Shown piece after piece: positions 1 to 64,000 of a stretch of DNA of 64,000 nt. The translations under genes were made by a program, and so were the position numbers. The stretch spans positions 62,001 to 126,000 of the forward strand of contig JAFXBF010000009.1 of assembly GCA_017516745.1 (NCBI GenBank), in the 5' to 3' direction. Each line of letters starts with the position of its first letter. Position 1 is the first letter of the stretch. Origin of the DNA: Clostridia bacterium (GTDB taxonomy: Bacteria > Bacillota > Clostridia > Oscillospirales > Acutalibacteraceae). The notes below the pieces were generated by a model. That model did no database searches. It was not told the DNA's origin and worked only from the letters and a program-made list of their open reading frames with translations.

Positions 1-417
1 TCAACTCACTCACCCTTCTTCCATCAGATTGAGGGCCTTGTAGTTGACAAGGGCATTACAATGGCAGACCTCAAGGGTTGTCTGTTCGATTTTGCAAAGC
101 GCCTTTACGGTGAGGACACCAAAATCCGTCTTCGTCCCCACCACTTCCCGTTCACAGAGCCCAGCTGTGAAATTGACGTCACCTGCTTCCGCTGCGGCGG
201 TAAGGGCTGCCCCTTCTGTAAGGGTGAGGGCTTTGTCGAAATCCTCGGCGGCGGTATGGTACACCCACAGGTACTTAAGAACGGCGGCGTAGACCCCGAG
301 GTTTACAGCGGCTTTGCCTTCGGTGTCGGCCTTGAGCGCCTTACACTCTTCCGCTTCAATATTGACGATATGCGTCTGCTGTTTGAAAACGATATGCGTT
401 TTCTCGGCCAGTTCTAA
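1..417 (+). CDS. pheS: phenylalanyl-tRNA synthetase alpha subunit, C-terminal part (5' end outside window)
   Basis: The reading frame is open from base 1, so only about the last 138 residues are present. They hold the class II synthetase C-terminal core: [10 protein letters not shown] near the start, a Cys-rich stretch ([16 protein letters not shown]) where PheS proteins carry a short hairpin, the [10 protein letters not shown] motif, and the motif 3 block [11 protein letters not shown] near the end. The enzyme charges tRNA-Phe as an alpha2-beta2 tetramer. pheT follows after 15 bases with its own ribosome binding site, the usual pheST order. The N-terminal coiled coil and motifs 1 and 2 lie upstream. 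Confidence 0.97.
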
Positions 418-432
418 GGGAGGGAAAAAGAA

Positions 433-2814
433 ATGAATTTATCCAAAAGATGGCTTCACGATTATGTGAATTTAGATGTTACAGATAAGGATTTTGCTGC
501 TGCACTTACTCTTTCGGGCTCCAAGGTTGAGGGCTATGAAACAGAGGGCGAGGAGCTTTCCAACATCGTAGTTGCAAGAGTTGAATCTCTTGAAAAGCAC
601 CCCGATTCCGACCACCTGTGGATTTGTCAGGTCAACGTCGGCGCTCAAGAAAACCTGCAGATTGTCACGGGCGCACAAAATCTCAAAGCAGGCGACTATG
701 TTCCTGCCGCACTTGACAATTCCGTTGTCGCAGGCGGCAAGAAGATAAAGAAGGGCAAGCTTCGTGGCGTTGAAAGCGCAGGTATGCTCTGCTCACTCGG
801 CGAGCTCGGCCTTACCGTGCACGATTTCCCCAACGCAATTGAGGACGGCATTTTTGTCCTCGGTGAGGATTGCGACCTAACCCTCGGTATGGATATCCGT
901 GAGGCAACAGGCTTCAACGATGTTGTAACCGAGTTTGAAATCACATCCAACAGACCCGACTGCTTAAGCGTTATCGGTCTTGCAAGAGAAACCGCAGTGA
1001 CCTACGGTATGGACTTTGTCGAGCCCACACCCGTTGTTGAGCCCGGCGAGGGCGACGTAAACGACCTGCTCAAGGTTTCAATCGAGGCTCCCGAGCTTTG
1101 TTACCGCTACGTCGGTGCAGTTGTAAAGAACGTTAAAATTGAGCCCTCACCCCGCTGGATGAGAGAAAGACTGCGTGCAAGCGGTGTGCGCCCGATAAAC
1201 AATATTGTCGATATTACGAACTTCGTAATGCTTGAATACGGTCAGCCTATGCACGCCTTTGACCTTCGCTACCTTGAGGGTAACGAGGTTATCGTGCGTA
1301 ACGCAAAGCAGGGCGAAAAGATTACAACGCTTGACGGCATTGAAAGAGAGCTTTCCGAAGAAATGCTCGTCATTGCCGACGCTAAAAAGCCCGTTGCCGT
1401 TGCAGGCGTTATGGGCGGCGAGTACAGCGGTATTATGGACGATACAAACACTATCGTTTTCGAGTCTGCCTGCTTCAACGGCCCGAGCATCCGTATGACC
1501 GCAAAGAAGCTCGGTATGCGTACGGAGGCTTCCTCACGCTTCGACAAGCAGCTTGACCCCAAGGGCTGCCGCACTATTCTTGACAGAGCGCTTCAGCTTG
1601 TCCAGATGCTTGGCGCAGGTGAGGTTGTAAACGGTGCGGTTGACTGCGACTGCTCCGACAAGACGGATTTCACTCTTCCCTTCGAGCCCGAATGGGTAAA
1701 TAACTTCATCGGTATTGATGTAAGCGCTGACGAGCAGAAGACTATCCTTGAGCGCCTCGGCTGCAAGGTTGAAAACGGTGTTATCACAGTGCCCTCCTTC
1801 AGAGGCGACCTTCGCCACAAGGCAGACATCTCCGAGGAAATTGCACGCTTCTACGGCTATGACAACATTCCCGACAGACAGCTTGCAGGTGTTGCAACCG
1901 CTCAGTATACACCTGAGCAGAAGTTTGAAAGACTTATCAACAACACTATGCTTGCCTGCGGTCTTTCCGAGCTTTGCACCTTCTCCTTCATCAGCCCCAA
2001 GAGCTATGACAAAATCTGCCTGCCTGCAGATAGCTTAAAGAGAAGCTGCGTAGTTATCTCCAATCCTCTCGGCGAAGACACAAGCGTTATGAGAACAACA
2101 ATGCTTCCTTCAATGCTTGAAACTCTTGCCCGTAACTACAACAACAGAAACGCCAAGGCTTATCTCTATGAGCTTGGCAAGGAATATATCTGGAAGGGCA
2201 CGGACGAGCTGCCCGAAGAGCCGCAGATGCTTTGTATGGGTATGTACGGCGCAGACTGTAATTTCTTCACAATCAAGGGTATTGTTGAGGAACTTCTCTA
2301 CAAGCTCGGCGTTGAAGATTACGACGTTGAGGCAGTAACCGATAACCCGTCCTACCACCCCGGCAGAACTGCTGTTATCAGCAAGGACGGAAAGGTAATC
2401 GGTACTCTCGGCGAAATTCATCCGCAGGTACTCACCAACTACGGTATCGGCGTGAAGGCTTATGCCGCCGAAATCAGCTTCGATGCTTGCTTCGAAATGA
2501 GCAATCTCAAGCGTACCTACAAGCAGCTTCCCAAATTCCCGGCACTCACCCGTGACCTTGCCTTTGTCTGCAAGAAGAGCGAACCCGTTCTTATGCTTGA
2601 AAAGACAATAGCACAGGCGGTCGGCAAGAATCTTGAATCAATCGAGCTGTTCGACGTTTACGAGGGCAGCCAGATTCCCGAGGGCATGAAGAGCGTTGCC
2701 TTCAACCTCAAGCTCCGTGCGGCAGACCGCACAATGACCGACGAAGAGGCTGACAGCGCAATGAAGAAGGCTGTAAAGGCTCTCGAAAAGATTGGTATTT
2801 CACTGCGTTCATAA
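433..2814 (+). CDS. pheT: phenylalanyl-tRNA synthetase beta subunit
   Basis: At 793 aa this has the usual bacterial PheT length. Domains in order: an EMAP/OB-type tRNA-binding domain (about residues 40-150, with HPDSDHLWICQV), the B3/B4 editing domain (about 210-390, with RPINNIVDITNFVMLEYGQP), the B5 domain, a catalytic-core-like domain, and a C-terminal ferredoxin-fold anticodon-binding domain from about residue 700 (FPALTRDLAFV). It pairs with PheS upstream to make Phe-tRNA(Phe) and to edit Tyr-tRNA(Phe). A GGGAGGG ribosome binding site precedes the ATG. The product is cytoplasmic. Confidence 0.98.
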   Translation: MNLSKRWLHDYVNLDVTDKDFAAALTLSGSKVEGYETEGEELSNIVVARVESLEKHPDSDHLWICQVNVGAQENLQIVTGAQNLKAGDYVPAALDNSVVAGGKKIKKGKLRGVESAGMLCSLGELGLTVHDFPNAIEDGIFVLGEDCDLTLGMDIREATGFNDVVTEFEITSNRPDCLSVIGLARETAVTYGMDFVEPTPVVEPGEGDVNDLLKVSIEAPELCYRYVGAVVKNVKIEPSPRWMRERLRASGVRPINNIVDITNFVMLEYGQPMHAFDLRYLEGNEVIVRNAKQGEKITTLDGIERELSEEMLVIADAKKPVAVAGVMGGEYSGIMDDTNTIVFESACFNGPSIRMTAKKLGMRTEASSRFDKQLDPKGCRTILDRALQLVQMLGAGEVVNGAVDCDCSDKTDFTLPFEPEWVNNFIGIDVSADEQKTILERLGCKVENGVITVPSFRGDLRHKADISEEIARFYGYDNIPDRQLAGVATAQYTPEQKFERLINNTMLACGLSELCTFSFISPKSYDKICLPADSLKRSCVVISNPLGEDTSVMRTTMLPSMLETLARNYNNRNAKAYLYELGKEYIWKGTDELPEEPQMLCMGMYGADCNFFTIKGIVEELLYKLGVEDYDVEAVTDNPSYHPGRTAVISKDGKVIGTLGEIHPQVLTNYGIGVKAYAAEISFDACFEMSNLKRTYKQLPKFPALTRDLAFVCKKSEPVLMLEKTIAQAVGKNLESIELFDVYEGSQIPEGMKSVAFNLKLRAADRTMTDEEADSAMKKAVKALEKIGISLRS

Positions 2815-2836
2815 AATTACAACGGGAGGTACTGTT

Positions 2837-3910
2837 ATGAAAGAAAAAGTTAAGGTAGCCGTTATCGGCTGCGGTACAATAGCAAACTCCGCACACATTC
2901 CTGCATATATGGCTTGTGAATTGGCGGAAATCAAATATTTCTGCGACATCATTCCCGAAAGAGCAGACAAGGCTGTAGAAAAATACGGCTGCGGCAAGGC
3001 GGTTTACGATTACCACGAAATTCTTGATGACCCCGAGCTTGACGCTGTTTCCGTTTGCACACACAACGATATGCACTCGGTTATCTCTATCGACTTTATG
3101 CGCCACGGCAAGGACGTTCTTTGCGAAAAGCCTGCCGCAAGAATTCTTTCCGAAGCACTCGAAATGGAAAAGGTTTCTTATGAAACGGGCAGAATTCTTT
3201 CAATCGGCGTTTGCAACCGCTACGCAAACTCCGTCAACCACATCAAAAAGCTGATTGCTGACGGCGAGCTTGGCGAGGTTTACCACGTTTACGCAAGCTT
3301 CCGTGCCCACCGTTCAATTCCGGGCTTGGGCGGCGATTTCACAACCAAAGCCTGCTCGGGCGGCGGTGCACTCATTGACTGGGGCGTACATTATATCGAC
3401 CTTATTCTCTACTGCCTCGGCGACCCGAAGGTGCTCACTGCAAGCGGCGAAGCCTTCTGCAAGCTCGGTAAGGATATGAAAAACTATGTTTACGAGAGTA
3501 TGTGGGCAGAGGATACCTCCGACACCGAAAACGGCACATACGACGTTGACGATTCCGTTGTAGGTCTTGTCCGTACAGACTCTGCGGTAGTCAGCTTCAA
3601 CGGTGCTTGGGCACAGAATATCGGCGAAAACGAAACCTTTATTGACTTTATGGGAGATAAGGGCGGTATCAGACTCAAGTACTGCGGCAATTTCAGAATG
3701 TGGACCACCAAAAACGGTATGCTCACCGAAACAACACCTGCCTATAAGACAAACGATATGCACCGCTCGGAGGTAATCGACTTTGTCGAGTGCGTTGCAA
3801 AGGGCGAAAGAAACCGCAACGACATCAAGTACGCTGTCGGTACATCAAAAATCCTTCAGGCTATTTACGATTCTTCCGAAGCACACGCTGAGGTTAAAAT
3901 CAATAACTGA
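2837..3910 (+). CDS. Gfo/Idh/MocA-family NAD(P)-dependent oxidoreductase
   Basis: A 357-aa protein. The N-terminal Rossmann domain opens with VAVIGCGTIANSAHIPAY, the dinucleotide site, and the family Glu-Lys-Pro motif is seen in CEKPAAR at about residue 97. The C-terminal half is the substrate-binding beta-sheet domain, with a GGGALIDWGVHYIDL block where family members place the catalytic Asp and His. These enzymes oxidise or epimerise sugars and cyclitols; the substrate cannot be told here. A longer frame could begin upstream inside pheT, but GGGAGG sits 7-8 bases before the ATG at 2837. It starts 22 bases after pheT and could be read through from it. Confidence 0.9.
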   Translation: MKEKVKVAVIGCGTIANSAHIPAYMACELAEIKYFCDIIPERADKAVEKYGCGKAVYDYHEILDDPELDAVSVCTHNDMHSVISIDFMRHGKDVLCEKPAARILSEALEMEKVSYETGRILSIGVCNRYANSVNHIKKLIADGELGEVYHVYASFRAHRSIPGLGGDFTTKACSGGGALIDWGVHYIDLILYCLGDPKVLTASGEAFCKLGKDMKNYVYESMWAEDTSDTENGTYDVDDSVVGLVRTDSAVVSFNGAWAQNIGENETFIDFMGDKGGIRLKYCGNFRMWTTKNGMLTETTPAYKTNDMHRSEVIDFVECVAKGERNRNDIKYAVGTSKILQAIYDSSEAHAEVKINN

Positions 3911-3928
3911 TTAAATTGGTAAAATGGG

Positions 3929-3957
3929 TTGTATTCTTCAAAAAAATGGTATATAAT
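3929..3957 (+). promoter_or_regulatory. sigma-A promoter of the ireB operon
   Basis: TTGTAT (3929-3934), a 17-base spacer, then TATAAT (3952-3957). The predicted start near 3964 gives a leader of about 40 bases. An inverted repeat TAAACTGTA/TACAGTTTA brackets the start point and could be an operator. Confidence 0.65.
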
Positions 3958-4002
3958 AAACTGTAGTTTAAGTTTTTACAGTTTAATTCGGAGGTGTCAT
4001 AA

Positions 4003-4251
4003 ATGACAGACAAGACGATAAAATTCAATATTCGTGATGAGCACGAAAACGAAATGCGCCGCACGATTCAGGTTGTGTATGACGCCTTGAAGGAAAAGGG
4101 CTACAACCCCATAAGCCAGATAGTCGGCTACATCCTTTCCGAAGACCCTACGTACATCACTACGCACAACAATGCACGCAGTCTGCTTCGCAGGGTTGAC
4201 CGTGACGAATTGCTCCAGTCACTTGTCAAAAACTACATCGAGAACAAATAA
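4003..4251 (+). CDS. ireB: IreB-family regulatory phosphoprotein (UPF0297, YrzL-like)
   Basis: An 82-aa protein with the family's near-invariant blocks: KFNIRDEHENE at the N terminus, then YNPISQIVGYILSEDPTYIT and a closing LLRRVDRDEL. In Enterococcus IreB is a substrate of the IreK Ser/Thr kinase and affects cephalosporin resistance; the N-terminal threonines (MTDKTIKF) fit the phosphorylation site there. In most Firmicutes the gene is followed by ruvX and a DUF1292 gene, but here an unrelated 97-aa gene follows after 25 bases. A GGAGGTG site precedes the ATG. Confidence 0.95.
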   Translation: MTDKTIKFNIRDEHENEMRRTIQVVYDALKEKGYNPISQIVGYILSEDPTYITTHNNARSLLRRVDRDELLQSLVKNYIENK

Positions 4252-4276
4252 TTTTTAACGGGAGGGACAAAACACA

Positions 4277-4570
4277 ATGGCAGAAAAGAAAAAGGCCAAG
4301 TTTCTCAGCTACAAGGGTAAGCCTCTTGTCCGCTGCGGCAATACAATCTACTACGGCAATATGAACGACAGCCACGTTGTTCTTATCCAGATTCTCTCCT
4401 CCAAAAAGGTCAACGACCTTGACGTTGCGGACAGAGTCACCGTTCAGCTTCTGAGCACCGACCCCGATGCACGTCCGAAGGACAGAATCATCAAAAAGAG
4501 CGAGAAGAAGGGCATATATCAGGCTATGGATATCGGCTCAATCTGGCTCGATTTAGCACTCAAGGGCTAA
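4277..4570 (+). CDS. small conserved-looking protein of unknown function
   Basis: A 97-aa basic N terminus (MAEKKKAKF) followed by SYKGKPLVRCGNTIYYGNMND and a beta-rich middle (HVVLIQILS, VTVQLLSTD). There is no signal peptide or membrane segment. A strong GGGAGGG site precedes the ATG, and the gene shares a promoter with ireB 25 bases upstream and ends just before a terminator. I believe similar proteins occur in other Clostridia but I cannot assign a function. Its position takes the place usually held by ruvX, which suggests a link to IreB signalling or DNA/translation upkeep only by context. Confidence 0.75.
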   Translation: MAEKKKAKFLSYKGKPLVRCGNTIYYGNMNDSHVVLIQILSSKKVNDLDVADRVTVQLLSTDPDARPKDRIIKKSEKKGIYQAMDIGSIWLDLALKG

Positions 4571-4583
4571 CTTTAATAAAAGG

Positions 4584-4621
4584 ACACCTCATTGCATACA
4601 TTTGCAGTGAGGTGTTTTTTT
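4584..4621 (+). terminator. intrinsic terminator overlapping the next gene's Shine-Dalgarno
   Basis: Arms 4584-4596 and 4603-4615 pair over 13 bases with one G-U wobble, followed by seven T. The 3' arm contains GAGGTG (4609-4614), which is also the ribosome binding site of the deacetylase starting at 4622. Read-through RNA that folds this hairpin would hide that site. Confidence 0.85.
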
Positions 4622-5485
4622 ATGGTTATAAAGATGAGAAAGATATATGTTTTCGTGGCGGTGGTGTCGCTGCTGCTTGTCAGCGGGATTTTTGCCGTAC
4701 CCAAATCAACTCGGGAGGTTTCGGGCGAAGCGCATATATCCCTGCCCGTTGTGATGTACCACCAGATTACAAAAAATATCAGCCGTGCAGGCCCTTATTG
4801 CATTACGCTAAACCAGCTTGAAAGCGACCTTAAATATATAAGGGAAAAGGGCTATGAAACCGTTGATGTCGAGCAGCTTTTAGCTCACGTCAAATCGGGT
4901 GCAGCCCTGCCCGAAAAGCCGATAATGCTCACCTTTGATGACGGCTACGAAACGGTTTACAGCTTTCTTTTACCCCTGCTCGAAAAATACGATATGTGCG
5001 CTGTTGCTTCCGTTGTCGGCGCTTATGCGGATATGTACACCGAAATCAACGACCATACATTAAGCTACTCTTATATGACCTGGGATGAAATTGCCGAGCT
5101 TGCGGCAGGCGACAGAATAGAGATACAGAATCACAGCTACGACCTGCACAAAACGGATTCCTCGGGACGCTCGGGTGCGCAGAAGGTGAGCGGTGAAAGC
5201 GTGCAGGAATATTCCGCCTTTCTTAACTCCGACATAGGCTCAATGCAGACACTTTTAGAAGAAAAAACGGGCAAAAGACCCACCGCCTTTGCCTATCCTT
5301 TCGGCAGCTATTCAAAGGAATCTAAACAGGTGTTAAAGGCTATGGGCTTTGAGGCAGCTTTTATCTGCGAGGAACGAATGAACTTTATCGACACAGATGA
5401 TACAGAGTGGCTTTACCGTATAGGCCGCTATAACCGCCCCCACGGAATGTCCTCAGCAGAATTTTTTGAAAAAATGGGCGTATAA
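4622..5485 (+). CDS. polysaccharide deacetylase (NodB-fold), membrane-anchored or secreted
   Basis: About 287 aa. An N-terminal hydrophobic segment (IYVFVAVVSLLLVSGIFAV) acts as signal or anchor. The NodB domain shows VVMYHQI, then TFDDGY with the catalytic base and metal Asp (about residue 107), IQNHSYDLH with the metal His residues, and AYPFGSYS. Such enzymes remove acetyl groups from peptidoglycan or surface GlcNAc polymers. ATG 4622 is chosen because GAGGTG lies seven bases upstream; 4634 is an alternative. A longer frame from 4592 would run through the terminator and is rejected. Confidence 0.88.
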   Translation: MVIKMRKIYVFVAVVSLLLVSGIFAVPKSTREVSGEAHISLPVVMYHQITKNISRAGPYCITLNQLESDLKYIREKGYETVDVEQLLAHVKSGAALPEKPIMLTFDDGYETVYSFLLPLLEKYDMCAVASVVGAYADMYTEINDHTLSYSYMTWDEIAELAAGDRIEIQNHSYDLHKTDSSGRSGAQKVSGESVQEYSAFLNSDIGSMQTLLEEKTGKRPTAFAYPFGSYSKESKQVLKAMGFEAAFICEERMNFIDTDDTEWLYRIGRYNRPHGMSSAEFFEKMGV

Positions 5486-5495
5486 AAAATAATAA

Positions 5496-5524
5496 TTGCA
5501 ACAACAAAGAGTTTGTGATAAACT
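5496..5524 (+). promoter_or_regulatory. candidate promoter of the AT-rich lipoprotein gene
   Basis: TTGCAA (5496-5501), 17 bases, then TAAACT (5519-5524) preceded by TGA as an extended -10. The predicted start near 5531 puts the long inverted repeat and a terminator inside the leader. Confidence 0.4.
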
Positions 5525-5527
5525 AAT

Positions 5528-5646
5528 GTTACCACACAAACTTAATATGGACAAATGTCATGGAGTTGTATTTTTATTTCGGTAAAAATGCTGACTTCTT
5601 TTTGGCGTACTCTATGAAGTTTGTCCAAAGTTTGTGTGGTAGCAAC
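5528..5646 (+). repeat. long imperfect inverted repeat in a gene leader
   Basis: Left arm 5528-5566 and right arm 5609-5646 pair as a 13-bp perfect block (ACCACACAAACTT), a four-base bulge, an 8-bp block (TGGACAAA) and two 4-bp blocks. The loop holds a small hairpin. It could be a structured RNA leader or a remnant of a mobile element; no clear flanking duplication was seen. Confidence 0.8.
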
Positions 5647-5666
5647 TGGGAGTTATGCGTTTTTCG

Positions 5667-5698
5667 GTGTATGTAACTTCGGTTGCATACACTTTTTT
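5667..5698 (+). terminator. intrinsic terminator (possible attenuator) just before the lipoprotein gene
   Basis: An 11-bp stem (5667-5677 with 5682-5692, one G-U pair) closed by a TTCG tetraloop and followed by six T. The T run ends only five bases before the TTGGAGG ribosome binding site of the gene at 5714, so no promoter fits between them. Confidence 0.85.
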
Positions 5699-5713
5699 AT
5701 TTGGAGGCAAAAA

Positions 5714-6784
5714 ATGAAGTTCGTAAACATATTTAAAATGATAGCGATTTTGTTTGTTGTAGTGTGTGGATTAATTGTTCTGTCGGGTTGTCAGTCAGAT
5801 TACGTATCGGATGAGGTTGTGATTAATGAGATAAAAGAACTTAATTTGTTTGAAAATCATTTGACCGAAGATGAAGAATATACAATAATCAAACGCCGTA
5901 GCGAAAAAGAGGAGGATGTTATTTATATTAATATTGAAGGTAAAAATGATGTGTATTCAATTTCTGTAAATTATAAAGTGACTTATCTTCTTTATAATGA
6001 GGGTTGGCTACTCGAAAGTGTTGAAGAGTGCGAAAACATAAATGGGTTTATTAATGAAATAAAACCATTATCGGGTCCGACACAAGACGAAGTAAATAAA
6101 ATGATTGACGGAACAGATTGGTCACTTTACTCTTCATATGATAAGAAATACATAAAAGATTCTTCATATAAATTAACTGATGCTGATGAGTTGGAACTGG
6201 GTAATGATAGCGGTAGTGCAAAATATTGGTGTGAAATAACATACACATATTCATATATGAAAGAAATCGTACGTTTTCCGATATATTTTACATTTGGAAT
6301 TATTAATCAGGTAGATACAAGAGGTTGGTATGGTTACAAGGATGATACAGCTTCAGCTATAGAGCGAAGTGTATCAATAGCAGAAGATATATGTGGCGAA
6401 TGGTATTGTGAATATGATTATACGCAAGCGTTTACTATGAAAAGCTATTATTATAAACTTAATCTGAATATTTCTTCGGTAATAACCAAAAACGGTAAAA
6501 CGGAATGTGTTGTAGATAGTTATAGTTTTAATGATGGCAACAAGATTTACGAAACAAAGGGTACAATGCAATTAGTACCGACTTTCGACGAAGATGGAAC
6601 AATATCTTTTGTAAAATTGCATTGGACAGATGGCGATTATAATCATCCCTCGGTATGCGCCCCAATAGAAATAACTTCGCTTTATTCTTTGTTAAGCAAA
6701 CCGAATGACTTGGTATTGAGATCTACATATTATAGCCCTGCACAAGCAGTGGATTGGTTGACTTGGATTTTAAATAAGAAATGA
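5714..6784 (+). CDS. orphan lipoprotein of unknown function, AT-rich
   Basis: A 356-aa lipoprotein. The signal peptide runs MKFVNIFKMIAILFVVVCGL and ends in the lipobox LSGC, so the mature protein starts at Cys and is membrane-tethered outside the cell. The rest is rich in Tyr, Asp, Glu and Asn, with no motif I recognise. Codon use is clearly more AT-rich than in the flanking genes (many TAT, AAT, ATA), a sign of recent acquisition. ATG 5714 has TTGGAGG in front; the longer frame from 5621 would run through the terminator hairpin. It stands alone between two terminators. Confidence 0.8.
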   Translation: MKFVNIFKMIAILFVVVCGLIVLSGCQSDYVSDEVVINEIKELNLFENHLTEDEEYTIIKRRSEKEEDVIYINIEGKNDVYSISVNYKVTYLLYNEGWLLESVEECENINGFINEIKPLSGPTQDEVNKMIDGTDWSLYSSYDKKYIKDSSYKLTDADELELGNDSGSAKYWCEITYTYSYMKEIVRFPIYFTFGIINQVDTRGWYGYKDDTASAIERSVSIAEDICGEWYCEYDYTQAFTMKSYYYKLNLNISSVITKNGKTECVVDSYSFNDGNKIYETKGTMQLVPTFDEDGTISFVKLHWTDGDYNHPSVCAPIEITSLYSLLSKPNDLVLRSTYYSPAQAVDWLTWILNKK

Positions 6785-6801
6785 TATATAAATAGTTTTA
6801 C

Positions 6802-6830
6802 TTGTATGATTTTCAGTTCTGTGTTATGAT
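6802..6830 (+). promoter_or_regulatory. candidate promoter inside a terminator hairpin
   Basis: TTGTAT (6802-6807), 17 bases, TATGAT (6825-6830). The -10 box lies in the 5' arm of the hairpin at 6817-6848, so RNA started here (about 6837) lacks that arm and escapes termination. The -35 box is weak. Confidence 0.45.
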
Positions 6831-6854
6831 AAATATCATAACACAGAATTTTTT
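6817..6854 (+). terminator. terminator of the lipoprotein gene
   Basis: A perfect 14-bp stem (6817-6830 with 6835-6848) with a four-base loop and six T. It ends directly at the AGGGGA ribosome binding site of the following gene. Confidence 0.9.
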
Positions 6855-6867
6855 AGGGGACGTAAAA

Positions 6868-9087
6868 ATGAAATACGATTTTTCTTTTATCAGCGTTACC
6901 GCAAGGGGTGCTTCGGCCCAAAAGGCGAAGGAGCTTTTTGCAAACGAAATTGAAATGAGGGCAGGCTACAGGCCGCTTGAGGGCGGTGAGCCCTGCGTTG
7001 AGCTTGTTGAAGATAAGAGTATCGAAAACAAGGACAGCTTCATTGTTGAGCAGGACGGCACACATATCACCGTTACGGCAAAGGGTATCCGTGGCCTGAT
7101 TTACGGCTATTCCTATTTTTTGAGGAAGTGCGTTTTCGGCGGCGGTAAAATCACGCTCATTCAGGATATATCGGGCAGCTACAGCCCCGAAATGAAAATC
7201 AGGGGTCACCAGTGCGGCTACAGAAGCTGTCCGAATACATACGATGCCTGGGGTAAGGAGGAGTATTTCCGCTTCTACCTCGATATTATGGCCTTCGGCT
7301 GCAACACCTGCGAGCATATTCCCACCGAGGGCTTTGACCCCAACAATCCCCTTATGAAATACGACCCGTTTGACGTTGCCGTATGGGGCAGCGAATTGGC
7401 GGATGAGCTTGATATGGACGTTTCCTGCTGGTATCCCAACGACGATAAGCAGACCGAGGAGGAGGCACTTGCAAGCCGTAAAGAGGCTTTTGAGAAAATC
7501 CCCCGTATCAATGCAATCTTTCCTCCGGGCGGCGACCCCGGCGAAATGGACGGCGACGATTTTATAAAGCGCTGCATTAAAATATCAAAGGTGCTTAAAG
7601 AAACAAAGCCTGATGCCCAGATGTGGCCTTCCGCACAGGCACCGCACGGCAATATCAGCTGGGCAGAGGATTTCCTTGAGGAGATAACTAAGCTGCCCGA
7701 TGAAATTGACGGCGTTATTATGGGCCCCAACCACGCAATGCCGCTGGCAGACCTTCGCCGTAAGGTGCCGTCAAAATACCCGATAAGACTTTATCCCGAC
7801 ATCACGCACAATGTCAGGTGTGAATACCCCGTGCATTTTGACAGGGATGACTGGCACTATGCACTTGCAACAACTCTCAGCCGTGAAAGTGTCAACCCCC
7901 GTCCGACGGAATTCCGTATGCTTCACAGGCTCACCCGACCGTATCTTGTCGGCAGTGTCAGCTATTCCGAGGGTGTTAATGACGACGTTAACAAGGCCGT
8001 CTGGAGCAATATGGACTACTTCGGTGAAGTGCCGCTTTACGAAACGCTGTGTGACTATGCCCGTTTCTTTATCTGGCAGGCGGATGCCAAGAAAATTGCC
8101 GACGGTATACTCGGCCTTGAGCGCAACTGGGAGGGTGACCCTGCGGAAAATCCGCATATAGAAAACACGCTTGAGGTTTTTGAAAAAGAGCTTGAAAAAG
8201 CACCGTCGCTTCTGGAAAACTGGCGTTTCGTGCTCTGCCTCTTCCGTGCAAGGTGTGATGCACTTGTGCGCAGAAGAAGAGTTTTCGAGCTTGAGCTTAT
8301 TGAAGACGCTAAAATCTGTGCCCGTAAGGGTGAGTATGACAAGGCTCACGAAATTCTGAAAACAGATTTTGATAAGGACTATTATTCGCTGCGTTCTTCT
8401 CTCACAACGCTTGCAGACAGGCTCTTTGAGCAGATCGGTATTCAGCTCGATGTTGAAAATTACCACGCACAGCGTGCCGAAAGGGGAGCAACGCTCGACA
8501 CAATTGACCTGCCCGTAACGGACAGACAGTGGCTTCTCTCTCGCTACGAAATGGCTGAAGGTATGTCCGAGAGTGATAAGAAAGCCTTCCTAAACCGTGT
8601 GTTCAACCGCAACAAGGTAAGCAAGGGCGAATACTACTTCTCGCTTGCTGAACACGGCTTCGGCGTACTCGGCACAAGGCAGGAAGGCGAATTCTACATA
8701 GACTATCAGGGCGACCGCCTTGACGTAAATGACGGCACGATACCTATGTGCATACTAAAAGCCTTTGACCATTTCAGGCTTGTGTGCAATATCGGCGGCT
8801 TTGAGCCTGACACGGATTATAAGCTGCGTGTCACCTACAAGAAAATGAAGAATGTTGAAATGTTCAACGGCTTTTATGTCAAAGCCAACGGCAATGACAT
8901 TTACCGTGGCAAATTCTTCGGCGGTGAAAAGGACGAGCAGTTTGAAAAAGAAATGCTGCCCGATAATTTCACCTGTGCGGTTTATGACCTGCCTGCCGAT
9001 GTTTTTGAAAACGGCTGCCTGAGCCTTGAAATAGGCGAGGAGCACGTCGGCGTAATAATAAGTGAGTTTATGATATACAGAGCATAA
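6868..9087 (+). CDS. large glycoside-hydrolase-like protein (GH20/GH67-type architecture)
   Basis: A 739-aa protein with no signal peptide, so cytoplasmic. Residues about 1-110 look like the alpha/beta domain that precedes the barrel in GH20 and GH67 enzymes (ITVTAKGIRGLIYGYSYFLR). A probable TIM barrel follows, with RGHQCGYRSCPNTYDAWGKE and FGCNTCEHIPTEG, and an FPPGGDPGEMD segment near residue 230. The last 150 residues read as beta-rich. Catalytic residues cannot be fixed by eye. AGGGGA sits eight bases before ATG 6868; the frame open from 6802 runs back through a terminator. The GH5-like gene follows 24 bases on, so the two probably act on one imported glycan. Confidence 0.75.
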   Translation: MKYDFSFISVTARGASAQKAKELFANEIEMRAGYRPLEGGEPCVELVEDKSIENKDSFIVEQDGTHITVTAKGIRGLIYGYSYFLRKCVFGGGKITLIQDISGSYSPEMKIRGHQCGYRSCPNTYDAWGKEEYFRFYLDIMAFGCNTCEHIPTEGFDPNNPLMKYDPFDVAVWGSELADELDMDVSCWYPNDDKQTEEEALASRKEAFEKIPRINAIFPPGGDPGEMDGDDFIKRCIKISKVLKETKPDAQMWPSAQAPHGNISWAEDFLEEITKLPDEIDGVIMGPNHAMPLADLRRKVPSKYPIRLYPDITHNVRCEYPVHFDRDDWHYALATTLSRESVNPRPTEFRMLHRLTRPYLVGSVSYSEGVNDDVNKAVWSNMDYFGEVPLYETLCDYARFFIWQADAKKIADGILGLERNWEGDPAENPHIENTLEVFEKELEKAPSLLENWRFVLCLFRARCDALVRRRRVFELELIEDAKICARKGEYDKAHEILKTDFDKDYYSLRSSLTTLADRLFEQIGIQLDVENYHAQRAERGATLDTIDLPVTDRQWLLSRYEMAEGMSESDKKAFLNRVFNRNKVSKGEYYFSLAEHGFGVLGTRQEGEFYIDYQGDRLDVNDGTIPMCILKAFDHFRLVCNIGGFEPDTDYKLRVTYKKMKNVEMFNGFYVKANGNDIYRGKFFGGEKDEQFEKEMLPDNFTCAVYDLPADVFENGCLSLEIGEEHVGVIISEFMIYRA

Positions 9088-9111
9088 AAAGAGTAAAGAG
9101 GTGTAAGATAT

Positions 9112-10590
9112 ATGGAAAGAATTTTTGCAAAGGGTATGGCTTTTGTTGACAAAGAGGGAAGAGAGCGCATTTTCAACGGCGTAAACCTCTGCGACAAGGG
9201 TGTACCAACAAACGAAGACGAAACCGACAGAAAATACACTTACGAATATGACGAAAAGCTGTTTCGCACGCTTGCCGAAAACGGCTTCAACATTCTGCGC
9301 CTCGGTACAACGTGGGAGGCTATTGAGCCCAAGCCCGGTGAGTACAATGACGAGTACATCGAAGCACTCCGCAAAATGCTCGACACCTGCGAAAAGTACG
9401 GAATTTATGTCTACCTTGATATGCATCAGGATTTGTATTCAGCCCATTGCTACCAGTGGGGTGACGGTGCGCCCGAATGGGCCTGCCTTATGGGCGGCGT
9501 AAAGCGCAAGAATATAAAGCTTGTCTGGGCAGAGGGCTATTTCTGGGGCAAGGGCGTACAGACTGCCTACGACAATTTCTGGCTCAACAAGCAGGTCGAC
9601 GGTAAGGGCTTGCTTGACTGGTATGCCGATATGTGGAAGCACGTTGCCGAAAAGCTCGGCGATCACCCTGCACTTTTCGGCTTTGATATGCTTAACGAGC
9701 CCTTTATGGGCAAGGACGGCGGCAGGGTTTTCAGAACACTCATTGCCAACCTCATCAAAACAACACTTACGGACAAGCGCATCAAGAAGGGCAAGCTGAT
9801 TAAAGACGCTCTCAAGCTCGATATTCCCGCAATACTCGACCAATATAACGGCGGAATACTCCGTGATGTTGCGGCTTCCGCCGAAGCTCTTGTCGAAAAG
9901 TTTGACCGTGAGCGCTACACACCCTTCCTCAATAAAACTGCTTCTGCTATCAGAAGCGCAACGGATAACGGCATTATGTTTATTGACAACTGCTACTATT
10001 CCAACCTTTCAATTCCCTGTAATGCAGGCCCGATTAAATATGGCGACAAGGTGGAAGACCAGGCCTGCTTCTCACCGCACGGCTACGATTTTATGGTTGA
10101 TACTCCGCTTTATAAGCACGCAAGCTCATCCCGTACCGACGCCATTTTCGGTGAACACGAAAACACACAGAAGCGCCTCGGTGTTCCCGTGCTTGTCGGC
10201 GAATGGGGCGGATATTCCGAGGGTAACGAGTGGTATCCGCACGTGCATCATCTTCTCCGCTTCTTTGACGACCGCAAGTGGAGCAACACCTACTGGTGCT
10301 TCCACGAAGGCCTTATAGGTGACCCGTTGATGAACGAGCTCAACCGTCCCTATCCCAGAGCTGTAACGGGCGAAATCCTTTCCTACCGCCATAACAGAGA
10401 GAATAACTGCTTCACTCTTATCTATAAGCAGGATAAGGAATTCGACAGCGCAACTATTTGTTACCTGCCCTGTGAGCCGAAAAAAGTTGAGTGTGAAGGC
10501 GAATATGAAGTCAAGGCTCTTGAACACGGCGGCTGTGAGTTAACAATCAAAACAGGTGTCGGTGAGCACGGAATCTTTGTTCAGCTTTGA
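9112..10590 (+). CDS. GH5-family glycoside hydrolase (endoglycoceramidase-like subgroup)
   Basis: A 492-aa enzyme. RIFNGVNL and GFNILRLGTTWEAIEPKPGEYN are typical GH5 strand 1-2 blocks, followed by VYLDMHQDLYS. The acid/base Glu is in FDMLNEPF (about E196) and the nucleophile in VLVGEWGGYS (about E364). The DMHQD...HC block resembles bacterial endoglycoceramidase and beta-glucosidase-like GH5 members. There is no signal peptide, which argues for intracellular cleavage of imported glycosides. GAGGTG lies eight bases before the ATG. It is the middle gene of a three-gene unit with the GH-like gene and the GNAT gene. Confidence 0.88.
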   Translation: MERIFAKGMAFVDKEGRERIFNGVNLCDKGVPTNEDETDRKYTYEYDEKLFRTLAENGFNILRLGTTWEAIEPKPGEYNDEYIEALRKMLDTCEKYGIYVYLDMHQDLYSAHCYQWGDGAPEWACLMGGVKRKNIKLVWAEGYFWGKGVQTAYDNFWLNKQVDGKGLLDWYADMWKHVAEKLGDHPALFGFDMLNEPFMGKDGGRVFRTLIANLIKTTLTDKRIKKGKLIKDALKLDIPAILDQYNGGILRDVAASAEALVEKFDRERYTPFLNKTASAIRSATDNGIMFIDNCYYSNLSIPCNAGPIKYGDKVEDQACFSPHGYDFMVDTPLYKHASSSRTDAIFGEHENTQKRLGVPVLVGEWGGYSEGNEWYPHVHHLLRFFDDRKWSNTYWCFHEGLIGDPLMNELNRPYPRAVTGEILSYRHNRENNCFTLIYKQDKEFDSATICYLPCEPKKVECEGEYEVKALEHGGCELTIKTGVGEHGIFVQL

Positions 10591-10599
10591 GGTTTTATT

Positions 10600-11166
10600 A
10601 TGAATATAAGACCGTATAAGCAAAGCGATAAACGCAGGGTACAGGAAATCTGTCTGCGTACGGCGGATGACGATTATCCGTTCACTACTATTGAAGAACG
10701 CCCGAACAGCGACTATCTTCTTTCAACTTATTGCGATTATTATATAGAGCGTGAGCCCGAAAATTGCTTTGTTCTCACCGATGAAAATGACGAGGCTGTG
10801 GGCTACGTACTTTGCGCAAAGGAGCAGAAAAAATACCGCAAGATATTTTTAAAGGAGTATCAGCCGAGAGTTTTCTGCGACCGCAGGGCAAAAATCGAAA
10901 GCTGGGGAGAGGCGTGGGTGCACGGGCTTGCCGCCCGCAGATATCCGGCTCACCTTCACATTGATATTCTCAAAGGCTACCGTGGCGGCGGCAACGGCAC
11001 GAGGATGGTTGAAACGCTGTGCGGGCACCTGAAGGCACAGGGGGTCAAAGGCGTTCACCTTGTTGTAGGTGAAGATAATCCAAACGCAATCCGCTTTTAC
11101 GAGCGCTGCGGATTTGATACTCAGGTGAAATTTACCATCGGCAGAATTATGGGTAAAAAATTATAA
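10600..11166 (+). CDS. GNAT-family N-acetyltransferase
   Basis: A 188-aa protein. MNIRPYKQSDKRRVQEIC is a typical GNAT N terminus; AVGYVLCAKEQ gives the middle strand, LHIDILKGYRGGGNGTRMVETLC the acetyl-CoA pyrophosphate loop (R-G-x-G-x-G/T), and VVGEDNPNAIRFYERCGF the C-terminal motif. The long insert between strands (YYIEREPENCF...) resembles GNATs linked to GH84-type enzymes. It begins nine bases after the GH5 gene and is co-transcribed with it. The substrate is unknown; an amino sugar released by the hydrolases is a guess from context. Confidence 0.88.
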   Translation: MNIRPYKQSDKRRVQEICLRTADDDYPFTTIEERPNSDYLLSTYCDYYIEREPENCFVLTDENDEAVGYVLCAKEQKKYRKIFLKEYQPRVFCDRRAKIESWGEAWVHGLAARRYPAHLHIDILKGYRGGGNGTRMVETLCGHLKAQGVKGVHLVVGEDNPNAIRFYERCGFDTQVKFTIGRIMGKKL

Positions 11167-11167
11167 T

Positions 11168-11195
11168 GAAAAACGCAAAGTGCAAAACGCAAAAT
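11168..11195. repeat. short dispersed AT-rich repeat (GCAAAGTGCAAAACGC type)
   Basis: Tandem variants of a GCAAA(A/G)YGCAAA unit fill the space between the GNAT gene and its terminator. The same unit recurs near 16488-16515 and 28066-28097. Confidence 0.6.
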
Positions 11196-11201
11196 TACAG
11201 T

Positions 11202-11235
11202 AAAAGAGCCACCGTCATTTGACGATGGCTCTTTT
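11202..11235 (-). terminator. terminator between convergent GNAT gene and hydrogenase operon
   Basis: Arms 11202-11217 and 11220-11235 pair over 16 bases, with one wobble when read on the minus strand and a mismatch on the plus strand. A/T runs on both sides allow use in either direction, the minus strand better. Confidence 0.85.
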
Positions 11236-11246
11236 AAAAATGCTTC

Positions 11247-12986
11247 TTATTTATACTTAGGTCTCTTTACATAGCTTGTGTGGAGAACCTCGTGTGCCTT
11301 ATGGCTGTTGGGTTCGCCGAGGAACTCTGCATAGACCTTCTTGACTGCTTCACTCTCGTGTGACTTTCTCTTGGGAAGGTTCTTGTCAGCCTCGTAGAGA
11401 GCTGCTGCACGTCTGCCCTTGAGGTCAACGAAGTTGTGAACAACAGCGTGCTGAATCGGCTGACCGCCGCCGTTTACACAGCCGCCGGGACAGCCCATAA
11501 TTTCGATGAACTGGTAGTCTGCTGTGCCGTTCTTGACCTTTTCCATAATCTCGTGTGCTGCTGCAGCACCGCTGGCAACTGCAACCTTAACGTCAAGACC
11601 TGCTACATTGTAGCTTGCTTCCTTGATGCCCTGGCCACGAACCTCTGTGAAGTCGAGGCGCTGGAGCTCTTCGCCTGTAAGAACTTCAACTGCTGTACGA
11701 AGTGCTGCTTCCATAACGCCGCCTGTTGCGCCGAAGATAACGGCTGCACCTGTTGCTTCGCCGAGCGGATTGTCGAACTCTTCGTCGGGAAGGTGGTTGA
11801 AGTAGATACCTGCAGTTTCAATCATACGTGCAAGCTCACGTGTTGTGAGTGCGTAGTCAACATCCGGATAGCCGGAAGCGGACTGATGGTCACGCTTTGT
11901 CTCAAACTTCTTTGCTGTACAGGGCATAATGCCGACAACAACGATGTCCTTGGGGTCAATGCCCATCTTCTGTGCGTACCATGTCTTTGTGATTGCACCG
12001 AACATCTGCTGGGGTGACTTGCAGGTTGAAAGGTGGTTGAGCTGGTCGGGATAGTAGTGCTCGCAGTACTTGATCCAACCGGGTGAGCAGGAGGTAATCA
12101 TCGGGAGAGTGCCGCCGTTCTTGACTCTGTCAAGAAGCTCATAAGCCTCTTCCATAATTGTAAGGTCTGCTGCAAAGTCGGTATCAAATACCTTGTCAAA
12201 GCCGAGTCTGCGAAGAGCGGCAACCATCTTGCCTGTTACGTTTGTGCCGATGCTCATACCAAAAGCTTCGCCCAGAGTAACACGGATAGAGGGAGCTGTG
12301 TTGACAACAACGAACTTCTCGGGGTCGTTGATTGCTGCGAAAACAGCCTTTGTGTCGTCCTTTTCGTAGATAGCGCCTGTCGGGCAGTTAACGATACACT
12401 GACCGCAGGAGATACAGGAAACATCAGCAAGGTCCTTATCGAATGCGGAGCTGATGTGTGTGTCAAAGCCACGTGCGTTTGCGCCGATTACGCTTACCTT
12501 CTGCTCGTTACAGGCTGCAACACAGCGGCGGCAGAGGATACACTTGCTGTTATCTCTTACCATGTGGGCTGCGGAATCGTCAAACTCGAATGCGGGCATT
12601 TCGCCGTCAAATGCGTGCTCATCGTCAACACCGAATTCCTTACAGAGCTTCTGAAGCTCGCAGTTGCCGGAACGGATACAGGAAAGGCATTCCTTTCTGT
12701 GCGTTGAGAGAATGAGCTCAAGAGTTGTCTTTCTGGACTGTCTGACCTTCTCTGTGTTGGTGAAAACCTCCATACCCTCGTTTACGGGGTAAACACAGGC
12801 GGTAACAAGGCTTCTTGCGCCCTTTACCTCTACCATACAGATACGGCAGGCACCGATTTCGTTGATATCCTTGAGGTAGCAGAGTGTGGGGATTTCGATA
12901 CCCGCATAACGTGCTGCTTCGAGGATTGTTATACCGTTAGGCACACTTAAGGGCATGCCGTTGATTTTGATATTTACCATTTCCAT
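11247..12986 (-). CDS. hndD: [FeFe] hydrogenase catalytic subunit (HndD/HydA type)
   Basis: A 579-aa protein that reduces protons or oxidises H2 at an H-cluster. In order: an N-terminal 2Fe-2S ferredoxin domain (GACRICMVEV), a His-Cys3 4Fe-4S motif (HRKECLSCIRSGNC), two 4Fe-4S sites (CILCRRCVAAC, CISCGQCIVNC), then the H-cluster domain with TSCSPGW, MPCTAKKFE and EIMGCPGGCVNGGGQP, all three signatures intact. It is the last gene of the operon and should pair with the NuoE- and NuoF-like subunits to couple H2 to NAD(P)H, perhaps with ferredoxin by electron bifurcation. ATG 12986 lies eleven bases after AAAGGAG; a GTG at 12998 abuts that site and is less likely. Confidence 0.96.
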   Translation of the reverse strand: MEMVNIKINGMPLSVPNGITILEAARYAGIEIPTLCYLKDINEIGACRICMVEVKGARSLVTACVYPVNEGMEVFTNTEKVRQSRKTTLELILSTHRKECLSCIRSGNCELQKLCKEFGVDDEHAFDGEMPAFEFDDSAAHMVRDNSKCILCRRCVAACNEQKVSVIGANARGFDTHISSAFDKDLADVSCISCGQCIVNCPTGAIYEKDDTKAVFAAINDPEKFVVVNTAPSIRVTLGEAFGMSIGTNVTGKMVAALRRLGFDKVFDTDFAADLTIMEEAYELLDRVKNGGTLPMITSCSPGWIKYCEHYYPDQLNHLSTCKSPQQMFGAITKTWYAQKMGIDPKDIVVVGIMPCTAKKFETKRDHQSASGYPDVDYALTTRELARMIETAGIYFNHLPDEEFDNPLGEATGAAVIFGATGGVMEAALRTAVEVLTGEELQRLDFTEVRGQGIKEASYNVAGLDVKVAVASGAAAAHEIMEKVKNGTADYQFIEIMGCPGGCVNGGGQPIQHAVVHNFVDLKGRRAAALYEADKNLPKRKSHESEAVKKVYAEFLGEPNSHKAHEVLHTSYVKRPKYK

Positions 12987-13006
12987 TGTGTGGCACACTC
13001 CTTTCG

Positions 13007-14818
13007 TTATTTCTTATAAATTGCCTGAATCTTCTTGCAGGAATCCATACAAGCGCCGCACTTGACGCACTTTGCATGGTCGATTGCGAAGGAAGCAAGC
13101 TTGTGGCCGGGTGCAATATAGTCTGTTCTGTTGATTGCACCTGCGGGACAGGCTCTTGCGCACATACCGCAGCCGATACACTTCTCGGCATCGATATAGT
13201 ACTGAACAAGACCCTTACATACGCCTGCGGGGCACTTCTTGTCAACAACGTGTGCGATATATTCGTCTCTGAAGAACTTGAGTGTTGCAAGAACGGGGTT
13301 GGGAGCAGTCTGACCGAGACCGCAGAGTGAGTTCTGCTTGATGTAAAGAGCAAGCTGTTCGAGCTTGTCGATATCCTCAAGAGTTGCCTTGCCCTCTGTA
13401 ATCTTGTCAAGCAGCTCCATCATTCTCTTTGTACCGATACGGCAGGGTGAACACTTACCGCAGGACTCGTCAACAGTGAACTCAAGGAAGAACTTGGCGA
13501 TGTCAACCATACAGTTGTCCTCGTCCATAACGATAAGACCGCCTGAGCCCATCATACAGCCGATAGCTGTAAGGTTGTCAAAGTCGATTGCCGTGTCCAT
13601 AAGGCTTGCAGGGATACAGCCGCCGGAGGGACCGCCTGTCTGTGCTGCCTTGAACTTCTTGCCGTTGGGAATGCCGCCGCCGATGTCCTCGATAACCTCA
13701 CGGAGTGTTGTGCCCATGGGAACTTCAACAAGACCTGTGTTCTTGATTTTACCGCCGAGTGCGAAAACCTTGGTACCTGTGGACTTTTCTGTGCCCATAG
13801 CCTTGAACCAGTCTGCACCGTTGAGGATAATCTGGGGAATGTTAGCGTAGGTTTCAACGTTGTTGTTGTTTGTGGGCTTGCCGAACAGACCCTTGACAGC
13901 CGGGAAGGGCGGACGGGGACGGGGCTCGCCTCTGTTACCCTCGATAGAGGTCATAAGTGCGGTTTCTTCACCGCAAACGAATGCGCCTGCACCAAGACGG
14001 ATGTGAAGGTCGAAATCAAAGCCGGATTCGAAGATGTTCTTGCCGAGAAGACCGTACTCCTTAGCCTGGTCAATAGCAATCTGAAGACGCTTAACGGCGA
14101 TGGGGTACTCAGCACGGACGTAAACATAACCTTCGCTTGCGCCGATTGCGTAACCGCAGATGGCCATAGCTTCGATAATACAATGGGGGTCGCCTTCGAG
14201 GATTGAACGGTCCATGAATGCACCGGGGTCACCTTCGTCAGCGTTACATACTACATACTTCTGGTCTGCAGCGTTCTTTGCTGCAAAGCTCCACTTGAGA
14301 CCGGTGGGGAAACCGCCGCCGCCTCTGCCACGAAGGCCGGAATCCTTGACAATGTTTGTAACCTCTTCGGGAGTGAGCTGGTTAAGGCACTTTTCAAGAG
14401 CCTGATAACCGTCGTGTGCGATATATTCGTCGATGTTTTCGGGGTCGATAACACCGCAGTTGCGAAGAGCAATTCTCTTCTGCTTTGCGTAGAACTTTGT
14501 CTGCTCAAGTGACTTGATTGTGTCAGCCTCAACTGTCTCATCATAGAGCAGGCGTGTTACCATACGGCCCTTGAGAAGGTGTTCTTCTACGATTTCGGGA
14601 ATGTCATCGACAGTAACCTCGCTGTAGAAGCTGCCTTCGGGATAAACTATCATAATCGGACCCAGGGCACAAAGGCCAAAACAACCTGTTTTGATAACCT
14701 TGATTTCATCCTGAAGTCCCTTTGCTGCGAGTTCGCTTTCGAGCTTTTCTATAATCTCATTGCTGTGAGAAGAAGTACAGCCCGTACCGCCGCAGACAAG
14801 AACGTGGGAACGATACAT
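13007..14818 (-). CDS. hndC: hydrogenase NAD(P)/FMN subunit, NuoF-like (HndC/HydB type)
   Basis: A 603-aa flavoprotein subunit. The N terminus is a thioredoxin-like 2Fe-2S domain (VCGGTGCTSS and KTGCFGLC). The NuoF core has the NAD-binding GLRGRGGGGFPTGLKW and the FMN-binding GAGAFVCGEETALMTSIEG. A 4Fe-4S site follows (CGKCSPCRIGT with SLCGLGQ). The C terminus adds two ferredoxin-type clusters (CIGCGMCARACP, CVKCGACMDSC) not found in complex I NuoF but usual in HndC and HydB. It moves electrons between NAD(P)H and the hydrogenase. The hydrogenase gene starts 20 bases after its stop. Confidence 0.96.
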   Translation of the reverse strand: MYRSHVLVCGGTGCTSSHSNEIIEKLESELAAKGLQDEIKVIKTGCFGLCALGPIMIVYPEGSFYSEVTVDDIPEIVEEHLLKGRMVTRLLYDETVEADTIKSLEQTKFYAKQKRIALRNCGVIDPENIDEYIAHDGYQALEKCLNQLTPEEVTNIVKDSGLRGRGGGGFPTGLKWSFAAKNAADQKYVVCNADEGDPGAFMDRSILEGDPHCIIEAMAICGYAIGASEGYVYVRAEYPIAVKRLQIAIDQAKEYGLLGKNIFESGFDFDLHIRLGAGAFVCGEETALMTSIEGNRGEPRPRPPFPAVKGLFGKPTNNNNVETYANIPQIILNGADWFKAMGTEKSTGTKVFALGGKIKNTGLVEVPMGTTLREVIEDIGGGIPNGKKFKAAQTGGPSGGCIPASLMDTAIDFDNLTAIGCMMGSGGLIVMDEDNCMVDIAKFFLEFTVDESCGKCSPCRIGTKRMMELLDKITEGKATLEDIDKLEQLALYIKQNSLCGLGQTAPNPVLATLKFFRDEYIAHVVDKKCPAGVCKGLVQYYIDAEKCIGCGMCARACPAGAINRTDYIAPGHKLASFAIDHAKCVKCGACMDSCKKIQAIYKK

Positions 14819-14848
14819 TATTGTTTCCTCCTTGTTATTTTGCCTTTG

Positions 14849-15220
14849 TTATTTCGCTACTGAGCCGACTGTGAATTCGGTAACGATGTTGCCGTTGACG
14901 ATGTGGTCTGTAACAACTCTTGCTACCTTGTCAGCAGACATCTGAACGTATGTGACCTTTTCCTGACCGGGTACGAAAACCTCAACGATGGGCTCGTACT
15001 GGCACATACCGATGCAGCCTGTCTGTGAAACTGTTACGCCCTTGAGTGAACGGCGTGCAATTTCCTCTGTAAAAGCATTGAGAACGGGGCGAGCACCTGC
15101 TGCGATACCGCAGGTAGCCATACCGACTACGATTCTGGTGTTTTCCTCGCTGTCGTTTCTTGCTGTCATAGCTTTAAGTGTGCGTTCTTTAATTGCCTGA
15201 AGTTCTGCAAGTGATTTCAT
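14849..15220 (-). CDS. hndB: 2Fe-2S ferredoxin-domain subunit (HndB-like)
   Basis: A 123-aa thioredoxin-like 2Fe-2S protein. The cluster Cys residues appear in GMATCGIAAGA and VSQTGCIGMCQYEP, the spacing seen in HndB and in the N terminus of HndC. It is a small electron carrier of the hydrogenase complex. ATG 15220 has GGAGG nine bases upstream and overlaps the stop of the HATPase gene by four bases (ATGA), which points to translational coupling; the longer frame from 15277 lies wholly inside that gene and is rejected. Confidence 0.92.
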   Translation of the reverse strand: MKSLAELQAIKERTLKAMTARNDSEENTRIVVGMATCGIAAGARPVLNAFTEEIARRSLKGVTVSQTGCIGMCQYEPIVEVFVPGQEKVTYVQMSADKVARVVTDHIVNGNIVTEFTVGSVAK

Positions 15221-15771
15221 TGGTTTACACCTCCGAGTAGAATGTTGGTTTGTTCGTTGATATAGTCTTTCATCCACCCAACCACCTCGGGCTCGCTGAG
15301 CGGTACGCCCTCGAGGATTTCTTTAAGCTGTACTGTTGAAAGCTCAAAGCCCTCACCGTCAAGCCTTCTTGTGTAGATGAAATCTCTGTCTGTGTTCATT
15401 GAGATAAGGATAGTTATTGTAGAGGTCACATCGCCCAGCGGTGTGAAGTCTATGCTGTCGGTTTTAAACACGGCAGAGGTTTTTGTACCCTTACCTTTTT
15501 CGCTTTCTATTTTCAGACTGCCGCCCGTTTGCTCTGCGGCGAGCTTGAACAGCGGTATTCCCATACCGACCTTGCGTGTCGTTCTTGTGGTGAAGAACGG
15601 GTCAAGCACGTTGTTCAGCTGTTCCTCGGTCATACCGCAGCCGTTGTCGCTGACCGTTATTGTCAGCTCTTTTGCTTTGGTATTCTCCGCAACCTCAATT
15701 GTGATAAGGCTTGCACCTGCCGCAATTGAGTTCTGGGCGATGTCGAGAATGTTGAGTGAAAGCTCACGCAT
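15217..15771 (-). CDS. HATPase-domain (GHKL) protein in hydrogenase operon
   Basis: A 184-aa protein with a histidine-kinase-type ATP-binding fold and no dimerisation/phosphoacceptor domain. N box: NILDIAQNSIAAGA; G1 box: SDNGCGM; F box: DPFFTT; G2 box: VGMGIPLFK. After about residue 110 a short unknown region ends in DYINEQ. Like anti-sigma or phosphatase-type GHKL proteins it might sense ATP or act on a partner. Genes of this kind are found in other Firmicute hydrogenase operons next to the NuoE gene, so the location is not accidental. It lies three bases after the NuoE-like gene and overlaps the HndB-like gene. Confidence 0.88.
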   Translation of the reverse strand: MRELSLNILDIAQNSIAAGASLITIEVAENTKAKELTITVSDNGCGMTEEQLNNVLDPFFTTRTTRKVGMGIPLFKLAAEQTGGSLKIESEKGKGTKTSAVFKTDSIDFTPLGDVTSTITILISMNTDRDFIYTRRLDGEGFELSTVQLKEILEGVPLSEPEVVGWMKDYINEQTNILLGGVNQ

Positions 15772-15774
15772 GGC

Positions 15775-16275
15775 TTATGCGTTCTTGTACTTTTCGATGA
15801 TGCCGGCTATCTGGTCGGTAACGAGCTTGCCGTAAACATCCTCATTTACGTTGAGAACGGGAGCAAGACCGCAGGCACCGATGCAGCGTGTAGCCTCAAG
15901 GGAGAACTGACCGTCTTCCGTGCATTCGCCGGGGCCTATGCCAAGCTGCTTTGAAAGCTCGTCAAGCAGAGCCTGTGAGCCCTTGACGTAGCAGGCTGTG
16001 CCGAGGCAGACAGCGATGTTGTACTTACCCTTGGGGGAAAGTGAGAACTGTGCGTAGAAGGTGGAAACACCGTAAACCTTTTCCAGCGGAATGTCCATAC
16101 CCTCTGCAATCATTACCTGAACCTCAAAGGGGAGATAACCGTAGATAGCCTGAGCCTGCTGCATAACGTGCATAAGCATGCTGGAATCATGCTTGTTTTC
16201 TTCGATTACCGCTTTGAGCTGTGCCTCCTGCTCGGGAGTGCCTTTGAAGGGGCTTTTGCTGATTTTCTTGAGCAT
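15775..16275 (-). CDS. hndA: hydrogenase NuoE-like 2Fe-2S subunit (HndA/HydC type)
   Basis: A 166-aa protein of the complex I 24-kDa family. The N-terminal helical part holds MHVMQQAQAIYGYLPFEVQ, then VYGVSTFYAQFSLSPKGK. The four 2Fe-2S Cys ligands are in VCLGTACYVKG (two) and TRCIGACGLAP (two). It is the first gene of the hydrogenase operon, with GGAGG before its ATG, and it docks on the NuoF-like subunit. Together the order NuoE, HATPase, HndB, HndC, HndD matches the Hnd-type hydrogenases. Confidence 0.95.
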   Translation of the reverse strand: MLKKISKSPFKGTPEQEAQLKAVIEENKHDSSMLMHVMQQAQAIYGYLPFEVQVMIAEGMDIPLEKVYGVSTFYAQFSLSPKGKYNIAVCLGTACYVKGSQALLDELSKQLGIGPGECTEDGQFSLEATRCIGACGLAPVLNVNEDVYGKLVTDQIAGIIEKYKNA

Positions 16276-16352
16276 TTTATTTTCCTCCTTTGTCGTAGAA
16301 TGTTGGAGTCATAGGTACAAACGACCCCAAAATCGTACATACATACGAATGA

Positions 16353-16382
16353 ATTATAGCACAATCAAATCAGTAATGTCTA
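16353..16382 (-). promoter_or_regulatory. promoter of the hydrogenase operon
   Basis: On the minus strand TAGACA (16377-16382), an 18-base spacer and TATAAT (16353-16358) with a TGC extension. A small inverted repeat TCGTA/TACGA (16333-16348) lies at the predicted start site and may bind a regulator. Confidence 0.75.
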
Positions 16383-16450
16383 TAGTAAATTTTTATTTTA
16401 ATATAAATAATTACTTATTTTGACATAAATTTCAAGTTATAAGGAAGGAC

Positions 16451-16480
16451 AAAAAAGCACCCTGCCGTGCAGAGTGCTTT
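16451..16480 (-). terminator. terminator of the MetQ-mnmA-lipoprotein operon
   Basis: AAAGCAC/GTGCTTT arms with an inner CTGC/GCAG pair; on the minus strand the hairpin is followed by six T. It lies beyond the dispersed repeat that follows the lipoprotein gene. Confidence 0.8.
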
Positions 16481-16483
16481 TGA

Positions 16484-16600
16484 AATGCAAAATGCAAAGT
16501 GTAAAGTGCAAAATTGTGGGAGGGCTCCGCCCTCATTCATTATAATCTGAACGAAGCGACCCGTCATTAAGCATTACGAATTGCGCATTGCGAATTGAAC
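16484..16600. repeat. dispersed repeat, copy 2
   Basis: Contains GCAAAATGCAAAGTG-type units, a GAGGGCGGAGCCCTCC-type GC-rich palindrome (read on the minus strand), GGGTCGCTTCG, and GAATTGCGCATTGCGAATTG-like units. The GC-rich blocks GGGTCGCTTCG and GAGGGCGGAGCC reappear in the same order at 28098-28170, so the two loci are related copies. No coding potential. Confidence 0.7.
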
Positions 16601-16605
16601 TGAAA

Positions 16606-17667
16606 TCAACCAACGTTTGCAATTTTCTTAATTTGTATGCTCTCATTGCCGTTTGCGTCCATAAGAGTGCCCTTGGAGTATTCAAGGTTGATTGTCATAC
16701 CGGCAATTGTTTCTTCGACTGTCTTACCGCCGAGTGAATCGGGATTGACGAGCACGGTTACGGGAATTTCGTCCTTCATACCGCTTGCCATGCTGAATTC
16801 GCCGTACTGGGAAACGCTGTTGAGCCATACGCCGTTTGCGCCGTTGTTTTCGGGCAGGATGCGGTAAACGGTGAGGTCTGTGTCGGTCTTGTTTTCTACT
16901 GCAATGTAGAATACGTAGCACTGCCACTTGCCCTCTTTGTTCATAGCCTGGGCGGCTGTTTCGCTGTCCATACCGTAGAGCGGTGCTTCGTTTGCAAAGA
17001 TGAGCTCATTCTCTCTGTAAAGGTTGAGGTATGCGCTGCCATCCTGAATCGAGCTGCGCTTTGCGTCAATTTCCTTGTCGGAATCTTCGTTGTCTGCCTT
17101 GGGTGCTGTGACGTTGTTCTTGACCTTAATCTTTGTGTAATCCGAAGGGTCAACAACCTCGTTGTCATCCTCGGGAGTGGGGTAGCCGAGAAGCACGATA
17201 TCAAGCTCGGCCACTGCCGCATACATTTTTTCAACGCTTACCTTTGAGGTGTTGATAACTATAGTTGCCGGGTAGAATTCGTTTTCCGTGCCTGCGGGGA
17301 GAGAGAGCTCACCGTTAATCGGGCAGGTGCTGAAATAGAAGCCTTCCTGCTTGGTTTCTGCTTTTTCAAAGCCTATGTAGCTGAACATTTCCGTGCCCTT
17401 GTTGCTGACGGATATTTCAAGCGAATATACCTGCCAGCTATCGGGATTTGCAAGGAAATCCTGCGCATCGGCTTCGGACATCGAAATTTCTTCCTGTGCT
17501 GCCGCCATAAAGGTTTCGGGGTTGTTGAGGTAGTACTGCTTAAGGCTGCCGTCCTCAAAAATCTGGTTGAGCTCGGCAACGGTTTTGCCCGAGTCACCCG
17601 AGCAGGCGGCAAAGCTTAACAGCATAACTGCCGCAAGAAGAAGCGATAGAATTCTTTTAACTTTCAT
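16606..17667 (-). CDS. lipoprotein with two related halves, function unknown
   Basis: A 353-aa lipoprotein: signal peptide MKVKRILSLLLAAVMLLSF and lipobox FAAC, Cys about 22. Two similar beta-rich halves can be seen: each has a 'W-Q-x-Y ... isVxNk' strand (SWQVYSLEISVSNKG and KWQCYVFYIAVENKT), a following NG/NGVWL block, and a closing 'eipvTvlVn' strand (FYPATIVINTSKVSVE and EIPVTVLVNPDSLGGK). An acidic linker joins them. The function is unknown; a cell-surface ligand-binding or scaffolding role is only a guess. It overlaps the end of the GlmU-like gene by 11 bases and is the last gene of the operon. Confidence 0.8.
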   Translation of the reverse strand: MKVKRILSLLLAAVMLLSFAACSGDSGKTVAELNQIFEDGSLKQYYLNNPETFMAAAQEEISMSEADAQDFLANPDSWQVYSLEISVSNKGTEMFSYIGFEKAETKQEGFYFSTCPINGELSLPAGTENEFYPATIVINTSKVSVEKMYAAVAELDIVLLGYPTPEDDNEVVDPSDYTKIKVKNNVTAPKADNEDSDKEIDAKRSSIQDGSAYLNLYRENELIFANEAPLYGMDSETAAQAMNKEGKWQCYVFYIAVENKTDTDLTVYRILPENNGANGVWLNSVSQYGEFSMASGMKDEIPVTVLVNPDSLGGKTVEETIAGMTINLEYSKGTLMDANGNESIQIKKIANVG

Positions 17668-18349
17668 TGTATTTCCTTACCTTTCTTTTAATTGTCTGTC
17701 TGGAACGTGCTATTGCCATTGTGCCCTCGGGCACATTGTCGGTTATTACAGAGCCTGCCGCCGTGTATGAGCCGTCGCCGAGTGTTACGGGAGCAACCAT
17801 ACAGGTGTGACAGCCTACGAAAACCCTGTTTCCTATTGTTGTGCGGAATTTTTTGGTGCCGTCATAATTTGCCGTGGCACAGCCGCAGCCGATATTTACG
17901 CCTTCGCCGACGTCGCTGTCGCCGATATAGCTTAAGTGGCTGATGCTTGTTTTTTCGCCAATATTCGAATTCTTGACTTCAACAAAATTTCCTGCACGTA
18001 CATTGTCTGCGAGTACCGTCTGCGGCCGAAGGTGTGAAAACGGGCCTACCGAAACACCGTTGCCGATAACGGAATTTTCGCATTGCGAAGCGTTAACTGT
18101 GCTGTTGTTTCCCACGGTACAGCTTTCAAGCATACTGCAGGGGCCTACCGTACAGTTACTGCCGATTTTTGTGTTGCCTAAAATAATTGTGCTCGGTAAA
18201 ATTACCGTGCCTGTGCCGATTTCGCAGCCGTCTGCAATAATTACACCATCTGTACAGGGAATATTAACGCCGTTTGAAATGTGTCTTGCTATGATTTGCT
18301 TTCGTGTGTTTTCTTCCGCATAAAGAATAAACTCACGGTCGAGATTCAT
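17657..18349 (-). CDS. free-standing left-handed beta-helix acetyltransferase (GlmU C-terminal domain-like)
   Basis: A 230-aa protein made almost wholly of hexapeptide repeats. It matches the acetyltransferase half of GlmU: GPFSHLRPQTVLADN, NFVEVKNSNIGE, HLSYIGDSDVGEGVNIG, NYDGTKKFRT, VAPVTLGDGSYTAAGS and a closing ARSRQTIK. The GlmU catalytic His and the Arg, Lys and Tyr acetyl-CoA/sugar residues appear kept. The uridyltransferase half (about 230 residues) is absent; the first 30 residues are unlike it. It may acetylate glucosamine-1-phosphate or another amino sugar. AGGGG precedes the ATG, ten bases after mnmA. Confidence 0.88.
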   Translation of the reverse strand: MNLDREFILYAEENTRKQIIARHISNGVNIPCTDGVIIADGCEIGTGTVILPSTIILGNTKIGSNCTVGPCSMLESCTVGNNSTVNASQCENSVIGNGVSVGPFSHLRPQTVLADNVRAGNFVEVKNSNIGEKTSISHLSYIGDSDVGEGVNIGCGCATANYDGTKKFRTTIGNRVFVGCHTCMVAPVTLGDGSYTAAGSVITDNVPEGTMAIARSRQTIKRKVRKYNES

Positions 18350-18359
18350 TAAATTACCC

Positions 18360-19403
18360 CTAACTTATAATGCCGCCGCCGACAACCGTGTCACCGCTGA
18401 AGAATACTGCGGACTGACCGCAGGTTACGGCTCGTTGCGGCTCGTCAAATTCGAGCACGGCGGTGCTTTCACCCGTTTGTATAAGAGTGGCCGCCGACTC
18501 CTTCTGGCTGTAGCGTGTTTTTGCCGTTACACGCAAGGGTGCATCAAGCTTTTCAACCGCAATCAGGTTGATGTCCTTCAGCTCAACACGCTTTGAAAAA
18601 AGCTCCTCGTGTGCGCCGAGATAAACTCTGTTTCCTTCAACATCCTTGCGTATTACATAAAGCGGAGCAGGTGCGCTGATTCCGAGTCCCTTGCGCTGAC
18701 CTATCGTGTAGCCTATAAGTCCGTTGTGCCTGCCCCACAGCTTTCCGTCCGTGCCGACAAAATCACCCTCGGGAAATATTCTGCCCGTAAATTCTTCAAT
18801 AAACCTGCGGTAATTTCCGTCGGGGACAAAGCAGATATCCTGGCTGTCGGGTCTGTCGGAGGAAGCAAAGCCGTATTCTGCGGCAATTTCTCTTACCTGC
18901 GGCTTTGTGTATTCACCCAGCGGAAAACGTGCCGAAGCCAATTGGCTTTGCGATAACTGCCACAACACATAGCTCTGGTCTTTTTCGGCGAAAACCGCCT
19001 TTTCAAGCAGAATTCTGCCCGAAGCGTCTTTCCTTGTTCTTGCGTAATGCCCCGTAGCTATTATGTCACAGCCGAGCGCATTTACTCTGTCAAAAAGTAC
19101 GCCGAATTTTATAGCTTTATTGCAGAAAACACAGGGGTTCGGTGTTTCGCCTGCAATATAGCTGTCTGCAAAATAGCGCATAACCGTGTCGGCAAATTCC
19201 GCCGAAAGGTCAAGCGTGATGTGCTCAAAGCCGAGCCGCTTTGCAACCGCTGCGGCATCGACGCTGTCCTGCTCTGATGCACCTTCAAAAACACTCATCG
19301 TAACACCGAGTGCATTTTTGTTTTCTTTTGTTGCAAGCAATGCCGCAACGCTGCTGTCAACACCGCCGCTCATCGCAACGGCAATTTTAACGTTGCTGCT
19401 CAT
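18360..19403 (-). CDS. mnmA: tRNA-specific 2-thiouridylase MnmA
   Basis: A 347-aa enzyme that puts sulfur on U34 of tRNAs for Lys, Glu and Gln. The PP-loop motif SGGVDSSVAALL is at the N terminus. The two catalytic Cys are visible: NPCVFCNKAIKFG (about residue 93) and SQDICFVPDGNY (about residue 192). ATGHYAR and GQRKGLGIS are further family blocks, and the C-terminal beta domain binds tRNA. It starts three bases after the MetQ-like gene, with no clear ribosome binding site, so it is probably coupled to that gene's translation. Confidence 0.97.
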   Translation of the reverse strand: MSSNVKIAVAMSGGVDSSVAALLATKENKNALGVTMSVFEGASEQDSVDAAAVAKRLGFEHITLDLSAEFADTVMRYFADSYIAGETPNPCVFCNKAIKFGVLFDRVNALGCDIIATGHYARTRKDASGRILLEKAVFAEKDQSYVLWQLSQSQLASARFPLGEYTKPQVREIAAEYGFASSDRPDSQDICFVPDGNYRRFIEEFTGRIFPEGDFVGTDGKLWGRHNGLIGYTIGQRKGLGISAPAPLYVIRKDVEGNRVYLGAHEELFSKRVELKDINLIAVEKLDAPLRVTAKTRYSQKESAATLIQTGESTAVLEFDEPQRAVTCGQSAVFFSGDTVVGGGIIS

Positions 19404-19406
19404 AAA

Positions 19407-20261
19407 TCAAACGCCCGAACGCTCAAAAGAGGGAACAACGATATCCGACGGATATTCGTCAACCTTGTCAAACATAAGCGGACTGAAGAAAAGCGGTTCA
19501 ATCGCCTTGTACCAATCGCTTGCGATTTGGTCTCTCTTAATAAGAAGAACATAAGAAAATGCCAATGCGGCATCACAGTCGATTTCTTCAATTGCAAAGG
19601 CGGATTTGTTGAGCGAAACGCCTGTTGCAACGGAGAGCTTTGAGGACATAACCGCAATATCCGCTTCGTAATTTGAAAGGTTTGCGGCAAGTGCTTCATC
19701 GTCCTGAGTGACAAACTTGAAGTTTCTGCTGTTTTCCGTCACATCGTCAAGCGTTGCGGAAAGGCCTGCACCCTCTTTTAGCTTGATGAAGCCGTTTGCC
19801 TCAAGCAGAAGAAGTGCACGGGCAACCCCCTCGGCACTTTCGGGAATGGCGATTGTTGCGCCGTCCGTAATATCCTCAATTTTCTCAAAGTTACACAGGA
19901 AAAGACCGTAGGGATAGCGGCATACAGGGCCGAGGTTAAGAAGAGTTTCGGGATTTTCCTCGTTGAATTTTTCAAACTCCGCCTTGAGAGAAGCAAGGCT
20001 TGCGTCTATTTCGCCTGCGGCAAGGGCGTTGTGTGCTTCCTCGGCAGAGGCGAATTCGACATACTCAAGCCTGTAGCCCTTCTTGGCAATTCTTGTTGAA
20101 AGCGAGTCGAAAATTTCCTGCGCAGGGGCTTTGCCCGTGGGCACACCGAGGGTGAATGCATCGAGTGACCCGACATCTATCTCATCCTTGTTATCCGTGC
20201 AGGCGCACAGTGTCAGCGCAACAAGCACAACGGAGAGAATTATACAGAGCAGCTTTTTCAT
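19407..20261 (-). CDS. NlpA/MetQ-family substrate-binding lipoprotein
   Basis: A 284-aa lipoprotein with signal peptide MKKLLCIILSVVLVALTL and lipobox LCAC. The mature part follows the MetQ plan: FTLGVPTGKAPAQEIFDSL, EYVEFASAEEAHNALAAGEID, NLGPVCRYPYGLF, DITDGATIAIPESAEGVARALLLLEANGFI and a DVTENSRNFKFV block. MetQ delivers D- or L-methionine to an ABC importer, but no metN or metI gene lies here, so it works with a transporter coded elsewhere or has another role. ATG 20261 is preceded by AAGGTGGGG; the frame open from 20291 lacks a signal sequence at its start. No S-box or Met T-box is visible upstream. Confidence 0.85.
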   Translation of the reverse strand: MKKLLCIILSVVLVALTLCACTDNKDEIDVGSLDAFTLGVPTGKAPAQEIFDSLSTRIAKKGYRLEYVEFASAEEAHNALAAGEIDASLASLKAEFEKFNEENPETLLNLGPVCRYPYGLFLCNFEKIEDITDGATIAIPESAEGVARALLLLEANGFIKLKEGAGLSATLDDVTENSRNFKFVTQDDEALAANLSNYEADIAVMSSKLSVATGVSLNKSAFAIEEIDCDAALAFSYVLLIKRDQIASDWYKAIEPLFFSPLMFDKVDEYPSDIVVPSFERSGV

Positions 20262-20294
20262 AAACTTCCCCACCTTAATAAAATATTTCAATAT

Positions 20295-20323
20295 ATAATA
20301 CCATAAAGAATGTAAGTTTTCAA
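20295..20323 (-). promoter_or_regulatory. promoter of the MetQ-like/mnmA operon
   Basis: On the minus strand TTGAAA (20318-20323), 17 bases, TATTAT (20295-20300). It is divergent from the peptidase promoter. Confidence 0.6.
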
Positions 20324-20381
20324 GTGAATTCGGAGCAATAATATTTTAATTAAAAATTTACATTTTTTACGGGAATTAATC

Positions 20382-20410
20382 TTGAAATGTTAAGGCTTAA
20401 TTGTTATACT
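20382..20410 (+). promoter_or_regulatory. promoter of the M28 peptidase gene
   Basis: TTGAAA (20382-20387), 17 bases, TATACT (20405-20410) with a TGT extension. The predicted start is about 20417, some 30 bases before the TTG start codon. Confidence 0.65.
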
Positions 20411-20445
20411 CTAAATAATTATTCTACGAAAGGGAGATAATAAAC

Positions 20446-21714
20446 TTGAAGGCATCAGAAAGCATTCCGAATTACCGCCCCAAGCTGCGTGAGTATACAA
20501 ACTATACCGCAAGGCAGATTAAGGACGTCTGCAAGACCATCGGTCCCAGACCCTCGGGCGAAGAAAACGAAAAAAAGGCTCAGGAGAGATTTGCGGCAGA
20601 ACTTGAAAAATATGCCGACAGCGTAAATATCGAACCGTTTGAGCTCCACCCCAAAGCATTCCTCGGCTGGGTACGTATGTGCGCAATCATTATGATTGTT
20701 GCAAACGGCCTTTTCTTTGCAGGCACATTTATTGACGGTGCTCCCTCCTGGCTGCCCGTTATTCCGCTTGCACTCAGCCTTATCTGTCTGTTCTTTATCG
20801 TAACAGAGTTCCTTTTCTACGGCGAAACACTTGACCCGTTCTTCCCCAAGCGCACATCCCACAACGTTGTTGCAAAATACAACGCAAAGGGCACAGCCAA
20901 AAAGCGCATCATTGTTTCCGGTCACGTTGACTCCTCTTACGAGTGGCGCTACACCTACCTCGGCGGTCCTCCCCTCATCACAACCGTTATCGGCGGCGCA
21001 GTAGCAGGTATTGTCATTGCTCTTGTAGCTGAAATCTACTCAACCGTAACCGGCAGTATGGACAGCACACTTACCGACATTCTCAGGTGGGTTATGCTCG
21101 CCTGGTGCATCCTTTTTGCCGCTGCTATCTTCTTCCTTAACTATAAGCTTCCCGTTGAGGGCGCAAACGACAACCTTACAGGCTCCGTTGCTTCAATGGC
21201 TGTTATGAAGTACCTCAAGGACAACGACATCCGCTTTGAGGATGTTGAGGTCTGGACACTTCTCACAGGTGCAGAGGAAGCAGGTCTTCGTGGCGCAAAG
21301 GCATTTGCCAAGGCACACAAGAAAGAGCTTGAAGATATGGAAACCGTTTTCGTCGGCGTTGACACTCTCCGTGATTACGATTTCTATGCTATCTACAGCC
21401 GTGATATGACCTTTACCGTAAAATCCGACCCGCAGGTTTGTGCACTTCTCAAGCAGGCAGCACTCAACGCAGGCATGGATCTTCCCTTTAAATCAATTTT
21501 CCTCGGCGCATCCGATGCTGCCGCAGTGTGCAAGGCAGGCTTCAAGGGCGCAACACTTGCCGCTATGGACCCTGCACCTGCAAGATACTACCACACACGC
21601 CTTGACACTGGCGACAACCTTGACCTCAAGTCAATCGAAGCAGGTATCAACATAATGCTTGAATCCGTCTTCCTTTACGAAGAACAGGGTCTCAAGGACA
21701 GCTATAATGCATAA
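20446..21714 (+). CDS. membrane-embedded M28-family zinc peptidase
   Basis: A 422-aa protein. Likely metal ligands and catalytic residues of M28 peptidases are all in place: His in IVSGHVDSS (about 160), Asp in EGANDNLTG (242), the Glu pair in TGAEEAG (277/278), Asp in FVGVDTL (306) and His in YYHTRLDT (383). Four hydrophobic segments (about 76-94, 103-125, 178-197, 212-232) interrupt the domain, two of them between the first His and the Asp. It should therefore sit in the membrane and cut amino-terminal residues or dipeptides. The start is TTG, fixed by AAAGGGAG ten bases upstream. Confidence 0.85.
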   Translation: MKASESIPNYRPKLREYTNYTARQIKDVCKTIGPRPSGEENEKKAQERFAAELEKYADSVNIEPFELHPKAFLGWVRMCAIIMIVANGLFFAGTFIDGAPSWLPVIPLALSLICLFFIVTEFLFYGETLDPFFPKRTSHNVVAKYNAKGTAKKRIIVSGHVDSSYEWRYTYLGGPPLITTVIGGAVAGIVIALVAEIYSTVTGSMDSTLTDILRWVMLAWCILFAAAIFFLNYKLPVEGANDNLTGSVASMAVMKYLKDNDIRFEDVEVWTLLTGAEEAGLRGAKAFAKAHKKELEDMETVFVGVDTLRDYDFYAIYSRDMTFTVKSDPQVCALLKQAALNAGMDLPFKSIFLGASDAAAVCKAGFKGATLAAMDPAPARYYHTRLDTGDNLDLKSIEAGINIMLESVFLYEEQGLKDSYNA

Positions 21715-21785
21715 ACGCATTGAAAAACATTGTATAAATGTATAAACTTTGGGTAAAATAACGAAAAGAAGTGCAAGAAAAACTC

Positions 21786-21814
21786 TTTACAGTTCGGGCT
21801 TCTTATGTTATAAT
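21786..21814 (+). promoter_or_regulatory. rpsO promoter
   Basis: TTTACA (21786-21791), exactly 17 bases, TATAAT (21809-21814) with TGT in front as an extended -10. This is one of the strongest promoters in the window, as fits a ribosomal gene. Confidence 0.85.
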
Positions 21815-21820
21815 TCCCTT

Positions 21821-21922
21821 TGCGTGTTCCTTCACTCGGTTAAGGGATTAAACCTCAACGAGGTTTTCACCTGCCCTGTACTGGGGTTGCGAACAAATAT
21901 TAATTAATGAGGTGAAATTAAA
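21821..21922 (+). promoter_or_regulatory. structured rpsO leader, candidate S15 autoregulation site
   Basis: About 100 bases between the predicted start and the ATG. TCCCTT and AAGGGA can pair around a loop, followed by the hairpin AACCTC-AAC-GAGGTT. Bacterial rpsO leaders are often bound by S15 itself to repress translation; this one has the position and size for it, but I cannot match a specific fold. Confidence 0.45.
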
Positions 21923-22186
21923 ATGACACAGGCAGAAAAACAGGCCATCATGGCTGAGTACGCTACACACGAGGGTGACACAGGTTCTCCCGAGGTACAG
22001 ATTGCTGTTCTCACAAAGAGAATCAACGACCTTACCGAGCACCTTAAGGAGCATCATAAGGATCACCACTCACGCCGTGGCCTTCTCAAGATGGTCGGTC
22101 ACAGACGTAATCTCCTTGCATACCTTCAGAAGGTTGACATCGAGCGTTACCGTGCTATTGTCGCAAGACTTGGTCTTCGTAAATAA
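21923..22186 (+). CDS. rpsO: 30S ribosomal protein S15
   Basis: An 87-aa S15 protein with the family blocks [45 protein letters not shown] and the ending [13 protein letters not shown]. It binds the 16S rRNA three-way junction early in 30S assembly. GAGGTG lies eight or nine bases before the ATG. pnp follows 458 bases downstream, the classic rpsO-pnp order. Confidence 0.99.
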
Positions 22187-22205
22187 GACTATCCGCAAAG
22201 GGCGG

Positions 22206-22240
22206 CTTCCTTGCACCGACTGTTTGCAAGGAAGTATTGG
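22206..22240 (+). terminator. hairpin after rpsO, probable terminator
   Basis: A perfect 10-bp stem CTTCCTTGCA/TGCAAGGAAG with a nine-base loop; a T run starts six bases later (GGTTTTTC). Confidence 0.6.
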
Positions 22241-22390
22241 TTTTTCGAGCAAAATTCCCTGTGTTTTTGCCCAAAGCCTCGCAAGGCGACAGCCTTGCTA
22301 CATTTTGTGGCTTCAACACAGAAAATTTTACGCTCTTACAAAACCGCAAAGCGCTTTAAAATGAAATTTGCGATTAACAAGAAAAGGAAA

Positions 22391-22427
22391 AATCCTCCGA
22401 TAATGCCCTCGCATATCGGGGGATTTT
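22391..22427. repeat. 12-bp stem-loop in the rpsO-pnp gap
   Basis: AATCCTCCGATA pairs with TATCGGGGGATT (one G-U pair); A and T runs on both sides would let it end transcription in either direction. The 458-base gap around it holds no convincing gene. Confidence 0.6.
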
Positions 22428-22516
22428 GACGAGTTATTGTGGCGCAAATTCGCATTTTAAAGCAATACTGCCTTACAAACAGGCGGTGCTTGTGCCGCCC
22501 TACAATTTTGAAAAGC

Positions 22517-22614
22517 CACAGAAAGCCGCCGACAGGCTTTAGCGGTAAATAAAGCACTCAAGAATAACTTTTGAATGTTTTATTTATTGCTAAAAGTCGA
22601 AGCCGCTTTCTGTG
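22517..22614 (+). promoter_or_regulatory. long hairpin in the pnp leader, candidate RNase processing/autoregulation site
   Basis: The 5' arm starts at CACAGAAAGC (22517-22526) and the 3' arm ends at GCTTTCTGTG (22605-22614), with further paired blocks CTTTAGC/GCTAAAAG, TAAATAAA/TTTATTTA and CTCAAG/CTTTTGAA up to a small loop near 22562-22567. The stem is over 40 bases with few gaps and ends 30 bases before the pnp start codon. In E. coli a similar leader stem is cut by RNase III and PNPase then represses its own mRNA. Confidence 0.7.
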
Positions 22615-22644
22615 AGAAAATATAAAAGAAAGAGGTAAAAGCAA

Positions 22645-24846
22645 ATGACGACTATCAGAAATTTTGACACATTCAAGACTTTTAAGACTGAAATTGCAGG
22701 CAGACCCTTCGTAGTCGAAATCGGCAAGATGGCAGAGCTTGCAGGCGGTGCCTGCCTTGTCCGCTACGGCGAGACAAACGTGCTTTGTACAGCTACAATG
22801 GCTGCAAAGCCCCGTGAAGGCGTAGATTTCTTCCCCCTCTCCGTAGACTTTGAGGAGAAGCTTTACTCCGTCGGCCGTATTCCCGGCTCCTTCCAGCGCC
22901 GTGAGGGCAGAGCAAGCGAAAAGGCAACTCTTGCTTCCCGTGTTATCGACAGACCCATCCGTCCTCTCTTCCCCAAGGATATGAGAAACGATGTCGGCGT
23001 TGTTGCAACGGTTATGTCAGTTGACCCCGACTGCTCACCCGAAATTACCGCTATGCTCGGCGTTTCAATCGCAATCTCCATTTCCGAAATTCCGTGGGAA
23101 GGCCCCGTTTCCGGCGTTGTTGTCGGTATGATTGACGGCGAATATATCATCAACCCCACAGCAGAGCAGAAGGAAAAGAGCGATATGTACGTAACAGTCG
23201 CTTCCACTTCCGAGCTTGTTGCTATGATTGAGGCTATGGCAAACGAAGTTACCAACGACGAAATGTACAACGGTATTATGTTTGCTCACGCTGAAAACCA
23301 GAAAATTGTTGAGTTCATCAACACAATCAAGGCTGAGTGCGGCAAGGAGAAGATTGAGTTCCCGTCCAACGACCCTGCTCCCGAAATGTACGAGGCTATC
23401 AAGGACTTCGCTATCGAGGATATCCGTGCAGCTCTCGACACAGACGACAAGCGTATCCGTGATGAGCGTCTCAAGCCCATCTACGAGGCTGTTCACGCAA
23501 AGTTTGACGAGGTTTATCCCGAGGAAATCGCAAAGATTGACGATTGCCTTTACAAGACACAGAAGTACGTTGTACGCCGCTGGCTTCTTGATGACAACAA
23601 GCGTGTTGACGGCAGAGGTATCAACGATGTCCGTCCTCTTGCCGCAGAGGTTGACCTTCTCGACAGAGCACACGGTACAGGTATGTTCACAAGAGGTCAG
23701 ACTCAGGTTCTGACCGTTACAACTCTCGGCCCCATGAGCGATGCACAGCTTCTTGACGGCATCGACAACGAAACCGAGAAGCGCTATATGCACCACTACA
23801 ACTTCCCGTCCTACTCCGTAGGCGAGACCAAGCCCAGCAGAGGCCCCGGCAGACGTGAAATCGGTCACGGCGCACTTGCAGAGAAGGCTCTCCTTCCCGT
23901 AATTCCCTCTGTTGAGGAATTCCCGTACTGCATCCGCCTTGTTTCCGAGGTTCTTTCCTCTAACGGCTCCACATCACAGGCTTCCGTCTGCGGCTCAACA
24001 CTTTCCCTTATGGCAGCAGGTGTTCCGATCAAGGCTCCCGTTGCAGGTATTTCCTGCGGTCTTGTTACCGAGGGTGACCGCTTCATGACTATGGTTGATA
24101 TCCAGGGTCTCGAGGACTTCTTCGGCGATATGGACTTCAAGGTAGCAGGCTCCAAGAAGGGTATCACAGCTATCCAGATGGACCTCAAGGTACACGGTCT
24201 TACTCCCGCTATCATCCGTGAGGCTCTCGACAAGACTTATACAGCACGCTGCGAAATCCTTGACGAGGTAATGCTCAAGTGTATTCCCGAGCCCCGTAAG
24301 GAGCTTTCCAAGTACGCTCCCAAAATGCTTACAACAAAGGTACCCGTTGAGAAAATCAGCGAGGTTATCGGTAAGCAGGGTAAGGTTATTCAGAAGATTT
24401 GTGCAGAGTGCAACTGTAAGGTTGATGTTGAGGAGGATGGCTCCGTATTCATCTGCGCCCTCGATATTGAGGATGCAGAGCGTGCACTCCTTATGGTCAA
24501 CACAATTGCCAACGACCCCGAGCCCGGCTCATTCTACAACGGCGTTGTTACCCGTCTTATGGACTTCGGCGCATTTGTTGAAATTGCTCCCGGCAAGGAA
24601 GGCCTTGTACACATCAGCCGCCTTGATGTTAAGCGCACCGAGAAGGTAGAGGACGTTGTTGCAGTAGGCGATGAGGTTATTGTTAAGGTGCTCGAAATCG
24701 ACGACCAGGGCAGACTCAACCTCTCCAGAAGAGATGCTCTTATCGAGATTGAGGGTATGGTACCCGAAAACACAATTTCCGATGCTCCCCGCCGTCCTGC
24801 ACCCCGTAAGGATTTCCGCAGAGGCGACAGAAAGCCGAGAAACTGA
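22645..24846 (+). CDS. pnp: polynucleotide phosphorylase
   Basis: A 733-aa 3'-5' exoribonuclease that phosphorolyses RNA. Two RNase PH domains are visible, the first with RPFVVEIGKMAELAGGACLVRYGETNVL and RREGRASEKATLASRVIDRPIRPLF, the second with FTRGQTQVL, GRREIGHGALAEKAL and the catalytic-site region GDMDFKVAGSKKGITAIQMD. A KH domain (EVIGKQGKVIQKICAE) and an S1 domain (GVVTRLMDFGAFVEI) close the protein, with a short Arg/Pro tail. AGAGG precedes the ATG. Confidence 0.99.
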   Translation: MTTIRNFDTFKTFKTEIAGRPFVVEIGKMAELAGGACLVRYGETNVLCTATMAAKPREGVDFFPLSVDFEEKLYSVGRIPGSFQRREGRASEKATLASRVIDRPIRPLFPKDMRNDVGVVATVMSVDPDCSPEITAMLGVSIAISISEIPWEGPVSGVVVGMIDGEYIINPTAEQKEKSDMYVTVASTSELVAMIEAMANEVTNDEMYNGIMFAHAENQKIVEFINTIKAECGKEKIEFPSNDPAPEMYEAIKDFAIEDIRAALDTDDKRIRDERLKPIYEAVHAKFDEVYPEEIAKIDDCLYKTQKYVVRRWLLDDNKRVDGRGINDVRPLAAEVDLLDRAHGTGMFTRGQTQVLTVTTLGPMSDAQLLDGIDNETEKRYMHHYNFPSYSVGETKPSRGPGRREIGHGALAEKALLPVIPSVEEFPYCIRLVSEVLSSNGSTSQASVCGSTLSLMAAGVPIKAPVAGISCGLVTEGDRFMTMVDIQGLEDFFGDMDFKVAGSKKGITAIQMDLKVHGLTPAIIREALDKTYTARCEILDEVMLKCIPEPRKELSKYAPKMLTTKVPVEKISEVIGKQGKVIQKICAECNCKVDVEEDGSVFICALDIEDAERALLMVNTIANDPEPGSFYNGVVTRLMDFGAFVEIAPGKEGLVHISRLDVKRTEKVEDVVAVGDEVIVKVLEIDDQGRLNLSRRDALIEIEGMVPENTISDAPRRPAPRKDFRRGDRKPRN

Positions 24847-24875
24847 TTAGAAATTAAGATTTAAATAAAACAGTA

Positions 24876-24909
24876 AACAGCCTTGCTCAGACGAGTGAGG
24901 CTGTTTTTT
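24876..24909 (+). terminator. pnp terminator
   Basis: A 13-bp stem (24876-24888 with 24893-24905, two G-U pairs), AGAC loop and a run of six T. Confidence 0.92.
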
Positions 24910-24924
24910 CTGCCGAATTTTCTG

Positions 24925-24954
24925 TTGACTTTTCGTATTATTCGATTATATAAT
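24925..24954 (+). promoter_or_regulatory. promoter of the secreted MBL-fold gene
   Basis: TTGACT (24925-24930), 18 bases, TATAAT (24949-24954), about 33 bases before the ATG. Confidence 0.7.
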
Positions 24955-24987
24955 TAACACAACAAATACAAATTACGGAGGTTAGAT

Positions 24988-26034
24988 ATGAAAAGACCTA
25001 TTTCAATTATTCTGGTTATGATTATGGCATTTACCTGTGCTGTGCCGGCGTTTGCCGTTCAGAGCGAACAGTCAGTCATATCTGTTGCGGAGGAAGGCAG
25101 AGAAAACGCATTTATTGCTTTCTTTGAGAACATATTCGAAAAAATCGAGATATTTTTTAAAGGTATAAAGTATTTCTTCGAGGTGAAAAAAGAGGGCGTT
25201 CCCAACACGATGAACAAAAACGCAATTCATATGCTCAAATCTGTTCAGGACGCAATCGGTGACAGCTTTATTATCACAACCGAGGACGGCAAGGTTATCG
25301 TAATTGACGGCGGTTACACGTTTGAAACCGATTACTTTGTTCAGTACCTCAAGGCAGTTACGGGACAGAGAGTGCCGAAAATTGACGTATGGTTTCTGAC
25401 TCATCCTCACACCGACCACGTTCAGGTTTTCAATGAAGTTGCTGAAAACCGCATGCATCAGCTGACCTTTGATAAGGTTATCCACCACTACGCACCTTAC
25501 GAATATTACGCTGCCATTGATTCGTCCGATGCGGCGGAAGGCGCAGAAATGATAGCCGAGTTTGACAGATTAAGCAAGAACTTCCCCGAGAAGGTTCAGG
25601 TTATCAATGAGGGCGATGTTTTCAATATCGGTGCGGCAAAGTTTACTACGCTCTATACCTTCGACCCTGCTTTCACAATTGTTAATGATTCGTCCCTGAT
25701 ACTCCGTATGGAGTTGGGCGGAAAGAGCGTGATTCTTACAGGCGATGCCGCTGTAAGCTCAGGCAATAAGGTGCTTGCAAACCCCGAATATAAGGAGCTG
25801 CTGAAAGCCGATATATGCAAAATGTCGCACCACGGTCAGGGCGGCGTAACAAAAGAATTCTATCAGGCTGTCAATCCCGAAATCTGTCTGTGGCCTACGC
25901 CCACATGGGTATGGAACAATAGCCACGAGACAATTATACTGCAGACACTTGAAGTCCGTAAGTGGATTGAAGAAATCGGTGTAGAGAAAAACTATGTCTC
26001 CTGGCAGGGCTCACAGGTTATATATCTGGATTAA
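24988..26034 (+). CDS. secreted metallo-beta-lactamase-fold hydrolase (ComEC C-domain-like)
   Basis: A 348-aa protein with a signal peptide (ISIILVMIMAFTCAVPAFA). After an aromatic helical stretch (about 40-60) comes the MBL domain: SFIITTEDGKVIVIDGG, the metal motif THPHTDHVQVF (about residue 136), ILTGDAAVSS and KMSHHGQGGVTKEF. The order and the SHHG motif resemble the soluble domain of the competence protein ComEC and related extracellular phosphodiesterases. The substrate is unknown; extracellular nucleic acid or phosphodiester cleavage is an inference. GGAGG precedes the ATG. It is a single-gene unit. Confidence 0.85.
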   Translation: MKRPISIILVMIMAFTCAVPAFAVQSEQSVISVAEEGRENAFIAFFENIFEKIEIFFKGIKYFFEVKKEGVPNTMNKNAIHMLKSVQDAIGDSFIITTEDGKVIVIDGGYTFETDYFVQYLKAVTGQRVPKIDVWFLTHPHTDHVQVFNEVAENRMHQLTFDKVIHHYAPYEYYAAIDSSDAAEGAEMIAEFDRLSKNFPEKVQVINEGDVFNIGAAKFTTLYTFDPAFTIVNDSSLILRMELGGKSVILTGDAAVSSGNKVLANPEYKELLKADICKMSHHGQGGVTKEFYQAVNPEICLWPTPTWVWNNSHETIILQTLEVRKWIEEIGVEKNYVSWQGSQVIYLD

Positions 26035-26046
26035 AAACTGATGAAA

Positions 26047-26076
26047 AACAGCCCTACTCAACAGAGTGGGGCTGTT
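26047..26076 (+). terminator. hairpin after the MBL-fold gene (weak terminator)
   Basis: AACAGCCCTACTC pairs with GAGTGGGGCTGTT (one G-U pair) but is not followed by a T run, so termination may be incomplete toward the toxin-antitoxin locus. Confidence 0.55.
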
Positions 26077-26089
26077 GCAAATAAACATA

Positions 26090-26118
26090 TTGACAAACAT
26101 TAAAGGTTTGAATATAAT
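26090..26118 (+). promoter_or_regulatory. perfect consensus promoter of the antisense (antitoxin) RNA
   Basis: TTGACA (26090-26095), 17 bases, TATAAT (26113-26118): full sigma-A consensus with optimal spacing. The predicted start is near 26125. Confidence 0.88.
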
Positions 26119-26124
26119 ATAGGT

Positions 26125-26216
26125 GTAAGGTGTTACCGATAGACGGTTACGCCCTCATTAAAGAATATAAAAAAGATTAACCGCTCTTGCTTGGAGGCTG
26201 GCGGTTAATCTTTTTT
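26125..26216 (+). ncRNA. candidate antitoxin RNA of a type I toxin-antitoxin system
   Basis: About 92 bases from the consensus promoter to the shared terminator, with no reading frame of note. Its 5' end can form a stem (GGTGTTACCG with CGGTTACGCC). Its 3' 48 bases are complementary to the 3' end of the toxin mRNA on the other strand, the arrangement of txpA/ratA and bsrG/SR4 in Bacillus. Confidence 0.65.
26169..26216. terminator. bidirectional terminator shared by toxin and antitoxin RNAs
   Basis: A perfect 16-bp inverted repeat (26169-26184 with 26201-26216) of a GC-rich core flanked by A6 and T6, working on both strands. The toxin stop codon TAA lies inside the stem. Confidence 0.92.
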
Positions 26217-26303
26217 ATGCTCAAGAATTGTTATAAACAATCCAACAATGCTGATGATAACAACAGAAAACGCAAATAGGCTTTCATATGTAACATACTG
26301 CAT
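26205..26303 (-). CDS. TxpA/BsrG-like small hydrophobic toxin (putative holin-like toxin)
   Basis: A 32-aa peptide (34 aa from the alternative ATG at 26309). It begins MQYVTYESLFAF, sharing the TYESL motif near the N terminus with TxpA and BsrG of Bacillus; a hydrophobic segment (SVVIISIVGLFITIL) follows and it ends in the charged EHKKD. Such peptides insert in the membrane and stop growth. ATG 26303 is chosen because AGGGGG lies eight bases upstream, against two for 26309. The long mRNA leader contains a stem-loop. The gene is too short for usual ORF calling. It is not in a prophage. Confidence 0.82.
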   Translation of the reverse strand: MQYVTYESLFAFSVVIISIVGLFITILEHKKD

Positions 26304-26374
26304 ACGCATCACCCCCTTACGAGGGCAAAGAGTGTAACCGCCTATCCGTTAAAGGTAACACCTTACGGTATGCA

Positions 26375-26403
26375 ATTATATAATATGAAAAAACAATTGT
26401 CAA
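26375..26403 (-). promoter_or_regulatory. perfect consensus promoter of the toxin mRNA
   Basis: On the minus strand TTGACA (26398-26403), 17 bases, TATAAT (26375-26380). The predicted mRNA start is about 26368, giving an RNA of about 200 bases ending at the shared terminator. Confidence 0.88.
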
Positions 26404-26456
26404 TAATCGACACAGTGTTGGCTTTCGGTAAACTGATTTATTGTGTGTGTTATCGC

Positions 26457-27959
26457 TTATTTATTTGCTGTTTTATTCTGCTTTCTTTTTTCTATTTCTG
26501 CTATCATACGGTCGTACTGCTTTTCGTCGATTTTTGTCTTTTTAACCATTACAAGGTAGCCTATAGTCATCAGAATTATCGGTGTAATACCGATGATAAG
26601 TCGCAGCACGACTACCATATAGCCCTCCGCACCGTCAAGCACGGCCTGAACGCCTGTGAGCTTTTGTTCTTCCGTAATGTAGCCGAGGTTTGCCTGCTGT
26701 TCAAGGTCGGAAATGCCGTTGGTGATTGCAAGCATACCGATTGCAAGGTAGGTAACCATTGTAATCAGCTTCTGCAGGGCGCTGGACATCTTTGCCATAA
26801 ACGGACGGACAGAGAAGATAATGCCCTCGTTTCTTTCGCCTGTTTTGTATTCGTTGTACTCAATTGTGTTCATCAGGCAGATTGTAACAACCATATAGAA
26901 CAGCGAGTAGCCGAAGCCGATAACCAAAGCCTCAACGCAATACATCCAGAACCTTATGCTTTGCGGCACAAAGAAGCCCGTGATGAGCAGCGCTGCACAT
27001 CCGCCGCAGGCACAAAGCAGGGCAACAAGTGCAAGCCTGAATCGTGCAAGGCGTTTTGAAATAATGGGGTAAATAAAGAATACTATACCGGAAGCTGCGG
27101 CATAGAAGGTTGTGAACATTGTGACGTTTGAGCCTTCATAGCCGAATTCAAGGTAGAAATAGTTTGTAACAAAGGTGGTGACAACCGCACCTGCAAGGTT
27201 GACTACAAGCATTATAAGCGCAACCCACAGCAGCTGGTCGTTGCTGAAAATAATCTTTATCAGCTTTTTGAGTCCCGTTCTTTCTTCAAGCGGAACATTG
27301 GCAACGTGAGGCTCCTTTACCGTTGCACAAACAACGGACTGACCTGCAACGAAGGCCGAGGCGAAAATAATTGCTATAACCATATATGCGGTAATTGAGT
27401 TGCCGCCGATTGTGTTTTTGCCTGCGGTCAGAATGGGGATAAGTGCCGTTGAAAGCACTGTGCCAAGACCTGCAAAAAGGTTTGCAAACGAGGTAATACT
27501 GTCACGCTCACGGGGCTTGCTGGTAAGGGAGGAGAGCATGGACCAGTAGGAAATATCGTTCATCGTGTAGGTGATATCCCACAGCAGGTAAAGTACGGTG
27601 AATACGCCGACGAATGCCCAGCCGGTGATACGGGTTGAGAAGAAAATCACAAGCATAACCGCATTGGTAACAGCGCCGATTAAAATCCACGGCTTGAACT
27701 TGCCGAATTTTGTGCGTGTGTTTTCAATAATTCCGCCCATAATCGGGTCGTTGAAGGCGTCCCACACACAGCAGATAATCATAATAACGCTGATTGCGCT
27801 GAACTGTTCGGTAGTGAGCTGACGGGTGTAAAGAATGTAGGTGAGCAAAAAAGCGTTGTAGAGGTTGTACGCCAAATCTCTGCCGACACCGGGTACGGAA
27901 TAGCACCACTTGTTGCGACGGAATATTTTCTGCTCGGGAGTCAATGCTGTTTTAGCCAT
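26457..27959 (-). CDS. MFS transporter of the GPH family (glycoside/pentoside/hexuronide:cation symporter)
   Basis: A 500-aa, 12-segment membrane protein. The N terminus (WCYSVPGVGRDLAYNLYNAFL) and the block VWDAFNDPIMGGIIENTRTKFGKFKPWI are the hallmarks of MelB/XynB-type sugar symporters; the Asp residues in DAFNDP fit the cation site. A short Lys-rich C-terminal tail is cytoplasmic. It imports a glycoside or uronide with Na+ or H+. It is a single-gene unit whose 3' end points at the toxin-antitoxin locus; no sugar enzyme adjoins it, though the cytoplasmic glycosidases near 7-10 kb could use its cargo. Confidence 0.93.
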   Translation of the reverse strand: MAKTALTPEQKIFRRNKWCYSVPGVGRDLAYNLYNAFLLTYILYTRQLTTEQFSAISVIMIICCVWDAFNDPIMGGIIENTRTKFGKFKPWILIGAVTNAVMLVIFFSTRITGWAFVGVFTVLYLLWDITYTMNDISYWSMLSSLTSKPRERDSITSFANLFAGLGTVLSTALIPILTAGKNTIGGNSITAYMVIAIIFASAFVAGQSVVCATVKEPHVANVPLEERTGLKKLIKIIFSNDQLLWVALIMLVVNLAGAVVTTFVTNYFYLEFGYEGSNVTMFTTFYAAASGIVFFIYPIISKRLARFRLALVALLCACGGCAALLITGFFVPQSIRFWMYCVEALVIGFGYSLFYMVVTICLMNTIEYNEYKTGERNEGIIFSVRPFMAKMSSALQKLITMVTYLAIGMLAITNGISDLEQQANLGYITEEQKLTGVQAVLDGAEGYMVVVLRLIIGITPIILMTIGYLVMVKKTKIDEKQYDRMIAEIEKRKQNKTANK

Positions 27960-27992
27960 TAAGCCACCGCCTTGTAATGTTTATTTGGTTTA

Positions 27993-28021
27993 AGTATAGT
28001 TTTTAAGACGGGATATGTCAA
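27993..28021 (-). promoter_or_regulatory. promoter of the GPH transporter gene
   Basis: On the minus strand TTGACA (28016-28021), 17 bases, TATACT (27993-27998). The edge of a long palindrome lies just upstream of the -35 box. Confidence 0.8.
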
Positions 28022-28023
28022 GC

Positions 28024-28070
28024 GTACAAATTACAGTTTAGTGGTGAAACCACTAAACTGTAATTTGTGC
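28024..28070. repeat. long palindrome with 20-bp perfect arms
   Basis: Arms 28026-28045 and 28049-28068 are exact complements around a GAA loop; a G-U and a G-C pair extend the stem. No T run follows. It shares the core ACAGTTTA/TAAACTGT with a second palindrome at 28191-28221. Confidence 0.95.
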
Positions 28071-28190
28071 AAAGTGCAAAATGCAAAGTGCAAAGTTAAG
28101 GGTCGCTTCGCTCCGATTTTATAAAATGTTAATTTAGAACGATTTATACAAATGGGTGAGGGCGGAGCCTTAATTATTCATTTTTCATTA
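28066..28190. repeat. dispersed repeat, copy 3, between two palindromes
   Basis: GTGCAAAGTGCAAAATGCAA-type units, then GGGTCGCTTCG, an AT-rich stretch, GAGGGCGGAGCC and a TTATTCATTTTTCATT tail. Block order matches the minus strand of the copy near 16484-16600. The divergent intergenic region (340 bases) holds no gene. Confidence 0.7.
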
Positions 28191-28221
28191 ACAGTTTATC
28201 TGCCGCAGGCAGATAAACTGT
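28191..28221. repeat. 14-bp perfect palindrome
   Basis: ACAGTTTATCTGCC (28191-28204), loop GCA, exact complement (28208-28221). It ends 10 bases before the phosphoesterase promoter. Confidence 0.9.
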
Positions 28222-28231
28222 AATTTCTTCC

Positions 28232-28260
28232 TTTACATTCGCTTGAAACTATGCTATATT
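28232..28260 (+). promoter_or_regulatory. promoter of the phosphoesterase gene
   Basis: TTTACA (28232-28237), 17 bases, TATATT (28255-28260) with a TGC extension. Confidence 0.75.
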
Positions 28261-28299
28261 AATATTTATGTTATTTCAAATAAAAAGGGGAAAACAAAA

Positions 28300-29259
28300 A
28301 TGTTCGCAAAACTTTTCAGTCTTTGTCTTGCAATTATGTACGCAATCACACCTTATGTTGCTCCGTCAACCGAAACACCGATTGATGTGCTCAATGAGGA
28401 AACGGTAAAGCTCACCTTTGCCGCACTTGCTGACCCTCAGATTTCAAACTATATGTTTGCACGTGAGAGAGTTATGCGTGGCGCAGGCGACGACCTTGCA
28501 AATTCCTCTGTCGATATTGATGCGCTTCTTATCGCAGGCGATATCGCAGAAAACGGCCTTCAGTGCGAGTTTGACACCGTTGCTTCCCACCTTGAGGATG
28601 CACCGGTCAAAAACTACATTATGGCGGCAGGCAACCACGATGTAAGACTGCGCCTTTACAAGCAGAGCACAAAGCGCTTCTGTGAATTTGCAAACGGCCT
28701 TAACGAAAAGGCAGGCAGTGAGCTTGTAATTGATTCACTCCGCTATTCTTACGAAGTAAACGGCTACACCTTTATCGTAATGGGTACGGACAAAACCGAA
28801 ATGGAAGAGTCCTACATCAGCCCCGAACAGCTCGAGTGGCTCGACAAAACTCTTGCCGAGGTTTCGGGAAGCAAGCCTGTATTTGTAGTTTTCCATCAGA
28901 TTCTTAAGAACACACACGGTCTTCCTCTCACATGGGGCAGCGGCAACAACGATAAGGCAGGCACAATCGGCAAGCAGTCCGATGAAATTCAGGCTATCCT
29001 TAATAAGTACAGCAACGTTATCCTTATCACAGGCCACATGCACACGGGCTTCGGTCAGTACACCTACCAGAAGGTTGATAATTTCCATTCAATCAACCTT
29101 CCCTCACTTTGTATAGACAATAAGGACGGCGATTACAACGGCCCCGGTATCGGCTATATGGTCGAGGTTTATGATGACACCGTCAAGTTCAGAGCAAGAG
29201 ACTTTGACGACGGCTGCTATGTACCCGATTACGATATTACGATTAATCTCAGCAGATAA
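28300..29259 (+). CDS. secreted calcineurin-like metallophosphoesterase
   Basis: A 319-aa protein with an N-terminal signal-like segment (LFSLCLAIMYAITPYVA). The metal-binding motifs are in order: ADPQIS (a variant of D-x-H), LIAGDIAEN (GD), MAAGNHDVR (GNHD), VFVVFHQILK (His) and ILITGHMHTGFG (GHxH). The first motif has Gln where His is usual. Substrate unknown; purple-acid- or GlpQ-like phosphodiester cleavage at the cell surface is possible. ATG 28300 lies after AAAAAGGGG; the longer TTG frame from 28243 starts within the promoter and is rejected. Confidence 0.87.
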   Translation: MFAKLFSLCLAIMYAITPYVAPSTETPIDVLNEETVKLTFAALADPQISNYMFARERVMRGAGDDLANSSVDIDALLIAGDIAENGLQCEFDTVASHLEDAPVKNYIMAAGNHDVRLRLYKQSTKRFCEFANGLNEKAGSELVIDSLRYSYEVNGYTFIVMGTDKTEMEESYISPEQLEWLDKTLAEVSGSKPVFVVFHQILKNTHGLPLTWGSGNNDKAGTIGKQSDEIQAILNKYSNVILITGHMHTGFGQYTYQKVDNFHSINLPSLCIDNKDGDYNGPGIGYMVEVYDDTVKFRARDFDDGCYVPDYDITINLSR

Positions 29260-29271
29260 ATAATTGAAATT

Positions 29272-29309
29272 AAAAAGAGAGAAAGCTAAAAACTTTCTCT
29301 CTCTTTTTT
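29272..29309 (+). terminator. terminator of the phosphoesterase gene
   Basis: AAAAAGAGAGAAAG pairs with CTTTCTCTCTC and a long T run around a seven-base loop. Confidence 0.9.
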
Positions 29310-29344
29310 GTTTGGCGACAATCAAAATTATTAAAAACGCCTTT

Positions 29345-29389
29345 AGTAGTATTAAATACTACTTTATACTATATGTCAATACAATGACA
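29345..29389 (+). promoter_or_regulatory. candidate operator sites of the ribbon-helix-helix gene
   Basis: A 19-base perfect palindrome about a central A (29345-29363, arms AGTAGTATT/AATACTACT) and a second inverted repeat TGTCA/TGACA (29374-29389). Both lie upstream of a possible extended -10 (TGC TACAAT near 29398), as expected for an autoregulated RHH repressor. Confidence 0.6.
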
Positions 29390-29432
29390 CATAAAATGCT
29401 ACAATAATTTGGAATTAAAAAGGAGGCGTTTT

Positions 29433-29588
29433 ATGAAACCGTTAAAAGAAAAGGTGAGCATTACGCTTGACAGCGACATTGTTGAAAAGATTAAAGTCCT
29501 TGCAGAAAACGATGACCGTTCATTTTCACAGTATATCAACAAGGTTCTCAAAGACTATATAAATGAATTGAAAGACATTCAAGAATAA
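29433..29588 (+). CDS. solo ribbon-helix-helix (CopG/Arc-type) DNA-binding protein
   Basis: A 51-aa protein, too short for most ORF calls. MKPLKEKVSITLDSDIVEKI gives the beta strand and first helix; DDRSFSQYINKVLKDYI the turn and second helix, the RHH plan of a dimeric DNA-binding protein. AGGAGG precedes the ATG by six or seven bases. RHH proteins of this size are often antitoxins, but no toxin gene adjoins: a terminator follows three bases after the stop. Two palindromes upstream suggest it represses itself. Confidence 0.82.
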   Translation: MKPLKEKVSITLDSDIVEKIKVLAENDDRSFSQYINKVLKDYINELKDIQE

Positions 29589-29590
29589 TT

Positions 29591-29622
29591 ACGCCTCCGA
29601 CAAGCCCTGTCGGAGGCGTTTT
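29591..29622 (+). terminator. terminator of the RHH gene
   Basis: A perfect 12-bp stem ACGCCTCCGACA/TGTCGGAGGCGT, loop AGCCC, then T. The 5' arm is also complementary to the gene's own AGGAGGCGT ribosome binding site. Confidence 0.92.
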
Positions 29623-29625
29623 GGC

Positions 29626-30774
29626 TTATTTATTTATCGATATTGTTTTCATATCACCGAAGCAGACAACATAATCGTCTGCGGTCAGTCCTTGTCTGAC
29701 GGGGTAGTCGGTTGACATTATCTGTGCACCGCTTTCAAACGCCTTTTCACGTTTTTCCTCGGTTACATCAGTGAATTCGTCTGCTCTTGTGCGTACTATC
29801 AGACCTAGGCTGATTGCCTTTTCAATTGCTTTAAACTCCTTTACAGGCCTGTTGAGCAGCAGAAAAGAAGCACAGTCACGCTCCATATCCTTTTCACGCA
29901 GCATCGGGAACATAGCCTGGGATTTGATTGTGGGGTCAAGCTCGATGTATCCTTCTGTCGTGTTGCATTCGTGGAAAAGTATGAGCACCTTGCCGAGCAT
30001 ATCTTTGACCTTGCACCAGTCATTCGCTCTGCGCATTTCGCCGAAGCTTTCGTATTCACGGAGCATATCGGCAGGAGTGAAAAGTCTGTCGCCGAGAGTT
30101 GCTCTGAGCGTTTTGTCAAGCTCTTTTGCATAATCAAGGTTGAGCACCTTCATATCCTCAAGCGGCAGGAAGGATTCTTTAGGCTCGATTATTAAGGTAA
30201 TCGGCAGGTGATTCGGATTGTTGTCCGACCACATTGCAATTTCCCTCATCGCAAGGGCAAAATCGTAGCACGAGGTCGTCATCTGAAAACGGGGATTATG
30301 CATACAGGTGAAGGAAATATCACCGTCTCTGTCAAAAACCTCTATATCAATCTCAAGGCTGTAAATGCCGCTGTTGAGCTGGTCTGTCAGCGTGGGACTC
30401 ACAAAATCTGCCATATTTTCGGGAACAAGTCCGAAAGTGAGGTCGGACAGCTTGCGGTATATCTGCTTGAGTTCATCTACGGATTCTGTCTGATAGCTGT
30501 TATGTGTGGCGGTGTAACGCAGCTCGTTGAATTTAAGCCCTGCGTCAAGCTCTGCCTGCAAATCGCCGTTAAAAAATGCGTTGCGGTCAACGGGAGCAAT
30601 TTCACCGTTCAAGTAAGACTGCTCAAGTGATTCTATACGCCGGATCTGTTCTTCAATTTCTACAGCGAGCCTTGCGTTGCTCACTTCGGAAAGCGAAAAC
30701 GCAAGCACAAGCACGCTTACAAGCAGCGGTATAAATCTGAACGGGTACTTTATAATTCTTTCTATTATTTTCAT
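29626..30774 (-). CDS. phosphatidylinositol-specific phospholipase C-like protein (Ca2+-dependent type)
   Basis: A 382-aa protein with one N-terminal hydrophobic segment (FIPLLVSVLVLAFSLSEV) followed by a helical, Glu-rich linker, so surface-anchored or secreted. The catalytic TIM-barrel pattern of PI-PLC-like enzymes is seen: TATHNSY with the first His (about residue 90), IYSLEIDIEVF with an acidic metal site, and FTCMHNPRF with the second His. LPITLIIEPKES and STDYPVRQG follow later barrel strands. It should cleave a phosphoinositide or similar phosphodiester headgroup; the real substrate is unknown. It is a single-gene unit. Confidence 0.82.
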   Translation of the reverse strand: MKIIERIIKYPFRFIPLLVSVLVLAFSLSEVSNARLAVEIEEQIRRIESLEQSYLNGEIAPVDRNAFFNGDLQAELDAGLKFNELRYTATHNSYQTESVDELKQIYRKLSDLTFGLVPENMADFVSPTLTDQLNSGIYSLEIDIEVFDRDGDISFTCMHNPRFQMTTSCYDFALAMREIAMWSDNNPNHLPITLIIEPKESFLPLEDMKVLNLDYAKELDKTLRATLGDRLFTPADMLREYESFGEMRRANDWCKVKDMLGKVLILFHECNTTEGYIELDPTIKSQAMFPMLREKDMERDCASFLLLNRPVKEFKAIEKAISLGLIVRTRADEFTDVTEEKREKAFESGAQIMSTDYPVRQGLTADDYVVCFGDMKTISINK

Positions 30775-30808
30775 TGCGGTTACCTTTCTGTTACATTGTA
30801 TGTGTTAT

Positions 30809-30836
30809 ATTATATCACTGCGGAATGAATTTGCAA
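30809..30836 (-). promoter_or_regulatory. promoter of the PI-PLC-like gene
   Basis: On the minus strand TTGCAA (30831-30836), 16 bases, TATAAT (30809-30814) with a TGA extension. Confidence 0.65.
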
Positions 30837-30844
30837 TAATGGAA

Positions 30845-30873
30845 TTTACATTATATAATTTTTGTGATAGAAT
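30845..30873 (+). promoter_or_regulatory. promoter of the patatin gene
   Basis: TTTACA (30845-30850), 17 bases, TAGAAT (30868-30873) with a TGA extension; divergent from the PI-PLC-like promoter. Confidence 0.65.
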
Positions 30874-30909
30874 ACATCTGTTAATAAAATTTTCCACGGA
30901 GTTGATTTT

Positions 30910-31755
30910 ATGCCCGGTCTTGTTCTTGAAGGCGGTACCTTCCGTCCGCTTTTCTCCTGCGGCGTTATGGATGCCCTGCTTGAAAACGATGTTCACTTTC
31001 CCTACCTCGTAGGCGTTTCGGCAGGCATATCCGACAGCGTTTCCTATGTTTCCAAGCAAAAGGGAAGAAACCTTGATATGATAGTCGAATACCGCCACGA
31101 CAAGCGGTACTTCGGCCTTCGCAATCTTTTTACCGAGGACCGTTCCTTCTTCGGCAGGAAATTTATTTATGAAACTCTGCCTAATGAAATCAATCTGTTC
31201 GATTACGAAACCTTCCGTGCAAATCCTGCCGAAATATGGGTAGGCGTCACGAATGCACAGACGGGTGAAATGGAATATCTCTGCGACAAGGAAACGGCAG
31301 ACGGCTTTTTGCTTCTTGAAGCTACCTGCGCACTTCCTATTGTCTTTCCGCCGATAGTATATAACGGCAAGCAGTATTATGACGGCGGTCTGGTTGATTC
31401 AATCCCTGCAAAAAAGGCAATTGAGGACGGACACGAAAAGCTGCTCATTGTCCTCACCCGTACCGAAGGGTATGTCAAGGAAGAATCGAAGGTATATAAA
31501 ATCGCCGCCGCATTGCTGAAAAGCAAATACCCCAAGGTTGCCGAGCTGCTTCTGACAAGGCATATAAGATATAACAAAGAGGTTGAATTCTGTAATCAGC
31601 TTGAAAGAGAGGGCAAGGCGGTAATCCTCCGCCCGAGTGAGGATGTGCAGATAGCGTCCCTTGAAAGCGACGTGGAAAAAATCAAGAAGATTTATTGGTA
31701 CGGCTATGACCTTGCCAATAAGAATATGGATAAAATCAAAGCATTGTTTGATTAA
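30910..31755 (+). CDS. patatin-like phospholipase (cytoplasmic)
   Basis: A 281-aa serine hydrolase. LVLEGGTFRPLFSCGVMDAL carries the oxyanion-hole glycines, LVGVSAGISD the nucleophile elbow G-x-S-x-G (Ser about 39), and QYYDGGLVDSIP the catalytic Asp of the Ser-Asp dyad. The C-terminal helical part resembles the YlbK/YjjU-type bacterial patatins. It has no signal peptide, so it probably acts on inner-leaflet phospholipids or acyl esters. CGGAG precedes the ATG. It stands opposite the PI-PLC-like gene. Confidence 0.92.
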   Translation: MPGLVLEGGTFRPLFSCGVMDALLENDVHFPYLVGVSAGISDSVSYVSKQKGRNLDMIVEYRHDKRYFGLRNLFTEDRSFFGRKFIYETLPNEINLFDYETFRANPAEIWVGVTNAQTGEMEYLCDKETADGFLLLEATCALPIVFPPIVYNGKQYYDGGLVDSIPAKKAIEDGHEKLLIVLTRTEGYVKEESKVYKIAAALLKSKYPKVAELLLTRHIRYNKEVEFCNQLEREGKAVILRPSEDVQIASLESDVEKIKKIYWYGYDLANKNMDKIKALFD

Positions 31756-31760
31756 TAATA

Positions 31761-31800
31761 AAAACAGCAGACGGTATCCGATTGATATCGTCTGCTGTTA
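31761..31800 (-). terminator. terminator of the pyrimidine salvage operon
   Basis: A stem of up to 16 pairs (outer AACAGCAGACG/CGTCTGCTGTT) ends in a T run on the minus strand, where the operon comes in; the plus strand has only a broken T run for the patatin gene. Confidence 0.85.
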
Positions 31801-31808
31801 TACTTTAG

Positions 31809-32489
31809 TTATTGCAGTATTATTTTTTCAACATCTTCATAACTGCCTGCAACATAGGTCGGGTTATTGTCAGGGTGAGGCTTGTTGGCATAATAACAGG
31901 TGTCAATTCCTGCGTTTATTCCGCCCTTGATGTCCGAGGTGGGAGAGTCGCCGATGATTAAAATTTTGCTCTTGTCCTTTTCCTCAATGTTTTCAAAAAC
32001 ATAGTCGAAATATTCCTTGTCGGGCTTCCGGAAGCCTATTTCCTCTGAAACAAAGGTCTTTATAAACACCTTGTCAAGTCCGCTGACAGCCATTCTGTTG
32101 GCCTGAATGTGTGCCGTGCCGTTGGTAACTGCGTAAAGCTTAACACCTTTACTAATCAACCTTTCGCACAGTTCAAGCGCACCGTCGTAGAGTATTCCCA
32201 TACCTGCAAGCCGTGCCTTATAATCCTTGCCTACCTGCTGAGCATCGGCGGTGATATTCATTTCTTCAAACAATATTTCGTACCTTTTTGTGCCGATTTC
32301 TTCTTTAGTAATTTCTTTCCTCTCGAATGCCTTCCAGAGGCTGTCGTTGATTGCGGAATAACGCTCATAAACGTTGATATCACAAGGAATACCGTGCTTT
32401 TCCATTGCGGCGAAAAAGCCCTGCTTTTCGGCACTTGCAAAGTCCAGCAATGTTCCGTCAAGGTCAAACAAAGCGGTCGTGTATTTCAT
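31809..32489 (-). CDS. HAD-family nucleotidase, YjjG type
   Basis: A 226-aa HAD hydrolase. Motif I is LFDLDGTLLDF, motif II LYAVTNGTAHIQANRM, motif III the Lys in GFRKPDKEYF, and motif IV LIIGDSPTSDIKGG. The cap region and the TNG motif II are typical of YjjG, a 5'-nucleotidase for odd pyrimidine monophosphates. It starts three bases after pdp, so a house-cleaning role in pyrimidine nucleotide turnover fits both family and context. Confidence 0.92.
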   Translation of the reverse strand: MKYTTALFDLDGTLLDFASAEKQGFFAAMEKHGIPCDINVYERYSAINDSLWKAFERKEITKEEIGTKRYEILFEEMNITADAQQVGKDYKARLAGMGILYDGALELCERLISKGVKLYAVTNGTAHIQANRMAVSGLDKVFIKTFVSEEIGFRKPDKEYFDYVFENIEEKDKSKILIIGDSPTSDIKGGINAGIDTCYYANKPHPDNNPTYVAGSYEDVEKIILQ

Positions 32490-32492
32490 AGC

Positions 32493-33794
32493 CTACCTCA
32501 CAGTTGAAATAATTATCGGGAGCACCTCGGGACGCTCATTTCCGAGCTCAAAAGCTGATACATATTCCTCTGCCGCAGAAGCGAACAAAGTATCATCATT
32601 TGCATAAAGTGTGGCAAGCATATCGCCTTTACGCACTTTGTCGCCTGTCTTTTTCAGAATTTTAAGTCCTGCGGCAAAATCAATTCTGTCATTTGCCGTT
32701 TTTCTGCCTGCACCAAGCATACAGGCGGCAATTCCTATGCGCTCGGAATCCATTTTCGTTATATATCCGTCACTTTCAGCAACAATATCAAAGGTGTATT
32801 TTGCCTTCGGGAATTTGTCGGTATCGTCAAGGTAAGTGCTGTTTCCGCCCTGTGCTTCAACACAAGCCTTGAAGGTTTCAAAGGCCCTTCCGCTTTCAAG
32901 TGCATCCTTTGCAAGCAGCAAACATTCCTCTTCGTTGCCCTTGCCTGCAAGCGCCAGCATATTCGCCGCAAGAGTCAGGCAAAGCTCTTTCAGGTCTTCG
33001 GGGCCGTTGCCCTTGAGTGTTTCAACCGCCTCAATTACCTCAAGACTGTTGCCGACATTCACGCCAAGCGGTACATCCATATTTGAAATAACCGCCGCCG
33101 TCTTTCTGCCGACAGCCGTGCCTATATCAATCATCTCACGGGCAAGGCTTTGCGCAAGCTCGGGCGTTTTCATAAATGCACCGCTGCCCACCTTTATATC
33201 GAGCACTATGCACGCCGCACCTGCGGCAATTTTTTTGCTCATAATCGAGGAAGCAATTAACGGAATACTGTCAACCGTGGCCGTGACATCACGCAGAGCA
33301 TAAAGCTTTTTGTCAGCAGGCGCAAGGTTGCCCGACTGACCGATAACGCTCATAGAGCTTTTTTCAACAACGCCGAAGAATTCTTCTCGGGTGAGTGTTG
33401 TCTTATATCCGGGTATGGATTCAAGCTTGTCAACCGTACCGCCCGTGTGACCCAGACCTCTTCCGCTCATTTTTGCAACCTTAACACCGCACGAAGCCAC
33501 AATCGGCGCAACAATAAGCGTGGTTTTGTCACCGACACCGCCTGTTGAATGCTTGTCGGCGGTTATTCCGCCAAGCGGCGACAGGTCAACCGTGTCGCCT
33601 GAATTTGCCATAGCAAGCGTAAGGTCTGCCGTTTCACGCTTTGACATACCCTTGAAAAATATCGCCATAAGCATAGCCGTCAGCTGGTAATCGGGAATTG
33701 AGCCGTCCGCCGCACCGAAGGCAAAAAACTCAATTTCCTCTTTCGTCAGCTCAAAGCCGTCACGCTTTTTCTTGATAATATCGTAAAATCTCAT
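32493..33794 (-). CDS. pdp: pyrimidine-nucleoside (thymidine) phosphorylase
   Basis: A 433-aa enzyme that splits uridine, thymidine or deoxyuridine with phosphate. Family blocks: MRFYDIIKKKRDG, the SPLGGITADKHSTGGVGDKTTL substrate region broken over residues 70-90, KMSGRGLGHTGGTVDKLESI, and IASSIMSKKIAAG. The C-terminal third is the PYNP domain. Length and motifs fit Pdp/DeoA. It lies 12 bases after cdd and three before the YjjG gene, with GAGGTG before its ATG. Confidence 0.96.
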   Translation of the reverse strand: MRFYDIIKKKRDGFELTKEEIEFFAFGAADGSIPDYQLTAMLMAIFFKGMSKRETADLTLAMANSGDTVDLSPLGGITADKHSTGGVGDKTTLIVAPIVASCGVKVAKMSGRGLGHTGGTVDKLESIPGYKTTLTREEFFGVVEKSSMSVIGQSGNLAPADKKLYALRDVTATVDSIPLIASSIMSKKIAAGAACIVLDIKVGSGAFMKTPELAQSLAREMIDIGTAVGRKTAAVISNMDVPLGVNVGNSLEVIEAVETLKGNGPEDLKELCLTLAANMLALAGKGNEEECLLLAKDALESGRAFETFKACVEAQGGNSTYLDDTDKFPKAKYTFDIVAESDGYITKMDSERIGIAACMLGAGRKTANDRIDFAAGLKILKKTGDKVRKGDMLATLYANDDTLFASAAEEYVSAFELGNERPEVLPIIISTVR

Positions 33795-33806
33795 AGCTTT
33801 TTCACC

Positions 33807-34193
33807 TCATAAAGAAAAGCTGTACGGCAGAAGACTGCCGAGTGTGTGCTCTTCAAAAGCATTGATGCTTTTTGCAACTATAACCTTAAAATCTCTGCCG
33901 CAGAATTCGCTTAAAACCTGTCTGCATATTCCGCAGGGGTAGGGTAGGTCAGCCTCGTTTTCCTTGCCGCCGACAATCGCAATCGCCTCAAAATCCCTGT
34001 GTCCTGCCGCAACTGCGGTAAAAAGAGCCGTGCGCTCGGCACACATTGTTGCGCCGTAGCTTGCGTTTTCAATGTTACAGCCTGTGAAAATACGGCCGTC
34101 CTTACATAGAATTGCCGCACCTACGCTGTAGCCCGAATAGGGCGAGTATGAATTTTTCCTTGCCTCAAGTGCCGATCTGATAAGCTTTTGCAA
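33807..34193 (-). CDS. cdd: cytidine deaminase
   Basis: A 128-aa homotetrameric-type cytidine deaminase. The zinc site is complete: TMCAERTALF (Cys and catalytic Glu) and PCGICRQVL (two Cys). YSPYSGYSVGAAIL and GCNIENASYG bind substrate. It converts cytidine or deoxycytidine to (deoxy)uridine, which Pdp next door then splits. The start is TTG at 34193, nine bases after AAGGAG; no ATG fits in frame. Confidence 0.97.
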   Translation of the reverse strand: MQKLIRSALEARKNSYSPYSGYSVGAAILCKDGRIFTGCNIENASYGATMCAERTALFTAVAAGHRDFEAIAIVGGKENEADLPYPCGICRQVLSEFCGRDFKVIVAKSINAFEEHTLGSLLPYSFSL

Positions 34194-34228
34194 AGTTCAC
34201 CGCTCCTTATTATGCAGATATTAACAAT

Positions 34229-34256
34229 ATTATACCATTTTACATAAGATATACAA
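34229..34256 (-). promoter_or_regulatory. promoter of the cdd-pdp-yjjG-like operon
   Basis: On the minus strand TTGTAT (34251-34256), 16 bases, TATAAT (34229-34234). Confidence 0.65.
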
Positions 34257-34314
34257 GAGCAGTGCACGATGAATTTTCAGCGTTGCGCTCAATACAAGAA
34301 AGGAGCACAAGTTT

Positions 34315-34539
34315 ATGCGTATGAATGAGCCCGTGCGTATGGGGTGTGAGGTGTGTAACAAGCGCAGCGAAATGCAGTTTCACCGTGCTGTTATGCCCTT
34401 CCCCGACGATTGGGCAATAGCAATGGCATATGTGCCTATGCAGACTGACACATCTGCCTATGAGCCTGCACAGGCTCTGTGCGAGGGCACTTTGTTTGTT
34501 GCGCTCAACAAGCCTTTTAAAAGAGGGTGTGCCAGATGA
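34315..34539 (+). CDS. cotJA: spore coat protein CotJA
   Basis: A 74-aa protein. AMAYVPMQTDTSAYEPAQALCEGTLFVALNKPF is the CotJA core, with the VPxQ and AL..GTLFP..KPF-like blocks. It is a coat component made in the mother cell. AAAGGAG precedes the ATG by nine bases; the second ATG (34321) is an alternative. A Cys-rich N terminus (CEVCNKRSE) is unlike short Bacillus CotJA. First of three overlapping cotJ genes. Confidence 0.93.
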   Translation: MRMNEPVRMGCEVCNKRSEMQFHRAVMPFPDDWAIAMAYVPMQTDTSAYEPAQALCEGTLFVALNKPFKRGCAR

Positions 34540-34790
34540 ACACTAACCACGCAGAGCTTTGTAAAAAACTTGCGGCGGCAGATTTTGCGCTCTGGGATTT
34601 GCACCTCTACCTCGACACTCACCCCGGCGACCTTAACGCCGTAGGTGTCTGCAACAAGCTGCAGAAGAATGCGGCAATGCTCAGAGCGGAATATGAGGCG
34701 GCCTGCGGTAAGCTCACAGCAGCCGACGCACACGGCGTCGAGTGGCTGTGCGACCCGTGGCCGTGGGAGAAAGGCGGGTGTGATTGCTGA
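34536..34790 (+). CDS. cotJB: spore coat protein CotJB
   Basis: An 84-aa protein with the CotJB core ADFALWDLHLYLDTHPGD and the ending WLCDPWPWEKGGCDC (the WPWE motif is typical). ATG 34536 overlaps the cotJA stop by four bases (ATGA), preferred over the longer frame from 34527. It links CotJA and CotJC in the spore coat. Confidence 0.95.
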   Translation: MNTNHAELCKKLAAADFALWDLHLYLDTHPGDLNAVGVCNKLQKNAAMLRAEYEAACGKLTAADAHGVEWLCDPWPWEKGGCDC

Positions 34791-35398
34791 TGTTTGTATA
34801 TGAGAAAAAATTACAGTACCCTGTAAATATCAAAACCCCCAACGCCAAACTGGCAGCTGTCATCGTCAGCCAGCTCGGCGGTCCAGACGGTGAGTTGGGT
34901 GCATCAATGCGCTACCTTAACCAGCGCTACGCAATGCCCTGGGGCGAACTCAAAGGCCTGCTGACGGATATCGGTACGGAAGAGCTTTCTCACATCGAAA
35001 TGGTAGGCACATTGCTTTACCAGCTTACGAAAAATCTTACCGTTGATGAGATCAAGCGTCAGGGCTTTGACAAGTACTTTGTTGACCACACAACGGGCGT
35101 TTATCCCATAGCCGCAAGCGGTATGCCCTGGACTGCGGCAACAATCCAGTCAACAGGCGATACACTGGCAGACCTTTACGAAAACCTTGCCGCAGAGCAG
35201 AAGGCGAGAAAGACATATGACAATATTCTCCGCCTTTCCGATGACCCTGACGTAAGCGATGCCATCAAATTCCTGCGTGCAAGAGAAGTTGTCCACTTCC
35301 AGCGCTTCGGTGAAGGGTTGAGGTTTGCAACCGATAAGCTTGACAGCAAGAATTTCTACGCCTGCAATCCCGGTTTTGACAAAAACTGCGGCTGCTGA
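34790..35398 (+). CDS. cotJC: spore coat protein CotJC, manganese catalase family
   Basis: A 202-aa ferritin-like protein of the Mn-catalase family. It starts MFVYEKKLQYPVNIK; LVSQLGGPDGELGASMRYLNQRY-type helix 1 and the metal-ligand helices DIGTEELSHIEMVGTLLY and AAEQKARKTYDNIL with REVVHFQRFGE supply Glu and His ligands. The C terminus ends in a short CG-rich tail. Start 34790 (TGATG overlap with cotJB) is chosen over 34784. It may protect the spore from peroxide. Confidence 0.96.
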   Translation: MFVYEKKLQYPVNIKTPNAKLAAVIVSQLGGPDGELGASMRYLNQRYAMPWGELKGLLTDIGTEELSHIEMVGTLLYQLTKNLTVDEIKRQGFDKYFVDHTTGVYPIAASGMPWTAATIQSTGDTLADLYENLAAEQKARKTYDNILRLSDDPDVSDAIKFLRAREVVHFQRFGEGLRFATDKLDSKNFYACNPGFDKNCGC

Positions 35399-35499
35399 AG
35401 AATAATATTTTACCAAAAGAGCCATCGTCAAATATACTGCCCCGAATTGTACGGACAGTACAAACAGGCTCGGTGCAGAAAAAATAATTAAAAAATTTG

Positions 35500-35531
35500 C
35501 TGACTTCATTTAGAGATGAAGTCAGTTTTTT
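35500..35531 (+). terminator. terminator of the cotJ operon
   Basis: CTGACTTCA pairs with TGAAGTCAG around an eight-base loop and is followed by six T; flanking A and T runs extend the stem. Confidence 0.92.
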
Positions 35532-35602
35532 ATTTGATTTTGTCATTGTTGTAATTTATAAATAATCCAAAAATTATAATCTTAATAAATTTAATATTTA
35601 TG

Positions 35603-35631
35603 TTGCTTTGTTCTACAGATTGTGATAAAAT
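35603..35631 (+). promoter_or_regulatory. promoter of the exopolysaccharide locus
   Basis: TTGCTT (35603-35608), 17 bases, TAAAAT (35626-35631) with a TGA extension, about 55 bases before the first gene. Confidence 0.65.
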
Positions 35632-35685
35632 TACAATGTATATGTGGAAGTGTTTTTTGTGGAAATTTTATGTCAGGTGATGCTT

Positions 35686-36411
35686 ATGTTTGATATTCAT
35701 TGCCATATATTACCTTGCGTTGATGACGGTTCGGGAAGTTTTACCGATTCGCTTGAAATGGCAGAAATTGCGGCTCGTTCGGGAATACGTGGAATTGTTG
35801 CAACGCCCCACTGCAATATGCCGGGAGTGTTTGAGAATTTCTGGTCGGCAGATTTCGATGCAAAGGTTAAACAACTGAATGATATTTTGCAGAGCCGAAA
35901 TATTCCGATAACGGTTTACCCGGGTCAGGAAGTTTTTGCTTATGGCGATATTATTGAGCGGATAAAAAATAATGAGTTGATTACGCTGAATAATTCAAGG
36001 TACCTTCTTGTTGAGTTCGATTTTTCGGTTTCTGAACGGGAGATGCTTAAATACCTTCAGATGATAACTGCACAAGGTTATGTGCCGATTGTTGCGCATC
36101 CTGAGCGGTATTTGATTTTCGGTGAAACCCCTGAGATGATAAGGGATATTCGTTCTGCCGGTGCACTTGTTCAGGTCAATAGCGGAAGCGTTACGGGAAA
36201 CTTCGGCTATTATCCCGAACGTGCGGCTTCATATTTTCTTGCAAATCAATTGGCTGATTTTGTTGCGAGCGATGCACACAGTCAGTATTCGAGAACGCCT
36301 GACCTTTTTCCGGTGCACGAAATAATCTGCGAAAATTATTCCTATGAATATGCAGATTTACTGTTAGATAAAAATCCTCAGAAAGTGGTAAATAATAAAG
36401 AAATACGGTGA
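35686..36411 (+). CDS. PHP-type tyrosine phosphatase of the CpsB/YwqE family
   Basis: A 241-aa PHP-fold phosphatase. Metal ligands: MFDIHCHILPCVDDGS at the N terminus, VATPHCN, a Glu in LVEFDFS, VAHPERY and ASDAHS. In cps loci it dephosphorylates the Tyr tail of the BY-kinase (CpsD) and so sets polymer length and output; two such kinases lie three and four genes on. ATG 35686 follows AGGTG by six bases and matches the family start; the frame from 35644 adds unrelated residues. Confidence 0.94.
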   Translation: MFDIHCHILPCVDDGSGSFTDSLEMAEIAARSGIRGIVATPHCNMPGVFENFWSADFDAKVKQLNDILQSRNIPITVYPGQEVFAYGDIIERIKNNELITLNNSRYLLVEFDFSVSEREMLKYLQMITAQGYVPIVAHPERYLIFGETPEMIRDIRSAGALVQVNSGSVTGNFGYYPERAASYFLANQLADFVASDAHSQYSRTPDLFPVHEIICENYSYEYADLLLDKNPQKVVNNKEIR

Positions 36412-36417
36412 TGATTT

Positions 36418-37245
36418 ATGGTTAAACTGCTGCGAAGACTTACATTGGTGCTGTTTATTCTGGTGTTGGCGGCTTTTATAGCTTTTTCGATTGCGGAAAA
36501 ACTGACAACGGATACAACAATGCCTTACATAACGGTTGATTCCGAAGTTATTGAAATAAGCGTAAAGGATAAAAAAGAAATTCTGCTCTCGGGTGTTACC
36601 GCTTACGACGGAAAAGACGGAGATATTTCAGACAAAGTTCTCATTGAATCAATATCGAAATTTATTGAGCCGGGTGTTTGCTCGGTAACTTATGCGGTAG
36701 CTGATTCCGATAAGCATGTTGCAAAGCAGACACGTACTGTTCGCTATACCGATTATACTCCGCCCGAATTTTATATGAAGCGTGCATTGGTTTACGGTGT
36801 TGATGAGGCGCTTGACATAAGGGCTGCCGTGGGTGCACGTGACAGTATAGACGGTGATATAAGTGACAGGGTTTCCATTGTCACCACCGATTACGTCAAG
36901 AACACAATCGGTGTTTTTACTGTTTCGCTTCAGGTTTCAAACAGCATGGGCGATACGATTTATCTCGACGTTACGGTTCATGTTGAAGGTAACGAAACAA
37001 TGGCACCGCAGATTCAGCTTAAAAAGAGTCTGATTTATGTAAAGAAGGGCGAAGAGCCGAATTTTGAAGACTATCTCGGTGATGTTACGGTTAACGGTGT
37101 GCTGATGAAGAAAGATGAAGTTCAGCTTCTTATTTCTACCAACTTTGATTCCGAAGAAACCGGCACATATAATGTGCATTATTACATTTCAACCAAGGAA
37201 GGTTATGAGGGCCACTCGATTCTGACGGTTGTTGTAGAGGAGTGA
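36418..37245 (+). CDS. membrane-anchored protein with tandem Ig-like (DUF5011-type) domains
   Basis: A 275-aa protein: one N-terminal membrane helix (LVLFILVLAAFIAFSI) then three beta-sandwich repeats. The first two share the DUF5011 pattern: VTAYDGKDGDISDKVLIES...PGVCSVTYAVADS and VGARDSIDGDISDRVSIVT...IGVFTVSLQVSNS; the third is more divergent (GTYNVHYYISTKEG). These folds usually lie outside the cell and bind or space surface structures. Placed between the phosphatase and the chain-length regulators, it may be a structural part of the export machinery, an inference from position. Confidence 0.82.
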   Translation: MVKLLRRLTLVLFILVLAAFIAFSIAEKLTTDTTMPYITVDSEVIEISVKDKKEILLSGVTAYDGKDGDISDKVLIESISKFIEPGVCSVTYAVADSDKHVAKQTRTVRYTDYTPPEFYMKRALVYGVDEALDIRAAVGARDSIDGDISDRVSIVTTDYVKNTIGVFTVSLQVSNSMGDTIYLDVTVHVEGNETMAPQIQLKKSLIYVKKGEEPNFEDYLGDVTVNGVLMKKDEVQLLISTNFDSEETGTYNVHYYISTKEGYEGHSILTVVVEE

Positions 37246-37250
37246 TGGGA

Positions 37251-38759
37251 ATGAAAAACAGAAAATCAGAAATTACTTTCAATTTTGAATGGAACAGTCT
37301 GATAAAAGATATGGTACACAGTCTGTGGTGTATTGTTCTTATTGCTCTGGCTGCCCTGATGAGTATACAGGTTGTTGAAAAGAGTATTTATACTCCGATG
37401 TATACCAGTACGGCTGTTCTCGTTGTGCGCTCAAGAGTCGGCACAACGGGTGCATTCAGCAGCCTGACTGCATCAATGGAAATGGCTAACATTTTCACGG
37501 ATGTATTCAAACAGAATTCTCTTAAAAAGCTGGCGGCAGAGAATATAGGACTGGATACTTTTGACGGCACAATTACCACAAGCCTTACGGCGGAAACAAA
37601 CCTTCTCAATGTTTCTGTAAAGGCCAAAGACCCCGAACTTGCATTCAGGCTGCTCAGGTCAATTCTTGAGGTCTATCCTGAGGTCACGGAGGTGGTTTTT
37701 ACCGATTCGGTTATAGATATTGTTTCTGAGCCCAAAATGGCAACATTTCCCTCAAACTCAAGGCTTACGGTGTACAGGAATGAAATAATCTTTCTTGCTA
37801 TGCTGCTGGAAGGAGGTCTGATTGCAGTTTTCTCGCTGTTCAGAGGTACGGTTAAGGAGGAAAAAGGCTTTGACGATAAGGTCGGTGCCAAGCTTCTCGG
37901 TACAATAGCTCACGAAAAGCCTCACCTTTCCCGAAAAGAACGCTTCAGACGCAAAAAAAGAGCGCTTCTTATCAATGATGCTTATTCAAGCCTGAAATTC
38001 ACAGAGGATTATCAAAAACTCTGCAATAAGTTTGAGTATCTGTACAAGAATCAGGGCAAACAAACTTTTGTTATTTCCAGCGTAGCTGAAAATGAGGGCA
38101 AATCAACCGTTGCATCAAATGTTTCGCTTGCTCTTGCGGAACGGGGCTATAACGTTATTCTTCTGGATATGGACTTGCATAAGCCTTCAATTTACAAGAT
38201 TTTCGATTTCTATGATGCAATTGAAACGGATTGGTTTGATGTGATGTCAAGCAAAACAGAGCTTGTCAATATGAGGTTTTACCGTTACAGAAAAAGCGGG
38301 CTTATAATTGCGTTCAACAAGAAAACGAACACAAATAAAAAAGTTATGATCAACAATCAGGTGGTGGGAAGCAGACTTGAAAAGCTTAAATCCAAGGCTG
38401 ATTTCATAATTATTGATACTCCGCCCACTTCTGTTTCGGCAGATGCGGTTGCAATTGCTGAAAATGCGGATGCAACAGTACTTGTTATCAAAACGGACTG
38501 CGTGCTTGTTGAAGATATAAACGAGACGATTCTGAACATTACGGAATCCGGCGGTAAACTTGAAGGCTGTATACTCAACAATGTTTATGAACCGTTCACC
38601 TTGTTCGGTCAGATTGGCGTTGATGAAAGGGGTTACTATTCCCGCAGTAACAACTACGGCTATTATAAGGTTGACCGGCCGTATTCGGACGGCTATTTGC
38701 GCAGCAATGAGGCGGGATATTCTTACGACTCATCAGATGATATAAGAAGTGACAAATAA
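37251..38759 (+). CDS. Wzz chain-length domain fused to BY-type tyrosine kinase (first copy)
   Basis: A 502-aa fusion of CpsC-like and CpsD-like parts. Membrane helices at about 24-42 and 177-197 flank an external Wzz domain; the cytoplasmic kinase has Walker A SVAENEGKST (about 277-286), Walker A' VILLDMDLHKP and Walker B FIIIDTPPTS. The last 45 residues hold nine Tyr (for example ERGYYSRSNNYGYYK), the autophosphorylation tail. It controls polymer length with the CpsB-type phosphatase. ATG 37251 is eight bases after GAGGAG; GTG 37242 and ATG 37245 are too close to it. Confidence 0.92.
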   Translation: MKNRKSEITFNFEWNSLIKDMVHSLWCIVLIALAALMSIQVVEKSIYTPMYTSTAVLVVRSRVGTTGAFSSLTASMEMANIFTDVFKQNSLKKLAAENIGLDTFDGTITTSLTAETNLLNVSVKAKDPELAFRLLRSILEVYPEVTEVVFTDSVIDIVSEPKMATFPSNSRLTVYRNEIIFLAMLLEGGLIAVFSLFRGTVKEEKGFDDKVGAKLLGTIAHEKPHLSRKERFRRKKRALLINDAYSSLKFTEDYQKLCNKFEYLYKNQGKQTFVISSVAENEGKSTVASNVSLALAERGYNVILLDMDLHKPSIYKIFDFYDAIETDWFDVMSSKTELVNMRFYRYRKSGLIIAFNKKTNTNKKVMINNQVVGSRLEKLKSKADFIIIDTPPTSVSADAVAIAENADATVLVIKTDCVLVEDINETILNITESGGKLEGCILNNVYEPFTLFGQIGVDERGYYSRSNNYGYYKVDRPYSDGYLRSNEAGYSYDSSDDIRSDK

Positions 38760-38771
38760 GGTTGGTAGACT

Positions 38772-40226
38772 ATGAATAACAATCCTGTTAACAAAGAGAA
38801 TAACGGGTCAACCGTTGAATTGCGCATATTTTTAGGAGATATATGGCGTGGTGTAAGAAAATTCGGCTGGGTTGTGGTTGCTCTTGCGGTGCTGCTTGGC
38901 GGAGTACAGTTTTATCGCAGCTATACGAGCTTTGTGCCTGCGTATAATGTTTCTGCAACGTTTACCGTTCACACCGAAAACGAGGTGCTTACGGGAGATA
39001 ACGGAATAGCAGCTTATTCTTTCTATTATGACCGTGAAACTGCTGACCAGCTGGCAACGGTTTTTCCGCATATTATCGGCAATCAGATTCTCCGTACTAA
39101 GGTTTGCGATGACCTGGGCGTTGAAAGTATGCCTGCTTCTGTCAGTGCAAAATGTGTACAGGGCACAAATATGGTTACTCTTACTGCAACCGGTACTGAC
39201 CCTCAGATGACATACGATACGTTGCTTTCGGTTATAGATAATTATCCCGAGCTTGCAGATTATATTATCGGACGAACTAAAGTTGTAATGATAAATGAGC
39301 CCTCTGTGCCTGAAAAGCCTTACAATCAGGGCGCATGGATAGCTTCAGTATCAAGAGCGGCTCTTATCGGAGCGGCGCTTGGTCTGGCGTGGATTGTTGT
39401 GTATGCGTTCATGCGAAAGACCGTACGCACAAAAGAGGACATCAGAACGGTGTTCAATCAGCATTGTATTGCGGTTTTACCTCAGGTTGTGTTCAAGAAA
39501 TACCGCAGAGAAATTGACAGAAGCATACTTATTACCAACCCTCTTGTAGATAATGATTTCCTTGAATCCCTGCGCCTGATGAGAGGCTCGCTTCAGAGCT
39601 TGCTGGCGGATGACAAAAAAACAGTAATGGTTACAAGCACTGCTCCCGCAGAGGGCAAAACCGTTGTTGCGGCAAACCTTGCTTCGATTTTTGCAAAGGA
39701 GGAGAAAAAAGTCCTTCTTATAGATGCGGACCTTCGTAACTCAGGTCTTAAGGAGCTGTTCGGAAAAGCAAAAGTTCCGAAAACCGAGAAAGAGAAAAAC
39801 AGTTTTTACCGTGTGGATACAATAGATTCTCTCGGCTTTGACCTGCTTACTTTTAATAAGCAAATCAACAATGTGCGGAAAATTGTCCACTCAGAGGAGC
39901 TGAAACGAAGGCTTAATGAACTCAAGGCAGAATATGATTTTGTCTTTGTTGATACTCCGCCCTGCGGTATAATTTCCGATGCCGCTATGGTTGCGCAGTC
40001 GGTTGACGCAATCGTTTATGTAATAAGAGAAGATGCTGTTATGCAGAAAACCATCCGCACGGGTATCAGCTCAATGCTCGAAACCGATGCACAATTCCTT
40101 GGCTGTATACTTAACGGTACGGCGATCGGTTTCGGCGGATATTACCGATATGGCGGCTATTACAATAACTACCGCTATGGATATTCGTCAAAATACGGTT
40201 ACGGCAAAAATAAAATCAAAAAGTAA
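38772..40226 (+). CDS. Wzz chain-length domain fused to BY-type tyrosine kinase (second copy)
   Basis: A 484-aa paralogue of the preceding gene, 12 bases on. Helices at about 32-48 and 195-215 flank the external domain, which ends in the Pro-rich EPSVPEKPYNQG typical of Wzz proteins. Kinase motifs: Walker A TSTAPAEGKTV, Walker A' VLLIDADLRNSG, Walker B FVFVDTPPCG. The C terminus has about ten Tyr among Gly (FGGYYRYGGYYNNYRYGY). Compared with the first copy it has a fuller Wzz domain and a more classic kinase; the pair could form mixed complexes. Confidence 0.92.
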   Translation: MNNNPVNKENNGSTVELRIFLGDIWRGVRKFGWVVVALAVLLGGVQFYRSYTSFVPAYNVSATFTVHTENEVLTGDNGIAAYSFYYDRETADQLATVFPHIIGNQILRTKVCDDLGVESMPASVSAKCVQGTNMVTLTATGTDPQMTYDTLLSVIDNYPELADYIIGRTKVVMINEPSVPEKPYNQGAWIASVSRAALIGAALGLAWIVVYAFMRKTVRTKEDIRTVFNQHCIAVLPQVVFKKYRREIDRSILITNPLVDNDFLESLRLMRGSLQSLLADDKKTVMVTSTAPAEGKTVVAANLASIFAKEEKKVLLIDADLRNSGLKELFGKAKVPKTEKEKNSFYRVDTIDSLGFDLLTFNKQINNVRKIVHSEELKRRLNELKAEYDFVFVDTPPCGIISDAAMVAQSVDAIVYVIREDAVMQKTIRTGISSMLETDAQFLGCILNGTAIGFGGYYRYGGYYNNYRYGYSSKYGYGKNKIKK

Positions 40227-40257
40227 TAAAAATAATCCTTGAATCGGAGGTGATAAC

Positions 40258-41973
40258 GTGAAAAAACCGGCTGAATATGTATCCTTGTTCCGCTCTATGG
40301 GTAAGGAATGGGGGTGGATTCTGCATTATGTTTCACGTTATCGTCTTCAGATAATTATTTATGTTGTAATAGGCGTGCTGAGCACAGCGATGGGTCTGGG
40401 CTCAACCGTTGCCTCAAAATATCTTATAGATTCCGTTGTTTCCCGTAACACGAAAACCGTTGCTGTAAGTGCCGTTTTAGCCGTGAGTCTTGCTTTGGCA
40501 CAGATTATCGTTAACGCAGTAACATCAAGGGTTGCAACTGTTGTGGGAACAAAGGTCAGCAATGAAATCCGCTCAAATGTGTATGAGCATATAGTTTATT
40601 CGGATTGGGAGGATATAAGCAGATATCATTCGGGTGACCTGCTCAACAGAATTGAGGGCGATGTTTCGGCTCTGGCAAGCAGCATAATTTCTTTTGTGCC
40701 GAATATTTTTATGAGAGTAACTCAGTTTGTCGGCTGCCTTGCGGTTGTGCTTTATTATGATCCGATAATGGCGGTTTTCGCTTTGCTGAGCGCTCCTTTC
40801 CTTGCGCTTACGTCAAACATTTCCGCAAAAATGATGCGCAAGTATAATATTGAAAGCCGTAATATGAACGGAAAAATCCTTTCGTTTTATTCGGAGTCGA
40901 TACAGAATATCCAGACAATTAAGGCGTTTGGCATAACGGGAAGATATGTCGGTCAACTGAAGGATTATATGGCTGCTTACAGGCAAATGAGGCTTGACCA
41001 TAATAAATTTTCCGTTATGATGACGGCAGGCCTTTCTGTTATAGGCTTGATGGTTGCATATATCTGTTACGGCTGGGGCGTATGGCGTCTGTGGCAGGGC
41101 TTTATAACCTTCGGTACGATGACACTGTTTTTGCAGATTTCAGGTCAGCTTACATCATCTTTTTCTGCAATTGTTTCTCTGCTGCCTACATCAATTTCCA
41201 TTGCTACGGCGGCAGGCAGAATTATGGAGATTACTGATATCCCACTTGAAAAAAGCGATGATGATTCCATCGCCGAAGATATGGCTGCCATGGCTGAAAA
41301 ATCAGGAATTTTCCTGAAATGCGACAACCTGACTTATGCATATAAGGGCACGGATATACCTGTTGTAAAGGATATATCGTTCTGTGTAAATCCGGGCGAA
41401 ACGGTTGCTTTGATCGGCCCTTCAGGTGAGGGTAAAACAACAATCCTCCGCCTTATTCTTGGCCTTGTAAAGCCGCAGGACGGATGTATGGCAATGTCAG
41501 TTGCCGATGGCAGAGTGCTTGATGTTTCTGCAAGCACCAGAAGATTCTGCTCGTATGTGCCGCAGGAAAATGCGGTTTTCGCAGGCAGTATAGCCGATAA
41601 TCTGCGCATTGTAAAACCACAGGCTACGGATGAAGAGCTTGTTGAAGCGCTTAAAAATGCAGATGCGTGGGGCTTTATCGAAAGGCTTCCTGACGGAATT
41701 TATACGCAGATGAATGAAAAAGGCGTGAATTTTTCGGAGGGTCAGGTGCAGCGTATTTCAATTGCGAGAGCATTACTCAGAAATGCTCCCGTTCTTGTAA
41801 TGGACGAGGCAACGAGTGCACTCGATGCCGCAACGGAAGCCACCGTTCTTGCTAATATTATGAAATCGTATCCCAACAGAACCTGTGTTATTACCACTCA
41901 CAGACCGAGTATGCTGCAATATTGCAACAGGGTGTATGAGGTTGATGAGGCAGGTAATCTGACACTCAGATAA
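40258..41973 (+). CDS. ABC exporter, fused membrane and ATPase domains
   Basis: A 571-aa half-transporter. About residues 20-310 form a six-helix exporter domain; the ATPase follows with Walker A GPSGEGKTT, Q-loop YVPQENAVF, a degenerate signature NFSEGQVQR in place of LSGGQ, Walker B PVLVMDEATSALD and H-loop VITTHRPS. It has no peptidase domain. Start is GTG, after GGAGGTG. A terminator follows it and a new promoter precedes the peptide-modification genes, so it could export polysaccharide, lipid-linked sugar or the modified peptide of that module. Confidence 0.92.
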   Translation: MKKPAEYVSLFRSMGKEWGWILHYVSRYRLQIIIYVVIGVLSTAMGLGSTVASKYLIDSVVSRNTKTVAVSAVLAVSLALAQIIVNAVTSRVATVVGTKVSNEIRSNVYEHIVYSDWEDISRYHSGDLLNRIEGDVSALASSIISFVPNIFMRVTQFVGCLAVVLYYDPIMAVFALLSAPFLALTSNISAKMMRKYNIESRNMNGKILSFYSESIQNIQTIKAFGITGRYVGQLKDYMAAYRQMRLDHNKFSVMMTAGLSVIGLMVAYICYGWGVWRLWQGFITFGTMTLFLQISGQLTSSFSAIVSLLPTSISIATAAGRIMEITDIPLEKSDDDSIAEDMAAMAEKSGIFLKCDNLTYAYKGTDIPVVKDISFCVNPGETVALIGPSGEGKTTILRLILGLVKPQDGCMAMSVADGRVLDVSASTRRFCSYVPQENAVFAGSIADNLRIVKPQATDEELVEALKNADAWGFIERLPDGIYTQMNEKGVNFSEGQVQRISIARALLRNAPVLVMDEATSALDAATEATVLANIMKSYPNRTCVITTHRPSMLQYCNRVYEVDEAGNLTLR

Positions 41974-41981
41974 AAACAGAA

Positions 41982-42027
41982 AAAACAGTTTGTGCGGTTT
42001 GGAAACTGTGCAGACTGTTTTATTTTT
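41982..42027 (+). terminator. terminator after the ABC exporter gene
   Basis: AAAACAGT pairs with ACTGTTTT, extended inward by several pairs with wobbles, followed by TATTTTTT. Confidence 0.7.
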
Positions 42028-42068
42028 TGCGTTGTTCCATATATTATATTATTTTATAAAAATTTTTA

Positions 42069-42097
42069 TTGATTTATATGGGCGGTAGTGATATAAT
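42069..42097 (+). promoter_or_regulatory. promoter of the peptide-modification module
   Basis: TTGATT (42069-42074), 17 bases, TATAAT (42092-42097) with a TGA extension. A second TATAAT lies at 42106-42111. This gives the pqqD-to-NTP_transf_5 genes their own transcript. Confidence 0.8.
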
Positions 42098-42145
42098 CAA
42101 TTCTGTATAATAAGACAGTAGTGTCATTTTAAGGAGGGGTTGGCA

Positions 42146-42412
42146 ATGTACCGTGTGAAAGAAGGTTTTATCATACGCAAAATCGGCGGTAGTATTATGG
42201 CTGTGCCGACAGGAACACAGACATCTGAAATGCACGGTATGATAGCGCTTAACGAAAGCGGAGAGCTGCTTTGGAATCTGCTCGAAAAGGGTACAACTCC
42301 CGAAGAGCTTGCCGAGACACTTGCCGAGCATTATGAAGTGGAAAAGTCAGTTGCCCTCAGCGATGCAATCAGGTTTATCGATATGCTGAAAGAGCAGGGT
42401 GCTTTACAGTGA
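42146..42412 (+). CDS. PqqD-family peptide chaperone-like protein
   Basis: An 88-aa winged-helix protein of the PqqD family: a beta-rich N terminus (YRVKEGFIIRKIGGSIMAVP), then MIALNESGELLWNLLEKG and TPEELAETLAEHYEV, ending in a helix FIDMLKEQGALQ. PqqD proteins (RRE fold) bind leader peptides and present them to modifying enzymes. ATG 42146 is seven bases after AAGGAGGGG. Its stop overlaps the radical SAM start by four bases (GTGA), so the two are made together. Confidence 0.93.
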   Translation: MYRVKEGFIIRKIGGSIMAVPTGTQTSEMHGMIALNESGELLWNLLEKGTTPEELAETLAEHYEVEKSVALSDAIRFIDMLKEQGALQ

Positions 42413-43473
42413 CTGACAGCTGCGAAAAATTCGGTGACGGTTTTCTCGGTAAACTTAATATCTGGGCAAAAGAGACCTGCGTGCCGTTCAGCACGTCATT
42501 TGAGTTGACTCCTTTCTGCAATTTCCGCTGTGTTATGTGCTATGTTCGCCTCGATAAAGAGCAGGCAGAGCAGCAGGGTCGGTTACTGTCAGCCTCCGAG
42601 TGGCTGGAAATTGCAAAAGGCTTACGTGATATGGGTACACTTCAGATTGACCTTACGGGAGGCGAAGTTTTTGTCTACCCTGAATTCTGGGAGCTGTACA
42701 GCGAGCTTAACAGGATGGGCTTTCTGATAGCTGTACTTTCAAACGGTTCACTGATTGATGAGTCGGTTATGGAAAAATTCCGTTTGTACGGTATGCCGCA
42801 CAGCGTAAAGCTTACGCTTTACGGTGCAAGCAACGAAACCTATTTACGGGTATGCGGCTCACCAGACGGTTTTTCAAAAATTTCAAAAGCAATTGACCTT
42901 TTACATAGTGCAGGCGTGCCGGTGTCAATGTCGGCAACCATTGTGCGTGAAAACGCTGATGACTTGCAGTCTATGTATAGATTTGCCGCAGAAAAAGGAA
43001 TAAGGCTGCATCATTCGGTAGCGGTACTCAAGCCGTCACGTGGTGCGGTTAATACAGCAGAAAGCTCAAGGCTCGGATTTCTCGACTATTCTTACGAGTA
43101 TACGTTGGAGGATCTGGAAAACAGCCGATACCGTATTCCTGAATATCCTTTTTCGATGTGTGCAGGTTACCGCAAGTCATTGTTTATCACCTGGAACGGA
43201 CATCTTCAGCTCTGCTCGTTTATGAGCAAGCCTTATGTAAGCTACTCAGGAGATATAAAAAATGATTTTTCGAAGCTTTACGGCTTGCTTGAACAAATAA
43301 AAAATCCGCCTGAGTGTGCGGCTTGCGAATGGAAAGAGTTTTGTCAAAGATGTCCTGCAGTATTGTGCTGTGAAAGCGGTCATCCTGAAAAAATTGATAA
43401 AAACTTCTGCGAAACAGCAAAACAGTTAAAGAGGTTATATGATATGAAAAGGGGAATGAATTATGAAGAATAA
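42409..43473 (+). CDS. radical SAM/SPASM peptide-modifying enzyme
   Basis: A 354-aa enzyme. The SAM-binding 4Fe-4S motif is CNFRCVMC (Cys 37, 41, 44), followed by the GGE motif in DLTGGEVFVYPEF. The C-terminal SPASM region holds many Cys (MCAGY, QLCSF, CAACEWKEFCQRC, CCESG, FCETA), enough for auxiliary clusters. Such enzymes form thioether, C-C or epimer modifications in ribosomal peptides. The start is GTG, overlapping pqqD; the stop overlaps the candidate precursor by 11 bases. The overlap chain PqqD-rSAM-precursor is the main evidence for a peptide substrate. Confidence 0.93.
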   Translation: MTDSCEKFGDGFLGKLNIWAKETCVPFSTSFELTPFCNFRCVMCYVRLDKEQAEQQGRLLSASEWLEIAKGLRDMGTLQIDLTGGEVFVYPEFWELYSELNRMGFLIAVLSNGSLIDESVMEKFRLYGMPHSVKLTLYGASNETYLRVCGSPDGFSKISKAIDLLHSAGVPVSMSATIVRENADDLQSMYRFAAEKGIRLHHSVAVLKPSRGAVNTAESSRLGFLDYSYEYTLEDLENSRYRIPEYPFSMCAGYRKSLFITWNGHLQLCSFMSKPYVSYSGDIKNDFSKLYGLLEQIKNPPECAACEWKEFCQRCPAVLCCESGHPEKIDKNFCETAKQLKRLYDMKRGMNYEE

Positions 43474-43744
43474 GTATGTTGCTCCCGAAAGCAAACTCAT
43501 TGCGCTCAACTTCAAAGAGAGTATTGCCTCTTCTGAAAGCGGCGATATAGTCAGCGGTATGGCTGTTATCAAGTTCCATGCAGCCAAGGATGCCTGCAGG
43601 CAAACTTACACCAAACGTATACCTGTATCACAGGGCGTAGGCCCCGATTTCATTGACTATTACAGCGATTTTATGTCACTTGTACAGTCGACCAGTAATT
43701 TTGAAGCGTACTTTTATTGCTTCAACGGTATGCAGGATTTATGA
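43463..43744 (+). CDS. candidate precursor peptide of the radical SAM module
   Basis: A 93-aa peptide with no signal sequence or membrane helix. The N terminus MKNKYVAPESKLIALNF has the K-Y-x-x-P-E-x-x-x-x pattern seen at the start of leader peptides recognised by PqqD-like domains; an acidic SSESGDIVSGMAV region follows, where a leader could end. The C-terminal half is rich in Tyr, Phe, Ser and Thr with two Cys (DACRQ, YFYCFNG). It overlaps the radical SAM gene by 11 bases and the kinase gene by four (ATGA). Core and cleavage site cannot be fixed. It could instead be a small accessory protein. Confidence 0.65.
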   Translation: MKNKYVAPESKLIALNFKESIASSESGDIVSGMAVIKFHAAKDACRQTYTKRIPVSQGVGPDFIDYYSDFMSLVQSTSNFEAYFYCFNGMQDL

Positions 43745-44505
43745 TTTGTATTGCAGATTTACTTATTGAATGGGGCAACGGACACCTTGACTTTGTAAGA
43801 GATTTTGTTGCGGATTCGCACGGCACGCCTGTGATGAGAATAGATTTCCGAAGCAGGTTACCCGAATGCCACGGTGTGAAATATACCGACAGTCTGTCTG
43901 ACAGATTCCTCTGTGCAGATAACGGCGGTTTCCTTTTTGCCAACAAAGATTGGTCTGAGGCGACGTCGTATCTTCTGCCTGAATTGAATGCGGATTACAC
44001 CTTGCCTCTTGCGGCAATATGTTCAAGGCTTTCGTATTACAATGTGCTGCTCACACATTCTTCGTTTGTTATATATCAGGGCAAAGGTATTATTTTTACC
44101 GGATATTCCGGCGTGGGCAAAACTACGCAGGCTGAACTCTGGGCAAAGTACAACAATGCCGAGATAGTAAACGGTGATAAGGTTTTTATCCGTAGTGTTG
44201 ACGGCAGGTTTTATGCATACGGTCTGCCGTGGAATGGCTCGTCAGATTATTGTCTCAATAAAAAAGCCGAGCTTTGCGGCGTGGTTGTGCTCAGGCAGTC
44301 TGAGAAAAACCGCATAACAAGGCTTGATGAAGAAGCTACAGAATATTTTATGCCGCACATCTTCCTTCCGCATTGGGATAAGGAATGCCTCGGCAATGCG
44401 CTGGATACTTTTGATAAGCTTATCGGTACCGTTCCGGTGTATCTGCTTGAGTGCAGACCGGATGAAGAGGCGGTTGAAATTACAAAAACTGCTGTTTTCG
44501 GGTGA
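43741..44505 (+). CDS. HprK-like kinase (peptide or protein Ser kinase)
   Basis: A 254-aa protein whose C-terminal part has the HPr kinase core: THSSFVIYQGKGIIFTGYSG then VGKTT forms the Walker A loop (121-129), followed by IVNGDKVFIRS with the metal Asp and YGLPWNGSS. The N-terminal 100 residues are unique to this clan of HprK relatives. Relatives in lasso-peptide clusters such as that of paeninodin phosphorylate the precursor, and others occur in exopolysaccharide loci with PqqD. Start 43741 (ATGA overlap) is preferred to 43717. Confidence 0.87.
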   Translation: MICIADLLIEWGNGHLDFVRDFVADSHGTPVMRIDFRSRLPECHGVKYTDSLSDRFLCADNGGFLFANKDWSEATSYLLPELNADYTLPLAAICSRLSYYNVLLTHSSFVIYQGKGIIFTGYSGVGKTTQAELWAKYNNAEIVNGDKVFIRSVDGRFYAYGLPWNGSSDYCLNKKAELCGVVVLRQSEKNRITRLDEEATEYFMPHIFLPHWDKECLGNALDTFDKLIGTVPVYLLECRPDEEAVEITKTAVFG

Positions 44506-44508
44506 GTT

Positions 44509-44961
44509 ATGGAAAAACTTGACTGTTCCGCATATGATGTTGCGGACTCAATTGAAGAAATGATAAAAAGCGGTGCAACCGTGCCCGTGTATATCAGCGG
44601 CAACAGTATGAATCCGTTCCTGGTCAGCAGACGGGATGTTGTTTATCTGAAAGGCTTCAGCGATGCGGAACTGAAAAAAGGCAGGATTCTCCTGTTCAGA
44701 CGAAATGACGGCCGGTTGGTTCTGCACAGATTGAATGGTTCACTTTCCGACGGAAAGCTTCAGGTTGTCGGTGACGGTCAGGTGCAATGCGAAACAATTG
44801 ATAAGGCTCAGGTTGTTGCAGTAGTCAGCGATATTGAGCGCAAAGGCAAAAAACGCAGTGCAGATTCTTTCCGCTGGAAAACGGTGAGCTTTTTCTGGCA
44901 GTTGCTTATGCCGTTACGTCCTCTTGTTATGAGAGTCTGGCGGCGATTAAAAACAAGTTAG
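44509..44961 (+). CDS. S24/S26 signal-peptidase-like protein with Ser-His pair
   Basis: A 150-aa protein. YISGNSMNPFL carries the nucleophile Ser (about S33) in the G-x-S-M-x-P context of LexA/signal peptidase enzymes; KKGRILLFRRNDGRLVLHRL gives a His (about H73) where signal peptidase I has Lys, as in SipW/ER-type peptidases. There is no N-terminal membrane helix; a weak hydrophobic patch lies near the C terminus (FFWQLLMPL). It may cut the leader from the neighbouring peptide. It starts three bases after the kinase gene. Confidence 0.82.
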   Translation: MEKLDCSAYDVADSIEEMIKSGATVPVYISGNSMNPFLVSRRDVVYLKGFSDAELKKGRILLFRRNDGRLVLHRLNGSLSDGKLQVVGDGQVQCETIDKAQVVAVVSDIERKGKKRSADSFRWKTVSFFWQLLMPLRPLVMRVWRRLKTS

Positions 44962-44974
44962 CGGAGCAAAGGTT

Positions 44975-46129
44975 ATGGAGCAGATGGTTCAGATAATAAT
45001 GCAGCTTATCGGCAGTGAAGTTTTCGGAAATAAGCTCTCTGCGTCTGATGAAATCTGTTTTACGGATAAACTGCTTATAGAAATGCTGATACTTTCCCGT
45101 AATCATAATGTTGCACAGCTTGTTGCTTCTGCTTTGCTGAACAGCGGTGTTATCGAAAACAGTCCGCAAAAGGGACTGTATCTTAACGAAATATATTCTG
45201 CGGTATATTCGCAGGAAAAAATGTGCGAAACATGTCGGGAAATATATGCGGTGTTCGATAGAGAGAAAATCGCATATATTCCGCTCAAGGGAGCGGTTAT
45301 ACGAGACCTGTATCCTCAGCCGTGGATGCGTGTCAGCGGCGATACTGATATTCTTGTCAAAGAAAAAGACAGGCAATCCGCAATCAATACAGTTCTGAAT
45401 ACCGGCGGATATGAGCTGAAAAAAGAAAGCGCTTACGATGCTTCGTTTGTATCTGCTGACGGCACGCTGATTGAACTGCACCATAAACTTTTTGCGGATA
45501 AGAAGTTTGCAAAGAAAATTCCGGATGTGTGGGCATCGGCAGAGTGCGACGGCGATTCGGAGTACAGATATAAACTGAGTGACGGTATTTTCTGTTATTA
45601 TCATATTCTGCACATGGCAAAGCATTTTGAAAACGGGGGCTGCGGTATAAGGTCGTTTATTGATTTGCGGCTGATTGAGCAGGCGTATAACCTTGATTCC
45701 GATGAAGTTAAAAAGCTGCTGAAAAAAAGCGGACTTTCTGTTTTTTCTTATTATGCAAGAAGGCTGTGTGCCGTATGGTTTGACGGTCAGGAACATGATG
45801 AAAAAACTTTACAGATGGAAAAATATATTCTTGACGGCGGAGTTTTCGGAACGGAAAAAACAAAAATTATTTCCCAACAGCAGCGCACAGGCGGAAAACG
45901 GCAGTATTTTCTGTCGAAAATATTTGTACCGTACAGTTCGCTCCGGTATTTGTATCCTGCTCTTAAAAAATATCCGTTTCTGTTTCCGTTTTATGAGGTG
46001 CGCCGTTGGTTTTCCTTTTTGTTTGGCGGAAGAAAAAAGTTCAGAAAGAATTACGCTGCACAGTTTGACAGAGTGTTGAGTAAACAGCCTGAAAATTATT
46101 CGCTGTTTGAAGATTTAGGGCTTAAATAA
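44975..46129 (+). CDS. NTP_transf_5-type nucleotidyltransferase-fold protein
   Basis: A 384-aa protein. YIPLKGAVIRDLYPQPWMRVSGDTDILV (residues about 101-128; Asp 123 and 125 in GDTD) is the polymerase-beta-type nucleotidyltransferase site of the NTP_transf_5 group; LIELHHKLF follows. The rest is helical with a basic aromatic C-terminal region (YPFLFPFYEVRRWFSFLFGG) that may touch the membrane. Members sit in peptide-modification and exopolysaccharide clusters beside HprK-like and PqqD genes, but their reaction is not known. Last gene of the module, 14 bases after the peptidase gene. Confidence 0.85.
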   Translation: MEQMVQIIMQLIGSEVFGNKLSASDEICFTDKLLIEMLILSRNHNVAQLVASALLNSGVIENSPQKGLYLNEIYSAVYSQEKMCETCREIYAVFDREKIAYIPLKGAVIRDLYPQPWMRVSGDTDILVKEKDRQSAINTVLNTGGYELKKESAYDASFVSADGTLIELHHKLFADKKFAKKIPDVWASAECDGDSEYRYKLSDGIFCYYHILHMAKHFENGGCGIRSFIDLRLIEQAYNLDSDEVKKLLKKSGLSVFSYYARRLCAVWFDGQEHDEKTLQMEKYILDGGVFGTEKTKIISQQQRTGGKRQYFLSKIFVPYSSLRYLYPALKKYPFLFPFYEVRRWFSFLFGGRKKFRKNYAAQFDRVLSKQPENYSLFEDLGLK

Positions 46130-46160
46130 AACAGATTTCTTTTGATAAGAGGCTTGAAGA

Positions 46161-46841
46161 ATGTACGAAAAAGTAATTAAAAGAGTAATGGATTTTCTGC
46201 TGGCTTTGGCAGCGCTTATCGTTTTGTCACCGCTGTTTCTGGTGCTGATAATTGTCGGCTCAGTTCAGATGAAAGGTAAAGTGTTCTTTGTCCAGCCTCG
46301 TCCCGGTAAGAATGAGCGGATTTTCAAACTCATAAAATTCAGTTCAATGACTCAGGAAAAAGATGCTCACGGAAATCTGTTACCCGATGAAAAAAGACTT
46401 ACAAAATACGGCAAATTCCTTCGTGCAACATCGCTTGATGAATTGCCGGAGCTTATCAATATTCTCGTAGGTGATATGTCTGTTGTCGGCCCACGTCCAC
46501 AGCTTGTGAGGGATATGGTTTTTATGACTCCCGAACAAAGGCGCCGCCACAGCGTTATGCCCGGGCTGACAGGTCTTGCTCAGGTCAACGGCAGAAACAA
46601 CATCTCATGGGAAAAGAAATTTGAATATGACCTTGAGTACATAGATAGCGGTATTACCTTTGCAAAAGATATAAAAATTATTCTGCAGACGGTGGGTAAG
46701 GCTTTCGCCCGTGAAGATGTTGTCCGTGACGGTACGGTCAGCGACCTGGATTTCGGCGATTATCTGCTTGAAAAAGGCGAAATAAGCAAAGAAGAATATA
46801 ATCTTTGTCAGCAAGAGGCTAAAGAATTGCTGGAGGTATAA
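46161..46841 (+). CDS. initiating undecaprenyl-phosphate sugar-1-phosphate transferase
   Basis: A 226-aa polyprenyl-phosphate transferase of the short (PglC/WcaJ C-domain) type. One N-terminal helix (MDFLLALAALIVLSPLFLVL) precedes the catalytic core: VFFVQPRPGKNERIFKLIKF, LRATSLDELPELINIL with the Asp-Glu pair, VGPRPQLV and PGLTGLAQVNGRN. It puts the first sugar phosphate on undecaprenyl phosphate on the inner face of the membrane and so starts each repeat unit. Confidence 0.95.
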   Translation: MYEKVIKRVMDFLLALAALIVLSPLFLVLIIVGSVQMKGKVFFVQPRPGKNERIFKLIKFSSMTQEKDAHGNLLPDEKRLTKYGKFLRATSLDELPELINILVGDMSVVGPRPQLVRDMVFMTPEQRRRHSVMPGLTGLAQVNGRNNISWEKKFEYDLEYIDSGITFAKDIKIILQTVGKAFAREDVVRDGTVSDLDFGDYLLEKGEISKEEYNLCQQEAKELLEV

Positions 46842-46843
46842 AA

Positions 46844-47671
46844 ATGCCCGATACAAGATTTTCCGTGTCCATGTGTGTTTATATAAAAGACACCCCCGAA
46901 TGGTTCACGACTGCTGTTGAGAGTGTTCTCAACCAGACGGTGAAACCGAGTGAAGTAGTTCTGGTGGTTGACGGTCCTGTTACTGCCCAACTTGATGCGA
47001 TAATTACGGATTATGAAAAAAATCCCTTGTTCCGAATTGTCCGCCTGCCGAAAAATGTTGGCCACGGTGAAGCAAGGCGAGCGTGTCTTAACCACTGTCG
47101 GTATGAACTGGTTGCCCTTATGGATGCGGATGATATAAGCGCAAGTGACAGATTTGAAAAGCAACTCGCTTTGTTTGAAGCGAATCCCGAGCTTACAATA
47201 GCAGGCGGCAATATCACCGAGTTTGTGGGCGACCCCGAAAATATAGTGGGTGCACGTGTTGTTTCGCAGGATGATGCAGCAATCAAAGCGGATATGAAAA
47301 TAAGATGTCCGATGAATCAGGTAACGGTTATGTTCCGCAAAAGTGCTGTTGAAAAAGTCGGAGGATATATAGATTGGTACAACGAAGAAGACTATTACCT
47401 CTGGCTGCGGCTGTATCTCGACGGTGCGGTGTTTGCCAACCTGCCGGATTATCTTGTAAATGTCCGTGTAGGCAAGGAGATGTATCAGCGCCGGGGCGGC
47501 AAAAAATATTTCTTAAGCGAAGCGAAGCTTCAGAAATATATGCTTGATAACAAAGTTATCGGGTTTGGTGCTTTCGCAATCAATGTCGGCAAAAGGTTTG
47601 TTGTCCAGATTATGCTGCCGAATAAGCTCCGCAGTTGGGTGTTCAAAAAATTTGCAAGAAAGACAGTTTGA
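46844..47671 (+). CDS. GT2-family glycosyltransferase
   Basis: A 275-aa GT-A enzyme. FSVSMCVYIKDTPEWFTTAVESVLNQT is the typical GT2 start; VALMDADDISASDRFEKQL holds the DxD metal motif; YNEEDYYLWLRLYLDGA the acceptor/catalytic ED-W region. It adds one sugar to the lipid-linked unit in the cytoplasm. It starts two bases after the initiating transferase gene with GGAGG, so its sugar may be the second in the chain. Confidence 0.93.
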   Translation: MPDTRFSVSMCVYIKDTPEWFTTAVESVLNQTVKPSEVVLVVDGPVTAQLDAIITDYEKNPLFRIVRLPKNVGHGEARRACLNHCRYELVALMDADDISASDRFEKQLALFEANPELTIAGGNITEFVGDPENIVGARVVSQDDAAIKADMKIRCPMNQVTVMFRKSAVEKVGGYIDWYNEEDYYLWLRLYLDGAVFANLPDYLVNVRVGKEMYQRRGGKKYFLSEAKLQKYMLDNKVIGFGAFAINVGKRFVVQIMLPNKLRSWVFKKFARKTV

Positions 47672-47676
47672 ATTTT

Positions 47677-48102
47677 ATGGGTGAAAAGAAATACAAAATC
47701 GGATATACAACAGGTGTTTTTGATTTGTTCCATATCGGTCATCTGAATATTCTCAGAAGAGCGAAAGAGCAGTGTGAATATCTCATTGTAGGTGTTACAA
47801 CAGATGAACTCTGCACAAAAACCAAAAGCAAGCATCCCATTATCTGCGAAGCCGAAAGGGTTGCGATTATAGAGTCTGTCAGATATGTTGACAAAGTAGT
47901 GCTGCAATCTGATATGGACAAGCTGTCTGCAGTTAAAAACCACGGTGTTAATGCGGTTTTTGTCGGGTCAGATTGGAAAGGTACACCTTCATGGGTTAAG
48001 TATGAGCAGGAGTTTGAGAGTGTCGGTTGCAAGGTTGTGTATTTAGAGCATACTGACGGCATATCATCTACAATTTTGCGTGAAAGGCTTAATAAAGAAT
48101 GA
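47677..48102 (+). CDS. cytidylyltransferase (glycerol-3-phosphate type, TagD-like)
   Basis: A 141-aa nucleotidyltransferase. TTGVFDLFHIGHLNIL carries HxGH; RYVDKVV, GSDWKGTPSW and HTDGISSTIL match the GCT/TagD signature blocks (R-Y-V-D, W-x-G, R-T-x-G-I-S-T-T with H for R). It should make CDP-glycerol or a related CDP-alcohol used to decorate the polymer, with the LicD protein two genes on as the likely transferase. ATG 47677 lacks a strong ribosome binding site; the frame from 47635 lies within the previous gene. Confidence 0.88.
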   Translation: MGEKKYKIGYTTGVFDLFHIGHLNILRRAKEQCEYLIVGVTTDELCTKTKSKHPIICEAERVAIIESVRYVDKVVLQSDMDKLSAVKNHGVNAVFVGSDWKGTPSWVKYEQEFESVGCKVVYLEHTDGISSTILRERLNKE

Positions 48103-48929
48103 TTTTTGTTTACCGAAAGTGGGAAGAGATTTGCCGCAAGCTAAAAGAAAAAGGTTTGCAAAGTATTCCTGCTTGTGAGGTTAAATCCGATTCGGGTAAT
48201 TATGTCGTTTTAAAACACGATGTTGAAACCGATGTTCAGCGAGCACACAAAATAGCACAGATTGAAAAAGAATACGGACACAGGGGCAGCTATTACGTTC
48301 AGGCATATCTGCTTAGCAACAACAAAAATGTTGAGCTGCTTTCCGAAATGCAACAGATGGGACACGAGGTATCTTATCATTACGATGTGCTTGATTACTG
48401 TAAGGGTAATATGGAAGAGGCTGATGTTGAGTTCGAAAAAAATCTGAATTTGTTCAGAAGCAAAGGCTTACGGGTTGTTACGGTGTGTCAGCACGGCAAT
48501 CCGATTATTGAGCGCAACGGATACAGCTCAAACCGAGATTTTTTCAGAAACAGCAGTATCAGAGCAAAGTATACCGATATTGCGGATATTATGGTGAATT
48601 TCAAAGAGAAATTTTCAACCGACTATCTGTATTTTTCTGATGCAGGCAGAATGTTCAAATTGATTTATGACCCGATTAACAATGACGTTATAAACAGTGA
48701 TGATAAAAATATTCCGTTCAACAGCGTAGATGAACTGCTGAACGGATTGGATAACGAAATCGGAAATATTATCAGCATCCATCCTCACCGCTGGATGCAA
48801 TCCGCAACGTTTTATTTGTGCAAAAAATGTATATTTAAGGTGTTGAAAACTGTTGCAAAAATAATGGCTAAAATACCTGTATTTAACAGACTTATGAGCA
48901 AGTATTATTATCTGGCTAAAAAAATATGA
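48099..48929 (+). CDS. polysaccharide-deacetylase-like (NodB-fold) protein
   Basis: A 276-aa protein. VVLKHDVETDVQRAHKIAQIE matches the NodB motif 1 position (Asp then acid), HRGSYYVQAY the next strand, GHEVSYHYDVLDY motif 2 with His residues, VCQHGNPI a middle block and ISIHPHRWM a C-terminal His motif. The divergent metal motifs leave it open whether it deacetylates. The C terminus is basic and may face the membrane. ATGA overlap with the cytidylyltransferase gene shows tight coupling. Confidence 0.78.
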   Translation: MIFVYRKWEEICRKLKEKGLQSIPACEVKSDSGNYVVLKHDVETDVQRAHKIAQIEKEYGHRGSYYVQAYLLSNNKNVELLSEMQQMGHEVSYHYDVLDYCKGNMEEADVEFEKNLNLFRSKGLRVVTVCQHGNPIIERNGYSSNRDFFRNSSIRAKYTDIADIMVNFKEKFSTDYLYFSDAGRMFKLIYDPINNDVINSDDKNIPFNSVDELLNGLDNEIGNIISIHPHRWMQSATFYLCKKCIFKVLKTVAKIMAKIPVFNRLMSKYYYLAKKI

Positions 48930-48953
48930 TTTGCGAAAAGATGTGAAATTAAA

Positions 48954-49784
48954 ATGAGTAAGCAGTCCGTGCGTGCGGTACAAGGAAAAATACTTGAAAT
49001 AATGAACTTTATTGACAAGCTGTGCCGTGAGCATGGGATTGTTTATTATATAATGGGCGGCACTGCATTGGGCGCTGTGCGCCACGGCGGGTTTATCCCG
49101 TGGGATGATGATCTTGATATTTTTATGACTCCTGAGCAGTATGAGAAATTCAAGGCTGTTTTTGAAAAAGAAAAAAACAGACAGTTTGTTATTCAGGAGT
49201 GGCGCACCGATTCAAAATATCTTGAGTATGCAAAGGTACGCATGAACGGCACAACTTTTATTGAGGGGAATTTCAAAGATTTCAAAGATATGCACCACGG
49301 CATTTATGTTGATATTATGATTCTTCACAAAGTGCCCGAAAACATACTCATTCAGAAAATGGTTTACCTTGAGTCAAAATTTGTTACGCTTTACGGTTTG
49401 TCACAAAGAAATTGGAAGCCCAAATCGAAAGCACAGGCTGTTGTGCTGAATTCACTTAAATTTCTGCCCTGCAAACTTATGACAAGAATAGCTTACAGTC
49501 ATATTTATCGCTATGACGGCAGAGAGAAGAATTATAAATATTGCTACTGGATTACTCCTGCCGGATTTCGCAACGGCTTGTTTGATGCCTCGTTTTTTGA
49601 AAAGCCCGTTGATGTTCCTTTTGAGGATACAGTATTGCTCGGCTCAGAAAAAATCAAGGAGTATCTTGAATACAGATACGGCGATTATATGAAGCTGCCA
49701 AGCGAAGAGCAACAGAAAGCGGCCGTTCATGCATATGTGTTTGATACTGAAAAAGATTATACGGAGTATTTGGGGAATGTGTAA
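48954..49784 (+). CDS. LicD-family phospho-group transferase
   Basis: A 276-aa protein with the LicD/fukutin signature: YYIMGGTALGAVRHGGFIPWDDDLDIFM, where the GGT.LG and DDDLD (metal) motifs mark a nucleotidyltransferase-like fold, and YAKVRMNGTTFIEG. LicD proteins move phosphocholine, and relatives move glycerol- or ribitol-phosphate, from a CDP donor to a sugar. The TagD-like enzyme two genes upstream would supply the donor, so the polymer probably bears a phosphate-linked substituent. Confidence 0.92.
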   Translation: MSKQSVRAVQGKILEIMNFIDKLCREHGIVYYIMGGTALGAVRHGGFIPWDDDLDIFMTPEQYEKFKAVFEKEKNRQFVIQEWRTDSKYLEYAKVRMNGTTFIEGNFKDFKDMHHGIYVDIMILHKVPENILIQKMVYLESKFVTLYGLSQRNWKPKSKAQAVVLNSLKFLPCKLMTRIAYSHIYRYDGREKNYKYCYWITPAGFRNGLFDASFFEKPVDVPFEDTVLLGSEKIKEYLEYRYGDYMKLPSEEQQKAAVHAYVFDTEKDYTEYLGNV

Positions 49785-50596
49785 TGTCAAGGTTTGAAAT
49801 TTTGTGCGTTACAATGCACCAAAAGGATTTTTCTAAAATTGAACAGATGAATATTCACTCGGACGTTGTTTTTGCCAACCAAGCAGATACAACAAGATAT
49901 GATGAGTTGGATTTTGACGGACACTGCGCACGTATGATTACAACAGATACCCGAGGTGTCGGTGTCAACCGTAACCTTGCGCTAACTTATGCAAAGGGCG
50001 AAATCTGTCTTTTTGCCGATGATGATATTACATATAACGATGATATGGAGCAAAGAGTGCTTGCCGAGTTTGATGCACACCCGGATGCGGATATCATAAT
50101 TTTTCACCTTGATACTGATTCGGAAAGAAAACAGATAAAATACAGCCAAAGCAAAAAATGCGGTCGCTTCTGCCGTATGCCGTGGGGGGCTTGCCGTGTG
50201 GCATTCCGTCTTTCTTCGGTAAAAAAAGCAAACCTCTGGTTTACAACTCTGTTTGGCGGCGGCTGTGTTTTTCCGTCGGGAGAAGACAGTATGTGGCTTG
50301 CGGATGCCAAGAAAAAAGGCCTTATCTTTTATGTTTCAAAAGAAACAATTGGCAAGGTTTCTTTTGAGGGGTCAACCTGGTTTACCGGATATGATGAAAA
50401 GTTTTTTTACGGCAAAGGTGCATTTTATCAGGCGGTTCATCCGAAAACAAAGTACCTATGGATGCTGTATTTTGCATTCAGAACAATAAGCAAGTCGGAT
50501 ATTTCAATGAAAGAAAAATTTGTGTGGATGAAAAACGGCATTGCCGGTTATCATAAAACATTATCTTGTTATGATTATAATGAAAATAGTATGTAG
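49784..50596 (+). CDS. GT-A (GT2-like) glycosyltransferase
   Basis: A 270-aa enzyme. RGVGVNRNLALTYAKGEICLFADDDITYNDDMEQRV, spread over about residues 60-95, holds the nucleotide-sugar site with the D-D-D metal motif; GGGCVFPSGEDSMWLADA supplies the catalytic ED region. The N terminus (ILCVTMHQKDFSKI) matches glycosyltransferases of the CpsI/EpsI sort. One-base overlap (TAATG) with the LicD gene. The sugar is unknown. Confidence 0.88.
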   Translation: MSRFEILCVTMHQKDFSKIEQMNIHSDVVFANQADTTRYDELDFDGHCARMITTDTRGVGVNRNLALTYAKGEICLFADDDITYNDDMEQRVLAEFDAHPDADIIIFHLDTDSERKQIKYSQSKKCGRFCRMPWGACRVAFRLSSVKKANLWFTTLFGGGCVFPSGEDSMWLADAKKKGLIFYVSKETIGKVSFEGSTWFTGYDEKFFYGKGAFYQAVHPKTKYLWMLYFAFRTISKSDISMKEKFVWMKNGIAGYHKTLSCYDYNENSM

Positions 50597-50645
50597 TCTA
50601 CATAATTAAAACATACTGAATTTATCAAAATTTCAGGAGCGCAAT

Positions 50646-51941
50646 ATGTCTGAATCGAAATATACTCCAAGATTGTTGATTATAAGCAATTCATGCTTGT
50701 CTAATAATACGTCCAACGGAAGAACTTTAAGAAATTTTTTACTTGGTTGGGACCCGAATAAAATTGCTCAGTTTTATATTCAGAATGAGGAACCGGATTT
50801 TACGGTATGTCATAATTATTACAGAGTAACGGACGGACAAGCCTTAAAGGCTTTTTTGAAAGGTGCAAAAGCAGGAGGAACAGTAGAAGCATCTCTTGAA
50901 GAGAAATCAGTAACAGTAAATAGTATATCTGCCAAAAAACGCAGCAGAAATCCCTTGTCTATGCTTTTGCGTGAACTTGTATGGATTACCGGTCGATGGA
51001 AAAGTAATGATTTTGAAAAATGGTTAAATGATTATTCTCCAGAGGTCGTATTGTTGCAAGCAGGTGACAGTCCCTTTATGCTGAAACTCGCTTCGGATAT
51101 TAGCAAAAAACTGAATATTCCATTGGTGATATATAATAGTGAGGTTTATTACTTTAAAAAGTTTGATTATTTTCGTTCAAAAGGAATTCCTCGTTTGCTT
51201 TATCCCGTTTTTCACAGTTATTATAAATATATCTTCAAAAAGACAATCCGTTGTGCCGAAGGTTCTGTATATAATTGTGAGATGATTAAAGAAAAATACG
51301 ACGAAGAATTTAATCTCCCGTCAGAAGTAATTTATACCGCTACAGAAGCTGAATACATAAATCAAAAAGCAAAGGACGATAAGTTTGTTGTCAGCTATTT
51401 GGGGAATTTAGGAGTAGGCAGACATGAAGGTTTAGCGGAAATCGGAAATGCATTGCAGAAGATTTCAGCAGATTATCACTTGGATGTTTACGGTAAAATA
51501 CCGAATGACGCCGTTAAAGCAGCGTTTGAAAATTGCAAAGGAATCAGCTATAAAGGATTTATAAGTTATGAGCAGGTTTTGGAAGTAATGTCAGATAGCG
51601 ATTTGCTTGTTCATGTTGAAAATTTCTCGGATTTTTATCGAAAGGATTTGCAGTATGCTTTTTCTACCAAAATTGCGGATTCGCTGGCAATGGGAGTCGG
51701 CTTTTTGCTTTATGCTCCGCCAGAGGTAGCGTGTTCAAAATATTTGAAAGATAACGAAGCTGCTTTTGTTGTGAGCGATAAAGACGAACTCTTCAAAACG
51801 CTTAAAACTCTTACGGAAAATCCTGTGGATTGCAGGCGTTACAGTAAGACTGCTTGTGAACTTGCCGAAAAAAATCATAATTTTACAAATAATGCAAACA
51901 GGTTCCAGGAAGTTTTAAGAGAAGTTGTATCAGGAGGATGA
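50646..51941 (+). CDS. GT4-family glycosyltransferase
   Basis: A 431-aa GT-B protein. The N domain has NGRTLRNFLLGW near its start and LVIYNSEVYYF; the C domain has VVSYLGNLGVGRHEGL, YHLDVYGKI, ISYKGFISYEQVLEVMSDSDLLVHVENF and KIADSLAMGVGFLLYAPP, the donor-binding part of GT4 enzymes. This gene and the next seven are more AT-rich than the start of the locus, as is usual for strain-specific polymer genes. AGGAG precedes the ATG. Confidence 0.86.
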   Translation: MSESKYTPRLLIISNSCLSNNTSNGRTLRNFLLGWDPNKIAQFYIQNEEPDFTVCHNYYRVTDGQALKAFLKGAKAGGTVEASLEEKSVTVNSISAKKRSRNPLSMLLRELVWITGRWKSNDFEKWLNDYSPEVVLLQAGDSPFMLKLASDISKKLNIPLVIYNSEVYYFKKFDYFRSKGIPRLLYPVFHSYYKYIFKKTIRCAEGSVYNCEMIKEKYDEEFNLPSEVIYTATEAEYINQKAKDDKFVVSYLGNLGVGRHEGLAEIGNALQKISADYHLDVYGKIPNDAVKAAFENCKGISYKGFISYEQVLEVMSDSDLLVHVENFSDFYRKDLQYAFSTKIADSLAMGVGFLLYAPPEVACSKYLKDNEAAFVVSDKDELFKTLKTLTENPVDCRRYSKTACELAEKNHNFTNNANRFQEVLREVVSGG

Positions 51942-51944
51942 ATT

Positions 51945-53171
51945 ATGACATCAAATGCAGATGTGTTGTTTTTAGGACGATTATTTCCGCCTGTTAATGA
52001 AGATAATGTTCGTTCTAAAGCAAGAGTTGATATGCAGGATGCTGCCAATCAGCTTCAATGGAATCTAATTAACGGCTTTAAGAAAAATGGAATTAAAAAT
52101 ATCAATGTTGTGTCTTATCTGCCTGTTGACAGCTGGCCAAAACATTTTAAAGATGCGTTTGTTAAACAGATAGATTGCAATATTTATGATGTGCAATTCA
52201 GAAGCGTTGGGTTTTGCAATATTACTTACATAAAACAGTTCCTTTGTAAAAAGATTTGCAACAAATCCGTAGTTGAATGGGTAAAGAATAAAAACGGCAG
52301 AAAAAAAATTCTGTTTTGTTATACGTGTAACAATACTCTTATGAGGGCAGTTGCCGCTGCAAAACGTGCAAATCCGGATGTTGTTGCTGTGCAAATAATT
52401 GCCGATATTACCGAGTTCGCAGCAAATGACAAAGCAAAAGGAATAAAAAAACAGTTCATAATTAACGAGATAAAAACTAACGAAAGACTCATGAAACATA
52501 TTGACGGTTATGTATTATTAACCAAGCAGATGAAGGAAAAACTCGGAATAAACAAGCCTTATATTGTAATGGAAGGAATTTGCCCTGCGAGAGAAACGAA
52601 AGAAACAGAAGGATTTTATTGTAATTCACAAGATGTAAGAACTATTTTGTATACCGGAAGTATGAACAAAAAATACGGTATTTGTGAACTTCTTAATGCT
52701 TTTCTTATGATTGATAATCCGAATTTCCGATTACAGCTCTGTGGCCTTGGTAATGCCGAAGCCGAAATAATTGAAGCTTGTAAAAAAGATGGACGGATCG
52801 AGTTTTTAGGCAAGGTTTCTCATAGCCGATGTATAGAGTTGCAAAGAAAAGCTACGGTATTGGTTAATCCTCGTCAAAACAATGAAGAGTTTACAAAATA
52901 TAGTTTTCCTTCTAAAAATCTTGAATACCTTTCAACCGGTAAACCGTTAGTGGCTTTTAAATTAGATGGTATACCGGATGAATATGATGAATTTATCAAT
53001 TATGTTTCGGACAATACTCTCGAGGCTTTCAGAGATAAACTTGTAGATGTTTGTGTTGATGAAGATAGAAGTGCTAAAACTAAAGCTGAAAATGCTATGC
53101 GTTTTGTGTTAGAAAACAAAAACTATATTGTACAGTCTAAAAAGATACTGGATTTTATATCACATACTTAG
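51945..53171 (+). CDS. GT4-family glycosyltransferase
   Basis: A 408-aa GT-B protein. TILYTGSMNKKYGICELLNAF opens the C domain, followed by LQLCGLGNAEAEII, IEFLGKVSHSRCIELQRKATVLVNPRQNNEEF and FPSKNLEYLSTGKPLVAF with the retaining-GT Glu region. The N terminus reads VLFLGRLFPPVN. It begins three bases after the preceding gene with GGAGG. The sugar is unknown. Confidence 0.88.
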   Translation: MTSNADVLFLGRLFPPVNEDNVRSKARVDMQDAANQLQWNLINGFKKNGIKNINVVSYLPVDSWPKHFKDAFVKQIDCNIYDVQFRSVGFCNITYIKQFLCKKICNKSVVEWVKNKNGRKKILFCYTCNNTLMRAVAAAKRANPDVVAVQIIADITEFAANDKAKGIKKQFIINEIKTNERLMKHIDGYVLLTKQMKEKLGINKPYIVMEGICPARETKETEGFYCNSQDVRTILYTGSMNKKYGICELLNAFLMIDNPNFRLQLCGLGNAEAEIIEACKKDGRIEFLGKVSHSRCIELQRKATVLVNPRQNNEEFTKYSFPSKNLEYLSTGKPLVAFKLDGIPDEYDEFINYVSDNTLEAFRDKLVDVCVDEDRSAKTKAENAMRFVLENKNYIVQSKKILDFISHT

Positions 53172-53196
53172 GGTGACGAGTATAATCGCCACCCTA
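53170..53196 (+). promoter_or_regulatory. small hairpin before wzy
   Basis: AGGGTGACGA pairs with TCGCCACCCT (one mismatch) right at the preceding stop codon. There is no T run, so it may protect or cut the message rather than end it. Confidence 0.45.
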
Positions 53197-53215
53197 ACCG
53201 AACGGAGGAATAAAA

Positions 53216-54406
53216 ATGGGCGTTGCTCTTAAACTCAATATGCCTGCGGCAACACCCAAAACCATGTTCCGCTTTTTGGTGTTGGTGTTCTGGACTCAGC
53301 ACACGATTTTGAAATATGTTGAAGAGGTTTTTGAACGTCTGCCGTTTGTAAGCCGCTTTGCGCCGTTCGTTATTCCTGTTTTGTTTATGTCATTGCTTGC
53401 ATTGTCTTTGCCTTATATTGTGCGGCAGCTACGTAAGGCGGATGTGCTGTTTGCGCTGTCCGTTGTGCTTGTGGTTGTTATGACGCTGTTGATATATCCT
53501 GACAGCAAAGAATATATCTCCCCTCAGCTGTGGCGTATATTCGGAATGTCTGTTCCGCTTTATTTTGTCGGAGTAATTTATGACAACGAAGAAACTAAAA
53601 AAGATTTGTTCTGGTGCTCTCTTGTCGGTGTGCTTGTTGCGTTTTTGTATCAGCTTTATTCTCTGGCATCCGGCAGGGTGTTGGAAAGCGATAATATGAA
53701 CGCTTCGTACAATGTTCTGCCCAGCGTTATTTATCTTATTTACTGGGCTATTACTAACAACGGAACGAAAAACTGGTTGATTGCTCTTGCGGCATCAGCT
53801 CTGCCGTTTATATTCGGCACACGAGGCCCCATAATTGCTATAGCTGTTTTTTGTGCTATAGGTCTTATTTACAGATTTTCAAAAATTAAAAACATAGCTG
53901 TTAAAATTGTCTTGATTTTGATTGTTTGTGTGATAGCGGTTTATATCAGTACAGGAAACAGAATACTCGAATGGGCAGAAATACTTTCCAAACGATTCGG
54001 CGAGATTGGTTTCAGTACGCGAATATTTGATTATCTTATCGAGGAGCAGCTGGCTGAATCTGTCGGACGAGAAAACATAAGCGACGCAATATGGAAGGCA
54101 ATAAAGCAAAATGCGATTTCGGGTTACGGTTTTATGGGTGATAGATCAATTACAGGTGGATACGCCCACAATATCGTGCTTGAATACTGGTGCAGCTATG
54201 GCTTTTTTGCCGGAAGTGCAGCCGTTGTTTTGACGGCACTTGTGCCGATGAAAGCTATGCTTCGCTCAAAAGGTACGGATGTTTTTTGGCTGATAATGAT
54301 GCTTTCGTGTATGGTTTTTATTAAGCTTATGATCAGCGGCAGTTATGTTTATGAACCGTATTTTTACTTGCTTATAGGTTTGAGCATAGGTGTGTTGCGT
54401 TCGTGA
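53216..54406 (+). CDS. Wzy-type polysaccharide polymerase (O-antigen ligase/polymerase family)
   Basis: A 396-aa membrane protein with about ten hydrophobic segments. The largest outside loop lies between about residues 245 and 315 and ends with SGYGFMGDRSITGGYAHNIVLEYWCSYGFFAG, which holds the G-x-G ... HN-x-x-L ... G-x-x-G pattern of Wzy/WaaL proteins. It joins lipid-linked repeat units at the outer membrane face. It is preceded by GGAGG. It is the only polymerase candidate of the locus. Confidence 0.88.
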   Translation: MGVALKLNMPAATPKTMFRFLVLVFWTQHTILKYVEEVFERLPFVSRFAPFVIPVLFMSLLALSLPYIVRQLRKADVLFALSVVLVVVMTLLIYPDSKEYISPQLWRIFGMSVPLYFVGVIYDNEETKKDLFWCSLVGVLVAFLYQLYSLASGRVLESDNMNASYNVLPSVIYLIYWAITNNGTKNWLIALAASALPFIFGTRGPIIAIAVFCAIGLIYRFSKIKNIAVKIVLILIVCVIAVYISTGNRILEWAEILSKRFGEIGFSTRIFDYLIEEQLAESVGRENISDAIWKAIKQNAISGYGFMGDRSITGGYAHNIVLEYWCSYGFFAGSAAVVLTALVPMKAMLRSKGTDVFWLIMMLSCMVFIKLMISGSYVYEPYFYLLIGLSIGVLRS

Positions 54407-54460
54407 ATTAAAATAGTTGCAATGTTTTAGAATAAAACGTAAATTTTCAAGGAGCTTTTA

Positions 54461-55687
54461 ATGAAAATAGCAATAATAAATATGACCCATAAGGGCAGTA
54501 CGGGTAAAATAATGCTTCAGATTGCGGATGTGGCCCGAAATATGGGACATGAAGCAAAAACATATTCTCCTATGCTTTTTTCACGTATCAAGAAGCAGGT
54601 GGAGCATGTTGAGGAAAATCATTATACATGGGGAAACAAATTTGAAAGCGCTTTCCATTATTATATGGGAACACTTTTAGGCTTGAATGGTTTTTTTTCG
54701 TTTTGGGGAACAAACCAATTGATAAAAAATCTTAAGAAGTTTCAGCCGGATATTGTTCATCTGCACAATCTGCATAATTTCAATGTAAATTTACCGTTAT
54801 TGTTTCGTTATTTGAAAAAATCAAAGGTCAAAGTAGTGTGGACTTTGCATGATTGTTGGGCGTTTACCGGACACTGTCCTCATTTTGTCGTGGCAAAATG
54901 CAACAAATGGAAAAACGGCTGTTATGATTGCCCGCAACTAAGGCTTTATCCCAAAAGTATGATTGATACCTCAAGATTGATGTACGGTTTCAAGAAGAAA
55001 TGGTTTACCGGTATTGACAATATGGCAATTGTCACACCATCAGTGTGGTTGGCGGATTTGGTCAGACAGTCATATTTAAGAGAATATACGATTTCTGTAA
55101 TAAATAACGGTATAAATTTAAATATCTTTAAACCTACAAAAAATAACTTCAGAGAAAAATACGGGATTCCTGAAAACAAGAGAATATTATTGGGTGTCTC
55201 ACTGGGGTGGAGCCATAGTAAAGGTATTGATGTTTTTGTTGAGCTGAGTAAGTGTTTAGAGCGAGAAAAATATCAGATTGTTTTAGTTGGAACTGATGAT
55301 AAAAGTGATAGTCTTCTGCCGGAAAATATTATTTCAATTCACCAGACGAGCAATAAGCAGGAGCTTGCTGAAATATATTCCTCAGCAGACCTTTTTGTAA
55401 ATCCAACAAGGGAAGAAACCTATCCAACTGTTAATATGGAATCGATTGCTTGCGGAACACCCATTATTACATTTAACACCGGAGGTAGTCCGGAAATTCC
55501 GGATGAAACCTGCGGTAGAGTTGTTGAATGCGATGACATTGATTCGTTGCAGAAAGAGATAGAGAGGATTTGTATTCAAATGCCTTATTCGGCGGAACAG
55601 TGTATCGAAAGGGCTAAAAATTTCGATATGAATGACAGATTCGAGGAGTATGTGAAACTTTATGAGAATTGTACATATAGCACCTAA
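54461..55687 (+). CDS. GT4-family glycosyltransferase (WcaC/WbuB-like)
   Basis: A 408-aa GT-B protein. The N domain has NMTHKGSTGKIMLQIA and the striking TLHDCWAFTGHCPHF...C...W..GCYDCPQL segment with five Cys/His, typical of this colanic-acid-type subgroup. The C domain has LLGVSLGWSHSKGIDVFVEL, LAEIYSSADLFVNPTREETYPTVNMES and ACGTPIITFNTGGSPEI with the retaining Glu. AAGGAG precedes the ATG. Its end overlaps the next gene by 26 bases. Confidence 0.92.
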   Translation: MKIAIINMTHKGSTGKIMLQIADVARNMGHEAKTYSPMLFSRIKKQVEHVEENHYTWGNKFESAFHYYMGTLLGLNGFFSFWGTNQLIKNLKKFQPDIVHLHNLHNFNVNLPLLFRYLKKSKVKVVWTLHDCWAFTGHCPHFVVAKCNKWKNGCYDCPQLRLYPKSMIDTSRLMYGFKKKWFTGIDNMAIVTPSVWLADLVRQSYLREYTISVINNGINLNIFKPTKNNFREKYGIPENKRILLGVSLGWSHSKGIDVFVELSKCLEREKYQIVLVGTDDKSDSLLPENIISIHQTSNKQELAEIYSSADLFVNPTREETYPTVNMESIACGTPIITFNTGGSPEIPDETCGRVVECDDIDSLQKEIERICIQMPYSAEQCIERAKNFDMNDRFEEYVKLYENCTYST

Positions 55688-56834
55688 CGCCCCTTATAAC
55701 GATTATTGGGGATATCAGGATAATCTGTTGCCAAAATATCACAAAAAACTTGGTCACGATGTTACTGTGCTAACTACAAATACAATACATAAAGACGGAA
55801 AAATAGTAGAAACGGATTGTGCAGACTATGTTCTGAATGACGGCGTAAGAGTTATTCGTTTGAACAAGAAAAAATATTTTCACCGTACACTTACGGCTTT
55901 GAATTCAAGATTGCTTATTTATGATTTGTTGAAAGACCTAAATCCCGATTTTGTTTTTTTTCACGGTCTTGTCAGCACAACTATATTGGACGTGATAGAT
56001 TATAAAAAGAAGATTAATCCGAACTGTATAATCGTACAAGACAATCATTTGGACTATTATAATAATTCCGGTTTGCAAAAAGATATTAAATCAAAAATCA
56101 TTAAACTTTTTAGTTGTTGTTTTTTTCGCTATACAAACAGAAAAGTGGCTCCTTATATTAGTAAGGTTTACGGCGTAACACCCTGGAGAAAAGATTATGC
56201 AGAGAATTACTTTAAAGTCCCCAAAACTAAGACGGATGTATTAATTATGGGTGCAGATGATGAACATATTGATTTTGAAAACCAAGAAGTAATACGAAAT
56301 ACTATACGTAGAAAGTTTGGCATCGGCAGTGATGATTTTTTAATTGTAACGGGCGGCAAAATAGATAAGGATAAAAAAATACATTTTTTAATGCAAGCTT
56401 GCAAAACTATAGATAAGGTGAAATTGCTTGTTTTTGGAAATGTTAAAGATGATTTTAAAGAAGAATTTGATAATATTGTCGCTGAGTCAAAAAACATTAT
56501 ATATATAGGTTGGATAGCTTCTAATGAAGTATATGATTACTTTCTGTCAGCTGATTTGGTATGCTTTCCAGGGACTCATTCGGTGATGTGGGAACAGGCT
56601 TGTGCGTGTAAGGTGCCATGCTTGTTTGAACATTGGGATGGGATGGAACACGTCAATAATGGAGGTAATAGTGATTTTGTATTTCCTGTGACACAAGAGT
56701 TGTTGAAAAAAAAGATTGAAGAATTGAAGTTTACCGATAAATATTTTGAAATGAAAAAAATTGCAAAATCAGACAAAACGAATATCTATCTTTATAGTAA
56801 AATAGCAGAAAAATCGTTGGAGTGTGCACAATAA
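55662..56834 (+). CDS. GT4-like glycosyltransferase
   Basis: A 390-aa GT-B protein. N terminus MRIVHIAPNAPYNDYWGYQDN; C domain FLIVTGGKIDKDKKIHFLMQA, KLLVFGNVKDDF, NIIYIGWIASNEVYDYFLSADLVCFPGTHS and VMWEQACACKVPCLF. The usual EGFG motif is replaced by WEQACA. It starts inside the previous gene (26-base overlap). Strongly AT-rich. The acceptor and sugar are unknown. Confidence 0.85.
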   Translation: MRIVHIAPNAPYNDYWGYQDNLLPKYHKKLGHDVTVLTTNTIHKDGKIVETDCADYVLNDGVRVIRLNKKKYFHRTLTALNSRLLIYDLLKDLNPDFVFFHGLVSTTILDVIDYKKKINPNCIIVQDNHLDYYNNSGLQKDIKSKIIKLFSCCFFRYTNRKVAPYISKVYGVTPWRKDYAENYFKVPKTKTDVLIMGADDEHIDFENQEVIRNTIRRKFGIGSDDFLIVTGGKIDKDKKIHFLMQACKTIDKVKLLVFGNVKDDFKEEFDNIVAESKNIIYIGWIASNEVYDYFLSADLVCFPGTHSVMWEQACACKVPCLFEHWDGMEHVNNGGNSDFVFPVTQELLKKKIEELKFTDKYFEMKKIAKSDKTNIYLYSKIAEKSLECAQ

Positions 56835-56835
56835 A

Positions 56836-58119
56836 ATGAATTTAAAGGCATTGATAAAAAGCAAAGAAATTCAAAATGCCGGTTGGTTGATTGGCGGACG
56901 AGTAGTACAAATGGGTTTGTCTTTAATTGTTGGTATATTGACAGCCAGATATCTTGGTCCAAGCAACTATGGCCTGATAAGTTATGGCAGTGCATATGTT
57001 TCTTTCTTTTCTGCTTTGTGTACATTAGGCTTGAATTCTGTAATAATAAAAGATTTTGTTGATAATCCGGAAGAGCAAGGTGAAGCGATAGGTTCAGCAT
57101 TGTTGATGCGTTTTGTGTCCAGCGTGATGTCAGCTTTTATGATAGTTGGATTTGTGGCTGTTTTTGATTCAGGCGAACCTTTGACAATTGCAGTTGTTGC
57201 ACTTTGCAGTATTGGTTCAATTTTTCATATTTTTGAGATTTTTAATTATTGGTTTCAATATCAGTATAAATCACGTGTAACAGCAGTCGCTGCTTTAGTG
57301 GCATATGTTGTAACATCTGCATATAAAATTATTTTGCTTGTTGCTGAGAAAAGTGTATGTTGGTTTGCTTTAGCGACATCTGTGGATTATATAGTCCTTG
57401 CAATATTTTTGCTTGCGGCATATAAAAAACATGACGGAAAAAAGCTTAAGTTCTCTCGTGCTAAATCACGTTCATTATTTAATGTTAGTCGGCATTATCT
57501 CTTGTCTGCTATAATGGTTTCTATATATGGTCAAACAGATAAGTTAATGCTCAAACATATGGCAGGAGAGACGGAAGTAGGCTATTATGCGATAGCGATG
57601 ACTATTTGTTCTATCTGGACTTTTGTTTTGCAGGCAATTATTGATTCGATATACCCTACTATATTATGCTTAAAAGATGAGAATTATTCTAAATATGAAA
57701 AGAAAAATCGACAATTGTATGCGATAGTTTTTTATATATCTATTTTTGTTTCATTGTTTTTTTTGCTTTTCGGAGAATTAGTTGTAAATATTTTGTATGG
57801 TGCAGAGTATATGTCTTCTGTTAAAGTTTTACGGATTGTTACATGGTATACAGCTTTTTCTTTTTTAGGCGTTGCGCGAAATGCATGGATTGTATCCGAG
57901 GGACATCAAAAATATTTGAAATATATGTATGTTTGTGCTGCAATACTGAACATTATTCTTAACTTAGTGTTTATCCCGTATATTGGTGGTGTAGGTGCAG
58001 CTTTGGCATCTTTAATAACTCAAATTTTCTCCAGTATTATATTACCTTTATTATTCAAGAGTATGAGACCCAATGTAAAATTAATTATTGACGCTATATT
58101 GCTTAAGGGTATTAAATAA
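56836..58119 (+). CDS. Wzx-type repeat-unit flippase
   Basis: A 427-aa protein with about 12 to 14 hydrophobic segments. QNAGWLIGGRVVQMGLSLIVG and ARYLGPSNYGLISYGSAYVSFF are the N-terminal Wzx/MOP-family hallmarks; YGQTDKLMLKHMAGETEVGYYAIAM is the mid-protein block. It turns the lipid-linked unit over the membrane for Wzy. ATG 56836 directly follows the previous stop; GTG 56824 is too close to the GGAG site to be preferred. Weak ribosome binding site. Confidence 0.93.
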   Translation: MNLKALIKSKEIQNAGWLIGGRVVQMGLSLIVGILTARYLGPSNYGLISYGSAYVSFFSALCTLGLNSVIIKDFVDNPEEQGEAIGSALLMRFVSSVMSAFMIVGFVAVFDSGEPLTIAVVALCSIGSIFHIFEIFNYWFQYQYKSRVTAVAALVAYVVTSAYKIILLVAEKSVCWFALATSVDYIVLAIFLLAAYKKHDGKKLKFSRAKSRSLFNVSRHYLLSAIMVSIYGQTDKLMLKHMAGETEVGYYAIAMTICSIWTFVLQAIIDSIYPTILCLKDENYSKYEKKNRQLYAIVFYISIFVSLFFLLFGELVVNILYGAEYMSSVKVLRIVTWYTAFSFLGVARNAWIVSEGHQKYLKYMYVCAAILNIILNLVFIPYIGGVGAALASLITQIFSSIILPLLFKSMRPNVKLIIDAILLKGIK

Positions 58120-58186
58120 CATACGCAAAATAAAATCAGGCCTTATTTATAACATAGCTTAAAATATAGTGGAAGGAGTTGTGCTT

Positions 58187-59509
58187 ATGTCATTGTTTGA
58201 AAAAATAATTAACAAAGAAGAAAGTGTTTCGTTGATAGGTTTGGGATATGTTGGTATGCCTATCGCTGTGGCTTTTGCCAATAAGGGTGTCAACGTAATA
58301 GGTTTTGACTTGAATAAAGCAAAAATTGAACTGTATAAAAGTGGTGTTGACCCGACAAAAGAAGTCGGTGACGAGGCGATAAAGAACACTACAGTTGAGT
58401 TTACTTCAGATGAAAAGGATTTGCAAAAAGCAAAATTTCATATTGTTGCGGTTCCTACTCCGGTAAATACAGATCATACCCCTGATTTAGCTCCGGTAAT
58501 AGGTGCTTCTGAGATTGTGGGGAGGAATCTTACAAAAGGTTCTTATGTTGTGTTTGAATCAACCGTATATCCCGGTTGCACTGAGGATGTGTGTATACCA
58601 ATTTTAGAAAGAGAATCCGACCTTAAATGCGGCAAAGATTTTAAGGTGGGTTATTCTCCGGAAAGAATCAATCCGGGCGATAAAGTGCATAGACTTGAAA
58701 ATATTACAAAAATTGTTTCCGGTTGCGATGAAGAGGCGCTTAATACAATAAAAGCTGTTTATGATATTGTTATAGAAGTCGGTACCTATCCTGTAAGCAA
58801 TCTTAGAACGGCAGAGGCAGTTAAGGTTGTTGAAAACAGCCAGCGTGACATAAATATTGCATTTATGAACGAATTAGCAATGGCATTTGACAAAATGGAT
58901 ATTGATACCAATGAAGTTGTTGATGGTATGAATACAAAATGGAATGCACTTGGCTTTAGACCCGGTCTTGTTGGCGGCCATTGTATCGGTGTTGATCCCT
59001 ATTATTTTACATATCAGGCCGAAAAGTTGGGTTATCATAGCCAAATTATTCTTAATGGCCGTATTGTAAATGACAGTATGGGCAAATTTGTTGCGGATGC
59101 TGCGATTAAGAATATGATTGCTGCAGGACAAGCTCCAAAAAAGTCAAAGGTTGTTATTCTTGGGCTTACATTTAAAGAAAATTGTCCGGATACGAGAAAC
59201 AGTAAAGTTGATGATATTATAAAGCGTTTAAACGAGTACGGCATTGAGCCTGTTGTTGTTGATCCCTGGGCGAATGAAAAAGATGCTTTGTTCGAATACG
59301 GCGTGACGCTTACAGAGTTTGAAGACGTAAATGATGCAGATTGCGTTATTGTAGCTGTTGCGCATAACGAATTCAGGGAGCTTAATGTGGATGAAATTAA
59401 AAGTCTTTATAAAAATTGTGATGATTCTGCAAAAGTGCTTATTGATGTGAAGGGTATTTATAAAGTATCAGACTTTGAAATGGACAAAATGAAATATTGG
59501 AGGCTATAA
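58187..59509 (+). CDS. nucleotide-sugar 6-dehydrogenase (TviB/WbpO/WecC family)
   Basis: A 440-aa NAD-dependent enzyme. SLIGLGYVGMPIAVAFA is the Rossmann site; PTPVNTDHTPDL and STVYPGCTEDVC follow; GYSPERINPGDKVHRLENI is typical of UDP-N-acetylhexosamine rather than UDP-glucose dehydrogenases; the catalytic Cys is in VGGHCIGVDPYYF. It oxidises a UDP-HexNAc to the uronate, making the polymer acidic. ATG 58187 lies eight bases after GGAAGGAG; the frame from 58169 is a GTG in front of that site. Confidence 0.93.
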   Translation: MSLFEKIINKEESVSLIGLGYVGMPIAVAFANKGVNVIGFDLNKAKIELYKSGVDPTKEVGDEAIKNTTVEFTSDEKDLQKAKFHIVAVPTPVNTDHTPDLAPVIGASEIVGRNLTKGSYVVFESTVYPGCTEDVCIPILERESDLKCGKDFKVGYSPERINPGDKVHRLENITKIVSGCDEEALNTIKAVYDIVIEVGTYPVSNLRTAEAVKVVENSQRDINIAFMNELAMAFDKMDIDTNEVVDGMNTKWNALGFRPGLVGGHCIGVDPYYFTYQAEKLGYHSQIILNGRIVNDSMGKFVADAAIKNMIAAGQAPKKSKVVILGLTFKENCPDTRNSKVDDIIKRLNEYGIEPVVVDPWANEKDALFEYGVTLTEFEDVNDADCVIVAVAHNEFRELNVDEIKSLYKNCDDSAKVLIDVKGIYKVSDFEMDKMKYWRL

Positions 59510-59510
59510 G

Positions 59511-60554
59511 ATGTCACTTTTTAAAAACAAAACCCTACTCATTACAGGTGGCACGGGGTCTTTCGGTAACGCTGTGCTTAATCGTTTTCTCAGTACTGAT
59601 ATAGGAGAAATCCGCATTTTTTCACGAGATGAAAAGAAGCAGGATGATATGCGCCATGAGTTTCAGGTGAAAATGCCTGATGTGGCTGATAAAATAAAAT
59701 TCTACATCGGTGACGTCAGAGATATTGCTTCTGTAAGAAATGCGATGCACGGGGTTAATTACATATTCCATGCAGCGGCGCTCAAGCAGGTGCCGTCGTG
59801 TGAGTTTTTCCCGATAGAGGCCGTAAAGACCAATGTTCTCGGTACGGAAAACGTTCTTGTTGCGGCCATTGAAGCAGGCGTTGAGAACGTTGTCTGCCTT
59901 TCTACTGATAAAGCGGCTTATCCCGTAAATGCTATGGGTACATCAAAGGCAATGATGGAAAAGGTAATCGTTGCCAAAGCACGCACAACAAACAAGACAA
60001 AAATCTGCTGTACCCGTTACGGTAATGTTATGTGCTCTCGTGGCTCTGTAATTCCGCTCTGGATTGAGCAGATAAAAAGCGGAAATCCCGTTACGGTTAC
60101 TGACCCGAATATGACCCGTTTCATTATGTCACTTGATGAGGCGGTTGACCTTGTTCTGTTTGCATTCGAGCACGGTCAGTCGGGTGATATTCTTGTGCAG
60201 AAAGCACCTTCCTGTACCATTCGGACACAGGCCGAGGCGGTTTGTGAACTGTTCGGTGCCGATAAGAACAATATTAAAATTATCGGTATACGCCACGGTG
60301 AAAAGATGTACGAAACACTTCTTACCAATGAGGAATGTTCTGTTGCGGTTGATATGGGGGATTTCTACCGTGTTCCTTGTGACAACCGAGGCCTTAATTA
60401 TGATAAGTATTTTAATCAGGGCGATGTTCAGCGCAACCCTCTGACCGAATTCAATTCCAACAATACACAGCTTCTTACGGTTGAGGAAACCAAGGCGATA
60501 CTGTCTTCGCTTGAGTATATAAAAGCCGAACTTAAGGGAGCGGAAAAACAATGA
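59511..60554 (+). CDS. capE: UDP-GlcNAc 4,6-dehydratase/5-epimerase CapE
   Basis: A 347-aa extended SDR. TLLITGGTGSFGNAVLNRFL binds NAD(P); HAAALKQVPSCEFFPIEAVKTN holds the catalytic region, with Met/Lys-type residues (STDKAAYPVNAMGTSKAMME) in place of Tyr-x-x-x-Lys as in the inverting dehydratases. It is the first step from UDP-GlcNAc to UDP-N-acetyl-L-fucosamine. It is followed at once by CapF and CapG homologues, the same order as in Staphylococcus cap loci. Confidence 0.95.
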   Translation: MSLFKNKTLLITGGTGSFGNAVLNRFLSTDIGEIRIFSRDEKKQDDMRHEFQVKMPDVADKIKFYIGDVRDIASVRNAMHGVNYIFHAAALKQVPSCEFFPIEAVKTNVLGTENVLVAAIEAGVENVVCLSTDKAAYPVNAMGTSKAMMEKVIVAKARTTNKTKICCTRYGNVMCSRGSVIPLWIEQIKSGNPVTVTDPNMTRFIMSLDEAVDLVLFAFEHGQSGDILVQKAPSCTIRTQAEAVCELFGADKNNIKIIGIRHGEKMYETLLTNEECSVAVDMGDFYRVPCDNRGLNYDKYFNQGDVQRNPLTEFNSNNTQLLTVEETKAILSSLEYIKAELKGAEKQ

Positions 60555-61750
60555 ATATATTGGTAACGGGTGCAAAAGGTTTTGTAGGAAAAAACCTTTG
60601 CGAAGGCTTGAAAAATATCCGTGACGGTAAGGACAGAACTCACCCTGACCTCAAAATCGGCAATATATTTGAATGCGATATTGATACGCCTGTTGAGGCT
60701 ATTGATGAATTCTGTGCACAGGCGGATTTTGTTTTTAACCTTGCCGGTGTAAACCGTCCGCAAAATCCAGAGGAGTTTATGCAGGGCAACTGTGGTTTTT
60801 TGTCATTGCTGCTTGAAACTCTGAAAAAGCACAACAATACATGCCCCGTAATGCTTTCCTCGTCAATTCAGGCGTCGTGTATCGGACGCTATGACAGCGA
60901 TTACGGACGCTCCAAAAAAGCAGGCGAAGAGCTTTTATTTAAGTTTGCACAGGAAACAGGAGCAAAGGCACTCGTTTACCGCTTTCCAAATCTTTTCGGT
61001 AAGTGGTGCAGACCCAACTATAACAGTGCGGTAGCCACTTTCTGCAATAATATTGCAAACGATTTGCCGATTACGGTAAGCGACCCTGCAATTCAATTGG
61101 AGCTGCTTTATATTGATGACCTTGTGAGTGAAATGCTTGATGCTCTTGAAGGCAACGAAAAGCACTGTGAATGTTCGGGGCTGGAAACTGTTCTGAACCC
61201 TGACGGAAAATATTGCTGTGTGCCGGTTACTCATAAGGTGACACTTGGCGAAATTGTAGATTTACTTAACACTTTCAAAGCTCAGACCAATACTCTGGTT
61301 ATGCCTGAGATTCCCGAAAACTCCTTTGCAAAGAAGCTTTACAGCACATATCTGTCATATCTGCCGAAAGAGAAAATTTCATTCCCGCTCAAGATGAATG
61401 AGGATGCAAGGGGCAGTTTTACTGAACTGCTTAAAACCGAAAAATGCGGACAGTTTTCGGTAAATATTTCAAAACCCGGAATAACCAAGGGTCAGCACTG
61501 GCACAACAGCAAGTGGGAATTCTTCATTGTTGTCAGCGGTCACGGACTTGTTCAGCAGCGCAGAATAGGCACAGATGAAGTCATAAACTTTGAGGTTAGC
61601 GGAGACAGGATTGAGGCAATACATATGCTTCCCGGTTACACGCACAATATTATCAATTTATCTCAAACAGAAAACCTTGTTACGGTAATGTGGGCGAATG
61701 AGCAGTTTGACCCCAATCATCCGGATACATTTTTTGAGGTTGTTGAATAA
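60551..61750 (+). CDS. capF: bifunctional epimerase/reductase CapF with C-terminal cupin
   Basis: A 399-aa protein in two parts. The N-terminal SDR domain starts MNILVTGAKGFVGKNLCEGL and has SSIQASCIGRYDSDYGRSKKAGEEL with Tyr-x-x-x-Lys. The C-terminal cupin holds the zinc site GQHWHNSKWEFF and GYTHNIINLSQTENL. CapF epimerises C3 and then reduces C4 of the CapE product with NADPH. It is slightly longer than S. aureus CapF (about 369 aa). ATGA overlap with capE. Confidence 0.95.
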   Translation: MNILVTGAKGFVGKNLCEGLKNIRDGKDRTHPDLKIGNIFECDIDTPVEAIDEFCAQADFVFNLAGVNRPQNPEEFMQGNCGFLSLLLETLKKHNNTCPVMLSSSIQASCIGRYDSDYGRSKKAGEELLFKFAQETGAKALVYRFPNLFGKWCRPNYNSAVATFCNNIANDLPITVSDPAIQLELLYIDDLVSEMLDALEGNEKHCECSGLETVLNPDGKYCCVPVTHKVTLGEIVDLLNTFKAQTNTLVMPEIPENSFAKKLYSTYLSYLPKEKISFPLKMNEDARGSFTELLKTEKCGQFSVNISKPGITKGQHWHNSKWEFFIVVSGHGLVQQRRIGTDEVINFEVSGDRIEAIHMLPGYTHNIINLSQTENLVTVMWANEQFDPNHPDTFFEVVE

Positions 61751-61789
61751 TTAGAATTGAGCAGTTAAACTCTGAGAGAGGTATTATCT

Positions 61790-62974
61790 ATGAGTATTAA
61801 ACTTGATTACAGCGATGTGAAATTTCAGAATAACGGAAAAATAAAACTTCTTATTATCGTGGGTACAAGGCCTGAAATTATCCGTCTTTCTGCGGTTATC
61901 AATAAGTGCCGCAAGTATTTTGATACAATTCTTGCGCACACCGGTCAGAATTATGATTATAATCTCAACGGAGTGTTTTTCAGGGATCTGAAAATTGATG
62001 CGCCCGAGGTTTATATGGATGCGGTCGGTGATGACCTCGGCTCAACCGTAGGTAATATTATCAACTGTTCTTACAAACTGATGAATCAGATAAAGCCAGA
62101 TGCACTTCTGGTGCTGGGTGATACAAATTCATGCCTTTCGGCAATATCCGCCAAAAGGCTTCACATTCCGATTTTTCATATGGAAGCAGGCAACAGATGC
62201 AAGGATGAGTGCCTGCCTGAGGAGACCAACCGCCGTATTGTTGATATCATTTCGGATGTCAACCTTGCATACAGTGAGCATGCACGCAGATATCTTCATG
62301 AGTGCGGTCTGCCGAAAGAACGAACCTATGTAACAGGATCTCCCATGGCAGAAGTGCTCAAACAGAATCTTGCAGAAATTGAGGCAAGCGATGTTCTTGA
62401 AAGGCTTGGGCTTGAAGCCAAAAAATATATACTGCTTTCTGCACACAGAGAAGAGAATATTGATACTCAAAAGAATTTTATAAGCCTGTTTACGGCAATA
62501 AATAAACTGGCAGAAAAATACGATATGCCGATTCTTTATTCCTGCCATCCACGAAGCAGAAACCGCCTTGAAAAGAGCGGATTTGTGCTTGATAAGAGGG
62601 TTGTTCAGAATGAGCCACTCGGCTTCCATGATTACAATAAACTGCAGATGAATGCCTTTGCAGTTGTTTCTGACAGCGGAACACTGCCCGAAGAATCAAG
62701 CTTCTTCACCAGCGTCGGACATCCTTTCCCTGCGGTTTGTATAAGAACATCTACTGAGCGCCCTGAGGCGCTTGATAAAGCATGCTTTGTTCTTGCAGGC
62801 ATTGATGAAAACAGCCTGCTGCAGGCTGTGACAACTGCAGTTGATATGAATGACAGCGGCGATTGCGGAATTCCCGTTCCTGATTATGTTGAAGAAAATG
62901 TCAGCACAAAGGTGGTTAAAATAATTCAGTCTTATACCAATGTTGTGGACAGAATGGTATGGAGAAAATACTGA
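61790..62974 (+). CDS. capG: UDP-N-acetylhexosamine 2-epimerase CapG
   Basis: A 394-aa WecB/CapG-type epimerase. LLIIVGTRPEIIRLSAVINKC, AHTGQNYDYNLNGVFF, VLGDTNSCLSA, PIFHMEAGNRCKDECLPEETNRR and LLSAHREENID are the family blocks; SDSGTLPEES binds UDP. It ends the UDP-N-acetyl-L-fucosamine pathway begun by CapE and CapF. GAGAGG precedes the ATG. It is the last gene of the locus; no terminator follows within the 90 bases before the MITE. Confidence 0.95.
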   Translation: MSIKLDYSDVKFQNNGKIKLLIIVGTRPEIIRLSAVINKCRKYFDTILAHTGQNYDYNLNGVFFRDLKIDAPEVYMDAVGDDLGSTVGNIINCSYKLMNQIKPDALLVLGDTNSCLSAISAKRLHIPIFHMEAGNRCKDECLPEETNRRIVDIISDVNLAYSEHARRYLHECGLPKERTYVTGSPMAEVLKQNLAEIEASDVLERLGLEAKKYILLSAHREENIDTQKNFISLFTAINKLAEKYDMPILYSCHPRSRNRLEKSGFVLDKRVVQNEPLGFHDYNKLQMNAFAVVSDSGTLPEESSFFTSVGHPFPAVCIRTSTERPEALDKACFVLAGIDENSLLQAVTTAVDMNDSGDCGIPVPDYVEENVSTKVVKIIQSYTNVVDRMVWRKY

Positions 62975-63063
62975 TATCAACCGTTAAAAACGCAATTCTT
63001 ATCAATGTGCGATAATTCCATTTGCTTTGCAGTTTCACTTTGATTGTATCGGTAAAGGGAATA

Positions 63064-63222
63064 GGGCACCTCTAAAAACTCATCGCACAAATCCTGCGTG
63101 CTCTTTTTCTGCCATATTGTCCCAAAATACTCGTTAATACACAAAGTATTGCCTGCGTTTTTGAAACAATCTGACAAAAAATCACTACGCAATCTTTGCA
63201 CCCTGAGTTTTTAGAGGTGCCC
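63064..63222. mobile_element. MITE-like element with 19-bp perfect terminal inverted repeats
   Basis: Left end GGGCACCTCTAAAAACTCA (63064-63082) and its exact complement at 63204-63222, flanked on both sides by AATA (63060-63063 and 63223-63226), a likely 4-bp target duplication. The 159 bases carry no complete gene; a minus-strand frame of 74 codons crosses the element's left end and is probably a remnant. The rest of the 300-base gap, 62975-63060, shows nothing clear. Confidence 0.88.
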
Positions 63223-63274
63223 AATATCGGATTTGTTTTTTGAAGATCTATTTTTCAGACAATGGAGAAAAACG

Positions 63275-64000
63275 ATGGGTGATAAAAAAGTAAAATATCT
63301 GCTCGGTATTGACGGCGGAGGAACTAAGACGGAGTTTCTGCTCTGTGACTTAAACGGAAAAGAAATCAAAAGACTGTTTCTCGGCGGCTCTAACCCTGTC
63401 AATAAGGGTATAGAAAACACATATGCCATTCTCGGTGAAGGAATTGCGCAGGTGTGTGACGGGTTTGATTTTGGTAAGATTTCCGTGTTTGCAGGTGTTG
63501 CAGGCTCAAAAAGCGGAGAAAACCAAAGGCTTTTAAATGAATTTCTCTCACGCTTCGGCTTTGCTTCGTTCGGTTGCGGCAGCGATATCGACCTTGCGCT
63601 TGAAGCGGCACTCAAGGGTGAAGACGGAACGGCTGTTATTATGGGCACGGGTATTGTTGCTTATGCCCGTTCGGGTGAGAGGCTTCACCGTGCAGGCGGA
63701 CGGGGATATATGATTGACAAAGGCGGCAGTGGCTTTCATTTCGGTTCAGATGCACTGAATTCTGCGTTTGAATTTACTGACGGCAGAGGTGGAAGCGAAA
63801 CAATATTGAATCTTGTCGAAAACAAGCTCGGCAAAAAACTTGAAGAATCCGTTGCTGACATATACGGCGGCGGTACGGCTTATATTGCTTCTTTTGCTCC
63901 CGTAGTTTTTGAAGCGTTTAAAGTGGGCGACCCGGTTGCTTGCGAAATCATAGACCGCAATGCTTATGAAGCGGCGAAAGTAATCAACGGTGCACGCAGG
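63275..64000 (+). CDS. BadF/BadG-family sugar kinase (N-acetylglucosamine kinase-like), 3' end outside window
   Basis: The first 242 residues of a gene that runs off the window. YLLGIDGGGTKTEFLLCDLNG is the ASKHA phosphate-1 motif; GSNPVNKG, FAGVAGSKS and IMGTGIVAYARSG follow as in NagK/BadF proteins; the sugar-binding GGRGYMIDKGGSGFHFG varies from the usual WG-LGDEGSGYWIG, with Lys-Gly-Gly for Asp-Glu-Gly. It probably phosphorylates GlcNAc or a related amino sugar. ATG 63275 is preceded by TGGAG. It stands just beyond the MITE. Confidence 0.88.
   Translation, partial: MGDKKVKYLLGIDGGGTKTEFLLCDLNGKEIKRLFLGGSNPVNKGIENTYAILGEGIAQVCDGFDFGKISVFAGVAGSKSGENQRLLNEFLSRFGFASFGCGSDIDLALEAALKGEDGTAVIMGTGIVAYARSGERLHRAGGRGYMIDKGGSGFHFGSDALNSAFEFTDGRGGSETILNLVENKLGKKLEESVADIYGGGTAYIASFAPVVFEAFKVGDPVACEIIDRNAYEAAKVINGARR

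Follow-up and report, generated by a model that had tools for sequence, protein, structure and literature searches.

The closest described systems to the locus considered here are clusters for phosphorylated or phosphoglycosylated lasso peptides. Accessory parts described for lasso clusters include a B1-like PqqD protein, an HprK-like kinase, a nucleotidyltransferase, and an ABC exporter (PMC10368454, PMC8498205). The HprK-type kinases are described as phosphorylating a C-terminal serine or, for BsfK, core Ser3 (PMC9266682, PMC10368454); in the account of the Bsf system, leader position -2 is Ile, phosphorylation of Ser3 is sped up by the B1 protein, and BsfK acts without need for a C-terminal serine (PMC10368454). 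PsmN, annotated as a nucleotidyltransferase, is described as adding one or two hexoses to phosphoserine (PMC9266682); it is likened here to NTP_transf_5 proteins by annotation alone. Discrete PqqD proteins are also described in the PQQ and StsC systems (PMC12710340).

The window (the whole 64,000-nt stretch analyzed) is from a gut bacterium, and the genes discussed lie inside its surface-polysaccharide (EPS) gene cluster. Two kinds of background bear on them: HprK-related kinase B, and sets of HprK, PqqD, and NTP_transf_5, are exosortase-associated; and ranthipeptides are made by radical SAM (rSAM) enzymes. Our preferred reading, with a probability of roughly 0.78, is a RiPP cassette within an EPS locus, in which a SkfB/PqqE-like rSAM enzyme takes the place of the lasso cyclase beside recognition and kinase parts of lasso type.

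Organization of the cassette

Six forward-strand genes span 42146-46129: a PqqD-type RRE, predicted to be a discrete leader-binding protein (42146..42412; PF05402, 4.4e-17); a predicted radical SAM/SPASM peptide-modifying enzyme (42409..43473; PF04055, 9e-25); a 93-aa precursor peptide (43463..43744); a predicted HprK/PEPCK-fold peptide kinase (43741..44505); an S24/S26-like peptidase (44509..44961); and an NTP_transf_5 nucleotidyltransferase-fold protein (44975..46129; PF14907, 1.7e-41). All six frames are where the original prediction placed them, with four of five junctions overlapping or no more than 3 bases apart: there are overlaps of 4 (PqqD/rSAM), 11 (rSAM/peptide), and 4 bases (peptide/kinase), and gaps of 3 (kinase to peptidase) and 13 (peptidase to NTP_transf_5). 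For the kinase, the ATG at 43741, which overlaps the peptide stop, is a likelier start than a TTG located 24 bases farther upstream in the same frame.

Upstream are an intrinsic-terminator-like stem (41982..42021, forward; 18 pairs and a T tail), which closes the preceding ABC/BY-kinase unit, and an extended -10 promoter, TTGATT-17-TATAAT with TGA (42069..42097, forward). Visual inspection shows a T-tailed stem in the ABC-PqqD gap of L017-L020 too. A promoter scan by itself yields no excess (7 boxes, vs. 7.8 expected from shuffles); support for the predicted promoter comes from the five relatives having an ABC-PqqD gap (L016-L020; L021 and L022 have none), all of which keep box and spacing.

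Profile searches of the families originally named gave clear matches for PqqD, Radical_SAM, and NTP_transf_5, while those for HprK, S24, and SPASM fell under Pfam cut-offs. The best NCBIfam matches of the PqqD protein are lasso PqqD families, below cut-off, and its closest solved chains are the lasso B1 proteins TbiB1 (4e-4) and TfuB1 (0.005). The rSAM CxxxCxxC motif and all seven SPASM-type cysteines are at least 98% conserved among 42 sequences. The best solved matches to its family profile are SkfB, then 5v1q (a “Radical SAM” chain, which we take to be SuiB), then PqqE; among the matches listed (the best 25 of 65), it is below the cut-off of every NCBIfam family.

Although the HprK profile match is under the Pfam cut-off, the kinase model (pLDDT 93, pTM 0.90) has PEPCK and HPr kinase as top PDB matches, which backs the predicted fold. 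H106, P-loop K127, and D146 are invariant; in the window clade a Gly precedes D146, giving NGD at the site of the DD reported for lasso kinases. There is a weak match to TIGR04355 (2.5e-4; 20 of 200 bits, far under the family cut-off). In L035, kinase and PqqD are naturally fused.

The last two genes are optional. Ser33 and His73 of the peptidase, a candidate leader peptidase, are 98% conserved among 45 sequences, consistent with the Ser-His pair first proposed from a protein whose S24 match is below the Pfam cut-off; NTP_transf_5 retains D123 and D125 (D123xD125) in 25 of 25 sequences. L019-L022 lack the peptidase; in L019 and L020 NTP_transf_5 is absent as well, though the Wzz/BY-kinases, peptide, rSAM, and kinase remain. 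The idea of one invariable set of six genes is thus ruled out. Just upstream of the terminator, a forward-strand ABC exporter without a peptidase domain by domain search (40258..41973) adjoins the cassette in the window and in seven of seven relatives. Since in L025 and L031 it is instead found among EPS genes, away from the trio, it is not counted as a sure cassette part, and may serve peptide or polymer.

The precursor and its cysteines

The predicted leader, residues 1-22 (43463-43528), carries YxxP and ExIA. Invariant residues are Y5xxP8, E19xI21A22, S24 (43532-43534), C45 (43595-43597), and C86 (43718-43720). YxxP is present in all eight window-clade peptides, which were recovered by BLAST, independently of the motif; it matches the RRE (PF05402), to which binding is predicted. 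The 93-aa frame is kept in seven of seven loci where an orthologue of the window's rSAM was found, so the original concern that it might prove unconserved beside a conserved rSAM gene falls away. Its Ka/Ks is 0.05 against both L016 and L017, similar to the rSAM gene (0.05-0.07); against L018, silent sites are saturated. Conservation and Ka/Ks together rule out a chance frame. As in RiPP clusters, a leader-bearing precursor thus lies beside a modifying enzyme, the two conserved jointly in all seven orthologous loci, and as in sactipeptide clusters, an rSAM maturase with a SPASM-type cluster domain accompanies a Cys-containing core, the bond type being a guess. Counting against a RiPP, purifying selection spans the whole precursor, whereas many RiPPs have variable cores.

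Related cassettes are present in other Clostridia, so the set is not, as it might have been, confined to the window. The kinase accompanies 31 of 34 rSAM loci outside the window clade (14, 10, and 10 from three surveys, excluding the weak class-wide places L047-L049). Class-wide, it lies within 930 bases of rSAM places scoring at least 330 bits in 11 of 11 cases (the window's own included), and of weaker ones in none of three. Small ORFs near the cassette have YxxP in 40 of 411 cases, vs. 47 of 5328 elsewhere (Fisher OR 12, p 1e-23). Four loci (L041, L043, L044, and L045) have two or three precursors each, with one leader and different cores.

Outside the clade, precursors were sought with the YxxP pattern, and their YxxP is therefore by construction. 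The 45 peptides compared, from related genomes and with partly hand-picked frames, are the window's, 39 of 40 near hits (L060, lacking Cys, was taken for a chance frame and dropped), and five included manually: L025, L026, L028, and L061, at distances over 1 kb, and L035, whose peptide does not fit the pattern. Cysteine is present in 37 of 37 from rSAM loci and in none of eight from kinase loci without rSAM. If only the strict rule is applied, and both the window and L060 are included, the figures are 33/33 and 0/8; in held-out loci, 4/4 and 0/6, two of these six being near-identical neighbors in L079. In the PqqD proteins of these loci, Cys is about equally common with rSAM (21/37) and without it (23/41); the kinases of rSAM loci are a little richer in Cys (2.9% vs. 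2.2%). The precursor search gave none in rSAM locus L046, and the strict rule none in six of ten held-out rSAM loci (L115, L117, L118, L120, L121, and L122); with a looser pattern, L115 and L121 yield peptides that contain Cys and end in Ser. Among loci without rSAM, a peptide was found in 8 of 21, and in 5 of 40 held out. The Cys/rSAM match and the multi-precursor loci are two tests by which the RiPP-like reading of the original prediction gains.

C-terminal serine gives a less regular picture. It ends 12 of 14 same-family precursors, vs. 10 of 357 ORFs of at least 300 aa (not all of them genes), and 21 of 33 other rSAM-locus precursors, 3 of 14 from kinase loci without rSAM (3/8 in the first set, 0/6 held out), and 0 of 8 in the window clade, where it is therefore ruled out as kinase target. 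The L023 precursor ends in Ser though the stretch fetched shows no kinase. The residue tracks locus type more than kinase, and is weak as a general kinase mark.

By analogy with homologues, the PqqD protein would bind the lasso-like YxxP leader and present the peptide to the rSAM enzyme, which would modify the core at C45 and/or C86; thioether cross-links, as with SkfB, the nearest solved relative, seem most likely, as a guess. The kinase would phosphorylate a core serine: probably S24, just past the leader, in the window clade, and perhaps the C-terminal one in Ser-ending relatives. NTP_transf_5 may extend the phosphate with a sugar or nucleotide, as PsmN might suggest; the leader would be cleaved near I21-A22, perhaps, in loci that have it, by the S24/S26-like peptidase; and the ABC protein would secrete a product acting at the cell surface together with the polymer.

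Exopolysaccharide setting and alternative readings

Domain search confirmed that the set lies between the BY-kinases and the initiating transferase. Two Wzz/BY-kinase genes (37242..40226, forward) are conserved upstream in seven of seven relatives, and an initiating sugar transferase (Bac_transf; 46161..46841, forward; PF02397, 2e-58) begins 31 bases after NTP_transf_5. Neither lasso cyclase nor exosortase is found among the 27 EPS-locus proteins scanned (35644 to 62971), as had been claimed; 48099-48929 has no family match at the 1e-5 limit. The full set of parts, ABC exporter included, is seen again in EPS loci from another family (L041, L044, and L045). To this extent the expected co-occurrence of six families in EPS loci held up, less the two optional parts and the 26 of 34 rSAM loci outside the clade with no EPS marker in the fetched sequence. 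The remaining eight, vs. 4 of 61 kinase loci without rSAM, give a one-sided p of 0.02 with kinship ignored; markers are HMM matches at 1e-20, flank lengths differ, and several contigs are cut. L043, whose neighbor is a NusG-family protein, was not counted, since only such markers were. None was found at ten order-level rSAM loci fetched last or at three weak rSAM loci; the former, with the total of 8/34, weaken EPS as the general setting. Relatives do repeatedly have EPS genes, or genes for large proteins that look secreted, as neighbors. A connection with the polymer is thus suggested by gene context, and any attachment to it is a guess.

The peptide might instead be secreted as a signal or a bacteriocin-like product, its place in the EPS locus being incidental; this reading is unlikely, though likelier than the other alternatives. 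In a rumen culture collection, ranthipeptides are described as the commonest class of RiPP cluster, chiefly in Bacillota (PMC13289728), and cassettes without EPS genes exist, such as L033 (PqqD, rSAM, peptide, kinase, peptidase, and ABC); against this, the entire precursor is under strong purifying selection, its relatives recur next to EPS genes or those of large, apparently secreted proteins, and the 27 EPS-locus proteins include no two-component domain (the scan was blind to immunity genes).

Covalent attachment of the peptide to EPS or a lipid carrier, as cap, anchor, or side group, by a phosphodiester, with kinase and NTP_transf_5 building a phosphosugar bridge on a core serine, is quite improbable. 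Kinase and NTP_transf_5 do lie between the BY-kinases and the initiating transferase, NTP_transf_5 retains D123xD125, the complete part list recurs in three other EPS loci, and PsmN is described as hexosylating phosphoserine (PMC9266682); but L019 and L020 have the Wzz/BY-kinases, peptide, rSAM, and kinase without NTP_transf_5, and most cassettes outside the clade have no EPS marker. The broader proposal, a Cys-cross-linked phosphoserine peptide joined by phosphodiester to EPS as one use of a YxxP/PqqD/HprK-kinase platform, with or without rSAM, supplying peptides for polysaccharides and for large secreted proteins throughout Clostridia, is speculative and of low probability.

That the 93-aa protein is an unmodified adaptor or structural protein, with rSAM and kinase acting on some other substrate, is improbable: it is long for a RiPP core, conserved along its full length, and modeled with helices and strands, though at too low a confidence (pLDDT 54) for the model to be relied on, but its Cys tracks rSAM presence, four loci pair a common leader with unlike cores, and its RRE protein is closest to lasso B1 structures. 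A degenerate lasso cluster that lost cyclase and B2 protease can be all but dismissed: it might explain the B1-like PqqD, HprK-like kinase, nucleotidyltransferase, and ABC exporter (PMC10368454, PMC8498205), but Transglut_core3 (B2, PF13471) has no match genome-wide at E 0.1, the EPS-locus scan shows no cyclase, the rSAM is intact and under selection, and none of eight peptides has Gly directly after the conserved IA.

If the preferred reading, a RiPP cassette in an EPS locus, is true, the lasso-type recognition/kinase pair would be a general platform on which a radical enzyme can stand in for the cyclase. The cassette also points to modified peptides tied to cell surfaces rather than warfare. 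The rSAM/Cys rule predicts chemistry directly, and gut Clostridia with the EPS form offer a route to asking whether bacterial polysaccharides carry ribosomal peptides.

Comparison with known systems

With exosortase-associated HprK sets, the window kinase shares its weak TIGR04355 match, in a locus scanned without finding exosortase. L050, a kinase locus without rSAM in the same genome, shares a YxxP peptide, kinase, PqqD, S26-like peptidase, and ABC protein; unlike the window's, peptides of such clostridial kinase/PqqD/S26/ABC loci have no Cys. SkfB and the PqqE/SuiB-type rSAM-SPASM enzymes are of the same class as the window's, which likewise has a Cys-bearing precursor; unlike theirs, it is paired with a lasso-type kinase, and is outside the cut-off of the NCBIfam matches listed. 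Phosphorylated and phosphoglycosylated lasso clusters (paeninodin, pseudomycoidin, Bsf) share the YxxP leader, discrete PqqD/B1, HprK-type kinase, nucleotidyltransferase, and ABC exporter. In contrast to PadeK/ThcoK-type systems, none of the eight window-clade precursors ends in Ser, and in contrast to lasso clusters generally, the window cassette has an rSAM/SPASM enzyme, Cys-containing cores, an NGD kinase, and an EPS locus around it.

Layout and recurrence of the cassette

The six genes originally predicted to form a RiPP-like peptide-modification module (PqqD, radical SAM (rSAM)/SPASM, a 93-aa peptide, HprK-like kinase, S24/S26-like peptidase, NTP_transf_5) lie on the + strand at 42146-46129, as placed in that prediction and as tightly packed: four of the five junctions overlap or are at most 3 bases apart. 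Pfam matches are clear for PqqD, Radical_SAM and NTP_transf_5, and below cut-off for HprK, S24 and SPASM; the 93-aa peptide had no Pfam match and a single NCBIfam match, at chance level (E 0.18). A terminator-like stem of 18 pairs and a promoter box, TTGATT-17-TATAAT with a preceding TG, divide the cassette from the ABC exporter upstream. Taken by itself the box is at chance level, but box and spacing are identical in all five relatives with a gap between the ABC and PqqD genes, which bears out the cassette's proposed extended -10 promoter; in L021 and L022 there is no gap and the genes abut.

One scan of genome contigs with the rSAM protein as query yielded seven orthologous loci (L016-L022), all from metagenome-assembled Clostridia, six with ruminant gut in the title. 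All retain the order Wzz/BY-kinase, Wzz/BY-kinase, ABC, PqqD, rSAM, 93-aa frame, kinase; the peptidase (3/7) and NTP_transf_5 (5/7) are optional, and in L019 and L020 the cassette stops at the kinase, followed by a fucosidase-like gene (name read from the sequence by eye). Invariant positions of the aligned peptides are M1, K2, Y5, P8, S10, L12, E19, I21, A22, S24, G32, I36, F38, C45, R46, Y49, Y66, and C86. Peptide Ka/Ks is 0.05 (window against L016 and L017), comparable to the low rSAM values (0.05-0.07); NTP_transf_5 is higher, at 0.20. In the comparison with L018 silent sites are saturated.

An rSAM homologue (1e-20) was found in 12 of 100 same-family genomes, own included, giving 14 rSAM places outside the window. 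Thirteen of these have the kinase within the fetched stretch and 12 have PqqD; a thirteenth, L035, has PqqD fused to the kinase. In this natural fusion (L035:10497-11630) the PqqD domain is C-terminal (PF05402, 2.6e-13); near it is a second peptide frame (11849-12040), which from its look we take to be NHLP/Nif11-like. Profile searches of 293 class genomes located 14 rSAM places, spread over 13 genomes; 79 genomes match the kinase profile. At all 11 rSAM places of at least 330 bits, own included, a kinase is no more than 930 bases away; at the three weaker places there is none within that distance. All 10 new class loci have the kinase, as do 8 of 10 new rSAM loci from an order survey of 297 genomes, for a total outside the clade of 31 of 34. 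The predicted module is real, and wider than could be told from the one stretch. Judged from sequence, the locus is a RiPP-type cassette in which putative lasso-type recognition and kinase parts are joined with an rSAM/SPASM enzyme.

Precursors and the cysteine contrast

Most loci have a short frame starting like M-K-K-x-Y-x-x-P. Of 411 small ORFs lying no more than 1 kb from a cassette, 40 are such YxxP-type frames, vs. 47 of 5328 elsewhere (Fisher p 1e-23). Four loci (L041, L043, L044, L045) carry two or three precursors each, with a common leader and unlike cores; this arrangement is frequent in RiPP clusters. Similar leaders are printed for lasso precursors from the rumen (PMC7533575, Table 3), and W/Y/LxxP is given as a recognition motif across several RiPP classes (PMC12710340).

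Members of the kinase family also occur in loci that lack cassette-type rSAM; one of these, L050, is a second locus in the window's own genome. All 37 peptides of rSAM loci contain cysteine (1-5 each), vs. none of the eight YxxP peptides of kinase loci without rSAM; under an unchanged precursor rule, loci held out until after this contrast was seen gave 4/4 and 0/6, all these counts being over related genomes, with kinship uncorrected. PqqD proteins, as a control, show no difference (21 of 37 vs. 23 of 41 with Cys), and the slight Cys excess in the kinases of rSAM loci (2.9% vs. 2.2%) is too small to account for the contrast in precursors. By the comparative evidence, of which this contrast is the best, the rSAM enzyme probably acts on precursor cysteines. 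The closest solved protein to the rSAM profile is SkfB, a sactisynthase making Cys thioethers (PMC6231123).

Polysaccharide and other surface settings

A scan of 27 locus proteins (35644-62971) found, beyond the cassette, CpsB, a surface Ig-like protein (36418-37245, between CpsB and the first BY-kinase), glycosyltransferases, a cytidylyltransferase-like gene (47668-48102), LicD (48954-49784), a Wzy-like polymerase, a flippase, and nucleotide-sugar enzymes. The cytidylyltransferase-like and LicD genes suggest that a phosphocholine- or phosphopolyol-type group decorates the polymer, and from gene position it is plausible that the cassette product is made for it. Neither exosortase nor lasso cyclase is among the 27, in agreement with the original prediction, and the B2 protease family has no match anywhere in the genome. 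In L025, L031, L037, and L046 a gene similar in size to the Ig-like one, matched by size only, adjoins Wzz/BY-kinase.

Exopolysaccharide (EPS) markers are found near 7/7 clade relatives, 2/14 family loci, 6/10 class loci (three from one genus, two from one genome), 0/10 order loci, 0/3 weak rSAM loci, and 4/61 kinase loci without rSAM; outside the clade the association is 8/34 with rSAM vs. 4/61 without (one-sided p 0.02, kinship uncorrected). The proposed building of the set into EPS loci holds in another family: L041, L044, and L045 have the peptide, PqqD, rSAM, kinase, peptidase, NTP_transf_5, and ABC genes beside CpsB and an initiating transferase. A few genes from NTP_transf_5, all three also have another radical SAM/SPASM gene, unlike that of the cassette (L041:13793-14854 is the domain-scanned copy).

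Frames of at least 800 aa occur within 4 kb in 19 of 34 rSAM loci and, among the 61 kinase loci lacking rSAM, in 20; some are chance frames, and many have a secreted-type start by eye. In a second recurrent setting (L023-L026, L028-L030, L034, L036, L114-L116, L118, L119, L123), the cassette is next to a frame of ~1400-2650 aa, secreted-looking where the start is visible; two of three scanned have lectin or PA14 domains. Several of these loci also have a small lipoprotein-like gene (read by eye); the fetched stretches of L023 and L118 have no kinase, and L025 is near EPS genes too. L050 (contig C15) combines a 990-aa secreted-looking protein with a Cys-free YxxP peptide, kinase, ABC, PqqD, and S26-like peptidase, and no rSAM. 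In L052, L054-L056, L063, and L067, kinase and Cys-free YxxP peptides, again without rSAM, are beside SLH-domain-like surface proteins (by eye). The genome's third PqqD-like domain (L073, G000:C1:46952-47116) is inside a 481-aa frame. From the marker counts and large-frame loci, EPS recurs in separate lineages, alongside at least one further surface setting.

The kinase, its candidate target, and known systems

No open-licence paper uniting these parts was found, which does not prove absence, and none treating PqqD, radical SAM, exopolysaccharide, and RiPP together. By title, the nearest on HPr kinase/PqqD/radical SAM combinations concern lasso peptides or Paenibacillus clusters; in PMC12710340, PMC7470986, and PMC10352776 no relevant passage on kinase or polysaccharide was found.

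The kinase model is confident, with PEPCK and HPr kinase as top PDB matches. No substitution of His106, Lys127, or Asp146 occurs among 39 kinases from rSAM loci or among 62 from the non-rSAM set, the window counted in both. Lasso-type kinases are described as phosphorylating the precursor's C-terminal Ser (PMC9266682). A C-terminal Ser is found in 12 of 14 same-family precursors, vs. 10 of 357 ORFs of at least 300 aa; in 5/15 class-set and 4/4 held-out rSAM-locus precursors; in none of eight from the window's clade; and, in kinase loci without rSAM, in 3/8 and then 0/6 held out. These counts make it a mark of one rSAM-cassette branch, not of the kinase in general.

In the window's clade a candidate target is S24, invariant and two residues beyond the conserved I21-A22; the other invariant Ser, S10, is within the leader. 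According to PMC10368454, BsfK targets core Ser3, faster with the B1 protein, and a kinase or phosphotransferase is encoded by those lasso clusters identified by its authors that have Ile/Val at leader position -2. Ser3 of BsfA is at about the same place as S24, and by analogy the clade's leader and S24 may parallel the Bsf system.
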